From assembly GCF_900156105.1 (NCBI RefSeq), contig NZ_FTMS01000004.1, positions 1-64,000 of the forward strand: a DNA stretch of 64,000 nt, read 5' to 3'. This DNA comes from Alkalispirochaeta americana (GTDB lineage Bacteria; Spirochaetota; Spirochaetia; DSM-27196; Alkalispirochaetaceae). Shown piece after piece: positions 1-64,000 of this stretch. Numbering within the stretch: position 1 is the first letter of the stretch; each line of letters opens with the position of its first letter. The notes beneath the pieces are model-generated. The model did no database searches. It was not told where the DNA came from and worked only from the letters and a program-made list of their open reading frames with translations. The translations under genes were made by a program, and so were the position numbers.

Positions 1-126
1 CGCCAGAAGGAGGCGCTTCTGGTTGCCCGCAGGCTGCTGGCAACAGGCATGACCCTGGAAGAGATCGCCCCGATTGTAGACTTCCCCCTGGCCGAGCTGC
101 AGGCCCTGCTAGCCAGGGAGGATTAA
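1..126 (+). pseudogene. 3' end of an Rpn-family nuclease/transposase gene (cut by window edge)
   Basis: Forty-one codons enter from the left edge and end at TAA 124-126. The translation (RQKEALLVARRLL...LQALLARED) is almost identical to the C-terminal tail of the truncated Rpn gene ending at 1623. In Rpn (PD-(D/E)XK nuclease/transposase family) proteins this tail follows repeated Q/K-E-G motifs and is not catalytic. Whether an intact gene lies to the left cannot be seen. It may be one of several dispersed copies, since the DNA repeat continues 74 bp past the stop codon. Confidence 0.6.
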
Positions 127-200
127 CCCTTCCCCTGGGACCAGCACACACGCGTCAGGGACAGGAGGGGTGCCGAAGGCAGTCGGGGCCTGCAGGCCCG
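1..200. repeat. 200-bp direct repeat A, copy 1
   Basis: Near-identical (a handful of substitutions) to 1498-1697 in the same orientation. It covers the last 41 codons of an Rpn-type gene plus 74 bp of downstream DNA that ends in the palindromic GGGGCCTGCAGGCCC. The left end may continue beyond the window. Confidence 0.9.
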
Positions 201-297
201 AGGGTACGGCAGATCCCGCTGCCGGGGTTTCCCCTCAGCCTGTCTGCTCAGCACCTGCAGCAGCTCGAATTCATGATCATCTGCCGGCAGCTGTGAA

Positions 298-348
298 GCC
301 GGATCGGCCGTGTGAGATAGCTCATTCTGTAGTGATGTATGTTTCTGT
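298..348. repeat. 51-bp direct repeat B, copy 1
   Basis: Begins GCCGGATCGGCCG and ends GATGTATGTTTCTGT. It matches 1200-1250 with one mismatch. It lies to the left of the toxin-antitoxin pair. The rest of the gene-free stretch 127-484 shows no supported coding region. Confidence 0.9.
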
Positions 349-484
349 GACATTTATTAGAAAGCTGAATTCAAGGGATGGGTGAAAATAATTGAATTTT
401 TTATATGACGACTGCGATGTCTGTCAGTCACTTTATAACCACCGGTAATTGCAAGCTCCTGTGGTGGATCAATTTTCGATTCTG

Positions 485-742
485 CTACAAGGCAAATTCA
501 GCAAATTCTTCCACCGGGACAGTCACTTCCTGCCGGGCTGTCTTTTCACCGCGTTCCAGGGCTTCAAATTCAGCCTCGATCCTTTTTAGATTTTTAGCGG
601 CATAATAGCGTTCACCACAAGAGTTACATTCCTCACACGGCACATTATTGACTACAAAAAAATGTCCGTCCCTGCGGTAAATATATTGCACACTTTTTTG
701 GGTAAACTCAGACTGACCACAAAACTGGCATTTATCTTTCAT
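485..742 (-). CDS. YgiT-type zinc-finger antitoxin-like protein
   Basis: 85 aa. Two CxxC pairs in the N-terminal half (CQFCG near residue 5, CEECNSCGE near 36-43) form the zinc-finger fold seen in YgiT/MqsA N-termini. The C-terminal part is acidic and helical. It starts at ATG 742 behind GAGGTG and overlaps the upstream DUF4258 gene by 4 bp (ATGA), so the two are translationally coupled. In known pairs of this type the zinc-finger protein is the antitoxin of the upstream RelE-like/DUF4258 toxin. It has no HTH domain, so autoregulation would have to be indirect. Local base composition is AT-richer than the surrounding genes. Confidence 0.8.
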   Translation of the reverse strand: MKDKCQFCGQSEFTQKSVQYIYRRDGHFFVVNNVPCEECNSCGERYYAAKNLKRIEAEFEALERGEKTARQEVTVPVEEFAEFAL

Positions 743-1056
743 TTTTCACCTCGTTGAAACGGCGTAACGAACTTTGGTGGCCCAGGCACATAGATAGTAA
801 CAAGAACTAATACGTTTTGCCTGCTTCCGCACACTGCATGCACCGGCAGCCCCTTCGCGGTAAAACCTACCACAAGGCAACTTTCACCTCGACCACTGTC
901 TTCATAATACTCAATAATCCTTGCATTCTCTATAGCCTGTTCCACTTCCAGGATAGTGAGCGCATCATTCATTCTCTCTTCATCAGCATGAGAAGTGAAA
1001 TAGTAGGTTCCTTCGCGCACACATTGCGCGATCCATTGTTCGGTAATAGAATTCAT
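739..1056 (-). CDS. DUF4258 (RelE-fold) toxin-like protein
   Basis: 105 aa. Matches the DUF4258 pattern: an N-terminal helix with SHADEERM, a middle EVEQAIENARIIEYY segment, then CLVVGF..GLPVHAVC and a final LVLVTIYVP strand. DUF4258 proteins have a RelE/BrnT-like fold and are commonly found with YgiT-type zinc-finger partners. RNase activity is inferred from the family. It is the first gene of a two-gene minus-strand operon, with a weak A-rich RBS before ATG 1056. It sits between the two 51-bp repeats in AT-rich DNA, which suggests acquisition. Confidence 0.8.
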   Translation of the reverse strand: MNSITEQWIAQCVREGTYYFTSHADEERMNDALTILEVEQAIENARIIEYYEDSGRGESCLVVGFTAKGLPVHAVCGSRQNVLVLVTIYVPGPPKFVTPFQRGEK

Positions 1057-1199
1057 TTTGTTCTTTCTATATTTTTATTTTACCATAATTTCCACCTGCA
1101 GCACAGATATATCAAATTCTGTTTGCGGCTCCCAGGGTGTGGTTTGTACTCAAACTGCGAGGGATCAAAAGTGGTGTGTCGCCCGCCGGTGACTATACA

Positions 1200-1250
1200 G
1201 CCGGATCGGCCGTCTGAGATAGCTCATTCTGTAGTGATGTATGTTTCTGT
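1200..1250. repeat. 51-bp direct repeat B, copy 2
   Basis: Second copy of the 51-bp repeat, same orientation, immediately upstream of the truncated Rpn reading frame. With copy 1 it brackets about 850 bp carrying the toxin-antitoxin pair. Confidence 0.9.
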
Positions 1251-1272
1251 TATAATCTCACGGCCCTCCCCG

Positions 1273-1623
1273 ATGACCGGATCGGCGGGCCCCCGGTTCC
1301 GTCAGGTTCTGCTCTATCTGCTCTACGCCGCAGGCTTGACCCGGGAGGAGTTGCGGGAGAAAATACAATCCGAGGTGACCGATCAGGTTCTCCGGGAGGA
1401 TATTATGAGTACGGCCCAGCTGTTAAAGATGGAGGGACACCAGGAGGGGCTTCAAGAAGGGATGCAGGCAGGCATCCAGGAAGGTCTCCGGAAGGGCCGC
1501 CAGAAGGAGGCGCTTCTGGTTGCCCGCAGGCTGCTGGCAATAGGCATGACCCTGGAAGAGATCGCCCCTATTGTAGACTTCCCCCTGGCCGAGCTGCAGG
1601 CCCTGCTGGCCAGGGAGGATTAA
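1273..1623 (+). pseudogene. 5'-truncated Rpn-family nuclease/transposase
   Basis: Only the C-terminal ~115 residues of an Rpn-type protein are present: an LLYLLYAAGLTREEL segment, EVTDQVLREDIMSTAQLL, a run of Q/K-E-G repeats (HQEGLQEGMQAGIQEG), then ARRLLAIGMTLEEIAPIVDFPLAELQALL. The nuclease core (D...ExK) is missing. The frame stays open further left to 817, but that part has no family resemblance and lies antisense to the toxin-antitoxin genes. Compare the intact paralogue at 2701-3627, which carries the EVTNPVLQEEFMSTAQLI counterpart. I treat it as a decayed copy. Confidence 0.7.
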
Positions 1624-1697
1624 CCCTTCCCCTGGGGCCAGCACACACGCGTCAGGGACAGAAGGGGTGCCGCAGGCAGTCGGGGCCTGCAGGCCCC
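1498..1697. repeat. 200-bp direct repeat A, copy 2
   Basis: Second copy of the repeat at 1-200, offset exactly 1497 bp. Identity stops just after the GGCCTGCAGGCCCC palindrome. This marks a shared 3' border of two Rpn-type gene copies. Confidence 0.9.
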
Positions 1698-2060
1698 GAC
1701 GGAACCCCCGCATGGCCCGACGGCAGCCGGTTTCGGCTGCCGGGACGCCCCCCTCCCCTCATCAGGGTCAGGATGCGAATACGCTCGCTTGCCTGACCGC
1801 AGGCGTCAGTGCAGAAGGAACTGCGCCACAGGACAGACCGGACCAGAATCGAAAGATCCCTATCGAACTCCATCCGAAACACGGGTGGTGGGGCGGATGC
1901 AGCCGGTGTGGATATAGCGGCTGCGATTGTCATGATCGCACAACACCGATTGTTCGAGATCGACCGGTATTCGGTCAGGCGGTTGAACTCCGCGTCGTCC
2001 TGGGTCGGTTGTATGATTGCTCGAACTGGCAGGCAGTTAACTTGGGATGAGATAGAATCC
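1624..2060. other. Gene-free stretch downstream of the truncated Rpn gene
   Basis: Apart from the 3' part of repeat A, I see no supported gene here. Overlapping open frames on both strands lack start sites or recognisable motifs. A plus-strand frame (1809-2240) contains TGRQLTWDE, which looks like a dehydrogenase motif, but it runs antisense to the transposase remnant and has no other support. Confidence 0.5.
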
Positions 2061-2066
2061 TTGTTG

Positions 2067-2441
2067 TCAAATGTGCGGTTCGGTTCCTATGTTGTAGACA
2101 ATCAGGGACAGCTGGTGGTTTCCGCTGCAGTATCGTCGGATGTCGATTTTGCCCCGGTATATATTCCCGTGCCCGATGGTGGCATTGATGTAGGCCTTTC
2201 GTCCCCCCGGGTAATTCTGCATTGCCCAAAGTCGAGCTGACACTGATCCCCGGGTTCCGATTCCTCTTGTGGACGGCGCAACGGTTTCTGCTTCTTGAGC
2301 TCCACTGCACCGGTAACCTTGAGAGCCTGAACATAACGCGTCAAAACGGTGGCGCCGTATTGATGCGCGCCGGCAGTATGCCTGGTATTCCTGTTCGCTC
2401 ATGTTCCAGAACTTTCGGACTATGCCCCGGGCAAGGCCCAA
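2067..2441 (-). pseudogene. Frameshifted DDE-type transposase remnant
   Basis: Two minus-strand frames give consecutive pieces of one protein. The frame starting at 2441 begins with SEQEYQAYCRRASIRRHRFDA. The frame starting at 2344 gives RYVQALKVTGAVELKKQK, then PLRRPQEESEPGDQCQLDFGQ. The first frame then resumes with KAYINATIGHGNIYRGKIDIR. The QLDFGQ..KAYINATI..(S)RYIYAKI pattern is what rve-type transposase cores (IS21/IS481-like) look like around the first catalytic Asp. At least two frame changes and missing ends show it is dead. Exact boundaries and IS family are uncertain. The 250 bp to its right (2450-2700) show nothing else recognisable. Confidence 0.55.
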
Positions 2442-2700
2442 CGGTGTTTGTCATATCTGAGAACGCTGCACTGGTCAACAAAAAGTTACTGAATCTTCCT
2501 CTTGTTTCCCGTAAGCCTCTTGCAATCCTGAATCTGTTGGTACACACTCACGTTAGCCACCTTGTGGTGCCCTCCTTGTTGCTGGTTTTTCTTCAACTGC
2601 AACTATACAGGAGGGCTTTTTTTTGGTTCTACGTGGTCAATCCTGTTTTCCCCGCTCTGTCAGCGCCGGGGTGTTGCCCTCAAAATCGCGCCTTACCTGC

Positions 2701-3627
2701 TTAGGCGTGGATTTGGGTCTGGTTATGCGGTTCCTGCAGATCCTTGATTTCCTGCTCGGACAGCCCGGTGATGTCGACTATGTCCTGGATGGAGAAGCCC
2801 TTGTCCAGCATTCGGCGTGCATCTTCACGAGCCTTTTCCCGCATACCTTCCTGGCGGCCGCGCTGCATGATTAATTGTGCCGTGCTCATGAATTCCTCCT
2901 GGAGTACCGGGTTGGTTACCTCGGTATAAATTTGCTGGTGGATTTCCTGTTCTGTCAAGCTGCTGGCGGAAAATATGTAGGTCTGGATCTGTTTGAAGTC
3001 CGGACTCAACAGAAATGCGGTTCCGCCCTCGCGGGCCAGGCGGTTAAGAACGCGCAACAAGGCTGTCAGGTTGTCACGAGCGTACTTCAGGCTGTAGAGG
3101 GCGGCCGCGACGGTGGCTGAACAGGAGCCGGGAATGGTTTCGGGCAAACTCAAATTGTAGATAATCAAATCCAGCTCCGGCTGCCGGCCCCTAATTTCCG
3201 CGCTCAGGCTGGGCGGAAACAGCGAGCGGAGCGAGGGATCAATCCTGCGTGTGGGACCGTGATAAAAGAGGATCGGCAGCACCGGGCAGAGGACGCTGCT
3301 TTTCTGCTCCTTTAGCTCCTGTTTCCAGATGCGGTAGATGTAGTGGTACATTTGCAGATGCACCCATTTGTTCGGCCAGGATTTGTGTTCGACCAGGATG
3401 TAGATTTTGTGCTTCTGGCCGGCGATGGTGGCCGAGCCAGCGATGTCAGAGAAATATTCGCGGCCTTTCTCGTCCAGATAGCTGTCCGGCTCTACCTTCA
3501 GACTTCCGGGATCGAGCTGGCGGAAGAGTTCTGCCGGCAGGATCTGCTGCAGGAGTTCGCCAAGCTCCCTTGTGCGCCCGAAAAAGGTTCGGAAAAAGCC
3601 ATCGTGCGGCTTATGCAGTATTTCCAT
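2701..3627 (-). CDS. Rpn family recombination-promoting nuclease/putative transposase
   Basis: 308 aa from ATG 3627, which follows GGGGGA; an in-frame GTG at 3645 is less likely. The N-terminus (MEILHKPHDGFFRTFFG) is the Rpn hallmark. The PD-(D/E)XK core is visible as YFSDIAGS with the metal-binding Asp, then IYILVEHKSW with the E-x-K pair, followed by VHLQMYHYIYRIW and LPILFYHG. The C-terminal third carries EVTNPVLQEEFMSTAQLIMQRGRQEG and ends in DIVDITGLSEQEIKDLQ. Full length for the family, so probably functional. RpnA-type proteins cut DNA and promote RecA-independent transfer in E. coli. Two truncated relatives lie at 1-126 and 1273-1623 on the other strand. Confidence 0.88.
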   Translation of the reverse strand: MEILHKPHDGFFRTFFGRTRELGELLQQILPAELFRQLDPGSLKVEPDSYLDEKGREYFSDIAGSATIAGQKHKIYILVEHKSWPNKWVHLQMYHYIYRIWKQELKEQKSSVLCPVLPILFYHGPTRRIDPSLRSLFPPSLSAEIRGRQPELDLIIYNLSLPETIPGSCSATVAAALYSLKYARDNLTALLRVLNRLAREGGTAFLLSPDFKQIQTYIFSASSLTEQEIHQQIYTEVTNPVLQEEFMSTAQLIMQRGRQEGMREKAREDARRMLDKGFSIQDIVDITGLSEQEIKDLQEPHNQTQIHA

Positions 3628-3826
3628 TGTTCCCCCACGTATCACTACCGCCTTTTTGATGCTGCTGCATCAATTGGGGGGTGTTTTTGGGGGAAACTGT
3701 ATGCTGGGGCTCAGCACCGGGTCGGGGGCTTGAATGGGCGGATAGTATGTCTTGCTCAGGAAAATGCACGGTGGCAGTACGACTATCTTCTGAACAAGCT
3801 TCCATGCCGGCCATCAGGAAGTTTTC

Positions 3827-4456
3827 TCACCCCATGTGCTGAATACTCTGCATCAGAAGAGATAGTCCGAAATCAAACTCCCCGTCAGGATTCGCACCGG
3901 AAAGGGTCGGGAGAAAACGGGAGACCATCGGGAAGGCCCCGGCATCTTCGCTGTTCATGAAATCTTCTGCCTCCTGGTCACACATAAAGAGCTGACCCGT
4001 AATCTCGTCGCAGCAGAAGCCGGTAACATAGGTAATAAGCGTGTTGTATAGCCGTGGCGCCCGTTTCTCATCGATACCGCCGGCAACGAGGGCGCTCAGA
4101 ATCCCCTCTGCAATGGCAAGCTCACTGCGGCACATCACCTCCTGATTCATGGCCGCAAGGAAGAGCGCGGGGTGCCGTTTTGAAACCTCACGCAGGGAAC
4201 GACAGATCCTCTCCACGGCCTTCAGGCCGTCGGCCACGCCGGCGGTCTCACATTCGCCAAGGACAATATGAATCGCCCCATGCAGGAGGGCCTGTTTGTC
4301 GGGGAAATAATGATAGATCGCCATGGGCTGCACGCCCAGCGCTGCAGCAAGACGGCGCATGCTGAACCCTTCAAACCCCTCACGATCAATCAACGCTACC
4401 GTTTCACCCAGAATGCGATCATGGGAAAGGGGGGTCCGGCCTTTGGAACGCGGCAT
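3827..4456 (-). CDS. TetR/AcrR family repressor
   Basis: 209 aa. The N-terminal HTH is clear: MRRLAAALGVQPMAIYHYFPDKQALL at about residues 33-58. The C-terminal ligand domain resembles the TetR-like C-terminal group of drug-responsive regulators. The gene diverges from the membrane gene at 4560 across 103 bp that contain a TTGACA element and a perfect palindrome, so it most likely represses both itself and that gene. The ligand is unknown; drug or lipophile efflux control is an inference from context. Confidence 0.88.
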   Translation of the reverse strand: MPRSKGRTPLSHDRILGETVALIDREGFEGFSMRRLAAALGVQPMAIYHYFPDKQALLHGAIHIVLGECETAGVADGLKAVERICRSLREVSKRHPALFLAAMNQEVMCRSELAIAEGILSALVAGGIDEKRAPRLYNTLITYVTGFCCDEITGQLFMCDQEAEDFMNSEDAGAFPMVSRFLPTLSGANPDGEFDFGLSLLMQSIQHMG

Positions 4457-4493
4457 ATACTCTCCAGTTGTGTCTTCCAGTTCTATCTTTCAG

Positions 4494-4518
4494 TTGACAT
4501 TATTGTACAGCGTACAAT
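4494..4518. promoter_or_regulatory. Promoter element plus palindromic TetR operator
   Basis: TTGACA at 4494-4499 is followed by ATTGTAC-AGC-GTACAAT (4502-4518), a perfect 7-bp inverted repeat with a 3-bp centre. A partial copy of the half-site (TTGTTTGTACACTGTA) lies just downstream. The position between tetR and the membrane gene fits a TetR dimer operator that blocks the promoter. Confidence 0.65.
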
Positions 4519-4559
4519 AAAATTGTTTGTACACTGTATCATAGCATAGGAGTTTAACG

Positions 4560-5420
4560 ATGTCCGCTGCGACCAGGGTTCTCTTTCACCCGTATCGGTT
4601 TCGCCTCGCCTTTACCTACACATTATCCGTGACCGAGTTCGTCTTGGGCCTCCTGTATCCCTTCACAATCGGCTTGGCGATCAACGGGTTTTTGGACGGC
4701 CGGGGAATTATAAGTATCGCGCCCCTAACGGCAGTCTGGCTGCTTCAGGCCGCGTTCAGCGCCCTCTACCAGATTACCGCATCCCGCCTCTTTGCAAAAA
4801 TCTACCGCACCATTGCAGGCAAGCTCATTCTTGGAGAACAGAACACACCGGATACTACCAGCGAGATTGCTGCTCGTGTGATCATGGTGGAAAAGATCTG
4901 CGATGCCCTCGCCGATGAGGTGCCCCTGCTGATCAGTGGCATCGTCGGGATATTTGGCTCAGCTGTGATGCTCTTTCTCTACGATCTCCGGGTTGGAGCC
5001 GTTGCTGCGGCGTTGATAGTGATTATTGCCCTGCTGCAATGGTGGTTCAGTATCCGGGCGGTTGATCTCAATGAGCGGATAAACACCCTTCGGGAGTCTC
5101 ACGTCAAGGTGATTTCACAACCAGCACCAGCGCGCATTCGCGACTACTTTCGGGCTATTACGCGATTAAACATACGCTTCAAAGACGTGGAAACCGGCGC
5201 ATGGTCGATAGCCGATGTCTTTTCGCTGGGTGCTGTCGTTCTTGTGCTGTTTCTTGTAACACGAAACAGCACCTTTGATGTGGGGTCCATCTACGCGATG
5301 GTTGCCTACGTCATGACACTCACTGACTCGCTCGAGAACGCTCCCGATCTGGTAGATGAAGGGGCTCACTTCTACGATGTGTCTCTCCGTATTGCCACGC
5401 AACTAAGGGAGCGCACCTAA
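4560..5420 (+). CDS. ABC transporter-type six-TM membrane protein without ATPase domain
   Basis: 286 aa, with about six hydrophobic segments (residues ~16-45, 55-75, 120-160, 215-235, 245-265). It resembles the ABC_membrane_3 type transmembrane family: an ABC exporter TMD that ends before any Walker motif. AGGAG lies 7 bp before ATG 4560. No nucleotide-binding protein is adjacent; the next gene is unrelated and on the other strand. It would need an ATPase supplied in trans or would work by another mechanism. Control by the divergent TetR is inferred from the palindrome in the shared promoter. Confidence 0.75.
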   Translation: MSAATRVLFHPYRFRLAFTYTLSVTEFVLGLLYPFTIGLAINGFLDGRGIISIAPLTAVWLLQAAFSALYQITASRLFAKIYRTIAGKLILGEQNTPDTTSEIAARVIMVEKICDALADEVPLLISGIVGIFGSAVMLFLYDLRVGAVAAALIVIIALLQWWFSIRAVDLNERINTLRESHVKVISQPAPARIRDYFRAITRLNIRFKDVETGAWSIADVFSLGAVVLVLFLVTRNSTFDVGSIYAMVAYVMTLTDSLENAPDLVDEGAHFYDVSLRIATQLRERT

Positions 5421-5487
5421 GGGAGCGCCCTGGGGCAAGACGCCCACCCCTGTTCCCGACAGGGCACACCCCGCCGGGAACACCTGG

Positions 5488-6507
5488 CTAGATCTGGATC
5501 TCAAGCGAAAAGGCCAATCCGCCTTTGCCCAGAATCTGCTCGTAATTTTCGCTCCTGACCGCTACTCCGTTAAAAAAGAGGTTCATGTCGAAGCGGGCTC
5601 TGTTCATCAGGAAGGCTCCAAGACCTGCCTCGAAGGAGGTGTCAAGAACGCCTTCTCCCTCAACGATGCGGTAGCCCAGGCTCATGCCCGATACCCATTC
5701 ATCGTTCATTCTGGTTATCCCGAAAAATGTCCAGGAGTAGCCAAAGGTTAAGTAGGGAAGGAAATTGTCTCCCGGCTGCGCTTCGACAAGTATCGAGGTA
5801 AAGGAAACGTTGGCGGTCAGGCCCAGGGAACGGCTTTTAAAGGACTCTGCCACGAGGCTCCCCTCTCCCCCTTCCTTGAAGGCAGGCAGGGCAGTGTCCA
5901 GGCCGATGTAGGTGATTCCTCCATAGAGCTCCATGAGCCTCTGGTTCTGGCGCCCCGCCCTCATCCCTTCTGTCGATAGAATGCCAAATTTGACGATATC
6001 GAGCCTGGTATCATATTCAAGTTCTTCGCTGGTCCTCTTTGTAGCTGCTGGAGCGCGCAGCTTGTAGTAGGTCCGCGTTTCCTGACTCACCCGCCGGTAT
6101 CCGAGGTACCAGGGGCCCAGATGGAGGTCGGCCTTCAGTTCATCGTAGGAGAGCGAGTCGTCCTGGTCCTGGTTGAACTGGTTGGTCACGTAGCTGAATG
6201 CAACGTTGGCACCGGGGAAGAGATCAACCGTGAGGTTCAGCTGATGGTGCGGCTCGAAGTGGGTTTCCAGATCGGTTGTCTCGACCCAGGCAGTGCCGAG
6301 ACCGCCAGCATCGAGGCGCATTCTGTCGAAGGTATGGGCATTAACGGTAACGTATTGGTAGGTATACATTCCCGATATGCTCCTGCCTCCTTCCTCATCG
6401 ATCAGGTGAAAGAACGGTCGAGGTCCGAAATCAAAGGCCTGCGCCAGGGGTGCCACAAGGGTTACACAAAAGAACGCAATGCCCACGGTTTTCCTGATTC
6501 TTCTCAT
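5488..6507 (-). CDS. Exported beta-barrel-like outer-membrane protein, function unknown
   Basis: 339 aa from ATG 6507, preceded by GGGGGCAG. An N-terminal signal peptide is clear (RKTVGIAFFCVTLVAPLAQA, cleavage before FDFGPRPFF). The rest is rich in alternating amphipathic strands with aromatic ends (FLPYLTFGYSWTFFGITRM, GLAFSLEIQI at the terminus), as expected for a barrel. I recognise no specific family. It stands alone between two convergent/tandem neighbours, downstream of a hairpin closing the sugar ABC operon. Porin or structural roles are possible but not shown. Confidence 0.6.
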   Translation of the reverse strand: MRRIRKTVGIAFFCVTLVAPLAQAFDFGPRPFFHLIDEEGGRSISGMYTYQYVTVNAHTFDRMRLDAGGLGTAWVETTDLETHFEPHHQLNLTVDLFPGANVAFSYVTNQFNQDQDDSLSYDELKADLHLGPWYLGYRRVSQETRTYYKLRAPAATKRTSEELEYDTRLDIVKFGILSTEGMRAGRQNQRLMELYGGITYIGLDTALPAFKEGGEGSLVAESFKSRSLGLTANVSFTSILVEAQPGDNFLPYLTFGYSWTFFGITRMNDEWVSGMSLGYRIVEGEGVLDTSFEAGLGAFLMNRARFDMNLFFNGVAVRSENYEQILGKGGLAFSLEIQI

Positions 6508-6624
6508 CTCTGCCCCCATTCTTCCGGAGCGATCTTCCGGAGTGATCGCTCCGGGAAATCGCAGGTTATCCTCCCCAGGCCCTGCACAGGCAGTTGGCCC
6601 GGCCGTACCATAGAGACACAATAC

Positions 6625-6642
6625 CGGGAATGGGAATTCCCG
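6625..6642. promoter_or_regulatory. Inverted repeat upstream of the outer-membrane protein gene
   Basis: CGGGAAT-GGGA-ATTCCCG forms a perfect 7-bp-arm repeat. It contains the palindrome GGGAATTCCC and lies about 120 bp upstream of ATG 6507. It is a candidate operator; no regulator is assigned. Confidence 0.35.
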
Positions 6643-6693
6643 ACTACCGAATTAATACTATTACATCGCAGATCTGCTGTACAGGAAAGATTG

Positions 6694-6717
6694 CCCGGGG
6701 AGAGGATTCTCCCCGGG
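6694..6717 (-). terminator. Strong hairpin after the sugar ABC operon
   Basis: CCCGGGGAGA-GGAT-TCTCCCCGGG is a 10-bp GC-rich stem with a 4-base loop, about 30 bp beyond the permease stop. On the minus strand it is followed by CAATCTTTCC, a weak U-tract, so terminator function is likely but not certain. Confidence 0.5.
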
Positions 6718-6745
6718 GAGGGACTGCGGGTGGAGCCCTGGGTGG

Positions 6746-7618
6746 TTATCCCTTGACGGACCCCGACATGAGACCCCGCACAAAATACCGACCCGAAACA
6801 AGGTAAATTACCAGCGTGGGCAGTGCTGCCATGACAGCTCCGGCAAAGTGCACGTTATACTCAAGAACCCCCGTGGAGGAGCTCACCAGGTTGTTCAGGG
6901 CCACCTGCATGGGCTGGCCTCGGGAACCGCCAAAGGAGGCCCCAAAGAGGAAATCGTTCCAGATATTTGTGGTCTGCCAGATCACGGAGACCATGAAAAC
7001 GGCCACCGAGTTGGGCAGAATGATGCTCAGAACGATCCGCATGAAATGAGCCCCGTCCACCTGGGCGGACTGGACCAGTTCGTGGGGAATCCCGGCGTAG
7101 CTGTTGCGAAAAAAGAGGGTGGTAAAGGCTACCCCGTAGACGGTGTGAACCAGAATGAGTCCCCGGGTTGTGCCCGACAACCGCAGCATCCCCAGGATTC
7201 GTGCCATGGGAATAAGCACCGTCTGGAAAGGGATGAACGCCCCGAAGAGGATCAGCCCGAAGAGGAGCTTGCTGTGCTTTACCGGCCACTGGGACAAGAC
7301 AAACCCCGCCAGCGCACCGATCACCGTGGAGAACATCACCGAGGGGATTACCATCACCACGGAGTTCATGAAGTAGGGCCGCAACCCCGTGGCCTGAACC
7401 CCTATCTGCGCCGTGGCCCAGGCCTTGCCCCAAAACTCCAGAGAGAAACTCTGGGGAAGGGCCATCATGTTGCCGGCCCGGATCTCGCTCAGGGGTTTCA
7501 CCGAGTTTACCAGCATTACATAGAGAGGAACCAGAAAATAGATCGCAAAGAGCACCATCAGCGCTACAATGAGGCCTTTTCCGAAGCGCGTCATTCGTAC
7601 CGTTCCGCCAATGGTCAT
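6746..7618 (-). CDS. Sugar ABC transporter permease (MalG-type)
   Basis: 290 aa with six predicted transmembrane segments. The cytoplasmic EAA loop that contacts the ATPase reads ELVQSAQVDGAHFMRIVLSIILPNS. Length and topology are typical of the CUT1 family. ATG 7618 follows AAGGAG and lies one base after the stop of the partner permease, so the two are co-translated. No ATPase gene is present in the operon. Such importers often use a shared MsmK-like ATPase encoded elsewhere. Confidence 0.92.
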   Translation of the reverse strand: MTIGGTVRMTRFGKGLIVALMVLFAIYFLVPLYVMLVNSVKPLSEIRAGNMMALPQSFSLEFWGKAWATAQIGVQATGLRPYFMNSVVMVIPSVMFSTVIGALAGFVLSQWPVKHSKLLFGLILFGAFIPFQTVLIPMARILGMLRLSGTTRGLILVHTVYGVAFTTLFFRNSYAGIPHELVQSAQVDGAHFMRIVLSIILPNSVAVFMVSVIWQTTNIWNDFLFGASFGGSRGQPMQVALNNLVSSSTGVLEYNVHFAGAVMAALPTLVIYLVSGRYFVRGLMSGSVKG

Positions 7619-7619
7619 A

Positions 7620-8498
7620 CTAGAGCTCCTTCACCTGGGACCGGATATAGGGAACGATGATCACGGCGATTCCCAGAAGCATGATCACCGCCGAGGCAGC
7701 ACCGATACCCATCTGATTCCGCTGAAAGGTGTAGGAATACATGAAGGTCGAGGGCAACGCCGTGGCGCGTCCCGGTCCGCCTCCGGTCAGGGCGATCACC
7801 AGATCGTAGGATTTGATCGCCATGTGCCCCAGAATGACAAAGACCGAGAGAAAGGATCCCGCCAGTTGGGGGATGATCACCTTGGTATAGAGATTAAAAA
7901 ATCCCGCGCCGTCTACCACGGCCGATTCCACCGTTCCGTGATCTATTGCCCGGAGTCCCGAGAGAAAGATCACCATCACAAAGCCACTGACTTGCCACAC
8001 CGCAGCTATCACCACAGTATAGATCGCCATCTCGCTGTTTTTGATCCAGTCAAAGGTGAACCCCGTGAGCCCCCACATGCGCATGATGTGCTGAAGGCCG
8101 ATCCCCGGGTCCAGGAACCATTTCCAGGCTGTTCCGGTAACAATAAAAGAGATCGCCATGGGGTACAAAAAGATTGGCCTGAAAACCCGCTCTCCAAAAC
8201 GATGGAGGTCTATCAGGATCGCCAGGAACAACCCCACGATGGTGCTGATACCAATATAGAGGACAAAGAAGATGCCCATGTTCCGCAGGGCCACGTACCA
8301 GTGATCCAGCCGAAAAAGGCGCCGGTAGTTCTCGAACCCCACCCAGCTGTGAATGGGAAGAATTCGGGACCCCGTGAAGGAAAGATAGACGGTAAAGAGG
8401 ATAAAACCATATACAAAGATAAGGGTGATGATGATCGCCGGGAACAATACAACCCGGGCCATTACATCGTCGCTGGATAATCGCAGACGAGTTTTCAT
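7620..8498 (-). CDS. Sugar ABC transporter permease (MalF-type)
   Basis: 292 aa from ATG 8498 (MKTRLRLSSDD). A first TM segment (VLFPAIIITLIFVYGFILFTVYLSF) precedes the periplasmic part and five more segments. The EAA loop reads TVESAVVDGAGFFNLYTKVIIPQL. It pairs with the MalG-type subunit immediately downstream and with the binding protein upstream. CUT1 family importers of this kind carry mono- or oligosaccharides. Confidence 0.92.
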   Translation of the reverse strand: MKTRLRLSSDDVMARVVLFPAIIITLIFVYGFILFTVYLSFTGSRILPIHSWVGFENYRRLFRLDHWYVALRNMGIFFVLYIGISTIVGLFLAILIDLHRFGERVFRPIFLYPMAISFIVTGTAWKWFLDPGIGLQHIMRMWGLTGFTFDWIKNSEMAIYTVVIAAVWQVSGFVMVIFLSGLRAIDHGTVESAVVDGAGFFNLYTKVIIPQLAGSFLSVFVILGHMAIKSYDLVIALTGGGPGRATALPSTFMYSYTFQRNQMGIGAASAVIMLLGIAVIIVPYIRSQVKEL

Positions 8499-8585
8499 GG
8501 TGCTCGTGTTCCTTAAATGGGAGAAGCCCCGGGGCACGGCCCCGGAGATCTTCTCCCGGTGTATACGTTGAAAAACCGCCCGTGC

Positions 8586-9857
8586 TTACCGCGCCTGGGC
8601 TACGGCGTCTGCAAAGGCCCGAGCTGCTGCCTGACTGGAGACCTGGCCGTTGAAGTGGGCCGTGATCACGTCAAGCATCGCTTCCATAACCTGTACGGGG
8701 TTTCCGTGGCGGTGGGCCACCGAACCGTGGAGCGTTCCTGCTGCGTTTGCCTCCTGGAGCTCGCGCATCGCCGCCTGGCCAATGCTTTCGAACTGGGTGT
8801 CAGGGACGTCGGTCCGGGCCGGAACGGAGCCTTTCACGGTGTTGAAGGCGATCTGGAACTCGGGATCCATGACCGCACTGGCCGTAAGGTTCTGGGCGTT
8901 GCGGTACTGGGGTGCTACCTGGAACATCACAAACTGATCGGAGTTGAAGAGAACCGTTCCCTGGGTTCCGGGGGTACGAAATCCCTCGAAATCTACTCCG
9001 GGCTCCATTCCGGCGTTGATGAACTCACCCTTGGCCCAGTCACCCATCATCTGGAAGAGGGCCTGTCCCTCAATTACCATGGCGCTGGCCAGGTTCCAGT
9101 CGCGGCCGCTGAAGTTGGGATCCAGGTATCCTGCCAGCTGCTCCATGCGCTGAAAGGTTTTCAGGATCGTGTCGGAGCGCAGTGCGCCTTCGTCCAGATC
9201 GATCATGGCCCGCTTGTAGAACTCGGGGCCTCCCGTGGATGCCAGAACTGCCTCGAAGACCGTTCCGTCCTGCCAGGCCTGACCGCCGTGAGCAAGGCCG
9301 ACGTATCCTGCAGCTTCTGCTGCGTCCATGGCTGCAATGTAGTCATCCCAGGTGGTGGGGATGTCCAGGCCCAGCTCGTCCATGATGGACCGGTTTGCCC
9401 AGACCCAGTTGGTGGAGTGGACGTTCACCGGAGCGGCGATCCAGTTTCCATCGTACTTGGAAAATCCCTTGATCGCATCGGGGACAACCTCGTCCCAGCC
9501 TTCGGCTGTGGCGATGTCGTTCATGTTTGCCAGAAGGCCCAACTCGGCCCAGTCGATAATGTCCATTCCCAGCATCTGGACCGCTGCGGGGGGATCACCG
9601 GCGGTTGCCCGGGAGCGGAGAACGGTCATTGCCTGGGTTCCGCCGCCTCCGGCGATGGGAGAATCGATCCACTCGATTCCCTGGGCTTCGAGGTTGTCTT
9701 TCAGGACACCCAGGGCTGCTGCCTCACCGCCCGAGGTCCACCAGTGGAGCACCTCTACGGAATCAACCGGCTCGACCTCTTGCCCTCCCCGGGCAAAAAG
9801 AAACGCCCCCGGGGCCGCCATTAATACAATCAGTGCCAACAAAACAAACTTTCGCAT
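8586..9857 (-). CDS. Sugar ABC transporter periplasmic binding protein
   Basis: 423 aa. A signal peptide (MRKFVLLALIVLMAAPGAFLFA) is followed by VEVLHWWTSGGEAAALGVLKDNLEAQGIEW. That opening is characteristic of glucose/mannose-type (GtsA-like) binding proteins in the cluster-B family. RBS AAGGAGG lies directly before ATG 9857. It is the first and presumably most expressed gene of the three-gene importer operon. The adjacent divergent ROK kinase supports a glucose-like substrate; that is inference. An ATPase is absent. Confidence 0.9.
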   Translation of the reverse strand: MRKFVLLALIVLMAAPGAFLFARGGQEVEPVDSVEVLHWWTSGGEAAALGVLKDNLEAQGIEWIDSPIAGGGGTQAMTVLRSRATAGDPPAAVQMLGMDIIDWAELGLLANMNDIATAEGWDEVVPDAIKGFSKYDGNWIAAPVNVHSTNWVWANRSIMDELGLDIPTTWDDYIAAMDAAEAAGYVGLAHGGQAWQDGTVFEAVLASTGGPEFYKRAMIDLDEGALRSDTILKTFQRMEQLAGYLDPNFSGRDWNLASAMVIEGQALFQMMGDWAKGEFINAGMEPGVDFEGFRTPGTQGTVLFNSDQFVMFQVAPQYRNAQNLTASAVMDPEFQIAFNTVKGSVPARTDVPDTQFESIGQAAMRELQEANAAGTLHGSVAHRHGNPVQVMEAMLDVITAHFNGQVSSQAAARAFADAVAQAR

Positions 9858-9941
9858 GGAACCTCCTTGTGAACCCTGATGTCAGGAGCTCCGGAAACAG
9901 GCTCAGAGATCAGGGGTCGTTTGAATCAGTGGTAAAGTTTT

Positions 9942-9970
9942 TTGACTTCACCCTGAAATACTGTTACAGT
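9942..9970 (+). promoter_or_regulatory. Promoter with overlapping palindrome upstream of the ROK gene
   Basis: TTGACT (9942-9947), a 17-bp spacer and TACAGT (9965-9970) make a plausible sigma-70 promoter. The -10 is embedded in the palindrome ACTGT-T-ACAGT (9960-9970), which could be the site of a repressor such as the downstream DeoR protein. The transcription start would lie about 40 bp before ATG 10019. Confidence 0.5.
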
Positions 9971-10018
9971 CTATGTTCAGCCTGACCAGCTGTCAAACAA
10001 AATATCCGGCAGGAACCA

Positions 10019-11020
10019 ATGATACATCCTGATGAATTGGGACAGCTTCTCTGCGGAGTTGACCTGGGCGGAACAAAGATAGTTACGGCGCTCGTTTCCG
10101 ATGATGGCACCGTGCGTGCCAAACGGTTTATCCGTGATCACCGGGGCCAGTCGCCCCAAATGGTGGTTGAGGGTATCGCCCGGCAGGTGCGGGAACTTCT
10201 GGCCGATCAGAATATCCCCCTCTCGTCGCTCTCGGGGATCGGCGTGGGCACCTCGGGCCACGTGGATTACCGAAACCGGCGTATCATCATGAACTCAAAT
10301 CTCCCCGGGTTTGCCGGTTTCCCTCTGGGCCAGGCCCTGGAAGATGCTCTGGGCGTGGCTGTCTCCCTTGACAACGATGCCAACGCCCAGGCCTATGCCG
10401 AGTACCGTTTCGGCGCGGGCCAGGGCTTTCCTCATATGGCCTTTGTAACGGTGAGTACCGGCATTGGTGCGGGGCTTGTCCTGGGGGGATCGCTCTACCG
10501 GGGTGTAACCGGCACAGCCGGCGAGCTGGGTCACACCATTGTGGAGCCCGCAGGGATCATCCGCTGCGGGTGTGGCCGTCAGGGGTGCCTCATGGCTCAT
10601 GCAGCGGGGCTTTGCCTTGGCCGGACAGCCCGGGAACTTCAGGAAGAGGAGGCTCTTCCCTCGGAGGTGATCACCGATGATCTCCAGGATCAACAGATCA
10701 CGGGAGAGGTCGTAGCCCGGGGGCTTGCCGTGGGTGATCCCCTCTGTTGCCGCCTGGTCCAGCGCTACGCCGATTATCTTGCCATTGGTCTGAATAATCT
10801 CTTCCAGATCCTGGACCCGGGGCTGATCGTCCTGGGAGGCGGGCTTACCGCCTGGGGGCCTGTCTACCTTGACCGGGTGCGAGCCCAATTTGCAAAACAT
10901 CTCCGGGGCATGACCACCGCGCCTCCCGAGATTCGTCTGGCCCTGCTTGGCGCCGATGCTGCCGTGGTGGGCGCGGCATCGCTTCCCCTCGAAGGCATCT
11001 CCCTGAAGGAGCACCCATGA
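10019..11020 (+). CDS. ROK family sugar kinase (glucokinase-like)
   Basis: 333 aa. The ATP-binding motif CGVDLGGTKI is at about residues 12-21, and SLDNDANAQAYAEY contains the catalytic Asp. GELGHTIVEP is followed by the zinc-binding CGCGRQGC. In ROK kinases the zinc motif is normally followed by x-E, and that Glu contacts the sugar; here the sequence is GCLMAHAAG, so the Glu is Met. There is no N-terminal HTH, so it is a kinase and not a NagC-type repressor. Divergent from the sugar importer and overlapping deoR by 4 bp, it probably phosphorylates the imported sugar. Confidence 0.85.
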   Translation: MIHPDELGQLLCGVDLGGTKIVTALVSDDGTVRAKRFIRDHRGQSPQMVVEGIARQVRELLADQNIPLSSLSGIGVGTSGHVDYRNRRIIMNSNLPGFAGFPLGQALEDALGVAVSLDNDANAQAYAEYRFGAGQGFPHMAFVTVSTGIGAGLVLGGSLYRGVTGTAGELGHTIVEPAGIIRCGCGRQGCLMAHAAGLCLGRTARELQEEEALPSEVITDDLQDQQITGEVVARGLAVGDPLCCRLVQRYADYLAIGLNNLFQILDPGLIVLGGGLTAWGPVYLDRVRAQFAKHLRGMTTAPPEIRLALLGADAAVVGAASLPLEGISLKEHP

Positions 11021-11763
11021 ACGACCGACAGAAGGACATTCTCCGGCTTCTTTCCCGCAACCGGGAGATTTCCGTGACCGACCTCTCCACCCGTTTTGAG
11101 GTGAGCGGGGTAACGATCCGCCAGGATCTGGACACGCTGCAGCGGCAAGGGCTGTTGCAACGCGTCCACGGGGGGGCCGTGTTGCAAAGCGCCGACGAGA
11201 TATCATCGAGGATCGGCATCAACTACGATCGCAAGCAGGCGATCGCCGAGAGCGCCCTGGATCTCATCCAGGAGGGAGAGACGATTTTCATCGAGTCGGG
11301 GTCGGTGAACGCCCTCCTGGCGCGCCAGCTCAAGGAGCGCAGAAATATCACCGTGGTGACCAACAACCTCTTTATCGCCCGAACCCTCAAGAACTCCTCC
11401 GTCGAGGTGATCACCCTGGGAGGGCTCTACCAGCACGACAGCGAATCCCTGGTGGGGTCCGTGGCGCGCCTGGGGCTGGAGGCTCTGAACTTTACCAAAT
11501 GCTTTATCGGGGTGGACGGGTTCACCTTTGAGACGGGTTTTACCTGCACCGATATGATGCGGAGCGAGGTTGCCGCCACGGCCGCCCGCAAGAGCCCCCT
11601 GGTGTGCATCCTCACGGACTCCAGCAAGTTTGGTGCCGTGGCGCTCTCCCGGATTTGTGCTCTGGACCAGGTGGACCACCTGATCACTGATTCGCACATC
11701 CCCGGGGAGTTCCGGGAGCGCCTCCAGGAGCACTCCCTGACCCTCACGGTGTGTCAGGCCTGA
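11017..11763 (+). CDS. DeoR/GlpR family transcriptional regulator
   Basis: 248 aa. An N-terminal winged HTH (RQKDILRLLSRNREISVTDL...VTIRQDLDTLQRQGLLQRVHGGAV) is followed by the sugar-phosphate-sensing domain (ALDLIQEGETIFIESGSVNALLARQL). Its start overlaps the kinase stop (ATGA), so sugar kinase and regulator are coupled. DeoR proteins are usually released from DNA by phosphorylated sugars. The most likely targets are this operon and the divergent ABC importer. Confidence 0.92.
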   Translation: MNDRQKDILRLLSRNREISVTDLSTRFEVSGVTIRQDLDTLQRQGLLQRVHGGAVLQSADEISSRIGINYDRKQAIAESALDLIQEGETIFIESGSVNALLARQLKERRNITVVTNNLFIARTLKNSSVEVITLGGLYQHDSESLVGSVARLGLEALNFTKCFIGVDGFTFETGFTCTDMMRSEVAATAARKSPLVCILTDSSKFGAVALSRICALDQVDHLITDSHIPGEFRERLQEHSLTLTVCQA

Positions 11764-11779
11764 GGGCCTGACGCGGATG

Positions 11780-12661
11780 CTACCGGGACGAGCCCATCCC
11801 GGTGGTCATGAAAGCCCCCAGGCACTGCGATATTGCCTCGGTGCTGACAGGAAAGCGGATTCCCCGGGCTGTGATCTTTTCTGTGTCCAGACGGATATCC
11901 CGGGGGCGTTCCCGATAAAGTTTATGGTCAGGAACCAGAAGCTCCTCAACCCGGTGGGAGATCCCCAGCTCCCGAAAGACATGGCGAAAGAGATCGTAAC
12001 GGTTCAGATCGTTCTCGCTCCCCACATGGTACGTACCGGAGGGCATCTCCAGAAGCGCCGGGAACCGGTCCAGCAGGTCGTAGACCCAGGTGACACCCCG
12101 GTATTCGTGAACTGCTACTTTTGTTCGTTTTCCCGATACGGCAATTCTGATGGCATCCCAGACCACGTTGGAGTTCACCGGTTCCCGAAACTCGGGGAGT
12201 CCAAAGAGCCAGGTCAGGCGCAGGATCAAAAGATTGTCGCAGGTTTCCCGCAGCTGCTCTTCTGCCTCCAGCTTTGTCTTGCCATAGACGGTGTTGGGCA
12301 CGGCCTGGTGGTCTTCGCTGTAGGGGCCAGGCTCGTCGTTACCGTTAAAGACCTGTTCGGTGCTCAGAAAGACCATGCGGGCTCCCGCGTCGCGGGCCGC
12401 TGCAGCTACGTTGAGCGCTCCCGTGACATTTATCTGCCGGGCTTCGTCGGGGTTTTCCTCGCAGAAGGCTGTGGCCGTCACGGCAGCGCCGTGAATGATT
12501 ATCTCGGGACCACAGGCGGCGATCTTCCGCTTCACCGCGTCGCTGTCCAGAATGTCCAGATCGGCCCGGCCCACGCCTTCTATCTGATGATCCCTGCCGT
12601 GATATCGTTGAAACCGTGTTCCCAGAAACCCCCTGTTTCCGGTTATCAGGATTTTTGCCAT
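11780..12661 (-). CDS. NAD(P)-dependent sugar-nucleotide reductase/epimerase (RmlD-like SDR)
   Basis: 293 aa extended short-chain dehydrogenase. The nucleotide motif is ITGNRGFLG near residue 6, followed by FLSTEQVFNG and the catalytic YGKTK. The order and length resemble dTDP-4-dehydrorhamnose reductase. No other dTDP-rhamnose genes are nearby, so the substrate is uncertain. ATG 12661 follows AGGAG. It lies downstream of the glycyl radical enzyme on the same strand, separated by 167 bp with a long hairpin, so co-transcription is doubtful. Confidence 0.75.
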   Translation of the reverse strand: MAKILITGNRGFLGTRFQRYHGRDHQIEGVGRADLDILDSDAVKRKIAACGPEIIIHGAAVTATAFCEENPDEARQINVTGALNVAAAARDAGARMVFLSTEQVFNGNDEPGPYSEDHQAVPNTVYGKTKLEAEEQLRETCDNLLILRLTWLFGLPEFREPVNSNVVWDAIRIAVSGKRTKVAVHEYRGVTWVYDLLDRFPALLEMPSGTYHVGSENDLNRYDLFRHVFRELGISHRVEELLVPDHKLYRERPRDIRLDTEKITARGIRFPVSTEAISQCLGAFMTTGMGSSR

Positions 12662-12697
12662 CCTGCGTTCTCCTTATACTGATCAGCCCGAATACCA

Positions 12698-12727
12698 GTA
12701 TGCCCACGCGAAAGGGCGTGGGCATAC
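12698..12727. other. Perfect 12-bp hairpin between SDR and glycyl radical enzyme genes
   Basis: GTATGCCCACGC and GCGTGGGCATAC flank a GAAAGG loop. No run of T follows on either strand, so a classical terminator is unlikely. RNA processing or a stabilising stem is possible. Confidence 0.6.
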
Positions 12728-12828
12728 CGAAGTGTGCGATTTTACCGCTGGGGAAAAGGTATCAGTAAACCTGCCGGATATCCAGTTTTTTCCTCCCGGG
12801 AGACGCTCTTTTTCACGGTTCCCGTTGT

Positions 12829-15264
12829 TCAGAGGGCCTGCTCGGTTCGGGCGATGATATCCTCCTGGGCTTCCCGGGACAGGGTTGTGAAGAAGGCCGA
12901 ATAGCCCGCGACCCGGACAATCAGATCCCGGTGGGCTTCGGGGTTTTCCTGGGCGGCCAGAAGCGTGGCGCGATCCACCACGTTATACTGCACATGCCAC
13001 CCCTTGAGCTCGCCAAAAAAGGTTCTCAGCAGGTGTTCCAGCTTGAGTCGCGCCGAGGGATCTTCAAAGAGCAACGGCGGGACTTTCTGGTTCAGCAGAA
13101 CTCCTCCCAGGATTTTTTCCGTGGGAAGCTTGGCTATGGACTGAAACACCGCTGTGGGTCCCTTCAGGTCTGTCCCGGCCGAGGGAGATGCCCCTTCGGC
13201 AAGGGGCGTGAAGGCCAGGCGTCCGTCGGGTGTGGCGGGAACCACCGCGCCCGAGGGAACGTTGGCCGAGATACTGGAGGTTCCTCCGTAGTAGCGGCAG
13301 CCGATGGGGCCCCGGCCGTCCCGAATGGTCCGGTACTGTTCAAGTTCGTCCAGGTACATCCCGTAGGCCCGAGCCAGCAGGAGGTCCACCTCGTCTTCAT
13401 CGTTGCCGAACTTGGGGGCACCCATAAGCAGATGCCGCCGCACGGCCTCGCCCTGGACACCGGCAAAGTTGCTGCCCAGATGCTCCATGAGGTCCTCGGC
13501 AGAGATGGTTTTATCCTGAAAGACCAGTTTGCGGATCGCCGCCAGGGAGTTGCCCAGGTTGGCGATCCCCACCTGGAGGCCCGAGACAAAATCATAGATC
13601 GAGCCGCCCTGGTGGATCGTCTTTCCCCGGCCGATACAGTCGTCTACAAAGGCCGAGCAGAGCAGGTCCGGGGCATCCTCCTCCAGAACGGTGTCGATCG
13701 CCGTATCGATGGCCACACCGGCCCGGGCGTAGTGGCTGATCTGGTGCTTCCAGGCCTCCATGACCTGGTCGAAGGAGGTAAAGTCCTCGAGCCGGCCCCG
13801 TCCGGGGAAGAAACGTGTCCCCGACATGGTGTCCAGGCCGTCCCGCAGGGCCGCCAGAAAGACCCGGGCAAAGTTGATGAAGTGTTTTCCCGTGCACCGG
13901 TATCCCCACGTGCCGGGAACGGCCACCTCGATGCAGCCGATGGCGGAATAGTTGTACGCGTCCTCCCGGGAGACGCCCAGGTCAATAAAGGAGGGGATTA
14001 CCACCTCGTCGTTGTTGAAGGCGGGCATTCCAAAACCCAGGCTTACCACCCGGAGACACTCCTGGAGAAAATCCTGGCTCATGGCCCGATGAAACCGGAC
14101 CGAGAGGTTGGGCTGGGTCAGGCGCGTGGCTGCCACGGAGCGCAGGATCAGATAGCTCAGATCGTTCACAGCGTCTGTTCCGTCCGGGTTCTGACCGCCG
14201 ATGGTGACGTTCTGGTAGAGAGGGCTTCCGGCGGAATAGCGCGTGTGCGACCAGGAGCGGATCTTGTTGACCGAGAGCAGCTTGACCCAGAGGTTTTCCA
14301 GCAGCTCCCGGGCCTCGTCCTCCTGGATGCGTCCCGCTTCACGGTCGGCCTTATAGAAGGGATAGAGATACTGGTCCATGCGCCCCAGGGAGAGGGAATG
14401 ACCGTTACTCTCGATCTGAAGCACCAGCTGTACGAACCAGGTGAGGTGCACCGCCTCGTAGAAGGTTCGGGGAGGGTTCACCGCTATAAACTGACAGGTT
14501 TCGCGGATCCGCTGAAGGTCCTCCCGACGCCGGGGCGTGATTGTTCCATCCTGGAGCAACTCCGCTGCCAGGTCTGCGTAGCGGAGTATGAACCCCCGGA
14601 ACGCCTCCAGGGATAGTTCCAGGGCGCGAAAGAACTGATCCCGGGCAAGGCCTTCCCGGGTGGCAAGATCGCAGTCCCGGCGGCGGGAAGTAACCCGTTC
14701 CAGGTATCCCCCCAGGCCGATAGCCAGGATCTTCTCGTTATTCACCGCGATGTGGGCATCACCGGAGGTGAGGTTTCCCTCGGCCCGGATGATTCCCGCT
14801 TCGTGGATCTCTCGCAGATGGGGCGCCATGAGGGCCCGGCCCCGGTCCAGGGTGGTTTTTCCCCGCCAGAACCGGCAGATTTCCAGCAGTTCCTCCCGCT
14901 TTTCCCTGGCCTGGTCTGCCTCCGAGGCCAGATAAAAGCGGTCTCCCGGCCGCTGGTCAAACTGGTCGATCTCCTGCTCGATCCATTCCACGGCGTATTC
15001 CGGGAAGATCGGGGCCGCCCGGAGCTGCGAGGAATGGTTGCCCGCCAGCAGGGTGTCCCCTTCTATGAAGATGGTCATATCCGAGAGGGTCTTTTTCAGG
15101 GCCAGGGCACGGCGGATCATCACCGGTTCCCGGGAAAAATCCTGATACACCCGGGTGTAGCACCGGGCCCGTTCCAGGCAGATTTCAGGCCGTGCCTGGA
15201 GCACCCGCTCCCGCAGGGTCGCTATCCGGTGGGTTTTCCCGCTCTCTCGTATCGCCGCTTCCAT
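12829..15264 (-). CDS. Glycyl radical enzyme, dehydratase/lyase (PFL2) type, substrate unknown
   Basis: 811 aa from ATG 15264, which has AGGAGG five bases upstream; a TTG nine codons earlier has no RBS. The thiyl-radical cysteine is in SAIGCIEVAVPG (C444, with E446 as the C-x-E pair). The glycyl radical site is VRVAGYSAFF (G787). SNGHSLSLGRMDQYLYPFY and the early LTSGDAHIAVNNEKIL segment also match the glycerol/diol dehydratase branch rather than pyruvate formate-lyase, which has Cys-Cys. These enzymes need a radical SAM activase, and none is adjacent. The substrate cannot be told from sequence alone. Functions under anoxia in the cytoplasm. Confidence 0.88.
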   Translation of the reverse strand: MEAAIRESGKTHRIATLRERVLQARPEICLERARCYTRVYQDFSREPVMIRRALALKKTLSDMTIFIEGDTLLAGNHSSQLRAAPIFPEYAVEWIEQEIDQFDQRPGDRFYLASEADQAREKREELLEICRFWRGKTTLDRGRALMAPHLREIHEAGIIRAEGNLTSGDAHIAVNNEKILAIGLGGYLERVTSRRRDCDLATREGLARDQFFRALELSLEAFRGFILRYADLAAELLQDGTITPRRREDLQRIRETCQFIAVNPPRTFYEAVHLTWFVQLVLQIESNGHSLSLGRMDQYLYPFYKADREAGRIQEDEARELLENLWVKLLSVNKIRSWSHTRYSAGSPLYQNVTIGGQNPDGTDAVNDLSYLILRSVAATRLTQPNLSVRFHRAMSQDFLQECLRVVSLGFGMPAFNNDEVVIPSFIDLGVSREDAYNYSAIGCIEVAVPGTWGYRCTGKHFINFARVFLAALRDGLDTMSGTRFFPGRGRLEDFTSFDQVMEAWKHQISHYARAGVAIDTAIDTVLEEDAPDLLCSAFVDDCIGRGKTIHQGGSIYDFVSGLQVGIANLGNSLAAIRKLVFQDKTISAEDLMEHLGSNFAGVQGEAVRRHLLMGAPKFGNDEDEVDLLLARAYGMYLDELEQYRTIRDGRGPIGCRYYGGTSSISANVPSGAVVPATPDGRLAFTPLAEGASPSAGTDLKGPTAVFQSIAKLPTEKILGGVLLNQKVPPLLFEDPSARLKLEHLLRTFFGELKGWHVQYNVVDRATLLAAQENPEAHRDLIVRVAGYSAFFTTLSREAQEDIIARTEQAL

Positions 15265-15322
15265 GAGATCCTCCTGCTCGTATGAATTCAATCATATATT
15301 TGTTTTAAATGAAAGTCAATAT

Positions 15323-15349
15323 GGTATCAATTGAAGTAAATATGATACC
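15323..15349. promoter_or_regulatory. Inverted repeat upstream of the glycyl radical enzyme
   Basis: GGTATCA-N13-TGATACC, perfect 7-bp arms, in AT-rich DNA about 60 bp upstream of ATG 15264 and in the region shared with the divergent oad promoter. It is a candidate operator for a dimeric regulator. Confidence 0.5.
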
Positions 15350-15413
15350 CAATGAGGATCAAAAAGGAGGAAAAATAAATCTATCGAAGAAATAAAATAA
15401 TCTGCTCTTTGGT

Positions 15414-15443
15414 TTGCAATTTTGCATCGAAGGCTGTTATAAC
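15414..15443 (+). promoter_or_regulatory. Probable promoter of oadGAB
   Basis: TTGCAA (15414-15419), an 18-bp spacer and TATAAC (15438-15443) sit about 48 bp before the oadG start. AAGGAG follows just upstream of ATG 15492. Confidence 0.45.
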
Positions 15444-15491
15444 TAGCGAGACCTGAAATAACCAAGCAGAACGTGTAAGGAGACCCACACT

Positions 15492-15686
15492 ATGCTGATG
15501 GACGGTGTACAGCTCATGATTATTGGAATGAGCGTTGTCTTTGTGTTTCTTATCCTTTTGGTCATGCTCATGACCGTGATGACTTCAATCGTACAACGCT
15601 TCTCGCTTCGATCTTCTGCCGCCGCCGCACAGGAGCGGACCGCTGCCGTGCTGGCAGTTGTGGCAGCCCGCAAGAACCACTCATAA
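15492..15686 (+). CDS. oadG: Oxaloacetate decarboxylase gamma subunit
   Basis: 64 aa. One N-terminal membrane helix (QLMIIGMSVVFVFLILLVML) is followed by a short polar, Ala-rich tail. This is the usual OadG layout, where the helix anchors the alpha subunit to the beta subunit. Identification rests on topology plus position directly ahead of oadA and oadB. AAGGAG precedes ATG 15492. The gap to oadA is 10 bp. Confidence 0.8.
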   Translation: MLMDGVQLMIIGMSVVFVFLILLVMLMTVMTSIVQRFSLRSSAAAAQERTAAVLAVVAARKNHS

Positions 15687-15696
15687 GGAACCTTTC

Positions 15697-17529
15697 ATGA
15701 AGAAAATCGATGTAATGATTACCGCCTTCCGGGACGGATTCCAGTCGGTCTACGGGGCCCGGGTTCTGACGAAAGACTTTATTCCCGCCCTGGAGGCTGC
15801 CTCTCGAGCCGGCCTTCGACACTTCGAGGTGGGTGGAGGCGCCCGCTTTCAGTCGCTCTACTTTTACTGCAACGAGGATGCCTTCGAGATGATGGATGCC
15901 TGCCGCGAGGCGGCGGGGCCCGATGCCAACCTCCAGACCCTGGCCCGGGGAATCAACGTGGTGGGGCTGGAAAGCCAGCCCAGCGATATGATCAAGCTCC
16001 ATGCCGAGCTGTTCAAGAAGCACGGGATCACCACGATCCGCAACTTTGACGCCCTGAACGATGTGGATAACCTGGACTACAGCGGCCGCTGTATCGAGGA
16101 GGCCGGGCTTCAGCACGAGATCGCCATTACCCTCATGGGGCTTCCCCCGGGGCTCTCGGGCGCTCACACGGCAGAGTTCTACGACAAGACGCTCCAGCAG
16201 ATTCTGAAGGCCGGGATTCCCTTCCATTCCCTGGTTTTCAAGGATGCTTCCGGGACGGCCACACCCAAGGTGGTCTACGAGACAATCAAGCTGGCCAAAA
16301 AGCGCCTGCCCCAAGATGTTCCAACCCGGTTTCATACCCACGATACGGCGGGAACGGCGACCCTCACCTACAAGGCGGCCCTGGAGGCGGGTGTGGACGG
16401 GATCGATCTTTCCATGGCTCCTGTGTCGGGAGGGACGGCCCAGCCCGATGTCATGGTGATGTGGCACGCCCTGCGGGGTACCGACTTTGACCTGGATATT
16501 GATATAGACAAGGTTCTGGAGGCGGAAGAGGTCTTCAAGGACTGCATGAAGGAGTACTTCATGCCCCCCGAGGCGCTGGCCGTGGAGCCCCTGATCCCCT
16601 TCTCGCCCATGCCCGGTGGTGCCCTCACGGCGAATACCCAGATGATGCGCGACCACAACGTGCTGGATCGCTTTCCTGATGTGATCGATGCCATGCGCGA
16701 GGTTGTTGCCCGGGGTGGTTTTGCCACGTCGGTTACTCCTGTTTCCCAGTTCTACTTTCAGCAGGCCTTTAACAACGTCATGTTTGGTCCCTGGGCAAAG
16801 ATCGCCGAGGGCTACGGCCACATGGTTCTGGGCTACTACGGCAAGACCCCCACAACGCCGGATCCGGAAATCGTCGGGATCGCCCGGGATCAGCTTCAGA
16901 TGGAGCCCACCACCGAGAGCCCCCGCATTCTCAACGACCGGGACCCCAAAAAGGGGCGCGCCCCGGCTGAGGCTGCCCTGAAAGAGGCGGGTCTCGAGAT
17001 TACCGACGAAAACGTCTTTATTGCCGCCACCTGCAAGGACCGGGGAATCGCCTTCCTCAAAGGCGAGGGCAAGCTTCAGGTTCGCAAGAACGAGGCCCCT
17101 GCCGCAGTGGCAGCCCCCGAGGGCTCCCCGGGAGGCGGTGACGGCACCTACACGGTCACCCTCGAGGGCGAGCGCTATACCGTAAAGGTTCAGGGTGGAA
17201 CGGCCACGGTGAATGGCACGAGTTATCCCTTCAAGGTGGAGCAGGAGTCGTCCTCCGGAAGCGGCACATCCTCCGGCGGCGGCGCTGCGGCAACCACGGG
17301 CGAGGCTGTGGCGGTTACCGCTCCCATGCCGGGGGTCGTTCTGAAGGCTCTGGTCCGGGCAGGAGACTCCGTCTCGGCGGGTCAGCCCGTGATGCTCATG
17401 GAGAGCATGAAGATGGAGATGAACGTCGAGGCCGAGGTAGCTGGTGTGGTAGGTTCCATCGAGGTTTCCGACGGCGACCACGTGGTGGCAGATCAGAAAT
17501 TGCTCACCATTAACCCCGCCGCATCCTGA
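15697..17529 (+). CDS. oadA: Oxaloacetate decarboxylase alpha subunit (biotin carboxyltransferase)
   Basis: 610 aa from ATG 15697. The carboxyltransferase TIM barrel starts FRDGFQSVYGAR; most homologues have DGHQS here. It contains the carboxylated lysine in FKDASG and the metal ligands in FHTHDTAG. A flexible Gly/Ser/Ala linker leads to the C-terminal biotinyl domain, with the biotinylated lysine in ESMKMEMN. The enzyme transfers CO2 from oxaloacetate to biotin. OadB then decarboxylates carboxybiotin and exports Na+. An alternative reading as a pyruvate carboxylase B subunit is less likely because oadG and oadB flank it. Confidence 0.92.
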   Translation: MKKIDVMITAFRDGFQSVYGARVLTKDFIPALEAASRAGLRHFEVGGGARFQSLYFYCNEDAFEMMDACREAAGPDANLQTLARGINVVGLESQPSDMIKLHAELFKKHGITTIRNFDALNDVDNLDYSGRCIEEAGLQHEIAITLMGLPPGLSGAHTAEFYDKTLQQILKAGIPFHSLVFKDASGTATPKVVYETIKLAKKRLPQDVPTRFHTHDTAGTATLTYKAALEAGVDGIDLSMAPVSGGTAQPDVMVMWHALRGTDFDLDIDIDKVLEAEEVFKDCMKEYFMPPEALAVEPLIPFSPMPGGALTANTQMMRDHNVLDRFPDVIDAMREVVARGGFATSVTPVSQFYFQQAFNNVMFGPWAKIAEGYGHMVLGYYGKTPTTPDPEIVGIARDQLQMEPTTESPRILNDRDPKKGRAPAEAALKEAGLEITDENVFIAATCKDRGIAFLKGEGKLQVRKNEAPAAVAAPEGSPGGGDGTYTVTLEGERYTVKVQGGTATVNGTSYPFKVEQESSSGSGTSSGGGAAATTGEAVAVTAPMPGVVLKALVRAGDSVSAGQPVMLMESMKMEMNVEAEVAGVVGSIEVSDGDHVVADQKLLTINPAAS

Positions 17530-17541
17530 GGAGCGTAGTCC

Positions 17542-18681
17542 ATGGATTTTTCACAGTCTGTTTACAGCCTCTGGCAGGCCACCGGTCTGGTGGCCTTCAC
17601 AGGAGGCCAGCTTGCAATGATCGCCGTCAGCCTGGTTCTGATCTACCTGGCCGTGGCAAAGAACTTCGAGCCTCTGCTCCTGCTTCCCATCGGCTTCGGG
17701 GGCATCCTGGCCAACGTGCCCGTGGCGGCGATCGCCGGCCCCGAGGGATTCCTGGGAATGATCAGCATGGTGGGCCTCGATACGGGTATCTTCCCCCTCC
17801 TTATCTTTATGGGTGTGGGGGCCATGACCGATTTTGGACCGCTCATTGCAAACCCCCGCACGGCCCTTCTGGGCGCGGCGGCCCAGTTTGGCATTTTTGC
17901 TACCGTTCTGGGAGCTGTTGCGTTGAGTGTCTACGCCGGGTTTGATTTCTCTCTCCAGGATGCAGCCTCGATCGGGATCATCGGCGGTGCCGACGGACCC
18001 ACGGCGATCTTCCTCTCCTCCCAGCTTTCGCCTGATCTGGTAGGGGCCATCGCAGTGGCGGCCTACAGCTATATGGCGCTGGTGCCGATCATCCAGCCAC
18101 CCATTATGCGGGCCTTCACCACCCCGGAGCAACGCAAGATCGTGATGAAACAGCTCCGGGAGGTTTCCAAGGTGGAGAAAATTATTTTTCCCCTCCTCAC
18201 TCTAGCTCTGTGTATCCTCCTGCTGCCCACGGCGACGCCCCTGATTGGTGCGCTCATGTTCGGCAACCTGGTGAAAGAATCGGGCGTGGCCGACCGGCTC
18301 TCCAAGACCCTCCAGGGGCCGTTCATAGACACCGTGACCATTCTTCTGGGGCTGGTGGTAGGGTCCAAGCTTGAAGCGGCCATGTTCCTGCGGATCGAGA
18401 CCCTGGGAATCGTGATCCTGGGACTGGTGGCTTTCGCGATTGGCACCATGACCGGGGTACTTCTGGCGCAGCTCATGAACAAGGTCTCGCGGGTTCCCGT
18501 GAACCCCTTGATTGGCGCTGCGGGCGTTTCGGCGGTGCCCATGGCTGCCCGGGTGGTGAACAAGGTGGGGCTGGAATCAAACCCCAGGAACTTCCTGATG
18601 ATGCACGCCATGGGTCCCAACGTGGCCGGGGTTATCGGATCTGCCGTTGCGGCGGGAATCCTCCTGGCTGTGTTTGTCTGA
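17542..18681 (+). CDS. oadB: Oxaloacetate decarboxylase beta subunit, Na+ pump
   Basis: 379 aa with about ten hydrophobic segments. The conserved signature [18 protein letters not shown] contains the Asp that binds Na+ in OadB/MmdB/GcdB proteins. The C-terminus ([37 protein letters not shown]) is also family-typical. It couples carboxybiotin decarboxylation to Na+ export and so contributes sodium motive force during oxaloacetate/citrate-type fermentation. GAGGAG lies before ATG 17542, 12 bp after oadA. Confidence 0.95.
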
Positions 18682-18714
18682 TCCCCTGGTGTCCGCTTTG
18701 CCGGGGCCTGCTTG

Positions 18715-19848
18715 TCAGGCCCCCTGGCAACCGGCTGCGGCCTCCCGGGTCAGGCGCCGGCGGCGGGCAATCCCCAGAAGGCCGGGGCGACAGGTCTGCA
18801 CCTGGTTCCGGCCCCGCTCCTTCGCCTCATACAGAGCAAAGTCAGCCCGGGCGATCACATCGGCCGGTTCCTCCATGATCGCACAGCAGCAATAGGTTAC
18901 ACCCACACTCACGGTCATGCGGATTTCCTCGCCCCGGAAGGAGAAAACCCGCTCCTCTGCCGAACGGCGTATCCGTTCAGCCACGGCCTGGGTATCCCGG
19001 GGCGGGCATTCCACCAGGAGAGCCAGGAACTCTTCCCCTCCGTACCGGGAGACCACGTCCTCGGTCCGCACCGAGGATTCCAGAATCCGGGAAAACTGAT
19101 AGAGCACCTCGTCGCCCGCCAGATGGCCGTAGGTGTCGTTCAGCCGCTTGAAATGGTCGATATCAATCTCCAGAAGGGCAAAGCGCGCTCCGTAGCGCCG
19201 GACCTTGTGGATTTCTTCCATCAGACGCTGGTTGAAGAAGGAATGGTTGTAAAGACGGGTCTTGTAGTCTGTTACGGCGCTGACGTAGTGAAGAATGTTC
19301 TGGAGGCCGATGGAGGCAAAGACAAAGAACTGGTTGATGTATTTCAGCTCTTCCTCTGTGTAGGCTTCGTCCAGAATACGCGTCCCGATAACCACTACCC
19401 CGTAGAGACCGTTGAGCCCCAGCAGGGGAACGATCAGCTCCGGGTCCAGGGGACGAAGCTGCTCCGCCTCACGAGGTGCCGAGGCCAGCACCGCTTCGAA
19501 AGCGACTGCCTCCTGGGATGCGTCCAGGACCGGCCCCAGCCATTCTATTGAGGTCAGCGTCACCGGGGGATCTTCCGGTTTCAGGTTTCGGTAATAGAGG
19601 GTCTTTACGGGGGCGTTGTATTCCAGGGGATCCAGAAACACCGCCACATGACGAGGAACAAAGGCCTGAAGCAGGGACGATACTACGTAGGAGACCAGGT
19701 CCTCCTCGGTGCGCTTGGTGAAGAGTTCCACCGACTGGTTTACCAGCTGCTGGAGCCGGTCTGCTTTGTTACGGTACTCCTCAAGCTGCTTCAGCGCTCC
19801 CGTGTCGTGAAGCGCTCCGTATACCGATAGAACCTCGTCCTGTTCCAT
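18715..19848 (-). CDS. Diguanylate cyclase with N-terminal GAF-like domain
   Basis: 377 aa. A coiled N-terminus (residues ~15-45) leads into a GAF-like sensory domain (~45-185), then a GGDEF domain with the active-site GGEEF at 270-274 and the inhibitory RxxD (RTED, 261-264). It therefore should make c-di-GMP and be product-inhibited. No membrane segment is visible, so it is cytoplasmic. It is the last gene of a minus-strand cassette, 30 bp after the histidine kinase. The operon suggests that an extracellular solute signal leads to c-di-GMP. Confidence 0.9.
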   Translation of the reverse strand: MEQDEVLSVYGALHDTGALKQLEEYRNKADRLQQLVNQSVELFTKRTEEDLVSYVVSSLLQAFVPRHVAVFLDPLEYNAPVKTLYYRNLKPEDPPVTLTSIEWLGPVLDASQEAVAFEAVLASAPREAEQLRPLDPELIVPLLGLNGLYGVVVIGTRILDEAYTEEELKYINQFFVFASIGLQNILHYVSAVTDYKTRLYNHSFFNQRLMEEIHKVRRYGARFALLEIDIDHFKRLNDTYGHLAGDEVLYQFSRILESSVRTEDVVSRYGGEEFLALLVECPPRDTQAVAERIRRSAEERVFSFRGEEIRMTVSVGVTYCCCAIMEEPADVIARADFALYEAKERGRNQVQTCRPGLLGIARRRRLTREAAAGCQGA

Positions 19849-19878
19849 GACTCTTGGAGTATACCGGAAAAAGGTGTG

Positions 19879-21456
19879 CTACGGGAGAGAAAAACTGATT
19901 TTTGTGTGCGCTCCCTCCTGATTCCACTGAATCATCTCTCCCTCCAGATCGTCCACCAGGGCTTGCACAAGGAGCATTCCCAGGGAATCCCCCTCTCGGG
20001 GGGTAAAATCATCGGGAAAGCCGGGGCCGTTGTCGGCTACAAGCAGAAAAAGCCGGGACTGGTCCTCCGAGCCGGGTTCTTCCTGACCAAAATGAAGTGT
20101 GATCGAAAACTCCGGAGAATCCCCGGCATATTTGAAAGCGTTCACCACCAGTTCCTGAATGATCAACCCCAGGGGTTTGACCACCTCCAGAGGAAGATGC
20201 ATCTCTTCTATATCCAGGCAGAGCGTTGCCGCTTTTCCTTCGGCCTCGTAGGCCTGGCAGATATACCGTATCAGGGAGCGGCAGTAATCCGGAAACAGGA
20301 CTCTTCCCAGTTCTTCACTTTGGTAAAGCATGGAATGGATCAGCGAGATCGCCGTAACCCGGCCGCGCAGATCCTGCAAAAGCACCTGTATCTCGGGGTT
20401 CGGGGTTCTGGAGGCCTGCAGAGAGAGAATACTGTCGATCACCGTCAAATGGTTCTTTACCCGATGATGGGTCTCCCGGATCTGGATTTCCCGCTCCCGG
20501 GCCAGCGCTTTGGCCTCTCGAGACTCCCATACCTGGGCCGCCCTGCGGTGAATGGCCCGCAGGAACCACCCCAGGGCGGAGAGAGCGATCAGCGAAACCA
20601 GCAGAAGCACCACCACCCTGGAGCGCCACTGCCCCAGGAAAAACTTGGGGCAGAGCACCACCGCCACATCCAGGGGAACCCCTCTGGTTCGGATGACCGC
20701 CACCAGATGGCCCTCCCGACGGCGGCTGAAGAGGGCCTGATCCACGCCCTGCCGCTCTTCTGCCCGCACCGCCGCAGCGTAGCCCCGGGGATCTCCCCAT
20801 TGGGCCACCACCTCGCCCTGGCGGGAAAAGAGGACCCCGCCCATGGTGTCACCCAGAATCATTTGAAGATTCCTGGTCAGGTACGATTCCCGCACCACCG
20901 CCTTCAGAACCACTCCTTCCTCGCTGCGATGGGAAAACCAGAGGAGCCCTTCTGCGGGAGCACCGGGCAGAGCAAGACGATGGGATGCGCCAAAGGCTGG
21001 ACAGAGAAGACATTCCTCGGGGGGAACCGGCTCGGTGCGACGCAAGACCACCTGGCGACGTTCCTGGACATCATAGACAGCGGCGTTGGCCACGGCCTCA
21101 AGGAAAAGAAAATGCTCCTCCAGGAGCCCCTGGAGGACCCGATCATCAGAGACCTCCAGACCGGCCCGGTGACGGATATCCATTTCCCGGGCCGCTGCAG
21201 CAAGGCCGGTGCGAACCTCCGCAAGGCAGTTCGTCAGGATTTGCTCCACCAGCTGCACCTGAATAAGGGCCAGCTCCTCGGCCTGGTTCACTGCCCTGCG
21301 ATGGCTCAGGGTCAGATCCACCGCGACAAAGAGCACCACCGCAACCACGGCACCGATAAAAACACCCAGACCAAGACGTACGTCGGGGGGCTGGCGGGTT
21401 TTTCTGCCTCGCTTCGGGTTCCTTCTGGATGTATCTGTCCCGGGGGTTTTTTTCAT
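19879..21456 (-). CDS. Membrane sensor histidine kinase (HisKA_2/HWE-like)
   Basis: 525 aa. Two membrane segments (~28-50 and ~279-299) bracket a ~230-residue periplasmic domain. A HisKA_2-type dimerisation helix follows with the phospho-acceptor in THHRVKNHL (H330/H331). The ATPase domain has LIIQELVVNAFKYA (N box) and DNGPGFPDDF (G1). Its ATG overlaps the stop of the TRAP-type binding protein by 4 bp, pointing to binding protein and kinase acting together. No response regulator is adjacent; the next gene is the diguanylate cyclase, which has no receiver domain. Confidence 0.9.
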   Translation of the reverse strand: MKKTPGTDTSRRNPKRGRKTRQPPDVRLGLGVFIGAVVAVVLFVAVDLTLSHRRAVNQAEELALIQVQLVEQILTNCLAEVRTGLAAAAREMDIRHRAGLEVSDDRVLQGLLEEHFLFLEAVANAAVYDVQERRQVVLRRTEPVPPEECLLCPAFGASHRLALPGAPAEGLLWFSHRSEEGVVLKAVVRESYLTRNLQMILGDTMGGVLFSRQGEVVAQWGDPRGYAAAVRAEERQGVDQALFSRRREGHLVAVIRTRGVPLDVAVVLCPKFFLGQWRSRVVVLLLVSLIALSALGWFLRAIHRRAAQVWESREAKALAREREIQIRETHHRVKNHLTVIDSILSLQASRTPNPEIQVLLQDLRGRVTAISLIHSMLYQSEELGRVLFPDYCRSLIRYICQAYEAEGKAATLCLDIEEMHLPLEVVKPLGLIIQELVVNAFKYAGDSPEFSITLHFGQEEPGSEDQSRLFLLVADNGPGFPDDFTPREGDSLGMLLVQALVDDLEGEMIQWNQEGAHTKISFSLP

Positions 21457-22508
21457 GGCATTCTCGAACGATCAGGCCCGCGCGGCGACTCCTGCAAAAT
21501 CTCCAGAAGAGCCGGGTCTATCCCCAGACGGCGGACAAAATCGGGTTGTGCCTCCAGCAGAAGACGACGGGCCCGTTCCTGCTCGTCGTGATTCACCCGA
21601 TGGATTCGAACCCCCTGGCGGACCAGCTCCCGCCGGGCCGCTTCCTGGGCTTCGGCGGCGGCGCGCCGCTGCTTTTGCACCTCTTCCTCCCAGAGAGTGC
21701 GAAAAAGGTCTTGCTCTTCGGCAGTAAAAGATTCCCAGACCCGCCGGCTCACCAGGGGGATATACTGGGGCATGTACTGGAAATCCTCCAGGGCAAACTG
21801 AACGCCCCGTTCCCAAAGCCGCCCGGAGCGTACCGTCTCGAAGGTGGTCAGAAGCCCGTCCATTTGGCCCCGTTCCAGCCGTCGGGGCACTTCCCCCCAG
21901 GCGATGGTTACCGGCTGAGCCCCCAGCTCGGCAATGCGCAGCTCGTTGGCAAGCCCCCCGGCAACGCGGATCACCTGGCCCTGCAGGTCGGCGTAGTTCT
22001 GCACCGGGCCCTGGCGGAAAAAGAGGTGCCCGTGACCCAGGTCAAACCAGCGTCCGGGAACCACCACAGGCAGGCGAGCCTCAAGGCGGCGATTTATCGC
22101 TGCTCCCAGGGGGCCATCGGCGTGATGATGAACAACCGCGAGGTCTCGCCCAAAAAACTCCGGGAGCAGAAAAACCGCTACGTCCGGCACAAACCGGTCA
22201 AGCTGCCACGTTCCGGGAACGCCCATCTCCAGGGCACCCCGGTGAAGCGCCTCAACAACGTCGCTGTCGCGAAAAAGCTCCCCCGAGGGAAAGACCTCGG
22301 CTGCGATGGCACCCTCCGTCTCGTTTCGCAGGCGTCGGGCAAACTCCTGGACCGCCAGGACCTGGACGTGGCTCGGGGCGTTTTCCAGGGATATCCGAAA
22401 CTGTCGGGGCGTCCGGGCCGACAGGGTCGGACCATTCCAGAAGAGCGCCTGAATGATCAGGACCAGGAGGATCCTGCCCGGTGAAAGAGTTCGTGCTGTT
22501 CTCACCAT
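21453..22508 (-). CDS. TRAP-type (DctP family) periplasmic binding protein, likely a sensor accessory
   Basis: 351 aa from ATG 22508; a TTG further up is unlikely. Signal-anchor-like N-terminus (GRILLVLIIQALFWNGPTLS). The DctP fold is visible as PSGELFRDSDVVEALHRGALEMGVP, RQGPVQNYADLQGQVIRV (with the Arg that binds the carboxylate of the ligand) and GQMDGLLTTFETV. No DctQ/DctM membrane subunits are in the window. It is instead translationally coupled to a histidine kinase, so it probably presents a ligand, likely an organic acid, to the kinase and does not serve transport. Confidence 0.85.
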   Translation of the reverse strand: MVRTARTLSPGRILLVLIIQALFWNGPTLSARTPRQFRISLENAPSHVQVLAVQEFARRLRNETEGAIAAEVFPSGELFRDSDVVEALHRGALEMGVPGTWQLDRFVPDVAVFLLPEFFGRDLAVVHHHADGPLGAAINRRLEARLPVVVPGRWFDLGHGHLFFRQGPVQNYADLQGQVIRVAGGLANELRIAELGAQPVTIAWGEVPRRLERGQMDGLLTTFETVRSGRLWERGVQFALEDFQYMPQYIPLVSRRVWESFTAEEQDLFRTLWEEEVQKQRRAAAEAQEAARRELVRQGVRIHRVNHDEQERARRLLLEAQPDFVRRLGIDPALLEILQESPRGPDRSRMP

Positions 22509-22556
22509 TCCAATTCTGAACCTCCCCGGGGGTTCTTGCAAGGCTCTTCGTCGCCT

Positions 22557-23606
22557 TTATAGCAAGGGTATTCCCGCCTCCTGGCAGGCCCGAGCCATCT
22601 CCCGGGGCCAGAGCCCCGATTGGATCTCACCTATGTGGGCCTTGCGCAGATAAAACATGCAGAGCCGGGACTGACCGATCCCCCCACCGATCGAGGCCGG
22701 CAGTTCTCCTGCCAGAAGTCGCCGGTGAAAATAGAGCTCCCGCCGATCGGTGGCTCCCGATATCTCGAGCTGCCGCTCCAGCGCCGCCGGGTCCACCCTG
22801 ATTCCCATGGAGGAGAGCTCCAGGGGAATATCCAGGACCGCATCGTAGACCAGGATATCTCCGTTGAGGCCCCGATAGCCCGGTTCGATCTCGGTGGTCC
22901 AGTCGTCGTAGTCGGGGGCGCGTCCGTCGTGGGGGGGGAGGTCTCCCAGGGGAGCTCCGATTCCCATGATAAAGACTGCACCGTGGTCACGGCAGAGCTG
23001 GAGTTCCCGTTCCTTGGGAGAAAGCCCGGGATAGCGCCGGGCCAGGTCCAGGGCGTGAACAATCGTGATCTCCCGTGGCAACTCCGGGAGAAGCTCCTCA
23101 TACTCGTGACAGATGTAGCGCTCGGTTCGGCGGATGACATCGTAGACCGTCCGGACAACCCGCTCCAGCGTGGCCCGGGTTCGTTCTTCGGGCTCCAGCG
23201 CCAGCTCCCAATCCCACTGATCCACATAGAGGGAGTGGATGTTGTCCATGGTATCGTCGGGACGGACGGCGTTCATATCAGCGTAGAGCCCTTCCCCCGG
23301 GGAAAATCCCAGGTCAGCCAGGGCAAGACGCTTCCATTTGGCCAGGGACTGAACGATCTCGGCCTCTTCGTTGCCCAGGCCTCCCACCTGGAACCGCACA
23401 GGACGCTCAACGCCGTTCAAATCGTCGTTGATCCCCTGGTGGGCGCGCACAAAGAGGGGTGCTGTGACGCGGACCAGGTTCAGCTCGTAGGCCAGACTGG
23501 TCTGAAAGGCCTCCTTGATCTTCTGGATTGCCCGTTCGGTGTGACGAGGATCCAGAAGGGGTCGGTACCCGGGTGGTACAATAAGGGTAGACAGGGAACT
23601 CTCCAT
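22557..23606 (-). CDS. asnA: Aspartate-ammonia ligase
   Basis: 349 aa. Full-length AsnA, a class-II aminoacyl-tRNA-synthetase-like enzyme that makes asparagine from aspartate, ammonia and ATP. Diagnostic segments include RVTAPLFVRAHQGINDDLNG, RPVRFQV, KWKRLALADLGF, MNAVRPDD, HSLYVDQWDWE and the C-terminal GGGIGQSRLCMFYLRKAHIGEIQ. It stands alone, divergent from the patatin gene across 71 bp. Confidence 0.96.
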   Translation of the reverse strand: MESSLSTLIVPPGYRPLLDPRHTERAIQKIKEAFQTSLAYELNLVRVTAPLFVRAHQGINDDLNGVERPVRFQVGGLGNEEAEIVQSLAKWKRLALADLGFSPGEGLYADMNAVRPDDTMDNIHSLYVDQWDWELALEPEERTRATLERVVRTVYDVIRRTERYICHEYEELLPELPREITIVHALDLARRYPGLSPKERELQLCRDHGAVFIMGIGAPLGDLPPHDGRAPDYDDWTTEIEPGYRGLNGDILVYDAVLDIPLELSSMGIRVDPAALERQLEISGATDRRELYFHRRLLAGELPASIGGGIGQSRLCMFYLRKAHIGEIQSGLWPREMARACQEAGIPLL

Positions 23607-23677
23607 GGGAAGAGTGTATCATAACGGCCCCCGTTACGTTTACCTTCCCCGGCCGTTGCGATAGATTTGGAGGTACC

Positions 23678-25936
23678 ATGAACCAGCCCGTGCTATGCCG
23701 AATTCTTGCAATCGGCCTCTTGATCGGTTTTTTTTCCGCTTCCCCGGCGAAGGCGTCGGAACCACCCCGCCCCACCGTGGCGGTGGTTCTGGCAGGAGGA
23801 GGAGCCCTGGGCTTTGCCCATGTGGGTGTCCTGGAGGCGATCGAGGCCCTGGGAATCCCCGTGGATATCGTGGCGGGCACCAGTATCGGCAGCATCGTGG
23901 GGGCCTTCTACGCTGCAGGCTATCGGGCAGACCAGATGGTGGCAATCACCGAAACCACCGACTGGAACGAAGTTCTCTTTGACGCCCCCGACCGGCTTCA
24001 GCTGGGCTACACCGACCGTCGACAGCGCCGGGCTTTCCGGGGATCAATCAAGTTTCGCGAGGGCGAGTTGCTCCTGCCCTCGGGAATGTCCAGCGCCCAG
24101 AGGGTGGTGGAATACCTGGACGATCTTCTTCGCGCCCAGGCCCTGACCGATTCCTTTCTGGATCTTCCCCGGCAACTTGCCATTGTTGCTGCTGATTTGC
24201 TGACGGGAGAACAGGTGGTCTTCACCGAGGGAGACCTGAAAACGGCGATCCGGGCCAGCTTTTCCGTGCCCGGAGCGTTTAACCCCGTCTATTATCAGGG
24301 ACGCTATCTGGTGGACGGGGGAATCATCAACAACGTTCCCGTGGATGTGGCACGCAACCTGGGTGCCGATATCGTGATCACCGTGAACCTCAGCGCCATG
24401 CGGAACAAACCCGAGGAACTGCGCTCGATCAGCAATATTCTGGATCAATCCATGCTGATCATGCGCAAGGAGATGCTCGACGAGCACCTGGCTCTCTCGG
24501 ATCTGATAATCAGTCCCGACGTGGAAGGGCTGGGTCCCGCCGATTTCTCCCAGGCTTCGCTGCTGATTCAACGGGGCCGCGAGGCGGCTCAAAACCAGTG
24601 GGACGAGCTTGAGCAACTCGCCCTGGAGATTCGCAAGACCCGGGGTTTTCCAGAACCTCTGACCAGCCGGCCCGAAGCTGATCAACCACTGCGGATAGGC
24701 TCGGCGCGCTACGAAGTGCCCCCCATCATCCTGGAGTCGACCCGCCAGTTCAACCCGGGAGCCTATCTGCTTCTGGAGGAACTTGTCGAATCTCTTGCCG
24801 GGACCGAGACCACCGTGAGCGGACTTCAGGAGGCGGTCTACGGGCTCTACCACACGGGGCTTTTCCGTTCCATCTCCTACGATGTGACGGGTGGGTCCGA
24901 GGTGATGATCCTGGCCTCACCCGAAGAGATTCCCAGCTCGTCCCTCTCTGTGGGGGTGGGGTTGCGGGGCCAGTTGATCGAAAACTCCCTGGGCATGGCC
25001 ATGACCCACCTGCGCTACACCTACGATCCCGGCGACGGCGCCCCCCGATGGATCCTGGAGGGCTGGCTCGCACGCAGCACCAGCCTTCGGGCAGCCCTGG
25101 AGCGACCTGTTACTCCCTGGTTTTTTATCACCCCCGCCGTCTACGCTCTGGCGGAGAATATGCCCTTCTACGATGGCCGATCGGTGGAATCCTTCTATCT
25201 GCGGCGGCGCTTCGGCGCCGAGCTGGGGGTCTCCGCCAGGATCAGCAAGAACTGGCAGTTCCGGGCCGCCGCTTTTGCCGAGTGGCTCACCTTGCAGCGC
25301 CTCGAGGGCAGCCGTATCGATGAGTTCGACTTTGAGGGAAGCGCCCGCTACGGCGGCCGATTCGAGTTCGACCGGGACACGCTGGATCGGGACCTCTTTC
25401 CCCGGCGCGGATCGGAGACACGCATCGCCCACCGAATCCACTGGGACGAAGAACAAGAGAAGTTTGTTCACCTGGGCACGCTCTCGGCCCGACGCTACTG
25501 GACGCCCCTGCGGCACGTCACCCTCCAGATGCTTGCCCGCGGAGGGTCCGATTCCTCCACGGGTGCGGCTGTCTACGAGCGTTTCTTTCTGGGCGGGGTG
25601 GAGAACTGGTACGGCTACTACTACCACGAGCTTCAGGCCCGCCATTTTGCCGTGGCCGGGGCCGACGGGCGCCTTGCCGTGGGGCGGCTCCCCCTGGGTG
25701 TGGGCGACCGGATCTATCTGGTGGCGGGTGGTCAGTACGGGGGAATTCATTCGGAACAGCCCGAGACGTTCCGGGAAGACGCCGATTACCGCTGGGGCCT
25801 TCACGCGGGACTGGCCCTGAACACCATCCTGGGAGCGCTTCACATCGGAACGGCCGTGAACAGCGAGGGCCGGGTCATGACCTTTATCGAACTGGGCCCG
25901 GCCTACACCATGGAAGGAACCGGCTACGACTGGTAG
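23678..25936 (+). CDS. Type Vd autotransporter: patatin-like phospholipase fused to a BamA-type barrel
   Basis: 752 aa with a signal peptide (residues 1-26). The patatin domain has the oxyanion loop GGGALG (40-45), nucleophile elbow GTSIG (S69) and catalytic Asp in VDGGIINN (D213), all intact. After ~residue 340 a POTRA-like segment leads to a C-terminal surface-antigen/BamA-type barrel of about 380 residues. The order matches P. aeruginosa PlpD and Fusobacterium FplA, where the barrel exports its own lipase domain. GGAGG lies before ATG 23678. The 3' end overlaps the convergent Res-like gene by 13 bp. Confidence 0.9.
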   Translation: MNQPVLCRILAIGLLIGFFSASPAKASEPPRPTVAVVLAGGGALGFAHVGVLEAIEALGIPVDIVAGTSIGSIVGAFYAAGYRADQMVAITETTDWNEVLFDAPDRLQLGYTDRRQRRAFRGSIKFREGELLLPSGMSSAQRVVEYLDDLLRAQALTDSFLDLPRQLAIVAADLLTGEQVVFTEGDLKTAIRASFSVPGAFNPVYYQGRYLVDGGIINNVPVDVARNLGADIVITVNLSAMRNKPEELRSISNILDQSMLIMRKEMLDEHLALSDLIISPDVEGLGPADFSQASLLIQRGREAAQNQWDELEQLALEIRKTRGFPEPLTSRPEADQPLRIGSARYEVPPIILESTRQFNPGAYLLLEELVESLAGTETTVSGLQEAVYGLYHTGLFRSISYDVTGGSEVMILASPEEIPSSSLSVGVGLRGQLIENSLGMAMTHLRYTYDPGDGAPRWILEGWLARSTSLRAALERPVTPWFFITPAVYALAENMPFYDGRSVESFYLRRRFGAELGVSARISKNWQFRAAAFAEWLTLQRLEGSRIDEFDFEGSARYGGRFEFDRDTLDRDLFPRRGSETRIAHRIHWDEEQEKFVHLGTLSARRYWTPLRHVTLQMLARGGSDSSTGAAVYERFFLGGVENWYGYYYHELQARHFAVAGADGRLAVGRLPLGVGDRIYLVAGGQYGGIHSEQPETFREDADYRWGLHAGLALNTILGALHIGTAVNSEGRVMTFIELGPAYTMEGTGYDW

Positions 25937-27252
25937 GGTCTCTCGCCGGGCACCACCACCAGGCTCAAGGGCGAGGCCGGATACAAACGGGGAACCCCCT
26001 CCTGGTCCACAGCGCGGCCCCAGCCGCACCGGGCCTCATCGCGCCGGGAGAGAGGGGCCGCCTCCGGTCCGAGCCGACTGATCACGCCGATCCGGCTGAT
26101 CCGGGTGATGACAAAGATATTGGGGTGATCCCACCCCTCGCGAAGCGTGCCGTGAGTAAAAAGAAACCGGCCCGGCTCGTCCAGGGACGAGAGCCCCTGC
26201 CGGTCCCGGAGAATCTCCTTCAGCACCCCTTCGTCAGTGCAACCCGGCGTAGCCGAGAGCCCCCCCTTTCGTGGTTTCGGGTTCATCCAGAGACCGCTCC
26301 TGGGATCGCGGGGAAAGTAGCCCCGGGCCGTATCGTCCGTGGCCAGAGACCGAAGGTACAGCCCGTAGGGGTCGTGGCTCTCCATCTTCTCCAGGAGAGA
26401 ATCGCGTTGCCGCCGGTATTCCTCTTGGAAAAAAAGCAGGCAGGGCCCCATCTCCCGGGGATCCCGGGGGTCGAAATACAGGCCTGTATCGTCCAGAAAA
26501 ATCAGGGACAGGACCTTTACCCCCCGGTAAAAGAGTTCCTGCTCACGCCGCAGATGGATCTCGATCACCCTGCTGATCCGGGCCGACCAGCAGGCCTCCC
26601 GAGCCTGGACCACCTCCAGCGGTTTCAGGAGCCCCCTGTCCCGGGCAGCCTGCCCATCCAGACGGTAGACCGGCCGCAGGGCCTCGCGATGAAGCGATGA
26701 GATCAGAACCTCCAGGGAGGGATGCAGCACCTCCAGAACAGCCCGCACCCGCCGGGCACTTTTCTGGTGCGGCTCCTTGAAGAACACCACCGGACGGGTG
26801 GCCTGAATCACCTCCAAAGCGCTGCGCGACTGAAACCGGTCCTGCACCTGAGACAGCTGCCGATGGTCCCTGCGGGACGACGAAATATCCTGGACAGTTG
26901 CCACCATCACGGAAACTCCCCCCTCAAGAGCGAAGGCCTGAATACGGTGCATCTCTCGGGGAGCATATCCAAAAAACCGGAGCCTGCGATGATAGATCGC
27001 GCAGAGATGATCCGCCGAGCGCTTCAGAGTATCCAGAACCTTCTCTTTTAGCTCTTGCGAGGGAACCAGAACGACAAAGGTTCGCTGGCCTCGCCGTCGG
27101 TGTAGTTCGAAGATGAATCGCACGGCGCAATAGGTACTGCCCGTTCCCCGCTCCATCTCCAGGGCAATACGACTCGAGGTCTCGGCACCGCCTATCAATG
27201 CGTCCAGTGCCTCCCGGTGGTGCGGTTCTTCAAGAAAGACCGATGGAATCAT
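25924..27252 (-). CDS. Degenerate type III restriction Res-like protein, helicase motifs lost, no nuclease domain
   Basis: 442 aa; type III Res subunits are usually 850-1000. It follows the Res helicase core throughout, but Walker A is RGTGST (36-40, no Lys). The DEP/DEAH box is FFKEPHQ (158-163). The SAT motif is SSL (185-187). The QEVGRGLRL motif VI is replaced by RRDEARCGWGRAVDQ (403-417). REGWDHPNIFVI (371-382) is kept. It ends right after the helicase domain, at the position of LTVV.NESYEEF, so the PD-ExK nuclease is absent. The frame is intact and overlaps the Mod-like gene by 4 bp. ATPase and nuclease activity are not expected. Confidence 0.8.
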   Translation of the reverse strand: MIPSVFLEEPHHREALDALIGGAETSSRIALEMERGTGSTYCAVRFIFELHRRRGQRTFVVLVPSQELKEKVLDTLKRSADHLCAIYHRRLRFFGYAPREMHRIQAFALEGGVSVMVATVQDISSSRRDHRQLSQVQDRFQSRSALEVIQATRPVVFFKEPHQKSARRVRAVLEVLHPSLEVLISSLHREALRPVYRLDGQAARDRGLLKPLEVVQAREACWSARISRVIEIHLRREQELFYRGVKVLSLIFLDDTGLYFDPRDPREMGPCLLFFQEEYRRQRDSLLEKMESHDPYGLYLRSLATDDTARGYFPRDPRSGLWMNPKPRKGGLSATPGCTDEGVLKEILRDRQGLSSLDEPGRFLFTHGTLREGWDHPNIFVITRISRIGVISRLGPEAAPLSRRDEARCGWGRAVDQEGVPRLYPASPLSLVVVPGERPYQS

Positions 27253-28418
27253 AGATAGCCTGCCACCGTACCCGGCGAGGACTCCCGGAGAAACCGTTCC
27301 AGGGCCTGCTTCTCTTCGTTCCCGGCGCAGGCACTCTCCCGGAAGACCGCGACCCCGGGGCGACGCCGAAGGATTTCTTTCAGGATCCGATCGGTCAGAG
27401 TATGACCAAACCAGGCAACAAGCCGATTATGGCCGGCACAAAAGAGGGTTCCTCCGGCCAGGACCTGCCGCTCCAGCGGGATTCCCGGGGAAATGCCACA
27501 GCTCAAAAGCGCATGAAAGAGGAGGTCCTCGGGGGTTCTCCCGGGCTTGATCCGGTCGATCTGGAGAGGAAGGTCTTGCTGGAGCTCGTCATCGTCCTGC
27601 ACGCAGGGGATCTCCCGGGTAGCGCTGTCGCCCCGGAGTAGCCGGAAGGGTATCTCCAGTGCCCGCACCTGCTCCAAGAGCCCTGAATCCTCGGGGTGCC
27701 CCGAATCCTCCGGGGGAACGATCAGAACAAACGACCTCTGGCCCTGGTCCTGGCCGTTTCGTGCCAGGACCTCTTCCATCGTTTTCAGGGGATCTTCCGG
27801 ATCGGCCAGGGCAAGGAAACAGCCCTGCCTGTCCTGCCAGGGGCTTTCTGCGGTGGTACCGGCCGCAGCGTTTTTGCAATACCTCACGGTCCTTCCGGGA
27901 CCGGCCCCCTCGCCCCAGGAGAAAAGCCGCTGTTCCTCGCCAAAGAGTTCGTCCAGCACACAGAGAAGCGGAATCTCCTCTCCCGGGGGGAGGACAACCC
28001 GAAGGAGCCCCCGATCCTGCAGGAGGTTCCAGGCAAGCCGGAACAGCGGATAGGCCTCTGAGAGCCAGGCCGAATGGTTCTGGCCCTGACGCTCCGGCTC
28101 CGCCGGGGGAGCAGGCAGGGAGAGGGAGATCACCGCCACCTGTTCCAGAAGGCTCTCCTGAAGCATTTTGAAAGCCCCCAGCGGTTCCTCCTGAATCACC
28201 ATGTTCCGGGCCTGGTCAAAGAGAAAACTCTCCTCGCGCCGGGGCCGGAGAACCCTGTCGGTTGACTCCCGGGACCGGCGCAACGCCTCAATCCGCCCGG
28301 GCCAGTTCAGGTGGTAGCGCTCACCCCCGGCGGGCGGGGCCGAGCCGGGAGGGTTCACCCCCCAGGGGGTGCCAGGAGGGTCCTCGAGAGGAAAAAAAGC
28401 CGTGTCAATCTGTTCCAC
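27249..28418 (-). CDS. Degenerate type III Mod-like protein, methyltransferase motifs lost
   Basis: 389 aa; Mod subunits are usually 550-700. The N-terminus matches Mod: ERYHLNWPGRIEALRRSRE (33-51), LRPRREESFLFD (57-68), NMVIQEEPLGAFKMLQ (72-87). Where Mod has IDPPYNTG there is LSLPAPPAEPE (99-109). Next come YPLFRLAWNLLQDRGLL and LDELFGEEQRL, as in Mod. The FAGSGTT SAM motif is absent. The C-terminus again matches Mod (RIKPGRTPEDLLFHALLS, AVFRESACAGNEEKQALERFLRESSPGT). GTG start at 28418, no clear RBS. No methyltransferase activity is expected; subunit-assembly surfaces seem preserved. Confidence 0.8.
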   Translation of the reverse strand: MEQIDTAFFPLEDPPGTPWGVNPPGSAPPAGGERYHLNWPGRIEALRRSRESTDRVLRPRREESFLFDQARNMVIQEEPLGAFKMLQESLLEQVAVISLSLPAPPAEPERQGQNHSAWLSEAYPLFRLAWNLLQDRGLLRVVLPPGEEIPLLCVLDELFGEEQRLFSWGEGAGPGRTVRYCKNAAAGTTAESPWQDRQGCFLALADPEDPLKTMEEVLARNGQDQGQRSFVLIVPPEDSGHPEDSGLLEQVRALEIPFRLLRGDSATREIPCVQDDDELQQDLPLQIDRIKPGRTPEDLLFHALLSCGISPGIPLERQVLAGGTLFCAGHNRLVAWFGHTLTDRILKEILRRRPGVAVFRESACAGNEEKQALERFLRESSPGTVAGYL

Positions 28419-28485
28419 GGTGCCAAGAATAGCACATTTTCCCCTTCCCCGCAGAGCCCCGCCTCGGGGCAGTTTCAGGGCAGAA

Positions 28486-28992
28486 TCAGGATCTTTCCTC
28501 GCGGATCAACCCTCGTGCCCAGACCCGGGCAGCCTCACAATCCTTCCCGTCGGGATGGGTTGAAGCATCGCGCCACCGTTTAAGACGTTCCTCGGTAGGT
28601 CCATGAGGATGATCAGGCGGGAGACTCTCCATCCAATTCTGAAGCTTGGAATCCACTGCACCCTGGCAGACAAAAGATCCCACCAAAGGGGCCCCAGAAA
28701 GGAATTCCGAGGCACGCTCCATGCTTTCCCGGGCATGGTTCGAATCGGGATATGCTCCCAGGGTAGCAAAGAGGGCCGTTGGCGTGGTCCCCACCCGTTG
28801 CAAATACTCCCGGGCTGCAACATCGGCAGTTCCCTTGTCAACCCAAAATCCCAAGACAAGAAGGTCAAACCCCTCCGGTGAGGGCGCCTCTTCCACAGGG
28901 AACAGTTCTGCCCGGGGCATTTCCTGGTGTATGGCCCGGGCAATCGTCTCGGTATTTCCCGTCCTGCTGGAATAAACAATCATGGTTTTCAT
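28486..28992 (-). CDS. Flavodoxin family protein (BilS-like)
   Basis: 168 aa. The N-terminal phosphate-binding loop YSSRTGNTETIA (~7-18) binds FMN. LLVLGFWVDKGTADVAAREYL and LFATLGAYPDSNHA are typical of the flavodoxin group annotated near tetrapyrrole-reducing enzymes. It is the last gene of the heme operon, 87 bp after the binding protein. It probably supplies low-potential electrons to the HutW-type radical SAM enzyme or reduces its product. That role is inferred from context. Confidence 0.82.
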   Translation of the reverse strand: MKTMIVYSSRTGNTETIARAIHQEMPRAELFPVEEAPSPEGFDLLVLGFWVDKGTADVAAREYLQRVGTTPTALFATLGAYPDSNHARESMERASEFLSGAPLVGSFVCQGAVDSKLQNWMESLPPDHPHGPTEERLKRWRDASTHPDGKDCEAARVWARGLIREERS

Positions 28993-29079
28993 CTCTCACT
29001 CCTCGCTATCTGCCTATGTACATATTCGATTGCCTGCGTGGCCTATCGTCGGTGTCGGACTCCTGTCTTCCCTGACGGT

Positions 29080-30123
29080 CTAACTCTGTGATCGGTGTGG
29101 CGGAAGTTTTTCCGCCAGCCTTTCCATCTCTTCCAGAAGATGGACCGAGGCACGCATGATCATGGTGGAAGGAATGATCTCTATATTCTTCTCCCGTCCG
29201 GCCCGGGTCATCACCACGGCCTGATCAGCCAGAAGAATATCGTCCACACTCTGCAGACTCATGGCACCCCAGATAAAGTCGGGATCGGCTGTCAGGAGAT
29301 ACTCGGGAGATACAATGGGCCTCGCCCCCGTGAGCGGGTCAGCCAGATTTTCCACCCCCAGAAGCCGCAAGATGTCTCCCGCCAGGGAAGTACTGGCAAA
29401 GGCCTGCATGGGGTGGGCCGTATAAATAAAGAGTCCTCGCAGGGGAAGTTGCCCCTCCCGATCCCTCTGGCGTTGCTCTAGCAAAGACTCCAGGGATATT
29501 ACCATCTCCCTCGCCTCCTGGCCCGTTTCCGTGAGATCACCCAAAATCTCTGCGTGCTCGAGAATAGACTTCACCGAAGCAGGGTTATAGACCAGGGCGG
29601 GAATGCCCCGGGAGTAGAGTGTCCCGGCTAAATCCGGGTTCATGGGGTCCACGATTACCAGATCGGGATCAGCCATCACGAGGTGCTCCAGACTCACCCG
29701 GGAAACGGTACCCACCGTGGGCAGCCGGGCAGTCTCTTCGGCAGGAGCAATCGGTATACGGCTCTCCACGGTGGCAATAATCCGGTCACCCCCGCCCAAG
29801 GCAAAGATCGTCTCCACCGCGCCCGCTGCGAGGACAATAATCTCCCCGTAGGGGCGCAGGGGAACCCGGTTTCCCAGGCTGTCGGCAATGTAAAGATCCT
29901 GCCCCTCCTGAACTCTTTGCCAGGAGCTGTCGGACCCTGCCGGTCCGGCAGGGACAGCCGATCCCCCGCCACCCTGTTCTCGGGACGATCCTCCCGGGGA
30001 TGCTCCCGAGCGGGCTTCGGGGCGCACCCCCCACCGCGCCAGGGAGGGAAGAGCCAGAAAAAATCCCCCCGCAGCAACAATTATTCCCAGAGCCAGAAGG
30101 GCTACTCTTTTTTTTCTCGTCAT
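29080..30123 (-). CDS. ABC transporter periplasmic heme/iron-complex binding protein (BtuF/HutB-like)
   Basis: 347 aa. An N-terminal hydrophobic segment (VALLALGIIVAAGGFFLAL) is followed by a Gly/Ser/Pro linker of ~50 residues. The clamshell fold then begins with GNRVPLRPYGEIIVLAAGAVETIFALGGGDRIIATV. It continues with VSLEHLVMADPDLVIVDP and GIPALVYNP, as in helical-backbone metal receptors. The N-terminus lacks a lipobox Cys, so it is either cleaved or membrane-tethered. Its ATG overlaps the HutW-like stop. Substrate heme is inferred from the operon. Confidence 0.85.
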   Translation of the reverse strand: MTRKKRVALLALGIIVAAGGFFLALPSLARWGVRPEARSGASPGGSSREQGGGGSAVPAGPAGSDSSWQRVQEGQDLYIADSLGNRVPLRPYGEIIVLAAGAVETIFALGGGDRIIATVESRIPIAPAEETARLPTVGTVSRVSLEHLVMADPDLVIVDPMNPDLAGTLYSRGIPALVYNPASVKSILEHAEILGDLTETGQEAREMVISLESLLEQRQRDREGQLPLRGLFIYTAHPMQAFASTSLAGDILRLLGVENLADPLTGARPIVSPEYLLTADPDFIWGAMSLQSVDDILLADQAVVMTRAGREKNIEIIPSTMIMRASVHLLEEMERLAEKLPPHRSQS

Positions 30124-31550
30124 GGTTTTTCCTTTCTCTTTTTCTGCGTCGGGTTGAAGGATGCCTCAGGGGAGAGAAGAGCGCGAAGAAGATCGACGGC
30201 TATGTTGTTCCCCCAGAAAACGCCCCTCTCTGTGAGCCGGGCCTCGCCCGGGGCTACAGCATCCATCAGCCCCTCACTCCGGTAGCGTTCAATATGCTTC
30301 CGGATTATCCCCCCGAGTTGGGACTTCTCCAGGGAGAGGCCACCAGTTCGAGCCATAATCAGGATCTCCGGCACCAGCTCTTCGGGTCGGTAGATTCCTC
30401 TCTGAAGAGTTCCCAAAAGACGGTTCGCCGCCTCTTCCGCCTCCGATCGCGGAGCAACCATGACCATCCCCGGCTGGGGTCTCATGAGACATTTCCCGGG
30501 AACCCGGCCGCCCGCTCCCGTTCCAAAGGGGAGAACACTTCCGGCGCCGTACATCAGATCGATGTAACGGTAGGCATCACGTCCCGGCAGAACAACCTTC
30601 GTAAGCTCCCGCAGCTCGTACCCGCCCCCGTAGAGAAGGGAAAGAAACCGGCGATGGAGCTTCTCTTCCGTTTCGAGGGTGCGATCGAAGGAAATCGCAC
30701 CGGCGCGCACGCTCTTCTCCAGGGGGGAATCTTTCTGAAGCATGAGCGAGTAGAAGCTGACGCTATCCACTCCCAGATCAATGGCTCGGCGTGCATCGTC
30801 TTCCAGATGTTCCAGAGTCTGACCGGGATAGCTGTAAATCAGATCTATCGAGAGAGTTCCGGGAAAGTTTTTTCTGATCTCTGCCACCCGGCGAAAGGCG
30901 CGCTCACCGTCGCCGCTCCGGGCCAGGACCTTCCGGCCCTGATCACTGAAAGTCTGAACGCCAAGACTCAACCGGTTCACACCGCCCCTCACCAGGGTAT
31001 CCAGCATCTCCCCGTCCAGATTGTGAAGCGTGGTCTCTACGGTGATTTCACACTGCGACGAATATCGGAAAAGCTCTTCTGCCGAAGAGAGGACCGCTGA
31101 AAAATCTTCCGGCGAGAGCACCGTGGGAGTTCCCCCGCCAAAATACAGCGCTTCGACCCGCCCCTCTCCAAAAAAGGGGTGGCCCTGACACTCTTCAAGC
31201 TGGGAGCAAATGACCCCGGCGTACTCCCTGGCACGTGAGAAAACCCTGACTGGATCTCCCCCTATTTTTTCCCGGTTCAGGTTGCAGAAGCTGCAGAGAC
31301 GATCACAGAAGGGAACGTGGAAATAGGCCCCGTAGGAATCGCCCCCGGATTCTCCGGGCAAGTGAGCGACCAAAGGGGCTCTTCCGGGCCTCTGGCCTCC
31401 TCCGGCAACCGGACCACGGGGGTGGTGGCCCGGCGGGCGTTGTCCCGACGAGGGGTGCCCTGGTCCGGGGTGGTCCGGTATCGAAAGCAGATCAGCGATG
31501 GCGTGCTGGGCCTCGTGGTGCGAGCGAAGACGTCGGGAAATCTCACGCAC
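30120..31550 (-). CDS. hutW: HutW/ChuW-type radical SAM heme-degrading methyltransferase
   Basis: 476 aa from GTG 31550, with GGAGG six bases upstream; this start overlaps the ATPase gene by 8 bp. The HemN-like radical SAM core has FHVPFCDRLCSFCNLN (CxxxCxxC cluster ligands), YFGGGTPTVLSPEDF and LSLGVQTFSDQGRKVL. In ChuW/HutW relatives the enzyme opens heme anaerobically, releasing iron and giving a linear tetrapyrrole (anaerobilin). A role as coproporphyrinogen oxidase is less likely, because it is embedded in a heme-uptake operon with TonB receptor, HmuY and ABC genes. Confidence 0.85.
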   Translation of the reverse strand: MREISRRLRSHHEAQHAIADLLSIPDHPGPGHPSSGQRPPGHHPRGPVAGGGQRPGRAPLVAHLPGESGGDSYGAYFHVPFCDRLCSFCNLNREKIGGDPVRVFSRAREYAGVICSQLEECQGHPFFGEGRVEALYFGGGTPTVLSPEDFSAVLSSAEELFRYSSQCEITVETTLHNLDGEMLDTLVRGGVNRLSLGVQTFSDQGRKVLARSGDGERAFRRVAEIRKNFPGTLSIDLIYSYPGQTLEHLEDDARRAIDLGVDSVSFYSLMLQKDSPLEKSVRAGAISFDRTLETEEKLHRRFLSLLYGGGYELRELTKVVLPGRDAYRYIDLMYGAGSVLPFGTGAGGRVPGKCLMRPQPGMVMVAPRSEAEEAANRLLGTLQRGIYRPEELVPEILIMARTGGLSLEKSQLGGIIRKHIERYRSEGLMDAVAPGEARLTERGVFWGNNIAVDLLRALLSPEASFNPTQKKRKEKP

Positions 31551-32367
31551 AGGAAACCTCCCTCGCTGCGGAGACCCTGGGAAGGACGTAGGGAATCCCC
31601 TCCTGGTCGTGGTGAACAACCAGCGAGACACCGTAAACCTCCCGTATAATCTCCCGGGTGATCACCTGCCCGGGCTCCCCGCAGACAAAGACCTCACCCG
31701 CTTTCATAATGGCGATCCGATCACACCAGGAGGCAGCCAGGTTCAGATCGTGCATGACCGACACAACCGATAGGCCCTCCCTGGCGACCTTGTTTTTTAC
31801 GATTTCCATTATTTCAAGGGTGTGGTGGATATCAAGATTACTGGTAGCTTCATCAAGAAAAAGAACTGGAGCCTCCTGAACAAAGGCTCGAGCCAGCAAA
31901 ACTTTCTGAAATTCACCACCCGATAACTCTGTTACCGGCCGGTGAATGAACTCGCTGAGGGACAGATCCCGCAAAACCTCTCTTGTCAGACGGAAATCGC
32001 TGCCGCTATACCCGCCAAATCGCAATCCCTTCCGGGAATATCTCCCCATAAGAACAGCCTGAAATACCGTCAGGGGAGCCCGTAAACCCGAATTCTGGGG
32101 AACAAAGGCGACCTTTCGTGCTCGCTCCCGGGGTGTCAGCGACTCCAGGGAAAGACCCGCAAGCTCGATCTCTCCTTCCCGGGCCTTCAGGTGCCCGAAC
32201 ATCGTCTTGAGCAGGGTTGATTTCCCCGATCCGTTGGGCCCCAAAACGCCCAGAATCTCTCCCGGCAGCAGATCCAGACCGATCTTTTTCAAACAGGGCC
32301 GGAGATGGTAGTCAAAAGATACATCCCGGGCCCTGAGCCTGATCGCTGACCCTTCACCAGATATCAC
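31543..32367 (-). CDS. Heme/iron ABC transporter ATPase
   Basis: 274 aa from GTG 32367, whose GTGA overlaps the permease stop. The upstream extension of this open frame is antisense-like shadow inside the permease gene. Walker A GPNGSGKST, signature LSGGEFQKVLLARA, Walker B VLFLDEATSNLD and the switch His in SVMHDLN are all intact. It belongs to the FecE/BtuD/HmuV subfamily and powers import across the inner membrane. Confidence 0.93.
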   Translation of the reverse strand: MISGEGSAIRLRARDVSFDYHLRPCLKKIGLDLLPGEILGVLGPNGSGKSTLLKTMFGHLKAREGEIELAGLSLESLTPRERARKVAFVPQNSGLRAPLTVFQAVLMGRYSRKGLRFGGYSGSDFRLTREVLRDLSLSEFIHRPVTELSGGEFQKVLLARAFVQEAPVLFLDEATSNLDIHHTLEIMEIVKNKVAREGLSVVSVMHDLNLAASWCDRIAIMKAGEVFVCGEPGQVITREIIREVYGVSLVVHHDQEGIPYVLPRVSAAREVSCA

Positions 32368-33428
32368 AGGATCATCCCCGAACTTCGCATGCGGCAGGCC
32401 AGAACGATAAAGAAAGGCGCCCCCGTGAAGGCCGTCACAACTCCGATGGGAATCTCCGTGGGAGCCAGAAGCGTCCTCGCCAGAATGTCGGCGACCAGCA
32501 AAAAGACTCCTCCCCCCAGGGCTGAGGCGATCACCAGTCGCGTATTGGAGTGACCCAGAATCAACCGGAGCGCGTGGGGAACGATAAGACCCACAAAGCC
32601 GATCATACCGCAGAAGGCCACGGAAAAGGCTACAATCAGGGCGCTCACCGCCAAAAGCTCTTTCTTCAGAGCTCCCACCCTGAGGCCCATGGCGTGAGCT
32701 TCCTCGTCGCTGCACATGAGGGCATCCATTTCATGGCGGCGATACACAAAGAAGGTCGTTGCCAACACCATTGGAAAAGAGGCGATCCCCACGCGGGACC
32801 AGGTGGATCCTCCCAGATATCCCATGGTCCAGACAATTATCCGGTAACTGTCCTCACCGATCGCATACATCGCGAAAGAAGTCATGGCCCCCAGAAAAGA
32901 CGACACAGCTACCCCCACGATGAGAAGCGTTGAGACACTGAGCCCGTCTCCCCGTGCGGCAAACCGGAAAAGCAGCAGCGCCGTGGCCAGACTTATGCCA
33001 AAACCGATAATCCCGTACCACACCTCGGAGAGGCCCAGCGAATAGGCCAGGACAGCGCCAGCCACGGCGCTCGCACTAATACCGATGATGTAGGGATCGG
33101 CCAGGGGATTCCGGAACACCGCCTGTACCACCGTACCCGATGTGGCGAGCATGGTTCCCACCAGGAGAGCCATGATCACCCGGGGCAACCGCAAACTCCA
33201 GATTACGGCGACGGCCTGAGCCTCTTCCGGAAGAGACCTGCCCGCCAGCGCCCGCAGAACCACTCGGGGCTCCAGCGGGACAGCCCCGATCATCACTCCC
33301 AAGAGGCAGAGCCCTCCACCAGACAGAAAGACCATCACGAGAAACAGGGAAAACCCCCGTGATCCCCCAGTTCCGGAGAACCTGTATCGACCCGGATCAG
33401 AAACCGCAGATCGGGCAACTTCAGCCAT
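32364..33428 (-). CDS. FecCD-family heme/iron ABC transporter permease
   Basis: 354 aa from ATG 33428, seven bases after GGAGG. Family signatures include RLPRVIMALLVGTMLATSGTVVQAVFRNPLADPYIIGISASA and GMIGFVGLIVPHALRLILGHSN, with about ten TM segments. It is partner of the ATPase downstream and the binding protein at 29080. Confidence 0.94.
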   Translation of the reverse strand: MAEVARSAVSDPGRYRFSGTGGSRGFSLFLVMVFLSGGGLCLLGVMIGAVPLEPRVVLRALAGRSLPEEAQAVAVIWSLRLPRVIMALLVGTMLATSGTVVQAVFRNPLADPYIIGISASAVAGAVLAYSLGLSEVWYGIIGFGISLATALLLFRFAARGDGLSVSTLLIVGVAVSSFLGAMTSFAMYAIGEDSYRIIVWTMGYLGGSTWSRVGIASFPMVLATTFFVYRRHEMDALMCSDEEAHAMGLRVGALKKELLAVSALIVAFSVAFCGMIGFVGLIVPHALRLILGHSNTRLVIASALGGGVFLLVADILARTLLAPTEIPIGVVTAFTGAPFFIVLACRMRSSGMIL

Positions 33429-33499
33429 CGTTTTTCCTCCCTGACACCACACGCTCCTTGAAAACAGCATCCAGCCCTTCGGGTCCCCGGGCCCGAATC

Positions 33500-34273
33500 T
33501 TATATCTCCAGCCGAAAATGAATTGGCACAACAAAGGTGATAATCTCCCTCAAAAACCCTTCGGAAAACTCCGCAAAGGGAGCCGCACGGGTAACCGCCT
33601 CCAGGGCGGCCCTGTTCAAGGCAGGATACCGGGAGGGACTGTGAATATCGGGCCCCTCCACGATCGTTCCCGCCGAAGAGAGAGAGAACCGGACCACCAC
33701 GGTCCCTTCCTGCTCTCTCCGGCGAGCCACCAGGGGATACTGCCGGGCCTTTTCTATCCCTGTCCGGACCTGACCGATGTAGCGCTCCAGAAGATCCTCC
33801 CGGGATGGTTCGGGCCCTCTCTGGTCCGGAATATTCCGGGAGGCCTCACCCGGCACGCCATCGGTCTCTTCGGGTTCGATGGAGCCTGCGGACTCACCGG
33901 CCCCCTCGGATTCGCTGGCTTCTTCGGTATTTCCGAGGGGCTCTTCTTCCCGATCACGGGAAACATCCGCCTCCTGATCGTAAGGCTCTTCCCGGTCCGG
34001 TTTTTCTTCGCTGTCCCGAGTTTCGGGTTTCAGGCTCTCCGGCTCGGGAAGCATCCGGTCGGGTTCTTTGGCAACTCTCTCGGGGAGGTCTCCCCCCGGG
34101 GCGGGGATTCGCTCCCGCTCTTCCGGCCAGGATCCCATTGCAAGAGATATTTCCCGAGCTTCTCCCGGAGCAGATTGATCGCCCCGGGAATATCCCGACA
34201 AGCCAGCCAGCACCAGGCCGTGAACCACCAGCGAAAAGAGCACCGCGGCCCTTCCTCTTCCACCAAATCTCAT
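33500..34273 (-). CDS. tonB: TonB energy-transducing protein
   Basis: 257 aa. A short cytoplasmic start and one TM helix (AAVLFSLVVHGLVLAGLSGY, ~9-28) with a His, as in TonB, are followed by a long acidic Pro/Glu-rich spacer (~45-150). The C-terminal domain reads ARQYPLVARRREQEGTVVVRFSLSSAGTI...SRYPALNRAALEAV. It links proton-driven ExbBD to the outer-membrane receptor encoded in the same operon. The spacer is Glu/Asp-rich where TonB more often has Pro-Lys repeats. Confidence 0.9.
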   Translation of the reverse strand: MRFGGRGRAAVLFSLVVHGLVLAGLSGYSRGDQSAPGEAREISLAMGSWPEERERIPAPGGDLPERVAKEPDRMLPEPESLKPETRDSEEKPDREEPYDQEADVSRDREEEPLGNTEEASESEGAGESAGSIEPEETDGVPGEASRNIPDQRGPEPSREDLLERYIGQVRTGIEKARQYPLVARRREQEGTVVVRFSLSSAGTIVEGPDIHSPSRYPALNRAALEAVTRAAPFAEFSEGFLREIITFVVPIHFRLEI

Positions 34274-34276
34274 CGG

Positions 34277-34738
34277 TCACCAGATTTCATCACTGCCCGC
34301 AGCGTCTCCGGTCCGGTGCGACAAATTGATTCGCTCTATGCCGAACTCCTTCAAGAGATCGATCACGGAAAAGATGACCCCGTAGGCGGCCCCCTCATCA
34401 CCCCGGATCGAGACCACCGGTGATGCCTCCCCGGGATCATCGCGGAAAGATCCGAACCAGGAAAAAAGAAAGACCTCCAGCGACTCAAGACAGGCCCCCT
34501 CGCCGTTCACTCTTAACCGACCCCCGCCATCAACTGTTATGGCGATATCAGGGACCTCCCCCGGGAGGGGCGAATTTTCCCTGGAAAGGGGAAGATTCAC
34601 GGGCACAGCCGGATCCACAAAGACCGAGGTAAGAACAAAAAAGAGCAGTAGCATGAAGAGCACATCGATGAGAGGTGTCATATCGATGCTCACCGCCTTG
34701 GGGTGATCATGATACCTGAACGCTACAAACCGCTTCAT
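34277..34738 (-). CDS. exbD: ExbD/TolR family protein
   Basis: 153 aa from ATG 34738, which overlaps the exbB end by 32 bp. A short N-terminus is followed by the single TM helix SIDMTPLIDVLFMLLLFFVLTSVF, containing the proton-path Asp (PLIDVLF). Periplasmic domain follows, with VDGGGRLRVNGE and SIRGDEGAAYGVIFSVIDLLKEFGI. It works with ExbB to energise TonB. Confidence 0.92.
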   Translation of the reverse strand: MKRFVAFRYHDHPKAVSIDMTPLIDVLFMLLLFFVLTSVFVDPAVPVNLPLSRENSPLPGEVPDIAITVDGGGRLRVNGEGACLESLEVFLFSWFGSFRDDPGEASPVVSIRGDEGAAYGVIFSVIDLLKEFGIERINLSHRTGDAAGSDEIW

Positions 34739-35381
34739 AGTCCTCGTCAGACTCCTCCCGGGAGGACTCCCTGTCCCTTTCCTGATCGCTCCTCCTGTCG
34801 GTGTCAAAAGAGACGGAACGCCCGAAAAAATCGTTCAGATCATCAATGAAATCCTCCATCCTCTCCGCCCTGCGGCGGGAGAGGCTGTGAAAGATATGAA
34901 AAGCCGTCATGGAGGGCACCGCCACCATCAGACCGAAAGCAGTTGTAAACAGCGCAACCCGGATTCCTCCCGCCAGGAAATGAATCTCGGCCCTCCCTCC
35001 GCTTGCCTCGATCCCCTGAAAAACACCAATCATCCCCAGCACCGTTCCAAAGAGCCCCATGAGGGGTGCCAGGTGCGCGATCGCCGAGAGCACCCCGAGG
35101 CCCCGGTTGAGCTCCCGAATCATGGCGGCGGCCCCCCGAGACACTCGTTTTTCAAGGATTTCCCGGGGCTCATCACGGGATGCGGCGTAGATCGTCGCCA
35201 GCCTGGAGAGCTCTCCCCGGCCATCGGCAACGGCGCCATTTCTGCAGTTTCTGATCACCCCTTGCGGGCACTCCATGGAACGGACGAAATAGATCGTCCG
35301 TTCCGCAGAGACAGCCAGGGCAAGGACTGAAGAAACCAGGATGGGGTACATGGGCCACCCGCCCTGAATAAACCAATCCAT
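34707..35381 (-). CDS. exbB: ExbB/TolQ/MotA proton-channel family protein
   Basis: 224 aa from ATG 35381, five bases after AAGGAG. N-terminal TM (MYPILVSSVLALAVSAERTIYF) and the conserved LGVLSAIAHLAPLMGLFGTVLGMIGVF and GGIRVALFTTAFGLMVAVPSMTAF helices are as in ExbB. The C-terminal tail is charged and partly overlaps exbD. Confidence 0.92.
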   Translation of the reverse strand: MDWFIQGGWPMYPILVSSVLALAVSAERTIYFVRSMECPQGVIRNCRNGAVADGRGELSRLATIYAASRDEPREILEKRVSRGAAAMIRELNRGLGVLSAIAHLAPLMGLFGTVLGMIGVFQGIEASGGRAEIHFLAGGIRVALFTTAFGLMVAVPSMTAFHIFHSLSRRRAERMEDFIDDLNDFFGRSVSFDTDRRSDQERDRESSREESDEDYEAVCSVQVS

Positions 35382-35400
35382 GCGCACTCCTTCCCGGGAC

Positions 35401-36150
35401 CTACTGCAACGCTTTGTACTGCAGCTCGTAGATTCGGGAAGAATCCTCCCCGTTTTCGAGACCCGAAACCTGTACCGCCGAGTAACCGCTTCCGTCACCG
35501 TGCCGGACAATGTACACCCGGTTCCTCACGCGAAAATCAGGAGGCATTCCGCCGGCGTTGTAGTAATACTCCTCCTGGTTATACAGAAAGATCGCGCTGA
35601 AGGGATCGCTCTCGCTCCCATCGGCGGTACCGTCTGAATGGGGCTCGTTGTCGTACCCCACGTAGGTCATTACATTCATTCGAACCGGGCGGGAACCGCC
35701 CATCATCGCTGGGTAGTCGATCCACCGGAGGGCGTCTGTGTTATAGACTCCTGCAAAGGTGGCTCCTGTTACGGAATGGACCTCGTCCAGGCTGGTCTTG
35801 CCGGTGTACCACACGCCACCCTCGCCACCGGAGCTGTAATGGTCCGCCGTGGCCCCGCTGTTGGTATAGATAAACCTTCCGCTGTCCAGGGCCAGATCCC
35901 ACCGGTCGCTGGCGGCAAGGTCCTCATCACCGCTGGCAGAGACGCTCCCCGTTGCAAGGGTGACAAACCGGATGCCACCATCGGGAACTGTCAGGGCCAC
36001 CGTGCCCTGTGACCGTCGGGAGGAACTGCTGCTCCCGGAATCGAAGGCATCACATCCGGCCAGAACCGTCAGCGCTACCCCAAGCAACCCCACGAGGACA
36101 CCCTTTCCGAAGGAAGGGACCCCTTCTCTCATCCTGATCACTGCTTTCAT
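35401..36150 (-). CDS. HmuY-like heme-binding lipoprotein
   Basis: 249 aa from ATG 36150 after AAAGGAG. Lipoprotein signal (GLLGVALTVLAGC) with lipobox LAGC, then a short Ser-rich linker (CDAFDSGSSSSSRRS). The body has DRWDLALDSGRFIYTNSG and a FAGVYNTDALRWIDY segment, as in HmuY family proteins that bind heme outside the cell and hand it to the TonB receptor. It lies between the receptor and exbB, which supports that role. Heme-ligand residues cannot be assigned from sequence alone. Confidence 0.78.
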   Translation of the reverse strand: MKAVIRMREGVPSFGKGVLVGLLGVALTVLAGCDAFDSGSSSSSRRSQGTVALTVPDGGIRFVTLATGSVSASGDEDLAASDRWDLALDSGRFIYTNSGATADHYSSGGEGGVWYTGKTSLDEVHSVTGATFAGVYNTDALRWIDYPAMMGGSRPVRMNVMTYVGYDNEPHSDGTADGSESDPFSAIFLYNQEEYYYNAGGMPPDFRVRNRVYIVRHGDGSGYSAVQVSGLENGEDSSRIYELQYKALQ

Positions 36151-36183
36151 TCTGACTCCTTTCGTGGCGACCACACAATTTTT

Positions 36184-38205
36184 CTAGAAGATCGCCTCAA
36201 ATCCGATCGTAAAGAGGGGTCCGTAGTAGGGCCCCAGGTTCGAGTTGATGTATCCCGTGATATTCTCCACCGCTGCAAAGATCGAGAGGGCCTGACCAAT
36301 CTCCTTTGATCCCTGCAGATCAAGGCGGTAACGGTGATCCCCGCTGCTCCCTCTCTCATCAGGGTCCAGAGGAGACCAATAGAGACCGGACAAACGGAAC
36401 GAGAGTCCCCTGGCAGGATCGTCAAAGCCCCAACGGCCCCGGGCCGTGAGAAAGGGTTCCTCCCGAATCAGGGACGTCTCGCTCCGGTTGTAGGCAAAGA
36501 GATACCCCGCTGCTCCCGAGAGGTATCCTCTCCTGCCCAGACCGATTCGGCCCTCCAGGTCCAGACCAGTCCGGAGACTTCGATCCAGGTTTTCTGTGCG
36601 GTATATGATCTTCCCGCTCTGGGTATCCTCTTTTCCGGTATCGCGATACATGATCTCCCGGTAGAGCTCGGTGTAGTAGGCGTTGATCTGGAAGAAGAAC
36701 GTTCCGGCGACGTACTCGAGACCCAGATTCCCCCCCAGACTGTATTCCGGATCAAGGTCGGGATTTCCCGCGATCGTATAGGGCATGGCCGAGATCTGGT
36801 TATTGTACAGATAGAGATCGTTGAAATCAGGGGCCCGGTATCCCAGACCCAGACCTCCCAGAAGCCGAAGTTCCTCTGCCAGATAATACATGGCCGCCAG
36901 GCGGGGTGCCGCTGCATAGCCGTACCGGGAATCCCGCTCCACCCTCATGCCCAGAACCAGTGAATGCTGCCCCTCGTGATACCATTCCCCCTGCACCACC
37001 AGGGCCTGTCCGTTGCGGGAAACCTCTCCGCCCCTTCCTCCCAGGGTGAGGACGTCCCGTTCCATGGTGTTCAGGCTCGCCTCCATGCCAGCCACGACCA
37101 TCAGGTCATCCTGTATGTCCATGGTGGCGTAGAGGTCTCCCGCAAGAATATTTTCCCGCTCCGTATCGCCCGAGCTCCAGGTTCCAAGAATCCCCGAGTA
37201 CTGTTCCCGATCCCTTTGGTAATAATGGTTGTAGATCTGACCCTGCCACGATATCCGGTCACCCTGAAAATACTCACCCTTAACAAACCCTTCGACGCGG
37301 CTGATATCCTGGCGGCTCAAACTTCCCTGAAAGTTTGTCTGCTCATCGGAACGCAGCGAGAGGAGACTGCCACCAAGCCGGAGGTCTCCCGCCTCGGCCA
37401 GAGCCAACCGTGATTCAAATCCCGCCTTGATCCGGCGATATTCGGGAAGGATCGAGCGGGCCCCCCGCTCATCAAGGTAGAGTTCTCCTTTCCCTCCATC
37501 GAGGGTTATCCGATTTTCCAGGGGCCCCGCAGAAAAGGTCGCCTGGGCTGCCACGGTCTGCTCCCGAAAGGCCGATGCATCCCCGGAGGAATTATTGTCC
37601 CCATCGGGGTCTTTGTACGGAGGAAGCCCGGAATTTCTTACCCGGACGGTAAGAGACCGATCCCCCGAAGGAGGCACGGTGACAACGTTGATCACGCCCC
37701 CGATCCCGTCAGATCCGTAGAGAGCCGACTGCGAACCCCGAACGATCTCGATCCGTTCCACGTCACCCACAGGAAGGGTTGCCCCATTCAACCGCCGGGC
37801 AACCCGGCCGGGAACCCTTCGTCCATCCACCAGGAACAGAACCCGACTGCCACCCATGCCCTGAATGGTGATGTAGTCCCCCATGGCGTTGGAGGTAAAC
37901 ATCAGGCCATGATCTTCCAGCACATCCGAAACAGTCGAGGCGTTGGATCGCTGAATGTCGTCCCTGCTGATCACTTCGGTAAAGACCGGGGTATCCTTCA
38001 GGCGCTTCCTGACCCGCAGCGCGGTAACGGTGATATCATCCAGAACGATATCGTCCGCTTCCATCTCCGGTTCAACCAGGACGATCTCGTGGCGGCCCCG
38101 ATCTTCTTCCTCCCGAATCTCTTCACCCGCAGTATCACGGACTGAGATGATTGCAAGGCCTATGGTAATCAGGAGAGCCGCTCTCCCCTGTAACAAGTTG
38201 ATCAT
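36184..38205 (-). CDS. TonB-dependent outer-membrane receptor (heme-type)
   Basis: 673 aa from ATG 38205, behind GGAGAG. Signal peptide (ALLITIGLAIISVRDTAG), a TonB-box region around DDIVLDDITVTA, and a plug domain with TPVFTEVISRDDIQRSNASTVSDVLEDHGLMF, GMGGSRVLFLVDGRRVPG and the VERIEIVRGSQSALYGSDGIGGVINVVT signature follow. The barrel ends in YYGPLFTIGFEAIF with a terminal Phe. It is first gene of the ten-gene heme operon. HmuY, HutW and FecCD partners make heme the likely substrate. Confidence 0.92.
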   Translation of the reverse strand: MINLLQGRAALLITIGLAIISVRDTAGEEIREEEDRGRHEIVLVEPEMEADDIVLDDITVTALRVRKRLKDTPVFTEVISRDDIQRSNASTVSDVLEDHGLMFTSNAMGDYITIQGMGGSRVLFLVDGRRVPGRVARRLNGATLPVGDVERIEIVRGSQSALYGSDGIGGVINVVTVPPSGDRSLTVRVRNSGLPPYKDPDGDNNSSGDASAFREQTVAAQATFSAGPLENRITLDGGKGELYLDERGARSILPEYRRIKAGFESRLALAEAGDLRLGGSLLSLRSDEQTNFQGSLSRQDISRVEGFVKGEYFQGDRISWQGQIYNHYYQRDREQYSGILGTWSSGDTERENILAGDLYATMDIQDDLMVVAGMEASLNTMERDVLTLGGRGGEVSRNGQALVVQGEWYHEGQHSLVLGMRVERDSRYGYAAAPRLAAMYYLAEELRLLGGLGLGYRAPDFNDLYLYNNQISAMPYTIAGNPDLDPEYSLGGNLGLEYVAGTFFFQINAYYTELYREIMYRDTGKEDTQSGKIIYRTENLDRSLRTGLDLEGRIGLGRRGYLSGAAGYLFAYNRSETSLIREEPFLTARGRWGFDDPARGLSFRLSGLYWSPLDPDERGSSGDHRYRLDLQGSKEIGQALSIFAAVENITGYINSNLGPYYGPLFTIGFEAIF

Positions 38206-38359
38206 AGTCTCTCCAGAACTTACGTAGACATAACTAACTATATTCGTTATACCTAATTTCAGGAGCAATCCTATCTGGTTTCACCAGGCAGGAACTTGTA
38301 TGAACGCGACAAGTTTCGGGTTTTCTGTCACCCCGGGCGGGTAAGATCCGCAGTGAGAT

Positions 38360-39181
38360 ATGAAAATGGAGTATCAAAAATACGAACCCCGGGAGCAGCT
38401 CCAGAACTACCTCCGTTATTTCTGGAGTCTTTCCGATTACTCAGCCCAAAACAGGATGGAACGCCTGCTCATGCCCGATACAGACACCTTTCTCTTCATT
38501 CACCGCCAGGGGGAATGCTTTGTCGGTCTATCCGAAGAAAAGCAAAACCCTGCTCCTCCTGTCTGGGCATCGACGCCTCTCAGAGAGCCTCTTCGGGTAT
38601 CCTTCAGCCACATCGGGTTGCTGGTGGGAGTCTGTCTGAAACCGGGAGCAGCCCGTGCGCTGAAGCTCTTTACCCCGGAGCAAGACAAGACCTTCTTCCC
38701 GGACCTCTACATCAGGGAGGTGCAACACGAGCACCGAACCATCCTGGAAAGCTGCCTTACCAAGCCCCCTCCGGAGGCCGTGGATCGGATTCAACACTAT
38801 CTGATGAGCCTGGTAAGCGAATCGTCATCGGACCCCACTGCATTGGCTAATACAGCATTCTTCAAAGAACTGGAAGAAGTTCAGATTCCCGGCAAGCGAG
38901 AACTTGCCCGTCTTAGCCGGTGCCAGGGATGCTCCCTGAGAAACCTGGAGCGGGCTTGCAAGGGCTGTACCGGTTACACTCCCCGGGAGTACGCAGCGAT
39001 CAGGACCTGCGCCAGGGCGCGCCACCTCATCCGAAGCCGCCAGTACACCTCACTCACGGACCTGGCCATCAATCTGGGCTTCTGCGACCAGGCTCACTTT
39101 TGCAAGGTCTTTCGCCGCTGGAGCGGCATGAGCCCCGGCAGATACGCCAAGTACTGCGCCAGCGGCGATCAGGCATCCTGA
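38360..39181 (+). CDS. AraC-family regulator with Cys-rich DNA-binding domain
   Basis: 273 aa. The C-terminal double HTH is recognisable (LSRCQGCSLRNLERACKGCTGYTPREY, then SLTDLAINLGFCDQAHFCKVFRRWSGMSPGRY). It is divergent from the heme operon across 154 bp, so it is the likely operon regulator. Unusually, the HTH region carries CxxC twice (CQGC, CKGC), then more Cys at TCAR, FCDQAHFC and YC, about eight in 90 residues. This suggests metal, Fe-S, heme or redox sensing in the DNA-binding part. The N-terminal domain resembles DUF6597-like AraC sensors. Ligand unknown. Confidence 0.82.
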   Translation: MKMEYQKYEPREQLQNYLRYFWSLSDYSAQNRMERLLMPDTDTFLFIHRQGECFVGLSEEKQNPAPPVWASTPLREPLRVSFSHIGLLVGVCLKPGAARALKLFTPEQDKTFFPDLYIREVQHEHRTILESCLTKPPPEAVDRIQHYLMSLVSESSSDPTALANTAFFKELEEVQIPGKRELARLSRCQGCSLRNLERACKGCTGYTPREYAAIRTCARARHLIRSRQYTSLTDLAINLGFCDQAHFCKVFRRWSGMSPGRYAKYCASGDQAS

Positions 39182-39256
39182 GCCGGTCCCGAACTGCGCC
39201 AGCAGCTCGAGGCCGGATCGAAGCAGGATCGGGCAGTTTCAGGGCAGGCTCGGGCG

Positions 39257-39613
39257 TTACTGAAAAAGCCGGTTCACCGCCTGGAGTACCCGGTCACTCT
39301 CGAAGGGCTTGATGATAAAGTCCGAGGCGCCCTTCTGCAGGGCCTCGATCACCTGCCGTTTCTGGCCAACAGCACTGACCATCACAATTTTGGCCTCCGA
39401 ATCCAGGGCGCGGATCTTTTCCAGAGCGATCACTCCGCTCTGGTGGGGCATGGAGATATCGAGAGTTACAAAATCGGGGCGGTGGTTCTCGTACATCCGC
39501 ACCGCCTCGGCACCGTCACCTGCCTCGGCCACAATCTGAAAGGCTTCTTCCAGGATATCCCGCAGACGGACCCGCATGATCGCTGCATCGTCGACGATCA
39601 ACCCGCGTTTCAT
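39257..39613 (-). CDS. CheY-like single-domain response regulator
   Basis: 118 aa receiver only. Acidic pair DD at 8-9, phospho-acceptor Asp in FVTLDISMP (~52), Thr/Ser switch in MVSAVG and Lys in FIIKPF are all present. It overlaps cheX by 4 bp and is the output of the hydrogenase-kinase relay upstream. It has no DNA-binding domain, so it acts by protein contact, for example on the flagellar switch. Confidence 0.92.
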   Translation of the reverse strand: MKRGLIVDDAAIMRVRLRDILEEAFQIVAEAGDGAEAVRMYENHRPDFVTLDISMPHQSGVIALEKIRALDSEAKIVMVSAVGQKRQVIEALQKGASDFIIKPFESDRVLQAVNRLFQ

Positions 39614-40086
39614 TGTTCCTCCTGACTACCCAGAATACCGATGTTGATCTCCAGAACCCCCATCTCCGAAAGAAGACGGAGACAGATCGTGGGCACCTCA
39701 AGAAAATCAACCTGCAGATCCGATCCGGTAAAAACCGCCGGCGGTGTGATGTGAATGATGTTGTCCTGCCCGGCAAGCTTGATGCTGGCCTGGCCGGTCA
39801 CCATATTGGCGATCTCCCCCACGGCGCTGTTCACAAGCTTTCGCAGTTCGCTGGGAAGCTTGTTGGGCATCATCACGTGGGCGATATCCTGGGCGAAACT
39901 CTGGTCCAGGGAATAGACCACCTGGCCCCGCACCGAGCCGGTTATCCCGATCACGATGGAAACGGGCAGGCCCGGCAGGGGTGCCTCCTTGCGGACCAGG
40001 CTCTCCCGGGTCATTTTTATCCCCAGTTCCTTCTGGAATACCGTGACGGCGCTGGTGATAAAGACATTGGCGTACTCAGCTTTCAT
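39610..40086 (-). CDS. cheX: CheX-type CheY-P phosphatase
   Basis: 158 aa. CheX/CheC fold with GSVRGQVVYSLD and the catalytic E-x-x-N in SAVGEIANMVTGQA. Such proteins dephosphorylate CheY-P; spirochaetes typically use CheX for this. ATGA overlaps on both sides tie it tightly to the sensor kinase and the response regulator. Confidence 0.9.
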   Translation of the reverse strand: MKAEYANVFITSAVTVFQKELGIKMTRESLVRKEAPLPGLPVSIVIGITGSVRGQVVYSLDQSFAQDIAHVMMPNKLPSELRKLVNSAVGEIANMVTGQASIKLAGQDNIIHITPPAVFTGSDLQVDFLEVPTICLRLLSEMGVLEINIGILGSQEEQ

Positions 40087-42851
40087 GATGCCTCCTGAAC
40101 TCCTTTCTGGAGTGGTATTACGATGGTAAATCGCGATCCTTTTCCGAGGCGGGTCTTGAGAAACAACCGGCCTCCCAAGCCCTTTACTTCCTCCTTCACC
40201 GCAGCCAGCCCCACACCGCGGCCCGACACCGCCGAAACCTGGCCAGCCGTGGAAAAGCCACTGCTGAAGACCAATTTCAGCAGGTTCGTGGTATCGAGCT
40301 GTGCATCGGCCTGGATCAACCCCTTTTCCCGGGCGATCTTCCCGATCGCCTCTATGTCGAACCCGGCACCATCATCCTCAAAAGAGAGCGAGACGGCCCC
40401 CTTCTCCACAGTGCAGCCCAGGGTGATCTGGCCCTGGGCGGGCTTTCCGGCCCGCTCCCGCTGATGAGGCCGCTCGATACCGTGATCCACCATGTTGCGC
40501 AGGAGATGCGTGGCGGCGTGGGAGAGGGCTTCGTAGTTTTCCCGGTCCAGCAGGAAATTGTCCCCCTGAAACTGAAGATCTGCCAGTCGCTTTCCCCGGC
40601 CCGAGGCCAGATCCTGGGCAAGCCGTCGCAACCGGTCCACCAGGGGAGCAAAGGGGACCATCTGGAGTTTCCTCAGGTGATCGGCCAGAACCCCCGGGTG
40701 GAGTTCTCCTTCCTGTAGCTGGTGCTCCAGTTCCAGAAGCTGGAGCCGGGGAATGACCAGGGTTTCATCGGGAGCGATCCATTCAGCCCCCAGGTTTTCC
40801 TTCACCATAAAGAGCTCCTGCCGGTACTGCCCCGATAGCTCCTCCAGCCCTTCCTGGACCGACGGCGCGTCGGCGAGGATCATGAAATCGTTCAGGGCAT
40901 CTTCCAGGGCGTGGGCTGCGGCTTCGGTTTTCCGGAGTTTCAAATAGGCCGCGTTGGCCTTGAAGGTGTGAACCTCCCGCAGTGCTCCTTCCAGAGCGTG
41001 GTGCGGTGCCTGATCCAGCCCCCGGGCAACCAGGGCGTTCAGAAGTTCAAAGAGTCGGTCTGCTTCCCGAACCAGGGCGGCAAACTGATCCCTGTTAATT
41101 ACCACCGCCAGGAGCATCTCCCGAAGCTGGTTTACCCGGGTAATCTGTTCTTCCAGCATCCGTTGTTCTGTCACGTCCACCAGGGAGCACATGATCACTG
41201 TGTGATCGATTGCACGATAATCAATCTCGATCTGCTTCTCCCGGATCACCAGCTCTTTGTCCAGAAGACCAAAAACAACATCGGCCGTGGAGGCCCCGTT
41301 GAAGATCAGCGCCAGGGCGTCGGCAAGATCCTCCCGGTCCCGGCTGTTATCGTAGAGGAGCGCAGCCAGATTCTCTCCCTCGATCTCCTTCCCGAAAATC
41401 TCGTGACACTCCCGGGAGTACTCCGGGCGGACCCGCAGGTCCGACCCGAACGAGAGGAACCCCTGGCCCGAGAAATCGAGCAGGCTCTGAATGGACCGTG
41501 TGCGCTGCCGCACGTACTCCTTTTGCTGCTCGATCATCTCCTCCATGGTCCGTTTCTGATCGTCGTGGAGGCGGTTGATCTCTTTTTTCTGGAAGAAGTG
41601 GCAGTTTTGAGGGCGGTTGATGCCGTTGAAAATCGCCTTTGCCATGGCGTAGCAGTCGTTGTATCCGCAGGAGGAGCAGTGGTAGATATCCTCCGGGCCA
41701 TACTTGTGCATCTCCCGCAGGATCTCTTCCATCTCTTCCGGCGAAGGTTCGGAGAGAAGGGCATACTCGCTGCGGTCCTGGTAGGTTCGGTGGTAGAGAC
41801 CGGGCTCCCAATACTGGTCCACGAGCTGCCTGATCGCCGCCGGGTCGGCGGGGGTACCGCCCGTATGCTCGCGAAGGCGTGCTTCCAGGGGTGCTTCCAG
41901 AAGATCGATGGAACGGTTTCCCGAGGTCGTGCCGGGCCCGCCGTTGCACCCCAGGGAGCAGTTCAGACAGTCCACCAGGAGGGGATTGTCTCCCGCCGCC
42001 AGGACCTCTTCAAGCTGATTCAGATAGGGATAGACCTGGTCGGGCCCTTCGATCTTTCTGACCCCTTCTGCCACTCCGGGTTTTTCCCGTGCCACCGTCC
42101 GCAGAAGTCCTCCGGGAGAGGAAAAGAGAACTCCCCGTTCGGCGGGCGGGCTTGTGTAGGGTTCCCGGTTGTAATCGGCCAGGGATATTCCGGTGTTTTC
42201 CAGATAGGTCGCCAGCGAGGCAAAGGTTACGTTGTAGTCGATCAGCCCCGTTTCCTCGAACTCCCGTTTCTTGGCCAGACAGGGCGAGAGCGCGGCGATC
42301 CGGTGATCGGCGTAGTCGGGGTAAAACCGGCGGATCATCCTGGCGGTGTGGCCCATGGGGCTCTCCAGAGGAGCAAGATAGGGCAGGAGCTCGGGACGAA
42401 GGAGCTCAATGTAGGAGACGATCGCCGGACAGGGTTGGGCCAGGAGCGTTTTTGGCTGCTCCCGCTCCAGATAATCCACGTAGGAGCGAGCCGTGAGTTC
42501 TGCACCAAAACTCACATCGAAGACGGCAGCCGCTCCCAGGGAGCGGAGGAATCCGTTCAGGCGCAGATAGTTCCCGGGAAATACCGAGGCTACCGAGGGT
42601 GCCACCAGAACCACCAGGGGGATCCGGGCCCGAAGGTCGGCAAAAAATGCCCCGGCCTGATCAAGGGGCGTACGCGCTCCGTGGCGGCATACGGCGATGC
42701 AGCTTCCACAGCCGATGCAGGCTTCGTGATTCACGGCAACGGCATCGGCGCTGCCGTTGATACAGTACTTTACCGGACACACCGAGATGCAACGGTGACA
42801 GTTGACACACCGTGTGTCATCGGTGGCGATGACAGGGCTCAAGCTTTCCAT
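40083..42851 (-). CDS. [FeFe]-hydrogenase-like sensor fused to PAS, Hpt and CheA-like kinase domains
   Basis: 922 aa from ATG 42851 (GGGGGTGG upstream). Order: two 4Fe-4S ferredoxin motifs (CVNCHRCISVCP, CIGCGSCIAVC; ~15-55); hydrogenase H-cluster domain (~75-350) with its four Cys ligands in QPCPAIV, SPCLAKK and NCSLGCNGGPG; an Fe-S domain (CSSCGYNDC ... NCHFF, ~392-417); coiled coil; PAS (~455-570); Hpt-like helices with REVHTFKANA (H628); CheA-like ATPase (HLLRNMVDHGIE, DDGAGFD, GRGVGLAAVKEEV). It probably senses H2 or redox state and phosphorylates the co-encoded CheY. Confidence 0.88.
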   Translation of the reverse strand: MESLSPVIATDDTRCVNCHRCISVCPVKYCINGSADAVAVNHEACIGCGSCIAVCRHGARTPLDQAGAFFADLRARIPLVVLVAPSVASVFPGNYLRLNGFLRSLGAAAVFDVSFGAELTARSYVDYLEREQPKTLLAQPCPAIVSYIELLRPELLPYLAPLESPMGHTARMIRRFYPDYADHRIAALSPCLAKKREFEETGLIDYNVTFASLATYLENTGISLADYNREPYTSPPAERGVLFSSPGGLLRTVAREKPGVAEGVRKIEGPDQVYPYLNQLEEVLAAGDNPLLVDCLNCSLGCNGGPGTTSGNRSIDLLEAPLEARLREHTGGTPADPAAIRQLVDQYWEPGLYHRTYQDRSEYALLSEPSPEEMEEILREMHKYGPEDIYHCSSCGYNDCYAMAKAIFNGINRPQNCHFFQKKEINRLHDDQKRTMEEMIEQQKEYVRQRTRSIQSLLDFSGQGFLSFGSDLRVRPEYSRECHEIFGKEIEGENLAALLYDNSRDREDLADALALIFNGASTADVVFGLLDKELVIREKQIEIDYRAIDHTVIMCSLVDVTEQRMLEEQITRVNQLREMLLAVVINRDQFAALVREADRLFELLNALVARGLDQAPHHALEGALREVHTFKANAAYLKLRKTEAAAHALEDALNDFMILADAPSVQEGLEELSGQYRQELFMVKENLGAEWIAPDETLVIPRLQLLELEHQLQEGELHPGVLADHLRKLQMVPFAPLVDRLRRLAQDLASGRGKRLADLQFQGDNFLLDRENYEALSHAATHLLRNMVDHGIERPHQRERAGKPAQGQITLGCTVEKGAVSLSFEDDGAGFDIEAIGKIAREKGLIQADAQLDTTNLLKLVFSSGFSTAGQVSAVSGRGVGLAAVKEEVKGLGGRLFLKTRLGKGSRFTIVIPLQKGVQEAS

Positions 42852-43136
42852 AACAGGCCACCCCCGCAGGGCCAATAGAGAGATGCACGGAATATATTGT
42901 TATCGATACTACTATCACGGCCATAAAAGGATTCCACTTTTTTAGTTGCTTCGATTGTCAGATTCTACCAGTCATCCCGGGTGCCGGCAACTTTTTTCCC
43001 CCTTTTGTCCAAAATCTGAACACCTGAAACATGGGGATGTATCAAATTTCGCCCCCAGCGCCAGATCGGACTGGCCGGCGGTCTGGCTGGCGGGCAGGCT
43101 GGCGGTCTGGCGGCCAGGAGAGGAAAAGAAGAGGAT

Positions 43137-43166
43137 GGAAAAACTTTTCCTTGCGCCAAAAGGAAA
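43137..43166 (+). promoter_or_regulatory. Overlapping alternative hairpins in the uracil permease leader
   Basis: GGAAAA-AC-TTTTCC (43137-43150) and TTTCCTT-GCGCCAA-AAGGAAA (43146-43166) share the TTTTCC strand, so only one can form. The gene-free 356 bp from 42852 to 43207 otherwise holds only a CTGGCGG-rich stretch (43070-43125) with no gene seen. Regulation by alternative folding is a guess. Confidence 0.3.
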
Positions 43167-43207
43167 GTGTACGTACCATTGAGGGATCACATCAGAAGGA
43201 GCTGACG

Positions 43208-44467
43208 ATGTCCGATAATTCGAATCGACCTGATCCCGGCCAGGAAAAAGACTACGACCTTGAGTTCCGCGAGGGGAGAGACATCTCCGGCCGCTTTTCC
43301 ACACCCCAGAAGGTACTGATCGGCCTTCAGCACACCATGGCCATGCTGGGCGCCACCGTTCTGGTTCCGGTTATCACCGGTTTGAACGTATCGGCCACCC
43401 TTTTTGCCGTTGGTGTGGGTACCCTGATCTTCCATTTCTTCACCAAGGGTCGCGTCCCCGGTTTTCTGGGGTCCTCCTTCGCCTTCATTGCTCCCCTGCT
43501 TATCGCTGCCGAGACCTTGAGTCTGCAGCATGCCCAGGCGGGTATCATCGGTGCCGGTATTGTCTACGTCCTGGTGGGGCTCCTGGTTCAGTGGATTGGT
43601 CCCGAGCGGGTGGCCAAGGTTTTTCCGCCCATCGTTACCGGGCCGGTCATTATGGTTATCGGACTGGGCCTTGCTCCTGTGGCAATGGGCATGGCCGGTG
43701 GTCACTGGGGAGTTGCTGTTCTCACCCTCCTCGCCGCCGTGGGAATCACCATGTTCGGCAAGGGAATCATCAAGGTTGTTCCCATTCTGGGTGGTCTGGT
43801 TATCGGGTATATCGCCGCCACTTTTCTGGGGCTGGTTGATTTCAGCGGCATCGCCCAGGCTTCCTTTATCGGGCTTCCCGGCTTTACCCTGCCCAAGTTC
43901 AGCCCCCAGGTGCTCCTGATCGTCACCCCTGCGGCGATCGTCTCCGTTATCGAGCATATCGGTGATATCCTGGCTATCGGGAATACCATTGATCGCGATA
44001 TGAAGACCGATCCCGGTATTGCCCCCACTCTCTACGGAGGCGGTGTGGCCACGATTATCTCGGGTCTGCTCGGTGGTCCCTCGCTCACAACCTACGGCGA
44101 GAACATTGGTGTTCTGGCGATCACCCGTGTGCACGCTACCTTTGTGGTGAGTATGGGTGCAATCTGGGCTATCGTTATGGCCTTTATCCCCAAGGTTGAG
44201 GCTCTCATTCAGTCGATTCCCGGGCCTGTTATCGGGGGTGTGTCGATCCTGCTCTACGGTATGATCGCCGGGGTTGGTATCCGCACGCTTATCGAGGGCA
44301 AGGTGAGTCTTATCAAGCCGCGCAACCTGATTATTGCCAGCGTGATCCTGGTTATCGGCGTGGGCGGCGTGGCTTTCACCGTTGTGGAAGGGCTGGAGCT
44401 GAGCGCTATGGTTCTTGCTGCCGTTACCGGTATTATCCTGAACCAGGTTCTTCCCCAGGAGGCGTAA
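43208..44467 (+). CDS. uraA: Uracil/xanthine permease (NCS2 family)
   Basis: 419 aa from ATG 43208, behind AAGGAG; the open frame further upstream is not coding. About 14 TM segments. [23 protein letters not shown], the [11 protein letters not shown] helix, [13 protein letters not shown] with the substrate-contacting Glu, and [23 protein letters not shown] are the NCS2 uracil-permease signatures. It imports uracil (or a close base) with H+. A strong terminator follows. Confidence 0.92.
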
Positions 44468-44510
44468 CCTCTCTTCTCCAGGCCCGGCACCGGGCTCTTT
44501 CTCACACCAG

Positions 44511-44539
44511 CCGGCAGGAGCGATCCTGCCGGTTTTTTT
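44511..44539 (+). terminator. Rho-independent terminator of the uracil permease gene
   Basis: CCGGCAGGA-GCGA-TCCTGCCGG, a 9-bp perfect stem with a tetraloop, directly followed by seven T. It lies 44 bp after the stop codon. Confidence 0.95.
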
Positions 44540-44779
44540 GTGTCTCCTTTGTGGCTCCCCTGGCAGCGGGGCCAGCTGTATTATATTACCAAAAAAATTA
44601 TGTATTTTTTTATCTAAAAATCCGGTTTTTCCCGGAGACGGGGATATAGTCTCACTGGGCGTTGCCTCGGTGATCCCGTTTCCGAGAAAAAGATAGACCT
44701 GACCAGGAGGGCACAAGCCATGTATCTGTAGCTCTACAAGGATTGAAAACGACAAAAAAACATTTTAAGGGAGATTTTT
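44540..44779 (+). promoter_or_regulatory. AT-rich leader of the Asp-rich lipoprotein gene
   Basis: Contains A/T tracts (44582-44630), a CCGGTTTTTCCCGG-like hairpin near 44630 and no gene. AAGGGAG precedes GTG 44780. AGGGCACAAGCC resembles part of a c-di-GMP riboswitch core, but the rest of that motif is absent. The promoter cannot be placed with confidence. Confidence 0.3.
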
Positions 44780-45547
44780 GTGAAAAACAAAGTATGTAAA
44801 TCGATTCTTGCTGTTATGTTTACTGCCCTGGCCGTGGTTCTTGTGTCCTGTGATGATCTGGTCAGTAGCAGCAGCAGTTCCAGTTCCAAGGCAAACCCGG
44901 GCCACCTGGGAGAGTCTTTTACCCTGCCTGTCGGGGAGATCTGGGGGTGGCCCAGCGAACAAAGCGCTACAATCGAGGCGAGGATTAATATCCCCGGAGG
45001 CATGTCCTTCCCTATTACCAGTCGTCCAGAGGTTACCGGGGATTTCCCAGCTATGGAAATCACAGCGCCAGAGGATACGGATGGTATGTCTGTTATATCC
45101 GCCATCCTTGATTCCGACGATTTTACTTGGAGTGACCCCGAGGCAAGGATCGCGTTTCTCGAGATAACTGTAGTTGGCTATCAAGAAACCCTGGGGGAGA
45201 TCTACCGCGAGTACTACGACTGGGAGGAAGACGATGACGGGAATGACATATTCGAGGAGATAATTGATGTTGAATGGTGGTACGTCACTGCCGATACTTC
45301 GTTCCGGGGTACCATTGAGGACGACGAGTGCGAGGACGAAGATGAGTGCGAGGACGTTATTCCTCTTGTTGTGAACCTGGACCTCCGACAAGGATGGAAC
45401 CGCGTGGTTACTCGTTTTTACGCGTCCGACTCCAGGGAAGAAGCAACCATGACGGTCGGAGCCGAACCGGCGGGGGTCTACTGGGAATACTGGGAACACG
45501 ATGACGATGACGATGACGATGACGAAGGAAACGGCGACATAGACTAG
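44780..45547 (+). CDS. Acidic lipoprotein, function unknown
   Basis: 255 aa starting at GTG 44780. Lipoprotein signal with lipobox LVSC (MFTALAVVLVSC), then a linker of eight Ser (DLVSSSSSSSSKA). The mature part is rich in Asp/Glu: clusters DWEEDDDGND and EDDECEDEDECED, and a terminal run of eight Asp. The Asp run is encoded by four GATGAC hexamers, a possible slippage site. It resembles no family I know. The clusters could bind Ca2+ or other cations, as an inference from composition. It is alone, between a terminator and a convergent gene. Confidence 0.7.
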   Translation: MKNKVCKSILAVMFTALAVVLVSCDDLVSSSSSSSSKANPGHLGESFTLPVGEIWGWPSEQSATIEARINIPGGMSFPITSRPEVTGDFPAMEITAPEDTDGMSVISAILDSDDFTWSDPEARIAFLEITVVGYQETLGEIYREYYDWEEDDDGNDIFEEIIDVEWWYVTADTSFRGTIEDDECEDEDECEDVIPLVVNLDLRQGWNRVVTRFYASDSREEATMTVGAEPAGVYWEYWEHDDDDDDDDEGNGDID

Positions 45548-45635
45548 CCGCGCCTTCCCTCCAATGCCCTGGCCTCGGGGAGGGGAAAGCCCTCCCCGAG
45601 ACCGGGACCCGTTGACTCCGTCCGCTGCCAGAATA

Positions 45636-47747
45636 TCAGAAGCGGCGGACGGGGCGGACTCGCGGACTGTTAGTACCGCCATTGCTCCGCGATCTGGTTC
45701 CTGCCTGAGGTGTCACGGATGCTGAGTCAGACACATGAACGAAAAAGGCATTACCGTTCATGTCTCCATGTCCATATCCGCCATTATACGTGGTAGAAGT
45801 CCAGTATTGGCGAGTTGCGCCAGAACCGAATCTCATTCCTGCGATTTCCCATACTGATGTTCCCGCAGAATTGCGGGCATTTGCTATTTCAATTAACTCG
45901 GACGCTGATGGCAAGTACCAGACCGCATTCAGATCTGTAATAGTGGTTGGTTTGAGTCCCCCAATGTCTGATTCTCGTGCTTGTCTTGCTACCGTCTCAC
46001 TACCATGACCAGAACCTGCCCAAGCGATGATTTCTGCCGTGGAAGGTCGGCCACCGCCTAACACATCGAGCGTCTTAAGGAGGTCGAACTTTCCATGGGC
46101 TGCGTTGCCTGACCCAGGGTCTGTAGTAAAAACGGTTTGCCAATCTGTTCCTGATGATAACCAACCCGGATTAGGATTTGGGTTCTGGACCGTATCCTCA
46201 GGTTCTTCGACTGGTGCCACAGCAAGAAAACGCCAGTTTGTGCTTTCATTTGTGATAGACGCTTCAACAAGCTCATTGCTTTGGGGCTGTGTTCTCTGAG
46301 GCTCGCTGCCCCCAAGGATATGGAAGATAATGCCTTGATTGCCTGGCAGTACTTCACCAATTTCATACTGCGGAATCCAGCCAGCATACAGTGTCAGAGG
46401 TCCCGTCACAGAGTCGATGGTGAACGAATCCGAGCTATTTGCTCCAGTGGAAACCTTGTTCGAGACAAAGAATTCCGGTGCATCACCCTGCTCGGTAAAC
46501 CAGCCACCAAAAACGTCGTGCTGGGCGCGAGCTGTACTAATCCCCGGAGCCTCAATAACCATGGCTACGCCGTCGGCGGTCACATTCGTAAGAATCGTAG
46601 TTTGAACGTGCTGAGAAAGGCCAGCCAGAGAACCTCCATTGGGATCGAACGTAATTCCCGTCTGCCACTGGGCGTACAGAGTGGTATCTGCTGTAGCATT
46701 GGTAAACCAGTCGTCTCCGCTGTAATCTGGATCGAAAAACCAGTCGTTGGCGAAGGTCAGGTTACCCCGCGTGGGTTCAGGTAGCTGTGTCTCACTGCTC
46801 ATGCCCCACCAGCCAACGTTGTTGGCAATCGGTATATCAGCAAATGCGTCGCGAGTTACCACACCACTGGACATGGTTCCACCGTTGGCATCGAAGGTTA
46901 TGGTGTACACCTGTCGTGGCGTGTAGGTAATGCTCACTGGGCGCAGACCCGCAACTGGACCAGACCCGTTGGCAGCGAAGGTTGCTAAATATTCACCTCC
47001 ATTATTGAACACAAACTGCCACACTGCGGGAGTCCCGGCAGGGGGGCTATTGGCGTTTCTGGAGTAGGAAACGGTTTCACTTTTCCATTCCCAGACGCGC
47101 TGGTTGGAGCTCACCGTCCACGGAGCCGAAAGGGCATCCTGAAAGTAGGCCGTGCGCTCAAAGGGAAGTACGTCACGAAGGTGCATCACTGGTCCATCAA
47201 CCGTCCTCGTTCCGGTTCCTGGTTCGACAAAGGTCACCTGCGCGGCAATGTTGTCAAACTCCGGCAGCCAGCGGATATAGAGGGTAGTATTTTCGTTAAA
47301 GGTCGCCTCGAAGCCTGGAAGATACCAGCCATCATCGGGCTCTGAAGAGCTTGGATTCATTATGCGTTCATACTGTGAACTATAGGGCTCTGTCGACCAG
47401 CCCGAAGCATGGTAGGTCAATGCCCCCCCTCCCGGACCAGGCCCTGTTGCCGTAAAGCCGATCCCCTGATCAAGCCGAAGGGGAACGCCGGCGGTTGCCG
47501 CAATGGGTGCCGGGGCAGAGTGGCTGGTAGAAAGTGTCATACCCTCGCCGGCATCCGTATCCAGCACAAAGGTTATGGTGATGGGTGTTGGCGCCACATC
47601 CCCTACAAGATCAGTCGTCCCTCCGGAACGTGTGCTGGAGCCCATGGGGTTGGCGCATCCAGCCAGAACTGCAGCAAGAACGATCGTTGCCGGGATGAGA
47701 TAGCGCACCATGGCGTGTCCTGTCTGCTGAAATCTTCCTGTGGTCAT
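45636..47747 (-). CDS. Large lipoprotein with InlB-type repeats and a C-terminal Lcl/DUF1566-like domain
   Basis: 703 aa from ATG 47747, nine bases after GGAG. Lipobox LAGC (VLAAVLAGCANP). Beta-rich InlB B-repeat units recur, such as ITFDANGGTMSS...LYAQW and ITFDPNGGSLAGL...LTLYAGW. The C-terminal ~170 residues have WYLPSASELIEIANA, YWTSTTYNGG and a terminal RVRPVRRF, as in Lcl/DUF1566 C-type-lectin-like domains. It is probably surface-exposed and adhesive. No diversity-generating reverse transcriptase lies in this window. Confidence 0.78.
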   Translation of the reverse strand: MTTGRFQQTGHAMVRYLIPATIVLAAVLAGCANPMGSSTRSGGTTDLVGDVAPTPITITFVLDTDAGEGMTLSTSHSAPAPIAATAGVPLRLDQGIGFTATGPGPGGGALTYHASGWSTEPYSSQYERIMNPSSSEPDDGWYLPGFEATFNENTTLYIRWLPEFDNIAAQVTFVEPGTGTRTVDGPVMHLRDVLPFERTAYFQDALSAPWTVSSNQRVWEWKSETVSYSRNANSPPAGTPAVWQFVFNNGGEYLATFAANGSGPVAGLRPVSITYTPRQVYTITFDANGGTMSSGVVTRDAFADIPIANNVGWWGMSSETQLPEPTRGNLTFANDWFFDPDYSGDDWFTNATADTTLYAQWQTGITFDPNGGSLAGLSQHVQTTILTNVTADGVAMVIEAPGISTARAQHDVFGGWFTEQGDAPEFFVSNKVSTGANSSDSFTIDSVTGPLTLYAGWIPQYEIGEVLPGNQGIIFHILGGSEPQRTQPQSNELVEASITNESTNWRFLAVAPVEEPEDTVQNPNPNPGWLSSGTDWQTVFTTDPGSGNAAHGKFDLLKTLDVLGGGRPSTAEIIAWAGSGHGSETVARQARESDIGGLKPTTITDLNAVWYLPSASELIEIANARNSAGTSVWEIAGMRFGSGATRQYWTSTTYNGGYGHGDMNGNAFFVHVSDSASVTPQAGTRSRSNGGTNSPRVRPVRRF

Positions 47748-47939
47748 AAAATCTGTCTCCTTCAATCAGACGAAATAGTCTGTAATTGAAAATTCCACAG
47801 AGTCGGACGCAGGACATCTACCATATGGTATAAAAGCATATAATTTTACTCAGGAATTCGCCGAATGCCCCGAATCACGGCCGGAACTGTCACGAAAACC
47901 TCCCCCGGGGGTCAGGGGTTTTAGTATATTATCCGGGAA

Positions 47940-49649
47940 ATGCTTATCGGGACCCCGGGATCTTCGCAGGACACCACCTCCGGACAGGGGAGTTCACCAC
48001 GCCTTAAGGCGCTGGTGCGCGCCGTGGCTGACGGTACGGAAGAGTTCGAGCGCCTCTCGCGTGAGCTGCTGCCGCTCCTGCAAAGCACCAGCGAGTTGCC
48101 GGCCCATATCGCGCTTGAGCTCTCCACCGCGCTCATAGAGCTGGAGGCAGATAGCTCAGCAGATGATCAGTTGTACGCCCTGGTGAACAATCACGGTGCT
48201 GCAGCACTGGCACTGGCCAGGTCCGGTCAGATCCTGGCGGCCAACGCCCCGGCATCGGCCTTGTTCGGCCTCGCAATTGGCGACGGCTTAAGCGCCCTGC
48301 AGATTAGCAGAGACGATTTCGACCGCTTTGCCCGGCGTCTTGCAACAGCACCCGGGGCGAGCCTTATTAAGGCCTTCCGCGCCACACCAGCCTCACGCAA
48401 CCTTCCGGTCCTCTTTTCCGGCACCTACAGCCCCGGATATCAGGCTTTTCTCCTCAGGGCACTCCAGAACTACTGGCCCGATTCGGTGGATCACGCCCTG
48501 GCGGAGCTCTTTGGCCTCTCGGCGAGCGAGCGTGAAGTTCTCAGGGGCCTCTCCTGGGGACAGACAAGCGAACAGATTGCGGCACAGCGCTTCCGCTCTA
48601 CCGGGACAGTACGGCAGCAGGTCAAGAGCATTTTGCAGAAACTTGGAGCAGACACCCAGCTGGAGGCCGCAACCATGGCGGCTGCAGCCGCTGCTACCGC
48701 TGCGGCCCACGAAGAGCCGGGGGGCGGCACCAGTGGCCCCTTGCCCCAAAACTCCCGGGAGTTCCCCCTGGAGCTGGGCAGTTTTCTCCGCGACGGCCGG
48801 CCTGTGGGGTACCGCCGCTTTGGCGACCCCTCCGGAAAGACGGTCATCCTCTTTCATGGCCCCTCCTTCGGTGCCGGTGAGTATGCTGCGGACAGACGGT
48901 GGGCCCGCGAAAACCGCCTGGATATCCATGCTGTGGAACGACCCGGTTACGGACGAACCCAGGTTCCTTCCAAAGACGAGGATATCCTGAGCTGTCATAT
49001 CAGGGATCTTCAGGCGTATCTCGGGCAGTCAGCAATCACGCCGGTGGCTCTTCTGGCACATGAAGTGGGCCTCATCCCGGCTCTCGCGTGGCTTCACCGA
49101 TACCCCGGACACCTGCGCTGCCTTCTCGGGGTGTCCGCAGCCCCCCCTTTCAGGGAACTGGAGCAGATTAATGCCATGCCGGAGCACCAGGCGATCTTCC
49201 TTCAGGCAGCGCGGCAGGCTCCGTGGCTGGCCCGTCTCATGACCAGGCTCCTCACCATCCGCACCCGGCGCCTGGGCGTAGAGCGCTGGACCGATGTTAT
49301 CTTCAAGGGGCTGGAACCGGACGCAGCCGTAATGAAACGTCCTGGTCTTCGTTCCGGCATCATTGGAAGCTACAGCTTCTACCTCAATCAACTCGGGGCC
49401 GGGTTCGAGCTGGATCTGCGCATGATGCTGGACGATTGGAGCCCCCTTGTTTCCGGTTTACCGATGCCCACGCTTCTCATGCACGGTGATCACAACCCCA
49501 CAACTCCTCTCAACTACCTGGAAATCTTCCGGAGGCTCAACCCCGCCGTCTGCATAGAACCGGTCGACGGCGCGGGGCTCACACTGGCCGTCTCGCATCC
49601 GGAGCTGATTTACCGGCGGCTTGCCGGGTTGCTCGAAATCCGGGGGTAA
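47940..49649 (+). CDS. LuxR-type HTH regulator fused to an alpha/beta-hydrolase-fold domain
   Basis: 569 aa. Residues 1-190 form a PAS-like sensory part (ALALARSGQILAANAPASALFGLAIG). The LuxR/NarL HTH follows (~195-240: LFGLSASEREVLRGLSWGQTSEQIAAQRFRSTGTVRQQVKSILQKL). A hydrolase fold then occupies ~285-569 (VILFHGPSF, VERPGYGRT, PTLLMHGDHNPTTP). The nucleophile elbow is AHEVG, not GxSxG, and the catalytic His is not seen (GAGLTLAVSHP), so hydrolysis is unlikely and ligand sensing more so. ATG 47940 lies only 10 bp after TATATT, so the mRNA may be nearly leaderless. Convergent with the PTS operon. Confidence 0.82.
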   Translation: MLIGTPGSSQDTTSGQGSSPRLKALVRAVADGTEEFERLSRELLPLLQSTSELPAHIALELSTALIELEADSSADDQLYALVNNHGAAALALARSGQILAANAPASALFGLAIGDGLSALQISRDDFDRFARRLATAPGASLIKAFRATPASRNLPVLFSGTYSPGYQAFLLRALQNYWPDSVDHALAELFGLSASEREVLRGLSWGQTSEQIAAQRFRSTGTVRQQVKSILQKLGADTQLEAATMAAAAAATAAAHEEPGGGTSGPLPQNSREFPLELGSFLRDGRPVGYRRFGDPSGKTVILFHGPSFGAGEYAADRRWARENRLDIHAVERPGYGRTQVPSKDEDILSCHIRDLQAYLGQSAITPVALLAHEVGLIPALAWLHRYPGHLRCLLGVSAAPPFRELEQINAMPEHQAIFLQAARQAPWLARLMTRLLTIRTRRLGVERWTDVIFKGLEPDAAVMKRPGLRSGIIGSYSFYLNQLGAGFELDLRMMLDDWSPLVSGLPMPTLLMHGDHNPTTPLNYLEIFRRLNPAVCIEPVDGAGLTLAVSHPELIYRRLAGLLEIRG

Positions 49650-49672
49650 TCCAGGAGAGATACCGCCTCTGT

Positions 49673-49700
49673 CAGGTATCAGGCATCAGGTATCAGGCAT
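49673..49700. repeat. Two exact 14-bp tandem repeats
   Basis: CAGGTATCAGGCAT occurs twice head to tail, followed by a further CAGG. It sits between the convergent LuxR-type and PTS-regulator genes. Confidence 0.9.
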
Positions 49701-51799
49701 CAGGGAAGCAGAGCCCGACGACCGAAGAGGCTCAAAAGCGCTGTCTGGATCTCCGCACGATCACTGTGGATGAGATGGTGAGCGAACCCCGGGTGATCGC
49801 TCAGCGCGACTACCAACTCGGACAGGACCTGCGTCTGTGGCGCAGGAGTTGATGGCGGTGCCACAAGGACCAGCACGGTCGGAAGAGTCGCCCCGCACCG
49901 TAGTACGCCTGCCCGGGGTTCCGGGACGCCCTTCGATCTACAGTGCAGTATTTGAATATTATACTCCTCGAAAACGAGACTCCCGTAGGACTCGCGCCGT
50001 TCGAAATCCGCCTGGAGTTGTTGTGGATCGCAATCTCCCCGACGGGTAAGATATTCAACGGCAACCACAGTTGCATCAGCATTTGCCGGCAACTCCGCCA
50101 CGAAGAATCCGTAAACCATGTTCATGATGGTTGGCAGCGAGAGCGCCGCCGAATCAAAAGCGCCACTGCCCTTGGGTGGCCCCGGGGGAGATGCGGGTCC
50201 GGGGGTGTCAGATGATTTCGGGGATATCACCCGACGGCCAAGCCCGCGCACCGCTTCTGCTATGGTCTCCCGAAGCTGTTGCGGGGATGTATCACCGGTC
50301 ACAACAATACCTGGAGTGTCACCGATCTCTACAGGAAAAGTGGAGATCACCAGATCATATCCGGTCGAGATTTCTTCAGCTTGCAGGCGGCCCGCCCAGC
50401 GGGTATCAACGAGAGCACCCGGAGGTAAGAGCTCACGAGTGATAGCGGCCAGATACGACGACATTCCCAACCCTTCGTAACACATGATCTTCACCCGGAG
50501 ATCCGCCGAACGCCTCCGGCGAAGTCCCGAGAGTTTCGCAGATAAGGCGAACCCGGCCTCGCCTAGTTCGTTAGCCAGCAAAGCGCGAAGGTGCGGCGCC
50601 CCGGAGAGCATCCCGCCAAACTCACGGAGCACCTCATCCAGGAGCAATCCATAGTCATCCCGCTCGTTTGGTAACTGTTCCAGCTCGACCAAATCAGCAT
50701 TGGAAAACTCGCTCCATCGAGGTATGCCCAGGGAAACACGCCGCACAGCCGCCGCAATACTCATGCGCAGATAGTTCAACAGCGAGCGGTCGTCGTGTAA
50801 CCAGAGGTGTTCACGTTGCTCTACGGCGGTAAGTGTCCGTTCCAGGACCGCATCCACACCGGGACCTATGCTCCCGGTCACCACACTTACCTCGATGTCC
50901 GGGATCTCGGCAGCCTCAGCAGCTGAAAGAAGGCGGCCGAGAACCTCAATTTCGCCACCGGGGGTCGGTCCTCCCAGCATATCCCCAAAGGCGGCGGTCG
51001 CCGCAATCCTGGCTGCATCAAGAAAAAGTTGCGGGGTTTCTATCTGAGATTGCGGGATCCCTGTTACAGGTCCCAACTCCGGGAGCCTGCGTCTGACGAC
51101 ATACATGTAACCGTACACGAGGCTGGAGAAGGAGGGGGCAAATCGAAATCCGCAGGACTCTTCCGCAGCTGCGATTCCCCGCATGATTTGTCCCGCAGGG
51201 TTGTATATCCCCAGGGATGAAAGCAAACGCCCGGCCGCTGTTCGTTCCTGTTTTACCCTCCCATAATCCCCCCGTTTCGTCTCCCGCACGACCAGGTTGC
51301 GCGGGAATATCCGGGGAAAGACGGAAAGAAAGAGCATTCGCGCCCGATACTCGTCACACTCCAGCCGAACGCCCACACCCTTCTGGCGTCCGATACCGAC
51401 ACCGGGGGCCAAGTGTGGCTCCAGAACAGAGAGGTCGGAACTAACCGAGGAGTCACTGACCATAAGCGAGTGCGCAAGTTCCGAGATCTTGATCCATCTT
51501 CCCGAGGCGATCAGATATAGAAGGATAAGGAAGGGGCGCCGACTTGCGACACCGGCGCGAGCTGGATGATCTGCAACGCCCGGCGAGAAATCACCCGGAA
51601 GCGCATCAATCAGCCGCACGCCGTACCCGCGCCGCCGCTCGAGACGGATCCCGCGTAGCGCAAGGCTTCTTTCCAGACGCTCGATATCACGGTGAATGGT
51701 TCGCACCCCGGCGCCGGTTATTTCGGCAATCCGCTCAATGGTGATGTAGTCCGTTTCGCCAGAGAGCAGCTGCAGAATGAGCGGAAACCGGTCCTCCAT
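49700..51799 (-). CDS. MtlR/BglG-like PTS-controlled transcriptional regulator
   Basis: 699 aa. Two N-terminal HTH units (ITIERIAEITGAGVRTIHRDIERL; KISELAHSLMVSDSSVSSDLSVL), a PRD-like middle (~185-400), an EIIB-like domain (IMCYEGLGMSSYLAAITREL) and an EIIA-like C-terminus with the phospho-His candidate in NIQILHCRSKGV. The usual PRD histidine is not evident at LLNYLRMSIAAAVRRVSLGI. It is last gene of the PTS operon and presumably activates it in response to phosphorylation by the co-encoded PTS proteins. A ~35-residue Pro/Gly/Ser linker separates EIIB and EIIA. Confidence 0.82.
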   Translation of the reverse strand: MEDRFPLILQLLSGETDYITIERIAEITGAGVRTIHRDIERLERSLALRGIRLERRRGYGVRLIDALPGDFSPGVADHPARAGVASRRPFLILLYLIASGRWIKISELAHSLMVSDSSVSSDLSVLEPHLAPGVGIGRQKGVGVRLECDEYRARMLFLSVFPRIFPRNLVVRETKRGDYGRVKQERTAAGRLLSSLGIYNPAGQIMRGIAAAEESCGFRFAPSFSSLVYGYMYVVRRRLPELGPVTGIPQSQIETPQLFLDAARIAATAAFGDMLGGPTPGGEIEVLGRLLSAAEAAEIPDIEVSVVTGSIGPGVDAVLERTLTAVEQREHLWLHDDRSLLNYLRMSIAAAVRRVSLGIPRWSEFSNADLVELEQLPNERDDYGLLLDEVLREFGGMLSGAPHLRALLANELGEAGFALSAKLSGLRRRRSADLRVKIMCYEGLGMSSYLAAITRELLPPGALVDTRWAGRLQAEEISTGYDLVISTFPVEIGDTPGIVVTGDTSPQQLRETIAEAVRGLGRRVISPKSSDTPGPASPPGPPKGSGAFDSAALSLPTIMNMVYGFFVAELPANADATVVAVEYLTRRGDCDPQQLQADFERRESYGSLVFEEYNIQILHCRSKGVPEPRAGVLRCGATLPTVLVLVAPPSTPAPQTQVLSELVVALSDHPGFAHHLIHSDRAEIQTALLSLFGRRALLP

Positions 51800-51803
51800 A
51801 CTG

Positions 51804-53525
51804 CTACTCCCAGGGCCATTGCACTGCGGCCGTCAATTCTGCGGCGTGGGCCGCTGCCACTGCTGCCTCAGACGCCCCGAGGAGCTTCTCTGTGAGTGCC
51901 TGCAGCTGGTGCGAACTCACCTGTGCAATTGTGGCCTTGATCTCTGGAATAGCGTCGATCCCGGAACTCAGCTGATCGACACCCAGCGCAAGCAAAGCTA
52001 TGGCGGAGTCGGGACGGCTTGCCATATCACCACAGACGCTCACCGATACCCCCGCAGCGTGACTCTGCACAACGACCTGGTTGATGGCTGCGAGAACAGC
52101 CGGATGAAACTCCTGATACAGCCTGGCAACGCCGGCATTACCCCGATCCACTGCCAGAATGTACTGTGTTAAATCATTGGTACCGATGCTTACAAAATCC
52201 ACCAGCGGCAGGAGATGGTGCAGCGCCAGCACCGATGCCGGAGTCTCCACCATGATTCCAATCTGAAGATCACCCTGCACCTGCTCACGCACTGTGCGAA
52301 CCTCCCCGGGGGAGATCACCATGGGAATCATCAGTTTAACCGGATGTCCTTCGTCCGCACAGTCTGCTATTGCCGCGACCTGCGCGTGCAACTGCTCCGG
52401 TCGCTCCATCAAAAACCGGATACCCCGTTCGCCCAGGTAAGGATTATCCTCTGCTTTTTGCCCGGCGTAGGGCAAGGGCTTGTCTGCTCCGCAGTCCAGG
52501 AGGCGGATTGTCACCCCATGCGGAGACAGGGCCTCACAGATTCCGCCATACTCGACACGCTGGTCATCGCGGCTTGGGTAGCCGGTGCATCGCATGAAGA
52601 AGAACTCACTCCGTACCAACCCGGATCCTTCCGCACCAATCTCGCGAGCCGCCTCGGCCTCTGCAATACTGCCAACGTTGGCGGACAGCATTACCGCACG
52701 GCCGTCTGCGGTTGCGGCCGGGTGCTCTTTGCTCCAGAGCCGTCTGTGCTCAACAAAACGCCGTGATGCGGCAGCCCGAGATCTGAAATCATGGAGGATC
52801 TGCCTATCCCTGTGCTCGTCGAGGGCGGTCCAGACCTCACCCCGGTCCCCATCTACTGCGACGAGCTCATGGCCCTTTATCCGGCTCAGCAATCCTGAAA
52901 CACCGGTAACGCACGGGATGGCCAGGGAGCGTGCGAGAATCGCTGCGTGTGATGTCCGCCCTCCCTTAACCGTGACCAGCGCCGCGACCTTGCCCAGATC
53001 AAGCCGCGCCGTTGCCGAGGGGCTGAGCTCATCAGCGATAATCACGCTTTCCTCGACCAGGTCAGTCGAGCCTGCAATTTCACCGAAATGAATTGCTTCG
53101 GCCAGCCGCCGGCCGATGTCACGAATATCCGAGGCCCGCTGACGGAAATATTCGGATTCAAGTTCCTCAAACTCCCTGGCTGTTGCCTCACAGAAGGCGT
53201 GAACCGCGGCCTCGGCAGGCCGGATTCGCGCGGACAGAAGTTCCTCAACACCTTCCTCAAGGTCCTCACTCCCAAGGATCTCAAGGTGTCCTTCAAAGAT
53301 AGCTGCCTCGTCGTCTCCGGCAGTGGCGCGCACATTTTCGGTTAGTTCCCTGTAGTAGGCCAGCGCCGCTTCCCGTCCCTGGAGAAAGCGCTGTCGCTCT
53401 TCTTCACGCATCCGGGTCTGGCAGGCGCCGGAGCCCGGGTCTGGCTCTGGCGGGACTTCCCGTTCAACCAGCACCACCGCGCGCCCGACACCCACACCGG
53501 CCGAGGCGGGGATACCTTTCATCAT
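51804..53525 (-). CDS. ptsI: PTS enzyme I (phosphoenolpyruvate-protein phosphotransferase)
   Basis: 573 aa, full length. The phospho-His is in GGRTSHAAILARS (H193), and the PEP-binding TIM barrel holds GLVRSEFFFM and the active-site Cys in VSVCGDMASRPD. It starts phosphate flow from PEP to HPr. It overlaps the HPr gene by 4 bp and lies within a sugar-specific PTS operon. An operon-borne EI suggests a dedicated relay or that this is the only EI in the cell. Confidence 0.95.
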   Translation of the reverse strand: MMKGIPASAGVGVGRAVVLVEREVPPEPDPGSGACQTRMREEERQRFLQGREAALAYYRELTENVRATAGDDEAAIFEGHLEILGSEDLEEGVEELLSARIRPAEAAVHAFCEATAREFEELESEYFRQRASDIRDIGRRLAEAIHFGEIAGSTDLVEESVIIADELSPSATARLDLGKVAALVTVKGGRTSHAAILARSLAIPCVTGVSGLLSRIKGHELVAVDGDRGEVWTALDEHRDRQILHDFRSRAAASRRFVEHRRLWSKEHPAATADGRAVMLSANVGSIAEAEAAREIGAEGSGLVRSEFFFMRCTGYPSRDDQRVEYGGICEALSPHGVTIRLLDCGADKPLPYAGQKAEDNPYLGERGIRFLMERPEQLHAQVAAIADCADEGHPVKLMIPMVISPGEVRTVREQVQGDLQIGIMVETPASVLALHHLLPLVDFVSIGTNDLTQYILAVDRGNAGVARLYQEFHPAVLAAINQVVVQSHAAGVSVSVCGDMASRPDSAIALLALGVDQLSSGIDAIPEIKATIAQVSSHQLQALTEKLLGASEAAVAAAHAAELTAAVQWPWE

Positions 53526-53812
53526 GATGTCTCACCCATGGTTCCCTCACCGCCCTGGCCTGTGCCGAGCAGAAGAGCCCGAACCGCCTCCATTGCCTGC
53601 TGTTCATCCTCACCATTGACCGCGAGGGTTACGGTATCTCCCTGCACAACGCCCAGCTTCATGATCTTGAGCAGGCTCGTGCCGGTAGCAGTTTTCTCAC
53701 CTTTGGTAATGGTGATGAGGGAGTCAAATCCTTTTGCCAATTTCACAAACTGATTGGCTGGTCTGGTATGAAGCCCTTCCTCAGTGACCACTTGTACGGT
53801 TTCTTCGATCAC
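53522..53812 (-). CDS. ptsH: HPr phosphocarrier protein
   Basis: 96 aa from GTG 53812, after AGGGAGAG. The active-site His is in GLHTRPAN (H15 position), and TSLLKIMKLGV carries the Ser equivalent to Ser46, so regulation by an HPr kinase is possible. A short Gly/Glu tail extends beyond usual HPr length. It passes phosphate from EI to the EIIA encoded upstream. Confidence 0.93.
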   Translation of the reverse strand: MIEETVQVVTEEGLHTRPANQFVKLAKGFDSLITITKGEKTATGTSLLKIMKLGVVQGDTVTLAVNGEDEQQAMEAVRALLLGTGQGGEGTMGETS

Positions 53813-53923
53813 GATTCTCTCTCCCTTGGAGTCGGCCCCGGGCCGATGATCCCGCTCGCCCTCCCGGGCAATCAGCGCTCTCGCCGTCGGTATGGCCCCA
53901 AAGCCGACGATCCTGCGATTTAC

Positions 53924-55213
53924 CTATCTACATTTTTCCTCGATTGCCGGCGCGTTTGCCAGCAGCCATCGCTCGGCTTCACCGCTCCAGAGGCCGTCGG
54001 CGCTCGAGACGAGTTGCGCCAGGGGCTCGTACCAGCGATCCCCGGCAGCGATCTGATCAAGTTCATCGAGTGCAACCAGCGGCAGATACACCCCCGGATA
54101 GACCAGCTTCTTTCCTCCGGGAAGGGTATCAAGGTTCAATGTCGCACCGGGCACCGCGTTGAGGCCACCAACATGAGTGACCAGTGCCTGGGGCCGGGTG
54201 AGTCCCTTTTCCAGCAGTTCCAGAGCTTCCTTCTCATCATCCACGGTTCCACCGGTTGTTCCAATGATGTGATGCTCCAGGTAGTGTACCCCGTAATAGT
54301 TCAACTTCGCACAAAAGGCCGTGTCGGTGGGGCCTGCAAAAAAGCTGAGACAGCCGTTGAAGCCCAGGAGACGATCAGCCTGCTCGAGCAACTCCACAAC
54401 CGGCACCATCACCAGGATGTCGTCATAGCCATCCCCGCCCGAAATTCTCCGCAACTCCCGTTCGGCCGCCTCCGGCGTGCCATCATCAACGGTAGAGGGA
54501 TTCACAAAGAAGAGGCTGATACCCCGATCCGCCGCAACCGGCTGGAATATCCGCCTGGCACGGCTCAGCCTGTCCTGGTCAAGGTCCGTCACCACCAGTT
54601 TGGCCGGACGCTGGGGGCCGCTTAATGCGTAATCAATTGCCGCCAGGCCCATGGGGCCACCGCCCCCGAGAATTGCCATGGAACCGCCGGTGCGTATGCC
54701 CATGTAATGGTTATGGCTGCTGCGGTCCGTTCGGAACAGCCCTCGTGCCGCACCAATGACACAGGAGTACGGTTCTGCCAGGGCTGCCCGGAAGTGATCG
54801 GACACGGTGTGCGGTAACAGGCAATCAACTTCCATGAGCTCTCGGGGAAGTATCATGTACGTGGCATCACCACCACAGAACTCGTAGGAGTATCCGGGAG
54901 AATCCATGCTTCCCCGATAGTTCAGGGCGGGCTGGATGGTGAAACGCTGTCCGGCTTCATACTTGTTCTTCCACGCCGCTCCAACCTCAACCAGTTCACC
55001 GGCGAGTTCATGCCCCAAAAGAACAGGATGCTCCGAGAGGTTTTCCGGCACGCGCTTGTGATCCGAAGCAAGCGTTGCGGCCTTAAGCGTGCTCATGCAG
55101 AGACTGTCGGCGTATACCCGGACCAGGATTTCGTCCTCCCTGATCGGGGGCAGTTCAAAGGCCTCAACCCGTATATCCTTCTTCCCGTAGAGACGGGCTC
55201 CAAAGCTTCTCAT
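53924..55213 (-). CDS. L-sorbose-1-phosphate reductase-like zinc dehydrogenase
   Basis: 429 aa from ATG 55213, one base after the EIIA stop, with GGGGGA upstream. Medium-chain dehydrogenase: zinc-site region LCMSTLKAATLASDHKRVP, HPVLLGHELAGELVEVG, GGDATYMILP, Rossmann motif ILGGGGPMGLAAIDYALSG, and FFAGPTD with GTTGGTVDDEKEALEL near the end. This layout is that of SorE, which reduces L-sorbose-1-phosphate to D-glucitol-6-phosphate. The PTS context (a sugar entering as its phosphate) agrees. The next enzyme, glucitol-6-phosphate dehydrogenase, is not in the window, so the real substrate may differ. Confidence 0.78.
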   Translation of the reverse strand: MRSFGARLYGKKDIRVEAFELPPIREDEILVRVYADSLCMSTLKAATLASDHKRVPENLSEHPVLLGHELAGELVEVGAAWKNKYEAGQRFTIQPALNYRGSMDSPGYSYEFCGGDATYMILPRELMEVDCLLPHTVSDHFRAALAEPYSCVIGAARGLFRTDRSSHNHYMGIRTGGSMAILGGGGPMGLAAIDYALSGPQRPAKLVVTDLDQDRLSRARRIFQPVAADRGISLFFVNPSTVDDGTPEAAERELRRISGGDGYDDILVMVPVVELLEQADRLLGFNGCLSFFAGPTDTAFCAKLNYYGVHYLEHHIIGTTGGTVDDEKEALELLEKGLTRPQALVTHVGGLNAVPGATLNLDTLPGGKKLVYPGVYLPLVALDELDQIAAGDRWYEPLAQLVSSADGLWSGEAERWLLANAPAIEEKCR

Positions 55214-55214
55214 A

Positions 55215-55697
55215 TCACAGTTCCCCCGCTTCAAAGGCTCGTTCGAAATCGCGCAAAACAGAGATGGCCGCCTCAACCGTAGGAGCCCCACGCAGTCTTG
55301 CTACATAACTTTCACTGTCACAAAGCTCGGCCACCTGGGGCACTACCTCTTCGTTGTGGTCTTCCCTGCTGATTGCTCCCGCAAAAATAAGAAGATCTAC
55401 CGGATCGTTCTCGGGGTCTCCAAAGCTCACGGGCTGAGCCAGAGTGACCACGGCGTATCCGGTCTTACGGACACCCTCTTCCGGCTTGGCATGCGGCATG
55501 GCGATGCCGGGAGCCAGGACGTAGTAGGGTCCTATCTTCTTGTGATTATCAACCATCGCATCAATGTATGACTGCTCAACGAGACCGGCGCTCTTCATCA
55601 TCTCACCGCCAAGCCGCACGGCAGCCTCCCAATCGGAGGTTGCCTGCCTGACGGCGATGGTCCTGGTTGCTATGACGCGTTCAACAAATCCTGCCAT
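55215..55697 (-). CDS. PTS EIIA component (fructose/mannitol type)
   Basis: 160 aa. EIIA-2 family with the phospho-His in GIAMPHAKPEEGV and the following LAQPVSFGDPENDPVDLLIFAGA. It accepts phosphate from HPr and passes it to the EIIB domain of the adjacent EIICB. Gap to EIICB is 6 bp. Confidence 0.92.
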   Translation of the reverse strand: MAGFVERVIATRTIAVRQATSDWEAAVRLGGEMMKSAGLVEQSYIDAMVDNHKKIGPYYVLAPGIAMPHAKPEEGVRKTGYAVVTLAQPVSFGDPENDPVDLLIFAGAISREDHNEEVVPQVAELCDSESYVARLRGAPTVEAAISVLRDFERAFEAGEL

Positions 55698-55703
55698 TCC
55701 CGC

Positions 55704-57086
55704 CTACTCCCCGGATTTTCCTGAAAGTTCTTTTACGATATCGTCGTACTCCGGAGCGTTCACAAAATTGGTGATGCTGAAGTGACGTGCGTGGGGTGCG
55801 CTTGCACGGGCACGTTCGGTCAGGTTCACGTGGGAGATCACGAGCTGAGCGTCCTGCGGAATGTCATCGACCGAGACATGCTCAACAACCGGTGTGAGAC
55901 CTGCGGCCTTGAGCTTCTTCTTCAAACGGTTGGCACCCATGGCACTGGAACCCATTCCGGCGTCACAGGCAAAGACGATCTTCTCTACCTTGCCCAGGCC
56001 CTTGATCTGCTTCATCTGATCTTGAGCCCTCGCGAGATCGGCCTCACCGTCTACCTGACGACGGGTGAAGCTGCGCACAAAGGGCATTGCCACCGCAAAG
56101 CTCACGGCGGTTGAAACGATCACACCTGCAAGAATCGCGATGTGTCCGCCACGAGGAGCAACTGCCATCAGGGCGATGATGCTGCCGGGTGAGGGGGTTG
56201 CAACCGCACCTGCTCCCAGCATCCAGAAGGTCGCCACACCGGAGGCGCCACCGGCAATAACGGCCAGAATGAGGGTGGGGTTCATCAGAACATAGGGGAA
56301 ATAGATCTCATGAATACCGCCAAAGAAGTGGATGATGACCGATCCGGGAGTTGAGTTTTTGACGGCCCCCTTGGAGAATACGAAGTATGCCAGAAGGATA
56401 CCCAGGCCCGGCCCCGGATTGGTTTCAAGGAGGAAGTAGATCGATTGTCCCAGGTCCTGCACCTGAGCTGCACCAAGAGGTCCAAGGATACCGTGGTTGA
56501 TTGCGTTGTTCAGGAACAGGATCTTTCCCGGCTCAATGAACAGCGATGCGGCCGGAAGCAGTCCGAGATTCACGATGGCCTCAACGCCGATCTGCAACAC
56601 CGAGGTCAGAGTGTTAACTGCCGGGTTAATAACCAGCAGCGCCACCACCGCAAGCAGGCTCCCCAGAATGCCAGCCGAGAAATTGTTCACCAGCATCTCA
56701 AAACCAACCGGCACGTGGGGTTCAACTGTCTCGTCAAACTTTTTCATGACCCAGCCGCCGAGCGGGCCCATCATCATAGCACCAAGGAACATGGGGATGT
56801 CGGCACCGACAATCACGCCCATGGTTGCTATGGCGCCAACTACACCACCGCGAATGTTCCAGACAATCCGGCCACCGGTGAAACCAATTAACAGCGGCAA
56901 GAGGTACAGGATCATGGGCCCAACGAGTTCCGACAGTCTTTCGTTGGGAATCCACCCGGTGGGGATAAACATAGCCGTGATGAGTCCCCACGCGATAAAT
57001 GCGCCGATGTTCGGCATGACCATTCCACTGAGAAAACGTCCGAAACGCTGAATTCGCGCCTGTGCGCCCATTGTCGCTGGTTCCAT
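55704..57086 (-). CDS. PTS EIICB transporter (mannitol type)
   Basis: 460 aa from ATG 57086, behind GGAGG. The EIIC membrane part (~1-340) follows MtlA (GRFLSGMVMPNIGAFIAWGLITAMFIP, NNAINHGILGPLG, GGIHEIYFPYVLMNP with the conserved GIHE motif). The EIIB domain carries the phospho-Cys in VFACDAGMGSSAMGA (~377). It imports and phosphorylates a hexitol or ketohexose. The operon partners suggest L-sorbose or a related ketose; mannitol remains possible. Confidence 0.92.
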   Translation of the reverse strand: MEPATMGAQARIQRFGRFLSGMVMPNIGAFIAWGLITAMFIPTGWIPNERLSELVGPMILYLLPLLIGFTGGRIVWNIRGGVVGAIATMGVIVGADIPMFLGAMMMGPLGGWVMKKFDETVEPHVPVGFEMLVNNFSAGILGSLLAVVALLVINPAVNTLTSVLQIGVEAIVNLGLLPAASLFIEPGKILFLNNAINHGILGPLGAAQVQDLGQSIYFLLETNPGPGLGILLAYFVFSKGAVKNSTPGSVIIHFFGGIHEIYFPYVLMNPTLILAVIAGGASGVATFWMLGAGAVATPSPGSIIALMAVAPRGGHIAILAGVIVSTAVSFAVAMPFVRSFTRRQVDGEADLARAQDQMKQIKGLGKVEKIVFACDAGMGSSAMGANRLKKKLKAAGLTPVVEHVSVDDIPQDAQLVISHVNLTERARASAPHARHFSITNFVNAPEYDDIVKELSGKSGE

Positions 57087-57256
57087 TGCATAGCCCTCCA
57101 GTAATCTTTTGTAGTTCCATGCTCACCCGGAATCGCCCGACCCGCAATAAATAGCACCACGAACTTGGCAGTAGCAGAGAGAAGGTGATTTGGCAGGAGA
57201 CCTCTGAAGCGGAGAAATCTGTGCAGAAAGGGGGGCGGAAACAGGGACAGAGCGGC

Positions 57257-58228
57257 CTAAAGCCGCTCTACCCGTAATCCTCTGCGATAACGCTGTACAT
57301 CATCCGGGCTCTGAATGCCCGTTCCAGGGTGACTCAATGCGGCCGCCGAGAATGCAGCACCGAGGCTGGCCAGGCTCTCAAGTTCAGGAGCGACGGGGGC
57401 TGCCACTCCCTCTGCCCCTGACGCAACAGAGGAGGCGATGAAACCGGCCAGAATGCCGGCCACCATTGCATCACCAGCTCCAACGGTGCTGCGGACATCA
57501 ACCTTTGCAGGGTAAACCCGCACCGCACCATCAGCATCCTGTAGCAACGCTCCTTCCTCCCCCATCGAGATCGCAACCAGCGACACACCCTTCTCTATGA
57601 GCCCCCGTGCCTCGGCACGTATATCCGCTATTCCATCAATCGGTCGTCCGGCGTACTCGGCCAGCTCATGGACATTCGGCTTGACAAAGCTTGGTCCGGC
57701 ATCAACTGCATGGCGAAGGGCCGCCCCGCTGGTGTCGAGTGCCGTACGACAGCCCTGGTCGCGCGCAATTCGCACGATATCGGCGTAGATCGTTTCCGGC
57801 ACTCCCGGTGGAATGCTTCCGGTGACTACAATCCATTCACAACTCCGAACAATTTCACGTACGACTCCATGAAACTCATCGAGTTCCCTGAGTTCGGGGG
57901 TGAGGCCGGGGTAGTTTATGTCTGTTGTTGTTCCGGCGACGGAGTCCACAATCTTGATTCCCCTCCGGGTGCTTCCAGGAATCCGAAGGAAGTGATCCTC
58001 GATCCCCTTGGTACTCATGAGAGTGCGAAAGATCGCATCGTTCTCGGTCCCCAAGAAACCGGTGGCGCAAACGGACACTCCATAATCGGCCAGTGCCGCT
58101 GCAACGTTCACACCCTTGCCCCCGGCATGGCTCAGGCAGGTGTTAACCCGATTAACCGCATCCGGCCTGAAGCCGGGAATCTCTACCGTTTCATCGATCG
58201 CTGGGTTGATGGTGACGGTTGCTATCAT
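57257..58228 (-). CDS. fruK: 1-phosphofructokinase family (PfkB) kinase
   Basis: 323 aa from ATG 58228, six bases after GGAGG. N-terminal TVTINPAIDETVEI, the GGKGVNVAAALADYG motif, and the C-terminal anion hole/base motif VGAGDAMVAGILAGF are those of FruK/LacC kinases. It is first gene of the PTS operon, 170 bp upstream of EIICB. It would phosphorylate a ketose-1-phosphate (or tagatose-6-phosphate) to a bisphosphate. That fits a fructose-1-P route beside the SorE-like reductase. Confidence 0.88.
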   Translation of the reverse strand: MIATVTINPAIDETVEIPGFRPDAVNRVNTCLSHAGGKGVNVAAALADYGVSVCATGFLGTENDAIFRTLMSTKGIEDHFLRIPGSTRRGIKIVDSVAGTTTDINYPGLTPELRELDEFHGVVREIVRSCEWIVVTGSIPPGVPETIYADIVRIARDQGCRTALDTSGAALRHAVDAGPSFVKPNVHELAEYAGRPIDGIADIRAEARGLIEKGVSLVAISMGEEGALLQDADGAVRVYPAKVDVRSTVGAGDAMVAGILAGFIASSVASGAEGVAAPVAPELESLASLGAAFSAAALSHPGTGIQSPDDVQRYRRGLRVERL

Positions 58229-58365
58229 GACGTACCTCCTGGGGTGGGACTCACTCGCTAATCTCCGATACCGGCCACTCGACAATAGGCGACCATGCTA
58301 GAACCAGACCTGATGCGCTGTCAAGCACCCTCCGACGACAAAAACCGGTTCTTCCGGGTATCGAG

Positions 58366-58386
58366 AAACCAGGACTGACCTGGTTT
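58366..58386. promoter_or_regulatory. Inverted repeat upstream of the PTS operon
   Basis: AAACCAGG-ACTGA-CCTGGTTT, perfect 8-bp arms, 138 bp upstream of the fruK start, with an extra half-site (GAGAACCAGG) just to the right. It is a candidate operator for the MtlR-like regulator. The gene-free region 58229-58532 also contains TTGACA at 58501, a possible -35 for the OmpA-like gene. Confidence 0.55.
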
Positions 58387-58532
58387 TCCCGAGAACCAGG
58401 GGATATTCTTCTAGCACGGTTTGTCGAGAAAGATGAGGAGTATTCAATCCAATCGGCCAGGGCGTCCCCTTCGCCTGACCTGGCCGTATCCCAAAAAAGC
58501 TTGACATATCGAGTTCCGGGGGGAAGACTGAT

Positions 58533-59447
58533 ATGGAAGGGAAGATAAAAATGGTTCGATCTACGTTACTCCTGGTCTTTGCACTGGGAGTGTGCCTTGC
58601 CGCCTTTGGCGAGGCCCCCGAATGGACGCGGAGAACACCCTTCTCCGACGATGCCTACTACGGAAAAGGCCGGGGATCCTCCCGGGAAGAGGCCCTGGAA
58701 TCGGCCCGGCAGGAGATTCTCCGCCAGTTGCGTGGCCAGGTCAGAACGGGAGCCACCGTAATCGGCGCAACAGATCCCCGTCTGCTCGAGACTCTGACCC
58801 TGATGTCCTCCTTCTTTGAGGAAAACACCCTCCGGGGAGCCGTGGAAACAGAGATCCTCTCCCTGGGCGAGACCACCTGGGTCCTTCTGGAGTACCCCAA
58901 ACCCTACGGTCTTCATTTGATCCACGCTGCAGCAGTACGCTACGCCCGGGAAAGCCAATACAACCCGGAGGATCTTCTTCGGACCATTCAGAGCCGGGAC
59001 GTGGTTGAAGCCCTTCGGTTCCAGTGGCGGCTGAGCGAGCTCAACCTGGAAAATTACGACGGCGACAACATTCAGGTGGTCCAAACCCCCGAAATGATGC
59101 ATATCACGATCTTCCAGTTTCTGCCCGAGACGGCTCAGCTCTCGCGAGCACACCAGGTAGCGCTCCGGTCCCTGAGCACTACACTCTTTCAGGAGCTCCA
59201 GACCTTGTCCTACCGGGCCGTGGATGTTCTGGGTCACGCCAACCCCACGGGAGCACCCGGGGAAGAGGCAGAGCTGCAGGAGCTCTCCCTGCGGCGGGCG
59301 CGCATCATGGCCGACAACCTGCGTGCGTCGGGTCTTGAAATTACCACTCTTGCAGGAGCCGGAGGGGATCAGCCCCTGGCCGACGGATCAACCCCCGAGG
59401 GGGGAGGGAGAAATCGCCGTGTTGAAATATCGATCCACTTTGAATAA
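58533..59447 (+). CDS. Exported LPP20-like/OmpA-like domain protein
   Basis: 304 aa. Signal peptide (LLLVFALGVCLAAFG). Residues ~30-130 have the DDAYYGKGRGSSREEALESARQEI pattern of LPP20-like envelope proteins. The C-terminal ~110 residues are OmpA-like: LSRAHQVALRSLSTTLFQEL, VDVLGHANPTG, LSLRRARIMADNLRASGL and GGGRNRRVEISI, which bind peptidoglycan. It overlaps the next gene by 29 bp. A start at ATG 58551 after GGAAGGGAAG is also possible. An envelope-anchoring role is inferred. Confidence 0.78.
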   Translation: MEGKIKMVRSTLLLVFALGVCLAAFGEAPEWTRRTPFSDDAYYGKGRGSSREEALESARQEILRQLRGQVRTGATVIGATDPRLLETLTLMSSFFEENTLRGAVETEILSLGETTWVLLEYPKPYGLHLIHAAAVRYARESQYNPEDLLRTIQSRDVVEALRFQWRLSELNLENYDGDNIQVVQTPEMMHITIFQFLPETAQLSRAHQVALRSLSTTLFQELQTLSYRAVDVLGHANPTGAPGEEAELQELSLRRARIMADNLRASGLEITTLAGAGGDQPLADGSTPEGGGRNRRVEISIHFE

Positions 59448-60840
59448 GCACTTCTCACCCGGGGTTGCACTCCGGGCGTGGCCCGGGCCACGATCTTTCG
59501 TGACCGCCCTTCTGGCCGGAGCAGTTCTCCTTCTGGGGGCTTGCGCCACCGCTCCGGAAGCCCCGGAAGAGCCCCCTTCAGAAGCACAACTGGCCCGGGT
59601 TGCCCATGAGAGCTATCCCTCCTGGGTCGATACTCCGCCCCGGGACGATTCACCGGCCGAAAAATCGTATTTCTTCGGCCTGGGATCCGGCTCCACCCGG
59701 GCGGCAGCCGAGGAGCGGGCCAGCCGGGATATCGGTCTGCAGGTGAGCAGAGCAATCCGGGCACATCTCAGCCTTCAGACCCGGGATCCTCACAGATTTT
59801 TTCTGGACATCGCCGAACACTTTCAGAGTCCCCACCTCTATACCACTGAAATCCGGGAACACCACCAGGACAGCGCCGGCAACCACTGGGTTCTGGCTGC
59901 CGCCCGGACCGACGGCCTTCTCGATGTTGCCGAGGCAGTTCTCCGGAGCTATCGCCGTCCCTTCGGGTTGTCCCATCAGGGCATAAACAGAGCCGTAAGC
60001 GGCCTGGAGGAGACGCTGATTCACCGTGACCAGTGGGTTCTTGCGGCGGAGCAACCCTGGATCAGCCCGCTGGGTTTTTCCTTCAGGGAGGTTCCCGCCG
60101 GTACCTTTCTCCGGGACGAAACACCTTCCGGGGAGATCCATATCGAGCGATCCTTTCTCATTGGCACTGTTCCCGTAACACAGGATCAATTTTCCCTGAT
60201 CATGGGGGTAAACCCCAGCCATTTCGCCGATGCACCGGAAGCCGGAGAGCACCCCGTGGATCAGGTGAGCTGGTACGATGCGATCGCCTTTGCCAACAAG
60301 CTCAGCCTTGCCGAAGGCCGCAGTCCCCTCTACCACGTAGAGGGAGTAGACTTCGAGACCCTGACCTACCAGGATATTCCTGTCGACCCCCACGAGGCTT
60401 GGGATAATCCCACCGTGGACTGGTCCGGCGACGGCTACCGCCTGCCGACAGAAATGGAGTGGATGTGGGCTGCCCTGGGGGCCGATGCCCTGAATCCCCG
60501 GGAAGTGAATAGCCAGGGGTATCGCCAGCGCTTCGCCGGTGAGGCGGGAGCGCCGGAAGACGCCGGGGGAATGGCCGATTACGCCTGGTTCAGCAGTACC
60601 AGCGGAAGAACAACCCGTCCCGCAGGAACCAAACTGCCCAACCAGCTGGGCCTCTACGATATGAGCGGGAACGTCTGGGAATGGAGCTACGATTTCTGGG
60701 AACCTCTCCCCTCGGCCTTCCGAACGCTCCGAGGCGGCGGGTGGATGAGTCTCTCCACAAACCTGGCCGTAACAAACCGGAGCGAGGGGGTTCCCCACTA
60801 CCGCTATTACGGCTATGGCTTTCGCTTGGTGAAACCCTAG
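59419..60840 (+). CDS. Lipoprotein with LPP20-like N-terminus and FGE-sulfatase-fold C-terminus
   Basis: 473 aa from GTG 59419. Lipobox LGAC (LLAGAVLLLGACATAP). The N-terminal domain (KSYFFGLGSGSTRAAAEERASRDI) is related to that of the preceding gene. The C-terminal ~230 residues are formylglycine-generating-enzyme-like: VPAGTFLRDE, SFLIGTVPVTQDQFSLIMGVNPSHF, HPVDQVSWYDAIAFANKLS, YRLPTEMEWMWAA, GLYDMSGNVWEW, LRGGGW, YYGYGFRLVKP. The catalytic Cys normally found after the RGGSW motif is absent, so it is likely a binding or scaffold domain and not an oxidase. Confidence 0.82.
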   Translation: MLKYRSTLNKHFSPGVALRAWPGPRSFVTALLAGAVLLLGACATAPEAPEEPPSEAQLARVAHESYPSWVDTPPRDDSPAEKSYFFGLGSGSTRAAAEERASRDIGLQVSRAIRAHLSLQTRDPHRFFLDIAEHFQSPHLYTTEIREHHQDSAGNHWVLAAARTDGLLDVAEAVLRSYRRPFGLSHQGINRAVSGLEETLIHRDQWVLAAEQPWISPLGFSFREVPAGTFLRDETPSGEIHIERSFLIGTVPVTQDQFSLIMGVNPSHFADAPEAGEHPVDQVSWYDAIAFANKLSLAEGRSPLYHVEGVDFETLTYQDIPVDPHEAWDNPTVDWSGDGYRLPTEMEWMWAALGADALNPREVNSQGYRQRFAGEAGAPEDAGGMADYAWFSSTSGRTTRPAGTKLPNQLGLYDMSGNVWEWSYDFWEPLPSAFRTLRGGGWMSLSTNLAVTNRSEGVPHYRYYGYGFRLVKP

Positions 60841-60939
60841 GGGCTTCATTCCCTGAATGGTTCTGTTGGCGGGCGGTGGTGAAACAAAAGCCGATTGTGT
60901 TATTCTGGGGGGCACACACTGTACCAGGAGATACGCACC

Positions 60940-61326
60940 ATGACCGCCGACACGAATCTGCCCAATGCGGCCCATTTTTTCGCCCGTGCCCTTACAGAGT
61001 CCCCGGAGTACCAGGAGTACCTGGCCGCAGCCGGGGCGTACCAGAACGATCCCGACGCCCAGCACCTGCTGAACCAGCTTCGGGCAGTCCAGCAGGGTAG
61101 TTGCGCCAGCGCCGGGAGTTGCAGCTCCTCCAGCTGCGGCGAAGCGCCTCCTTCCCTGGAAGCGGAAACCCTCCAGGAGGAAGTTGACGCCAATCCCACC
61201 CTCTCCCGCTTTTTCACATCCCAGGAGCAGCTGGTTGCCCTTGTCCGTTCCGCCAATGCACGCCTGACCGAGCGCCTGGGTTTTGACCTGGCGGATCTTA
61301 CCAAACAGACCGGCGGCTGCTGCTGA
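60940..61326 (+). CDS. YlbF/YmcA family protein with Cys-rich segment, copy 1
   Basis: 128 aa from ATG 60940 (CAGGAG upstream). Helical YlbF-like pattern: FARALTESPEYQEYLAAAGAYQNDPDAQHLLNQLRAVQQG ... ANPTLSRFFTSQEQLVALVRSANARLTERLGFDL. A middle insert SCASAGSCSSSSCG and the C-terminal GGCC add five Cys. B. subtilis YlbF-YmcA-YaaT forms an Fe-S-containing complex that affects RNA processing; whether that applies here is unknown. Followed 24 bp later by a second YlbF-like gene. Confidence 0.72.
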   Translation: MTADTNLPNAAHFFARALTESPEYQEYLAAAGAYQNDPDAQHLLNQLRAVQQGSCASAGSCSSSSCGEAPPSLEAETLQEEVDANPTLSRFFTSQEQLVALVRSANARLTERLGFDLADLTKQTGGCC

Positions 61327-61350
61327 CCCTCCACAGAAAGGATACACCCC

Positions 61351-61734
61351 ATGAACCAGACCATGACCCACGAACTGGACCAGGCAACGGAAGCCCTGGC
61401 CGAAGCACTGGAGCAAGAGGCCCTCGTCCTGGAATACCAGAAAGCATCCCGGGAGTTCGAGACAAACCAGGACCTTCAGGCTCTGCGCCAGAAGTATACC
61501 CGGCTTGCCCAGGACCTCCACAGCAAACAGATCGATGGGACCCTGACGCAGGAGGACATCACCGGAATTCGTTCGCTCCAGTCAGAAATGCAGAACCATC
61601 CGGCCATGAAATCCTTTCTTGAGGTTCGGGAAAAGACGGTGGAGCTTCTCTCTGCCACAACCCACACCATAAGCCAGGTGGTGGGCTTTGACTTTTCGGC
61701 AACCGCAGCTCCCCCTTCGTCCTGCTGCGGATAA
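61351..61734 (+). CDS. YlbF/YmcA family protein with C-terminal Cys pair, copy 2
   Basis: 127 aa. Same overall plan as the preceding protein: ALEQEALVLEYQKASREFETNQDLQALRQKYTRLAQDL, then QNHPAMKSFLEVREKTVELLSATTHTISQVVGFDF, ending SSCCG. The two probably form a hetero-oligomer. RBS is AAAGGA upstream of ATG 61351. The flavoprotein pair follows 37 bp later, so the operon may link an Fe-S-type complex to electron transfer. Confidence 0.75.
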   Translation: MNQTMTHELDQATEALAEALEQEALVLEYQKASREFETNQDLQALRQKYTRLAQDLHSKQIDGTLTQEDITGIRSLQSEMQNHPAMKSFLEVREKTVELLSATTHTISQVVGFDFSATAAPPSSCCG

Positions 61735-61771
61735 CGCTGTCGACACCCTTCAGGCACAGGAGGCACGCAGA

Positions 61772-62611
61772 ATGCACACCCTTATCAAGAAAGAACAGCT
61801 TTCGGAGCAGGTCTACCGCTTCGAGCTCCAGGCTCCCCTGATCGCCCAGGGGAGAAAACCGGGCCAGTTTGTTCTGGTTCAAACAGACCTGGAGTTTGGC
61901 GAACGAATTCCCCTGACCATCGCCGATGCGAACCCCGAGGCGGGCACAATCACCCTGATCTTCCAGGCTGTGGGCGCCACCACGCAAAAATTGGCAACCC
62001 TCCAGGAAGGTCAGGCTATCCCGGCTATTCTGGGACCTTTGGGCCAGCCCTCGCATATCGAACGGGTGGGCCATGTGGTCTGCGTCTGCGGAGGGATCGG
62101 TGCCGCCCCCATGTACCCCATCGCCCAGGAGCTGCGGCGTCTGGGGAATCGCCTCACTGTGATTGTCGGAGCCCGTTCTGCAGAGCTCCTTATCCTGGAG
62201 GATGAACTCCGGGCCCTGGCGGATGATCTTCTGGTGGTAACCGACGACGGAAGCGCCGGGCGAAAAGCTCTGGTAACAGAACCGCTTGAAGAGTTGTGCC
62301 GGGAAAGCACGCCCCCCGTGGATCAGGTCTTTGTGATCGGCCCCCCCATCATGATGAAATTTGCCGCCGAGACAACCCGTCCCTTCGCGATTCCCACCGT
62401 GGTGAGCCTGAACACCATCATGGTGGACGGTACCGGCATGTGCGGCGGGTGCCGCGTTACCATCGGGGAGGAGACCCGCTTTGTCTGCGTGGACGGCCCC
62501 GAGTTCGACGGCCACCTGGTCGATTTCGATAACATGATGAAACGCCTCCAGAGCTACAAACATCAGGAGGCGAACGCCCGCGATATCTGCCGCCAGGGAG
62601 GCACCCCATGA
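61772..62611 (+). CDS. NfnA/SudB-like FAD/NAD-binding subunit with 2Fe-2S cluster
   Basis: 279 aa from ATG 61772. Ferredoxin-NADP reductase fold: FAD-binding RIPLTIADANPEAGTITLIFQAVG, NAD-binding VCVCGGIGAAPMYPIA, and the C-terminal cluster site GTGMCGGCRVTIGEETRFVCVDGPEFDGH, with three Cys plus Asp as in NfnA/PyrK relatives. It overlaps the next gene by 4 bp (ATGA). Together they resemble NADH-dependent ferredoxin:NADP oxidoreductase (NfnAB), or the related sulfide dehydrogenase SudAB. Confidence 0.88.
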   Translation: MHTLIKKEQLSEQVYRFELQAPLIAQGRKPGQFVLVQTDLEFGERIPLTIADANPEAGTITLIFQAVGATTQKLATLQEGQAIPAILGPLGQPSHIERVGHVVCVCGGIGAAPMYPIAQELRRLGNRLTVIVGARSAELLILEDELRALADDLLVVTDDGSAGRKALVTEPLEELCRESTPPVDQVFVIGPPIMMKFAAETTRPFAIPTVVSLNTIMVDGTGMCGGCRVTIGEETRFVCVDGPEFDGHLVDFDNMMKRLQSYKHQEANARDICRQGGTP

Positions 62612-64000
62612 GCCACAAACCCTCTGAAGAACTTCATAACCTGGCCCGCACCCAGTGGGCAGCGCTTCAGGAAACACTCCAGGAACGCTCCCTGAAGCCA
62701 AAGGAACGCCTGGCCTTGCCCCAGCAGGAAATGCCCTCCCAGGATCCTCTGGAACGGCGATGCAACATGCACGAGGTTGCCCTGGGATACACCGAAGAGC
62801 AGGCCCGGATCGAGGCCGAGCGCTGTCTCCAGTGCCCCACCGCGCCGTGCGTTGCCGGGTGCCCCGTAGCGATCGATATTCCCCGGTTTATCCGCGAGAT
62901 AACCGAAGGCAACTATCAGAAAGCCCTGGGGGTTATCCAGGAAACAAGCCTTCTCCCCTCGATCTGCGGCCGCGTCTGCCCTCAGGAGGTGCAATGTCAG
63001 GCCCCCTGCACCGTAGGAAAGGCCCTGAAGGATACCTTTGCCTCGGTCTCAATCGGCCGTCTGGAGCGATTTGTGGCAGACCGGGCCGCAGGCAGCTCCC
63101 CGGCTCCCCAGGTAAAACCCGAGACGGGGCGCCGCGTGGCGATCATCGGCAGCGGTCCCGCCAGCATCACCGCTGCCGCCGATATCCGGCGCGAGGGCCA
63201 CGCCGTTACCATCTTCGAAGCCTTCCACAAACCGGGGGGGGTTCTGGTCTACGGCATCCCCGAGTTTCGGCTCCCCAAGCGGATCGTTCAGGACGAGCTG
63301 GCAACCCTGGAAGCAATGGGCGTCTCGATCGTCCCCAATTTTCTGGTAGGACGCACCCGCACCCTGAAGCAACTTCTGGAAGAGGACAGCTTCGACGCGA
63401 TCTTTATCGGGAGTGGCGCGGGTCTGCCCAAGTTCATGCACATCGAGGGGGAGAACCTGGTGGGTGTCTTCTCGGCCAACGAGTTTCTCACCCGAAGCAA
63501 CCTCATGAAAGCCTACAACCGGGATGAGGCGGCTACGCCGATCTTCGAAGCGCCCGTCGTGGCCGTTCTCGGAGGAGGAAACGTCGCCATGGATGCCGCC
63601 CGCACGGCGGTACGGCTCGGTGCTCAGGAGGTGCATCTCTTCTACCGTCGAACCCGGGCAGAGATGCCCGCCCGGGCCGAGGAGGTAGACCACGCCGAGG
63701 AGGAAGGCGTGATCTTTCACTTTCTCCGGAGCCCCACGCGCATCCTGGGCGACCAGGACGACCGGGTCCAGGCGATCGAAGTCCTGGAGTACGAGCTGGG
63801 AGAACCCGACGAATCGGGCCGACGCCGCCCCGTGGCAGTTCCCGGCAGCGAATATACCGTCCCCGTGAACGCCGTGATCGTCTCTATCGGCAATGATTCG
63901 AACCCCCTTCTGACAGCCACAACCCCGGAACTGGAAACGAACCGCTGGGGAAACATCGTCGCCGACGAAAGCGGACAGACCAGTATGGACCGGGTCTTTG
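62608..64000 (+). CDS. NfnB/GltD-like FAD/NADPH oxidoreductase subunit (3' end outside window)
   Basis: First 464 residues are visible; the frame is open at the edge. The N-terminal Fe-S domain has CLQCPTAPCVAGCPVAIDIPRFI and SICGRVCPQEVQCQAPC. Dinucleotide motifs follow: VAIIGSGPASITAAADI with KPGGVLVYGIPEFRLPK (FAD), and VAVLGGGNVAMDAARTAVRLG with FYRRTRAEMPARAEE (NADPH). This is the glutamate synthase small subunit family. Pairing with the NfnA-like gene favours transhydrogenase/bifurcation over glutamate synthase. Confidence 0.88.
   Translation, partial: MSHKPSEELHNLARTQWAALQETLQERSLKPKERLALPQQEMPSQDPLERRCNMHEVALGYTEEQARIEAERCLQCPTAPCVAGCPVAIDIPRFIREITEGNYQKALGVIQETSLLPSICGRVCPQEVQCQAPCTVGKALKDTFASVSIGRLERFVADRAAGSSPAPQVKPETGRRVAIIGSGPASITAAADIRREGHAVTIFEAFHKPGGVLVYGIPEFRLPKRIVQDELATLEAMGVSIVPNFLVGRTRTLKQLLEEDSFDAIFIGSGAGLPKFMHIEGENLVGVFSANEFLTRSNLMKAYNRDEAATPIFEAPVVAVLGGGNVAMDAARTAVRLGAQEVHLFYRRTRAEMPARAEEVDHAEEEGVIFHFLRSPTRILGDQDDRVQAIEVLEYELGEPDESGRRRPVAVPGSEYTVPVNAVIVSIGNDSNPLLTATTPELETNRWGNIVADESGQTSMDRVF

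Follow-up and report, generated by a model that had tools for sequence, protein, structure and literature searches.

The locus and its genes

The window analysed here, a 64,000-nucleotide stretch of Alkalispirochaeta americana (contig NZ_FTMS01000004.1), contains two open genes on the minus strand, encoding a Mod-like protein followed by a Res-like protein (Table 1). The sequence-only reading had placed two open genes with a 4-bp overlap at 25924-28418, and both frames are confirmed at these positions. An orthologous pair lies at the same site and in the same order in A. alkalica (DSM 8900; NZ_KB891708.1), with the flavodoxin/haem-uptake genes on one side and the patatin gene on the other. The 3' end of the Res-like gene runs 13 bases into the convergent patatin gene (25924-25936), as it does in A. 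alkalica, and the last few Res-like residues (YQS) are shared because of this overlap. Immediately ahead of it, the A. alkalica Res-like protein carries a 20-residue insertion.

A block of identical bases precedes and includes the start of the Mod-like gene in both species and holds TGCTATTCT seven bases ahead of the GTG. The remainder of the intergenic gap has diverged and differs in length by 18 bases between the species. The TGnTATTCT sequence resembles an extended -10 element and, judged by its position, is probably the pair's own promoter, producing a leaderless message. Most of the first 32 Mod-like residues (28323-28418) are missing from A. alkalica through an in-frame insertion or deletion; the GTG start and the upstream block are identical despite this difference in the N-terminal 32 residues.

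Table 1. Features of the Mod-like/Res-like pair and its upstream neighbour (window positions)
Feature	Position	Strand	Remarks
Res-like gene	25924..27252	-	ATG start, 442 aa; PADLOC REase_III 7.3e-66; RecA1-RecA2 core of type III Res
Motif VI remnant RRDEARCGWGR	26014..26046	-	True Res RRQEVGRGLR; arginine fingers and GRGLR lost
Helicase motif V LREGWD, retained	26128..26145	-	Alignment
Junction, Pin domain (EcoP15I 288-365) deleted	26589..26590	-	Alignment
Motif III remnant SSL	26692..26700	-	SSI in A. alkalica; SAT in true Res; alignment
DExx box remnant KEPH	26767..26778	-	MEPH in A. alkalica; DEP in true Res; alignment
Walker A remnant GTGST (Lys to Ser)	27133..27147	-	True GTGKT; identical in A. 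alkalica
Helicase motif Q remnant (Gln to His in the window)	27193..27228	-	Following Q-arm insertion deleted; alignment
ATGA stop/start overlap, 4 bases	27249..27252	-	Couples Mod-like and Res-like genes; also in A. alkalica
Mod-like gene	27249..28418	-	GTG start, 389 aa; PADLOC MTase_III 1.3e-42; relic of type III Mod subunit
Mod C-terminal domain, retained	27252..27566	-	pLDDT ∼97 over most of it
Junction, motif I segment with DFFAGS (SAM binding) deleted	27767..27768	-	Alignment
Junction, TRD and flanking residues deleted	27887..27888	-	Residue 177/178; alignment
Mod motif IV (DPPY) site, now S100-L-P-A103	28110..28121	-	Alignment with nine true Mods
30 bases identical in both species	28410..28439	-	Spans TGnTATTCT (28434-28426) and the GTG start; alignment
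Haem/iron-type uptake operon	28486-38268	-	Its end adjoins the pair

Descent and losses

The Res-like protein matches Pfam ResIII (9.5e-11), the NCBIfam type III endonuclease model (7.4e-28), and EcoP15I Res (1.8e-20). The Mod-like protein matches EcoP15I Mod weakly (0.0027) and has no match in Pfam or NCBIfam. Both were aligned with references from other Spirochaetia (nine complete Mods and 12 Res proteins), and domain boundaries were mapped from the EcoP15I domain map (PMC4490356). The two proteins are collinear with the true subunits, with clean internal deletions, and share only ∼30 to 35% identity with any true subunit. Descent of both proteins from type III Mod and Res is far beyond chance.

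The Mod-like protein lacks the N-terminal dimerisation domain, the target recognition domain (TRD), and the motif X/I segment but retains the remaining methyltransferase (MTase) shell and the entire C-terminal domain. DPPY has become SLPA within ISLSLPAPP, and LPA is also found in A. alkalica, so that the (D/N)PPY of a type III Mod is absent. The SAM-binding motif I segment is deleted in both species, and the TRD that defines a type III Mod is likewise deleted.

The Res-like protein retains RecA1 and RecA2 without the Q-arm, Pin domain, spacer, or nuclease, and it ends directly after motif VI, where a true Res continues to its C-terminal nuclease domain. The Walker A lysine and the DExx aspartate expected of a Res are missing (GTGST and KEP/MEP). 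The alignment covers 103 columns that never vary in true Res, of which 55 are preserved in both species; those lost include the Walker A Lys, the DExx Asp, the SAT Ala and Thr, and both motif VI arginines.

The alignments agree with the sequence-only reading that DPPY is replaced and motif I (FAGSGTT) absent from Mod (the motif is deleted), and that Res has Walker A without Lys, KEP for DEP, SSL for SAT, an altered motif VI, and no nuclease. Two broader statements hold in part. The losses are real, but not all catalytic motifs are erased, as motif V (REGWD) and the DExx glutamate are retained; and a likeness running nearly end to end is correct as to descent but not as to coverage, as whole domains are gone from both proteins.

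Predicted structures

AlphaFold2 models have a mean pLDDT of 81.7 (Mod-like) and 79.4 (Res-like), the inputs being alignments with true Mod and Res relatives, which steer the models towards that fold. In a structural search, the best match of the Mod-like model is EcoP15I Mod (4zcf_A; Z 22.6, 331 residues, rmsd 4.6) and that of the Res-like model is EcoP15I Res (4zcf_C; Z 24.4, 368 residues, rmsd 4.2), with the EcoP15I subunits well above the next unrelated structures. In both models the fold follows the EcoP15I arrangement. From the pLDDT values and the structural matches, the deletions therefore appear to leave a foldable core.

Selection on the pair

In A. alkalica, both frames are open, with the same deletions, motif losses, and architecture. 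Amino-acid identity between the species is 71% for both proteins, and internal indels are all multiples of three. In the one pairwise comparison available from the two genomes that carry the pair, dN/dS is 0.258 (95% confidence interval, 0.191 to 0.346) and 0.270 (0.209 to 0.343) for the two genes, similar to values for ordinary neighbours (periplasmic binding protein, 0.25; radical SAM gene, 0.28). Divergence at the three codon positions is ∼0.19/0.15/0.41. A neutral simulation using the pair's own fourfold-site pattern gave an identity of ≤0.30, against the 0.71 observed. The shared deletions and motif losses place inactivation before the species split, so that selection acted on the dead forms.

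Two further points of interpretation were considered and set aside. Constraint from an overlapping reading frame is not the cause, as four of the remaining five frames have a dN/dS of 1.4 to 2.4; values for the -2 frame are low (0.34 and 0.45), but they are so in neighbouring genes too (0.16 to 0.37), which is expected from the codon register. Open frames were not taken as proof of function, since neutral drift at this G+C content adds only ∼3 stops per gene.

This last result bears on the possibility that the genes are slowly decaying pseudogenes, open by chance in a G+C-rich genome with few stop codons. The pair is found in only two species, and in a phylogeny of 70 Res cores its stem is very long, at 1.8 substitutions per site against ∼0.22 for the tips; we read this pattern as change that was either prolonged or rapid, followed by constraint. 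Nevertheless, decay is rejected by dN/dS, codon periodicity, and the neutral simulation; all indels are in frame and the cis element is conserved, and we consider this explanation very improbable. On the sequences of the two species, the pair is best described as selected pseudoenzymes and not as decaying pseudogenes. The suggestion of the sequence-only reading that the genes are not in recent decay is thus upheld by the test that this reading had itself set, namely orthologues with the same losses under purifying selection: rounded dN/dS values of 0.26 and 0.27 have upper limits (0.35 and 0.34) far from 1, and the sister species has no frameshifts or stops.

Distribution and genomic context

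Whether the same dead pair occurs in other spirochaetes, as the sequence-only reading had asked, has a mixed answer: it is present in A. alkalica, and no third pair was recognised among genomes sampled from the family (8), the order (46), the class (395 for Mod-like and 297 for Res-like), and the phylum (393). Scans of viral contigs with alignments of the dead pair gave nothing, and phage and plasmid records contained distant relatives only, the best among the matches listed having ∼35% identity. Res matches in the sampled order, class, and phylum are nearly all in frames of 720 to 1,130 aa. A few short Res frames occur elsewhere, e.g., one of 291 aa (G067 C3). Another, in genome G130 (contig 191; L031 1075-2382), is only 435 aa long and ends early in RecA2, which may reflect a frameshift or a separate truncation.

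The surfaces that the proteins retain are those between subunits, and the pair might therefore act as a decoy or dominant-negative form that blocks incoming type III subunits, or a phage anti-restriction protein, by mixing with them. The phylum does contain type III systems, and a genome of the same genus (G006) has full-length Mod and Res genes. However, with ∼30 to 35% identity to true Mod and Res, mixed complexes are doubtful; no other type III system that could provide a resident partner was found in either pair-carrying genome, and the pair has no defence-island context, its neighbours being the haem/iron uptake operon. We regard a decoy as unlikely.

The operon encodes a TonB-dependent receptor, TolQ/ExbB-like and TolR/ExbD-like proteins, TonB, an ABC permease and ATPase, a HutW-like radical SAM protein, a periplasmic binding protein, and a flavodoxin. 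The pair follows directly downstream of the flavodoxin and haem-uptake genes and in the same direction, and pair and operon occur together in both pair-carrying genomes. Genome G005 keeps the asnA-patatin neighbours but has neither pair nor operon at that site, where no remnant of the pair is found and other genes follow directly. Pair and haem-uptake operon thus mark this small lineage at this position. This association could indicate a DNA-bound regulator of the operon or of the patatin gene, but neighbourhood by itself is weak evidence, and the pair, having lost the TRD that would give specificity, contains no new DNA-binding domain; such a role seems improbable.

Proposed explanation

We propose that the ancestor of the two Alkalispirochaeta species held a type III Mod-Res system, that its modification, ATPase, and nuclease parts were then lost, and that the two remaining non-catalytic proteins have been kept by selection. 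The two proteins may interact by way of the retained interface, in which the Mod MTase shell and C-terminal domain would face the Res RecA domains. The C-terminal domain of Mod contacts Res in EcoP15I, and taken as a whole, the parts retained here are the ones that ModA uses for its contact with Res (PMC4490356). The TRD and Pin, which are proposed to dock mutually during sliding, have been lost together. Retention of the contact set alongside this joint loss leads to the reading that the selected entity is, with somewhat better than even odds, a static, non-catalytic Mod-Res complex, probably one-to-one because the Mod dimerisation domain is gone.

Alternatively, the two proteins could act separately, their pairing being merely historical; the pairing is known from sequence alone, which cannot show a complex. 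However, the rate of evolution is equal for both genes, as is dN/dS, the 4-base overlap is present in both species, and it is the Mod-Res contact parts that are retained, so that we consider separate action doubtful.

For a static Mod-Res complex, the least supported step is its mode of action: we infer that a rigid complex would act by binding instead of by restriction, its most likely partner being duplex DNA, irrespective of sequence, or another nucleic-acid machine. The idea of DNA binding is weak, as motif V alone of the EcoP15I DNA contacts is clearly kept, and the TRD and Pin, the main DNA contacts, are gone. The net charge of the Res-like proteins (+11 and +15) was rejected as proof of DNA binding because true Res cores span -4 to +16, which includes both values. 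Overall, we assign a probability of roughly 0.5 to a domesticated scaffold, that is, a non-catalytic Mod-Res complex with a new role, which might be to bind nucleic acid, to regulate, or to interfere with foreign systems. Among the roles named in the sequence-only reading (regulator, decoy, or defence modulator), the sequence itself favours none.

Relation to known systems

Adjacent homologues of Mod and Res, as in type III R-M, are present, but the pair is not a member of the functional type III R-M family because the features that define that family were tested and are missing. It resembles EcoP15I (Mod2Res1; PDB 4ZCF) in mod-res order, collinear core, MTase shell and C-terminal domain, RecA1-RecA2, and predicted folds. 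Unlike EcoP15I, it has no Mod DPPY, motif I, TRD, or N-terminal domain and no Res Walker Lys, DExx Asp, arginine fingers, Q-arm, Pin, spacer, or nuclease.

In the phasevarion type III systems of Neisseria and Haemophilus, Mod is an active methyltransferase and res is inactive (PMC3311624). As there, a type III locus appears to have been kept for a purpose other than restriction. Only res is dead in those systems, whereas here both genes are dead, open, and selected, and the catalytic and SAM motifs of an active Mod are absent from the Mod-like protein. Solitary (orphan) R-M methyltransferases lack the partner gene, and their methylation is thought to be kept (PMC4176335). They too are R-M-derived genes kept outside restriction, but the present case would be the reverse, in that the partner is kept and, to judge from the motif losses, activity has been lost. 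METTL14, in METTL3-METTL14, has a beta-class adenine MTase fold, has lost catalysis, and is the structural partner of an active MTase. The METTL3 and METTL14 chains are weak fold matches to the Mod-like model. METTL14 supports an active MTase, whereas the partner of the Mod-like protein would be a dead ATPase.

The retention of R-M genes is generally attributed to restriction or methylation. Here the motifs for both are gone, yet selection continues on both subunits together. No paired dead type III system is described in the open-licence papers searched, and we found no prior description there of a pseudoenzyme pair derived from R-M. The pair adds a paired case, from two species, to the pseudoenzymes, and a Mod-Res scaffold without chemistry poses a directly testable question that involves two small genes in a cultured genus.

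Uneven divergence along the region

Between positions 19879 and 35510, dS is uneven. It is ∼0.2 for the binding protein and permease genes and 0.56 for the patatin gene, and reaches 0.7 to 0.9 in the dead pair and in the genes at 19879-22541. These several-fold differences suggest patchy exchange between the species.
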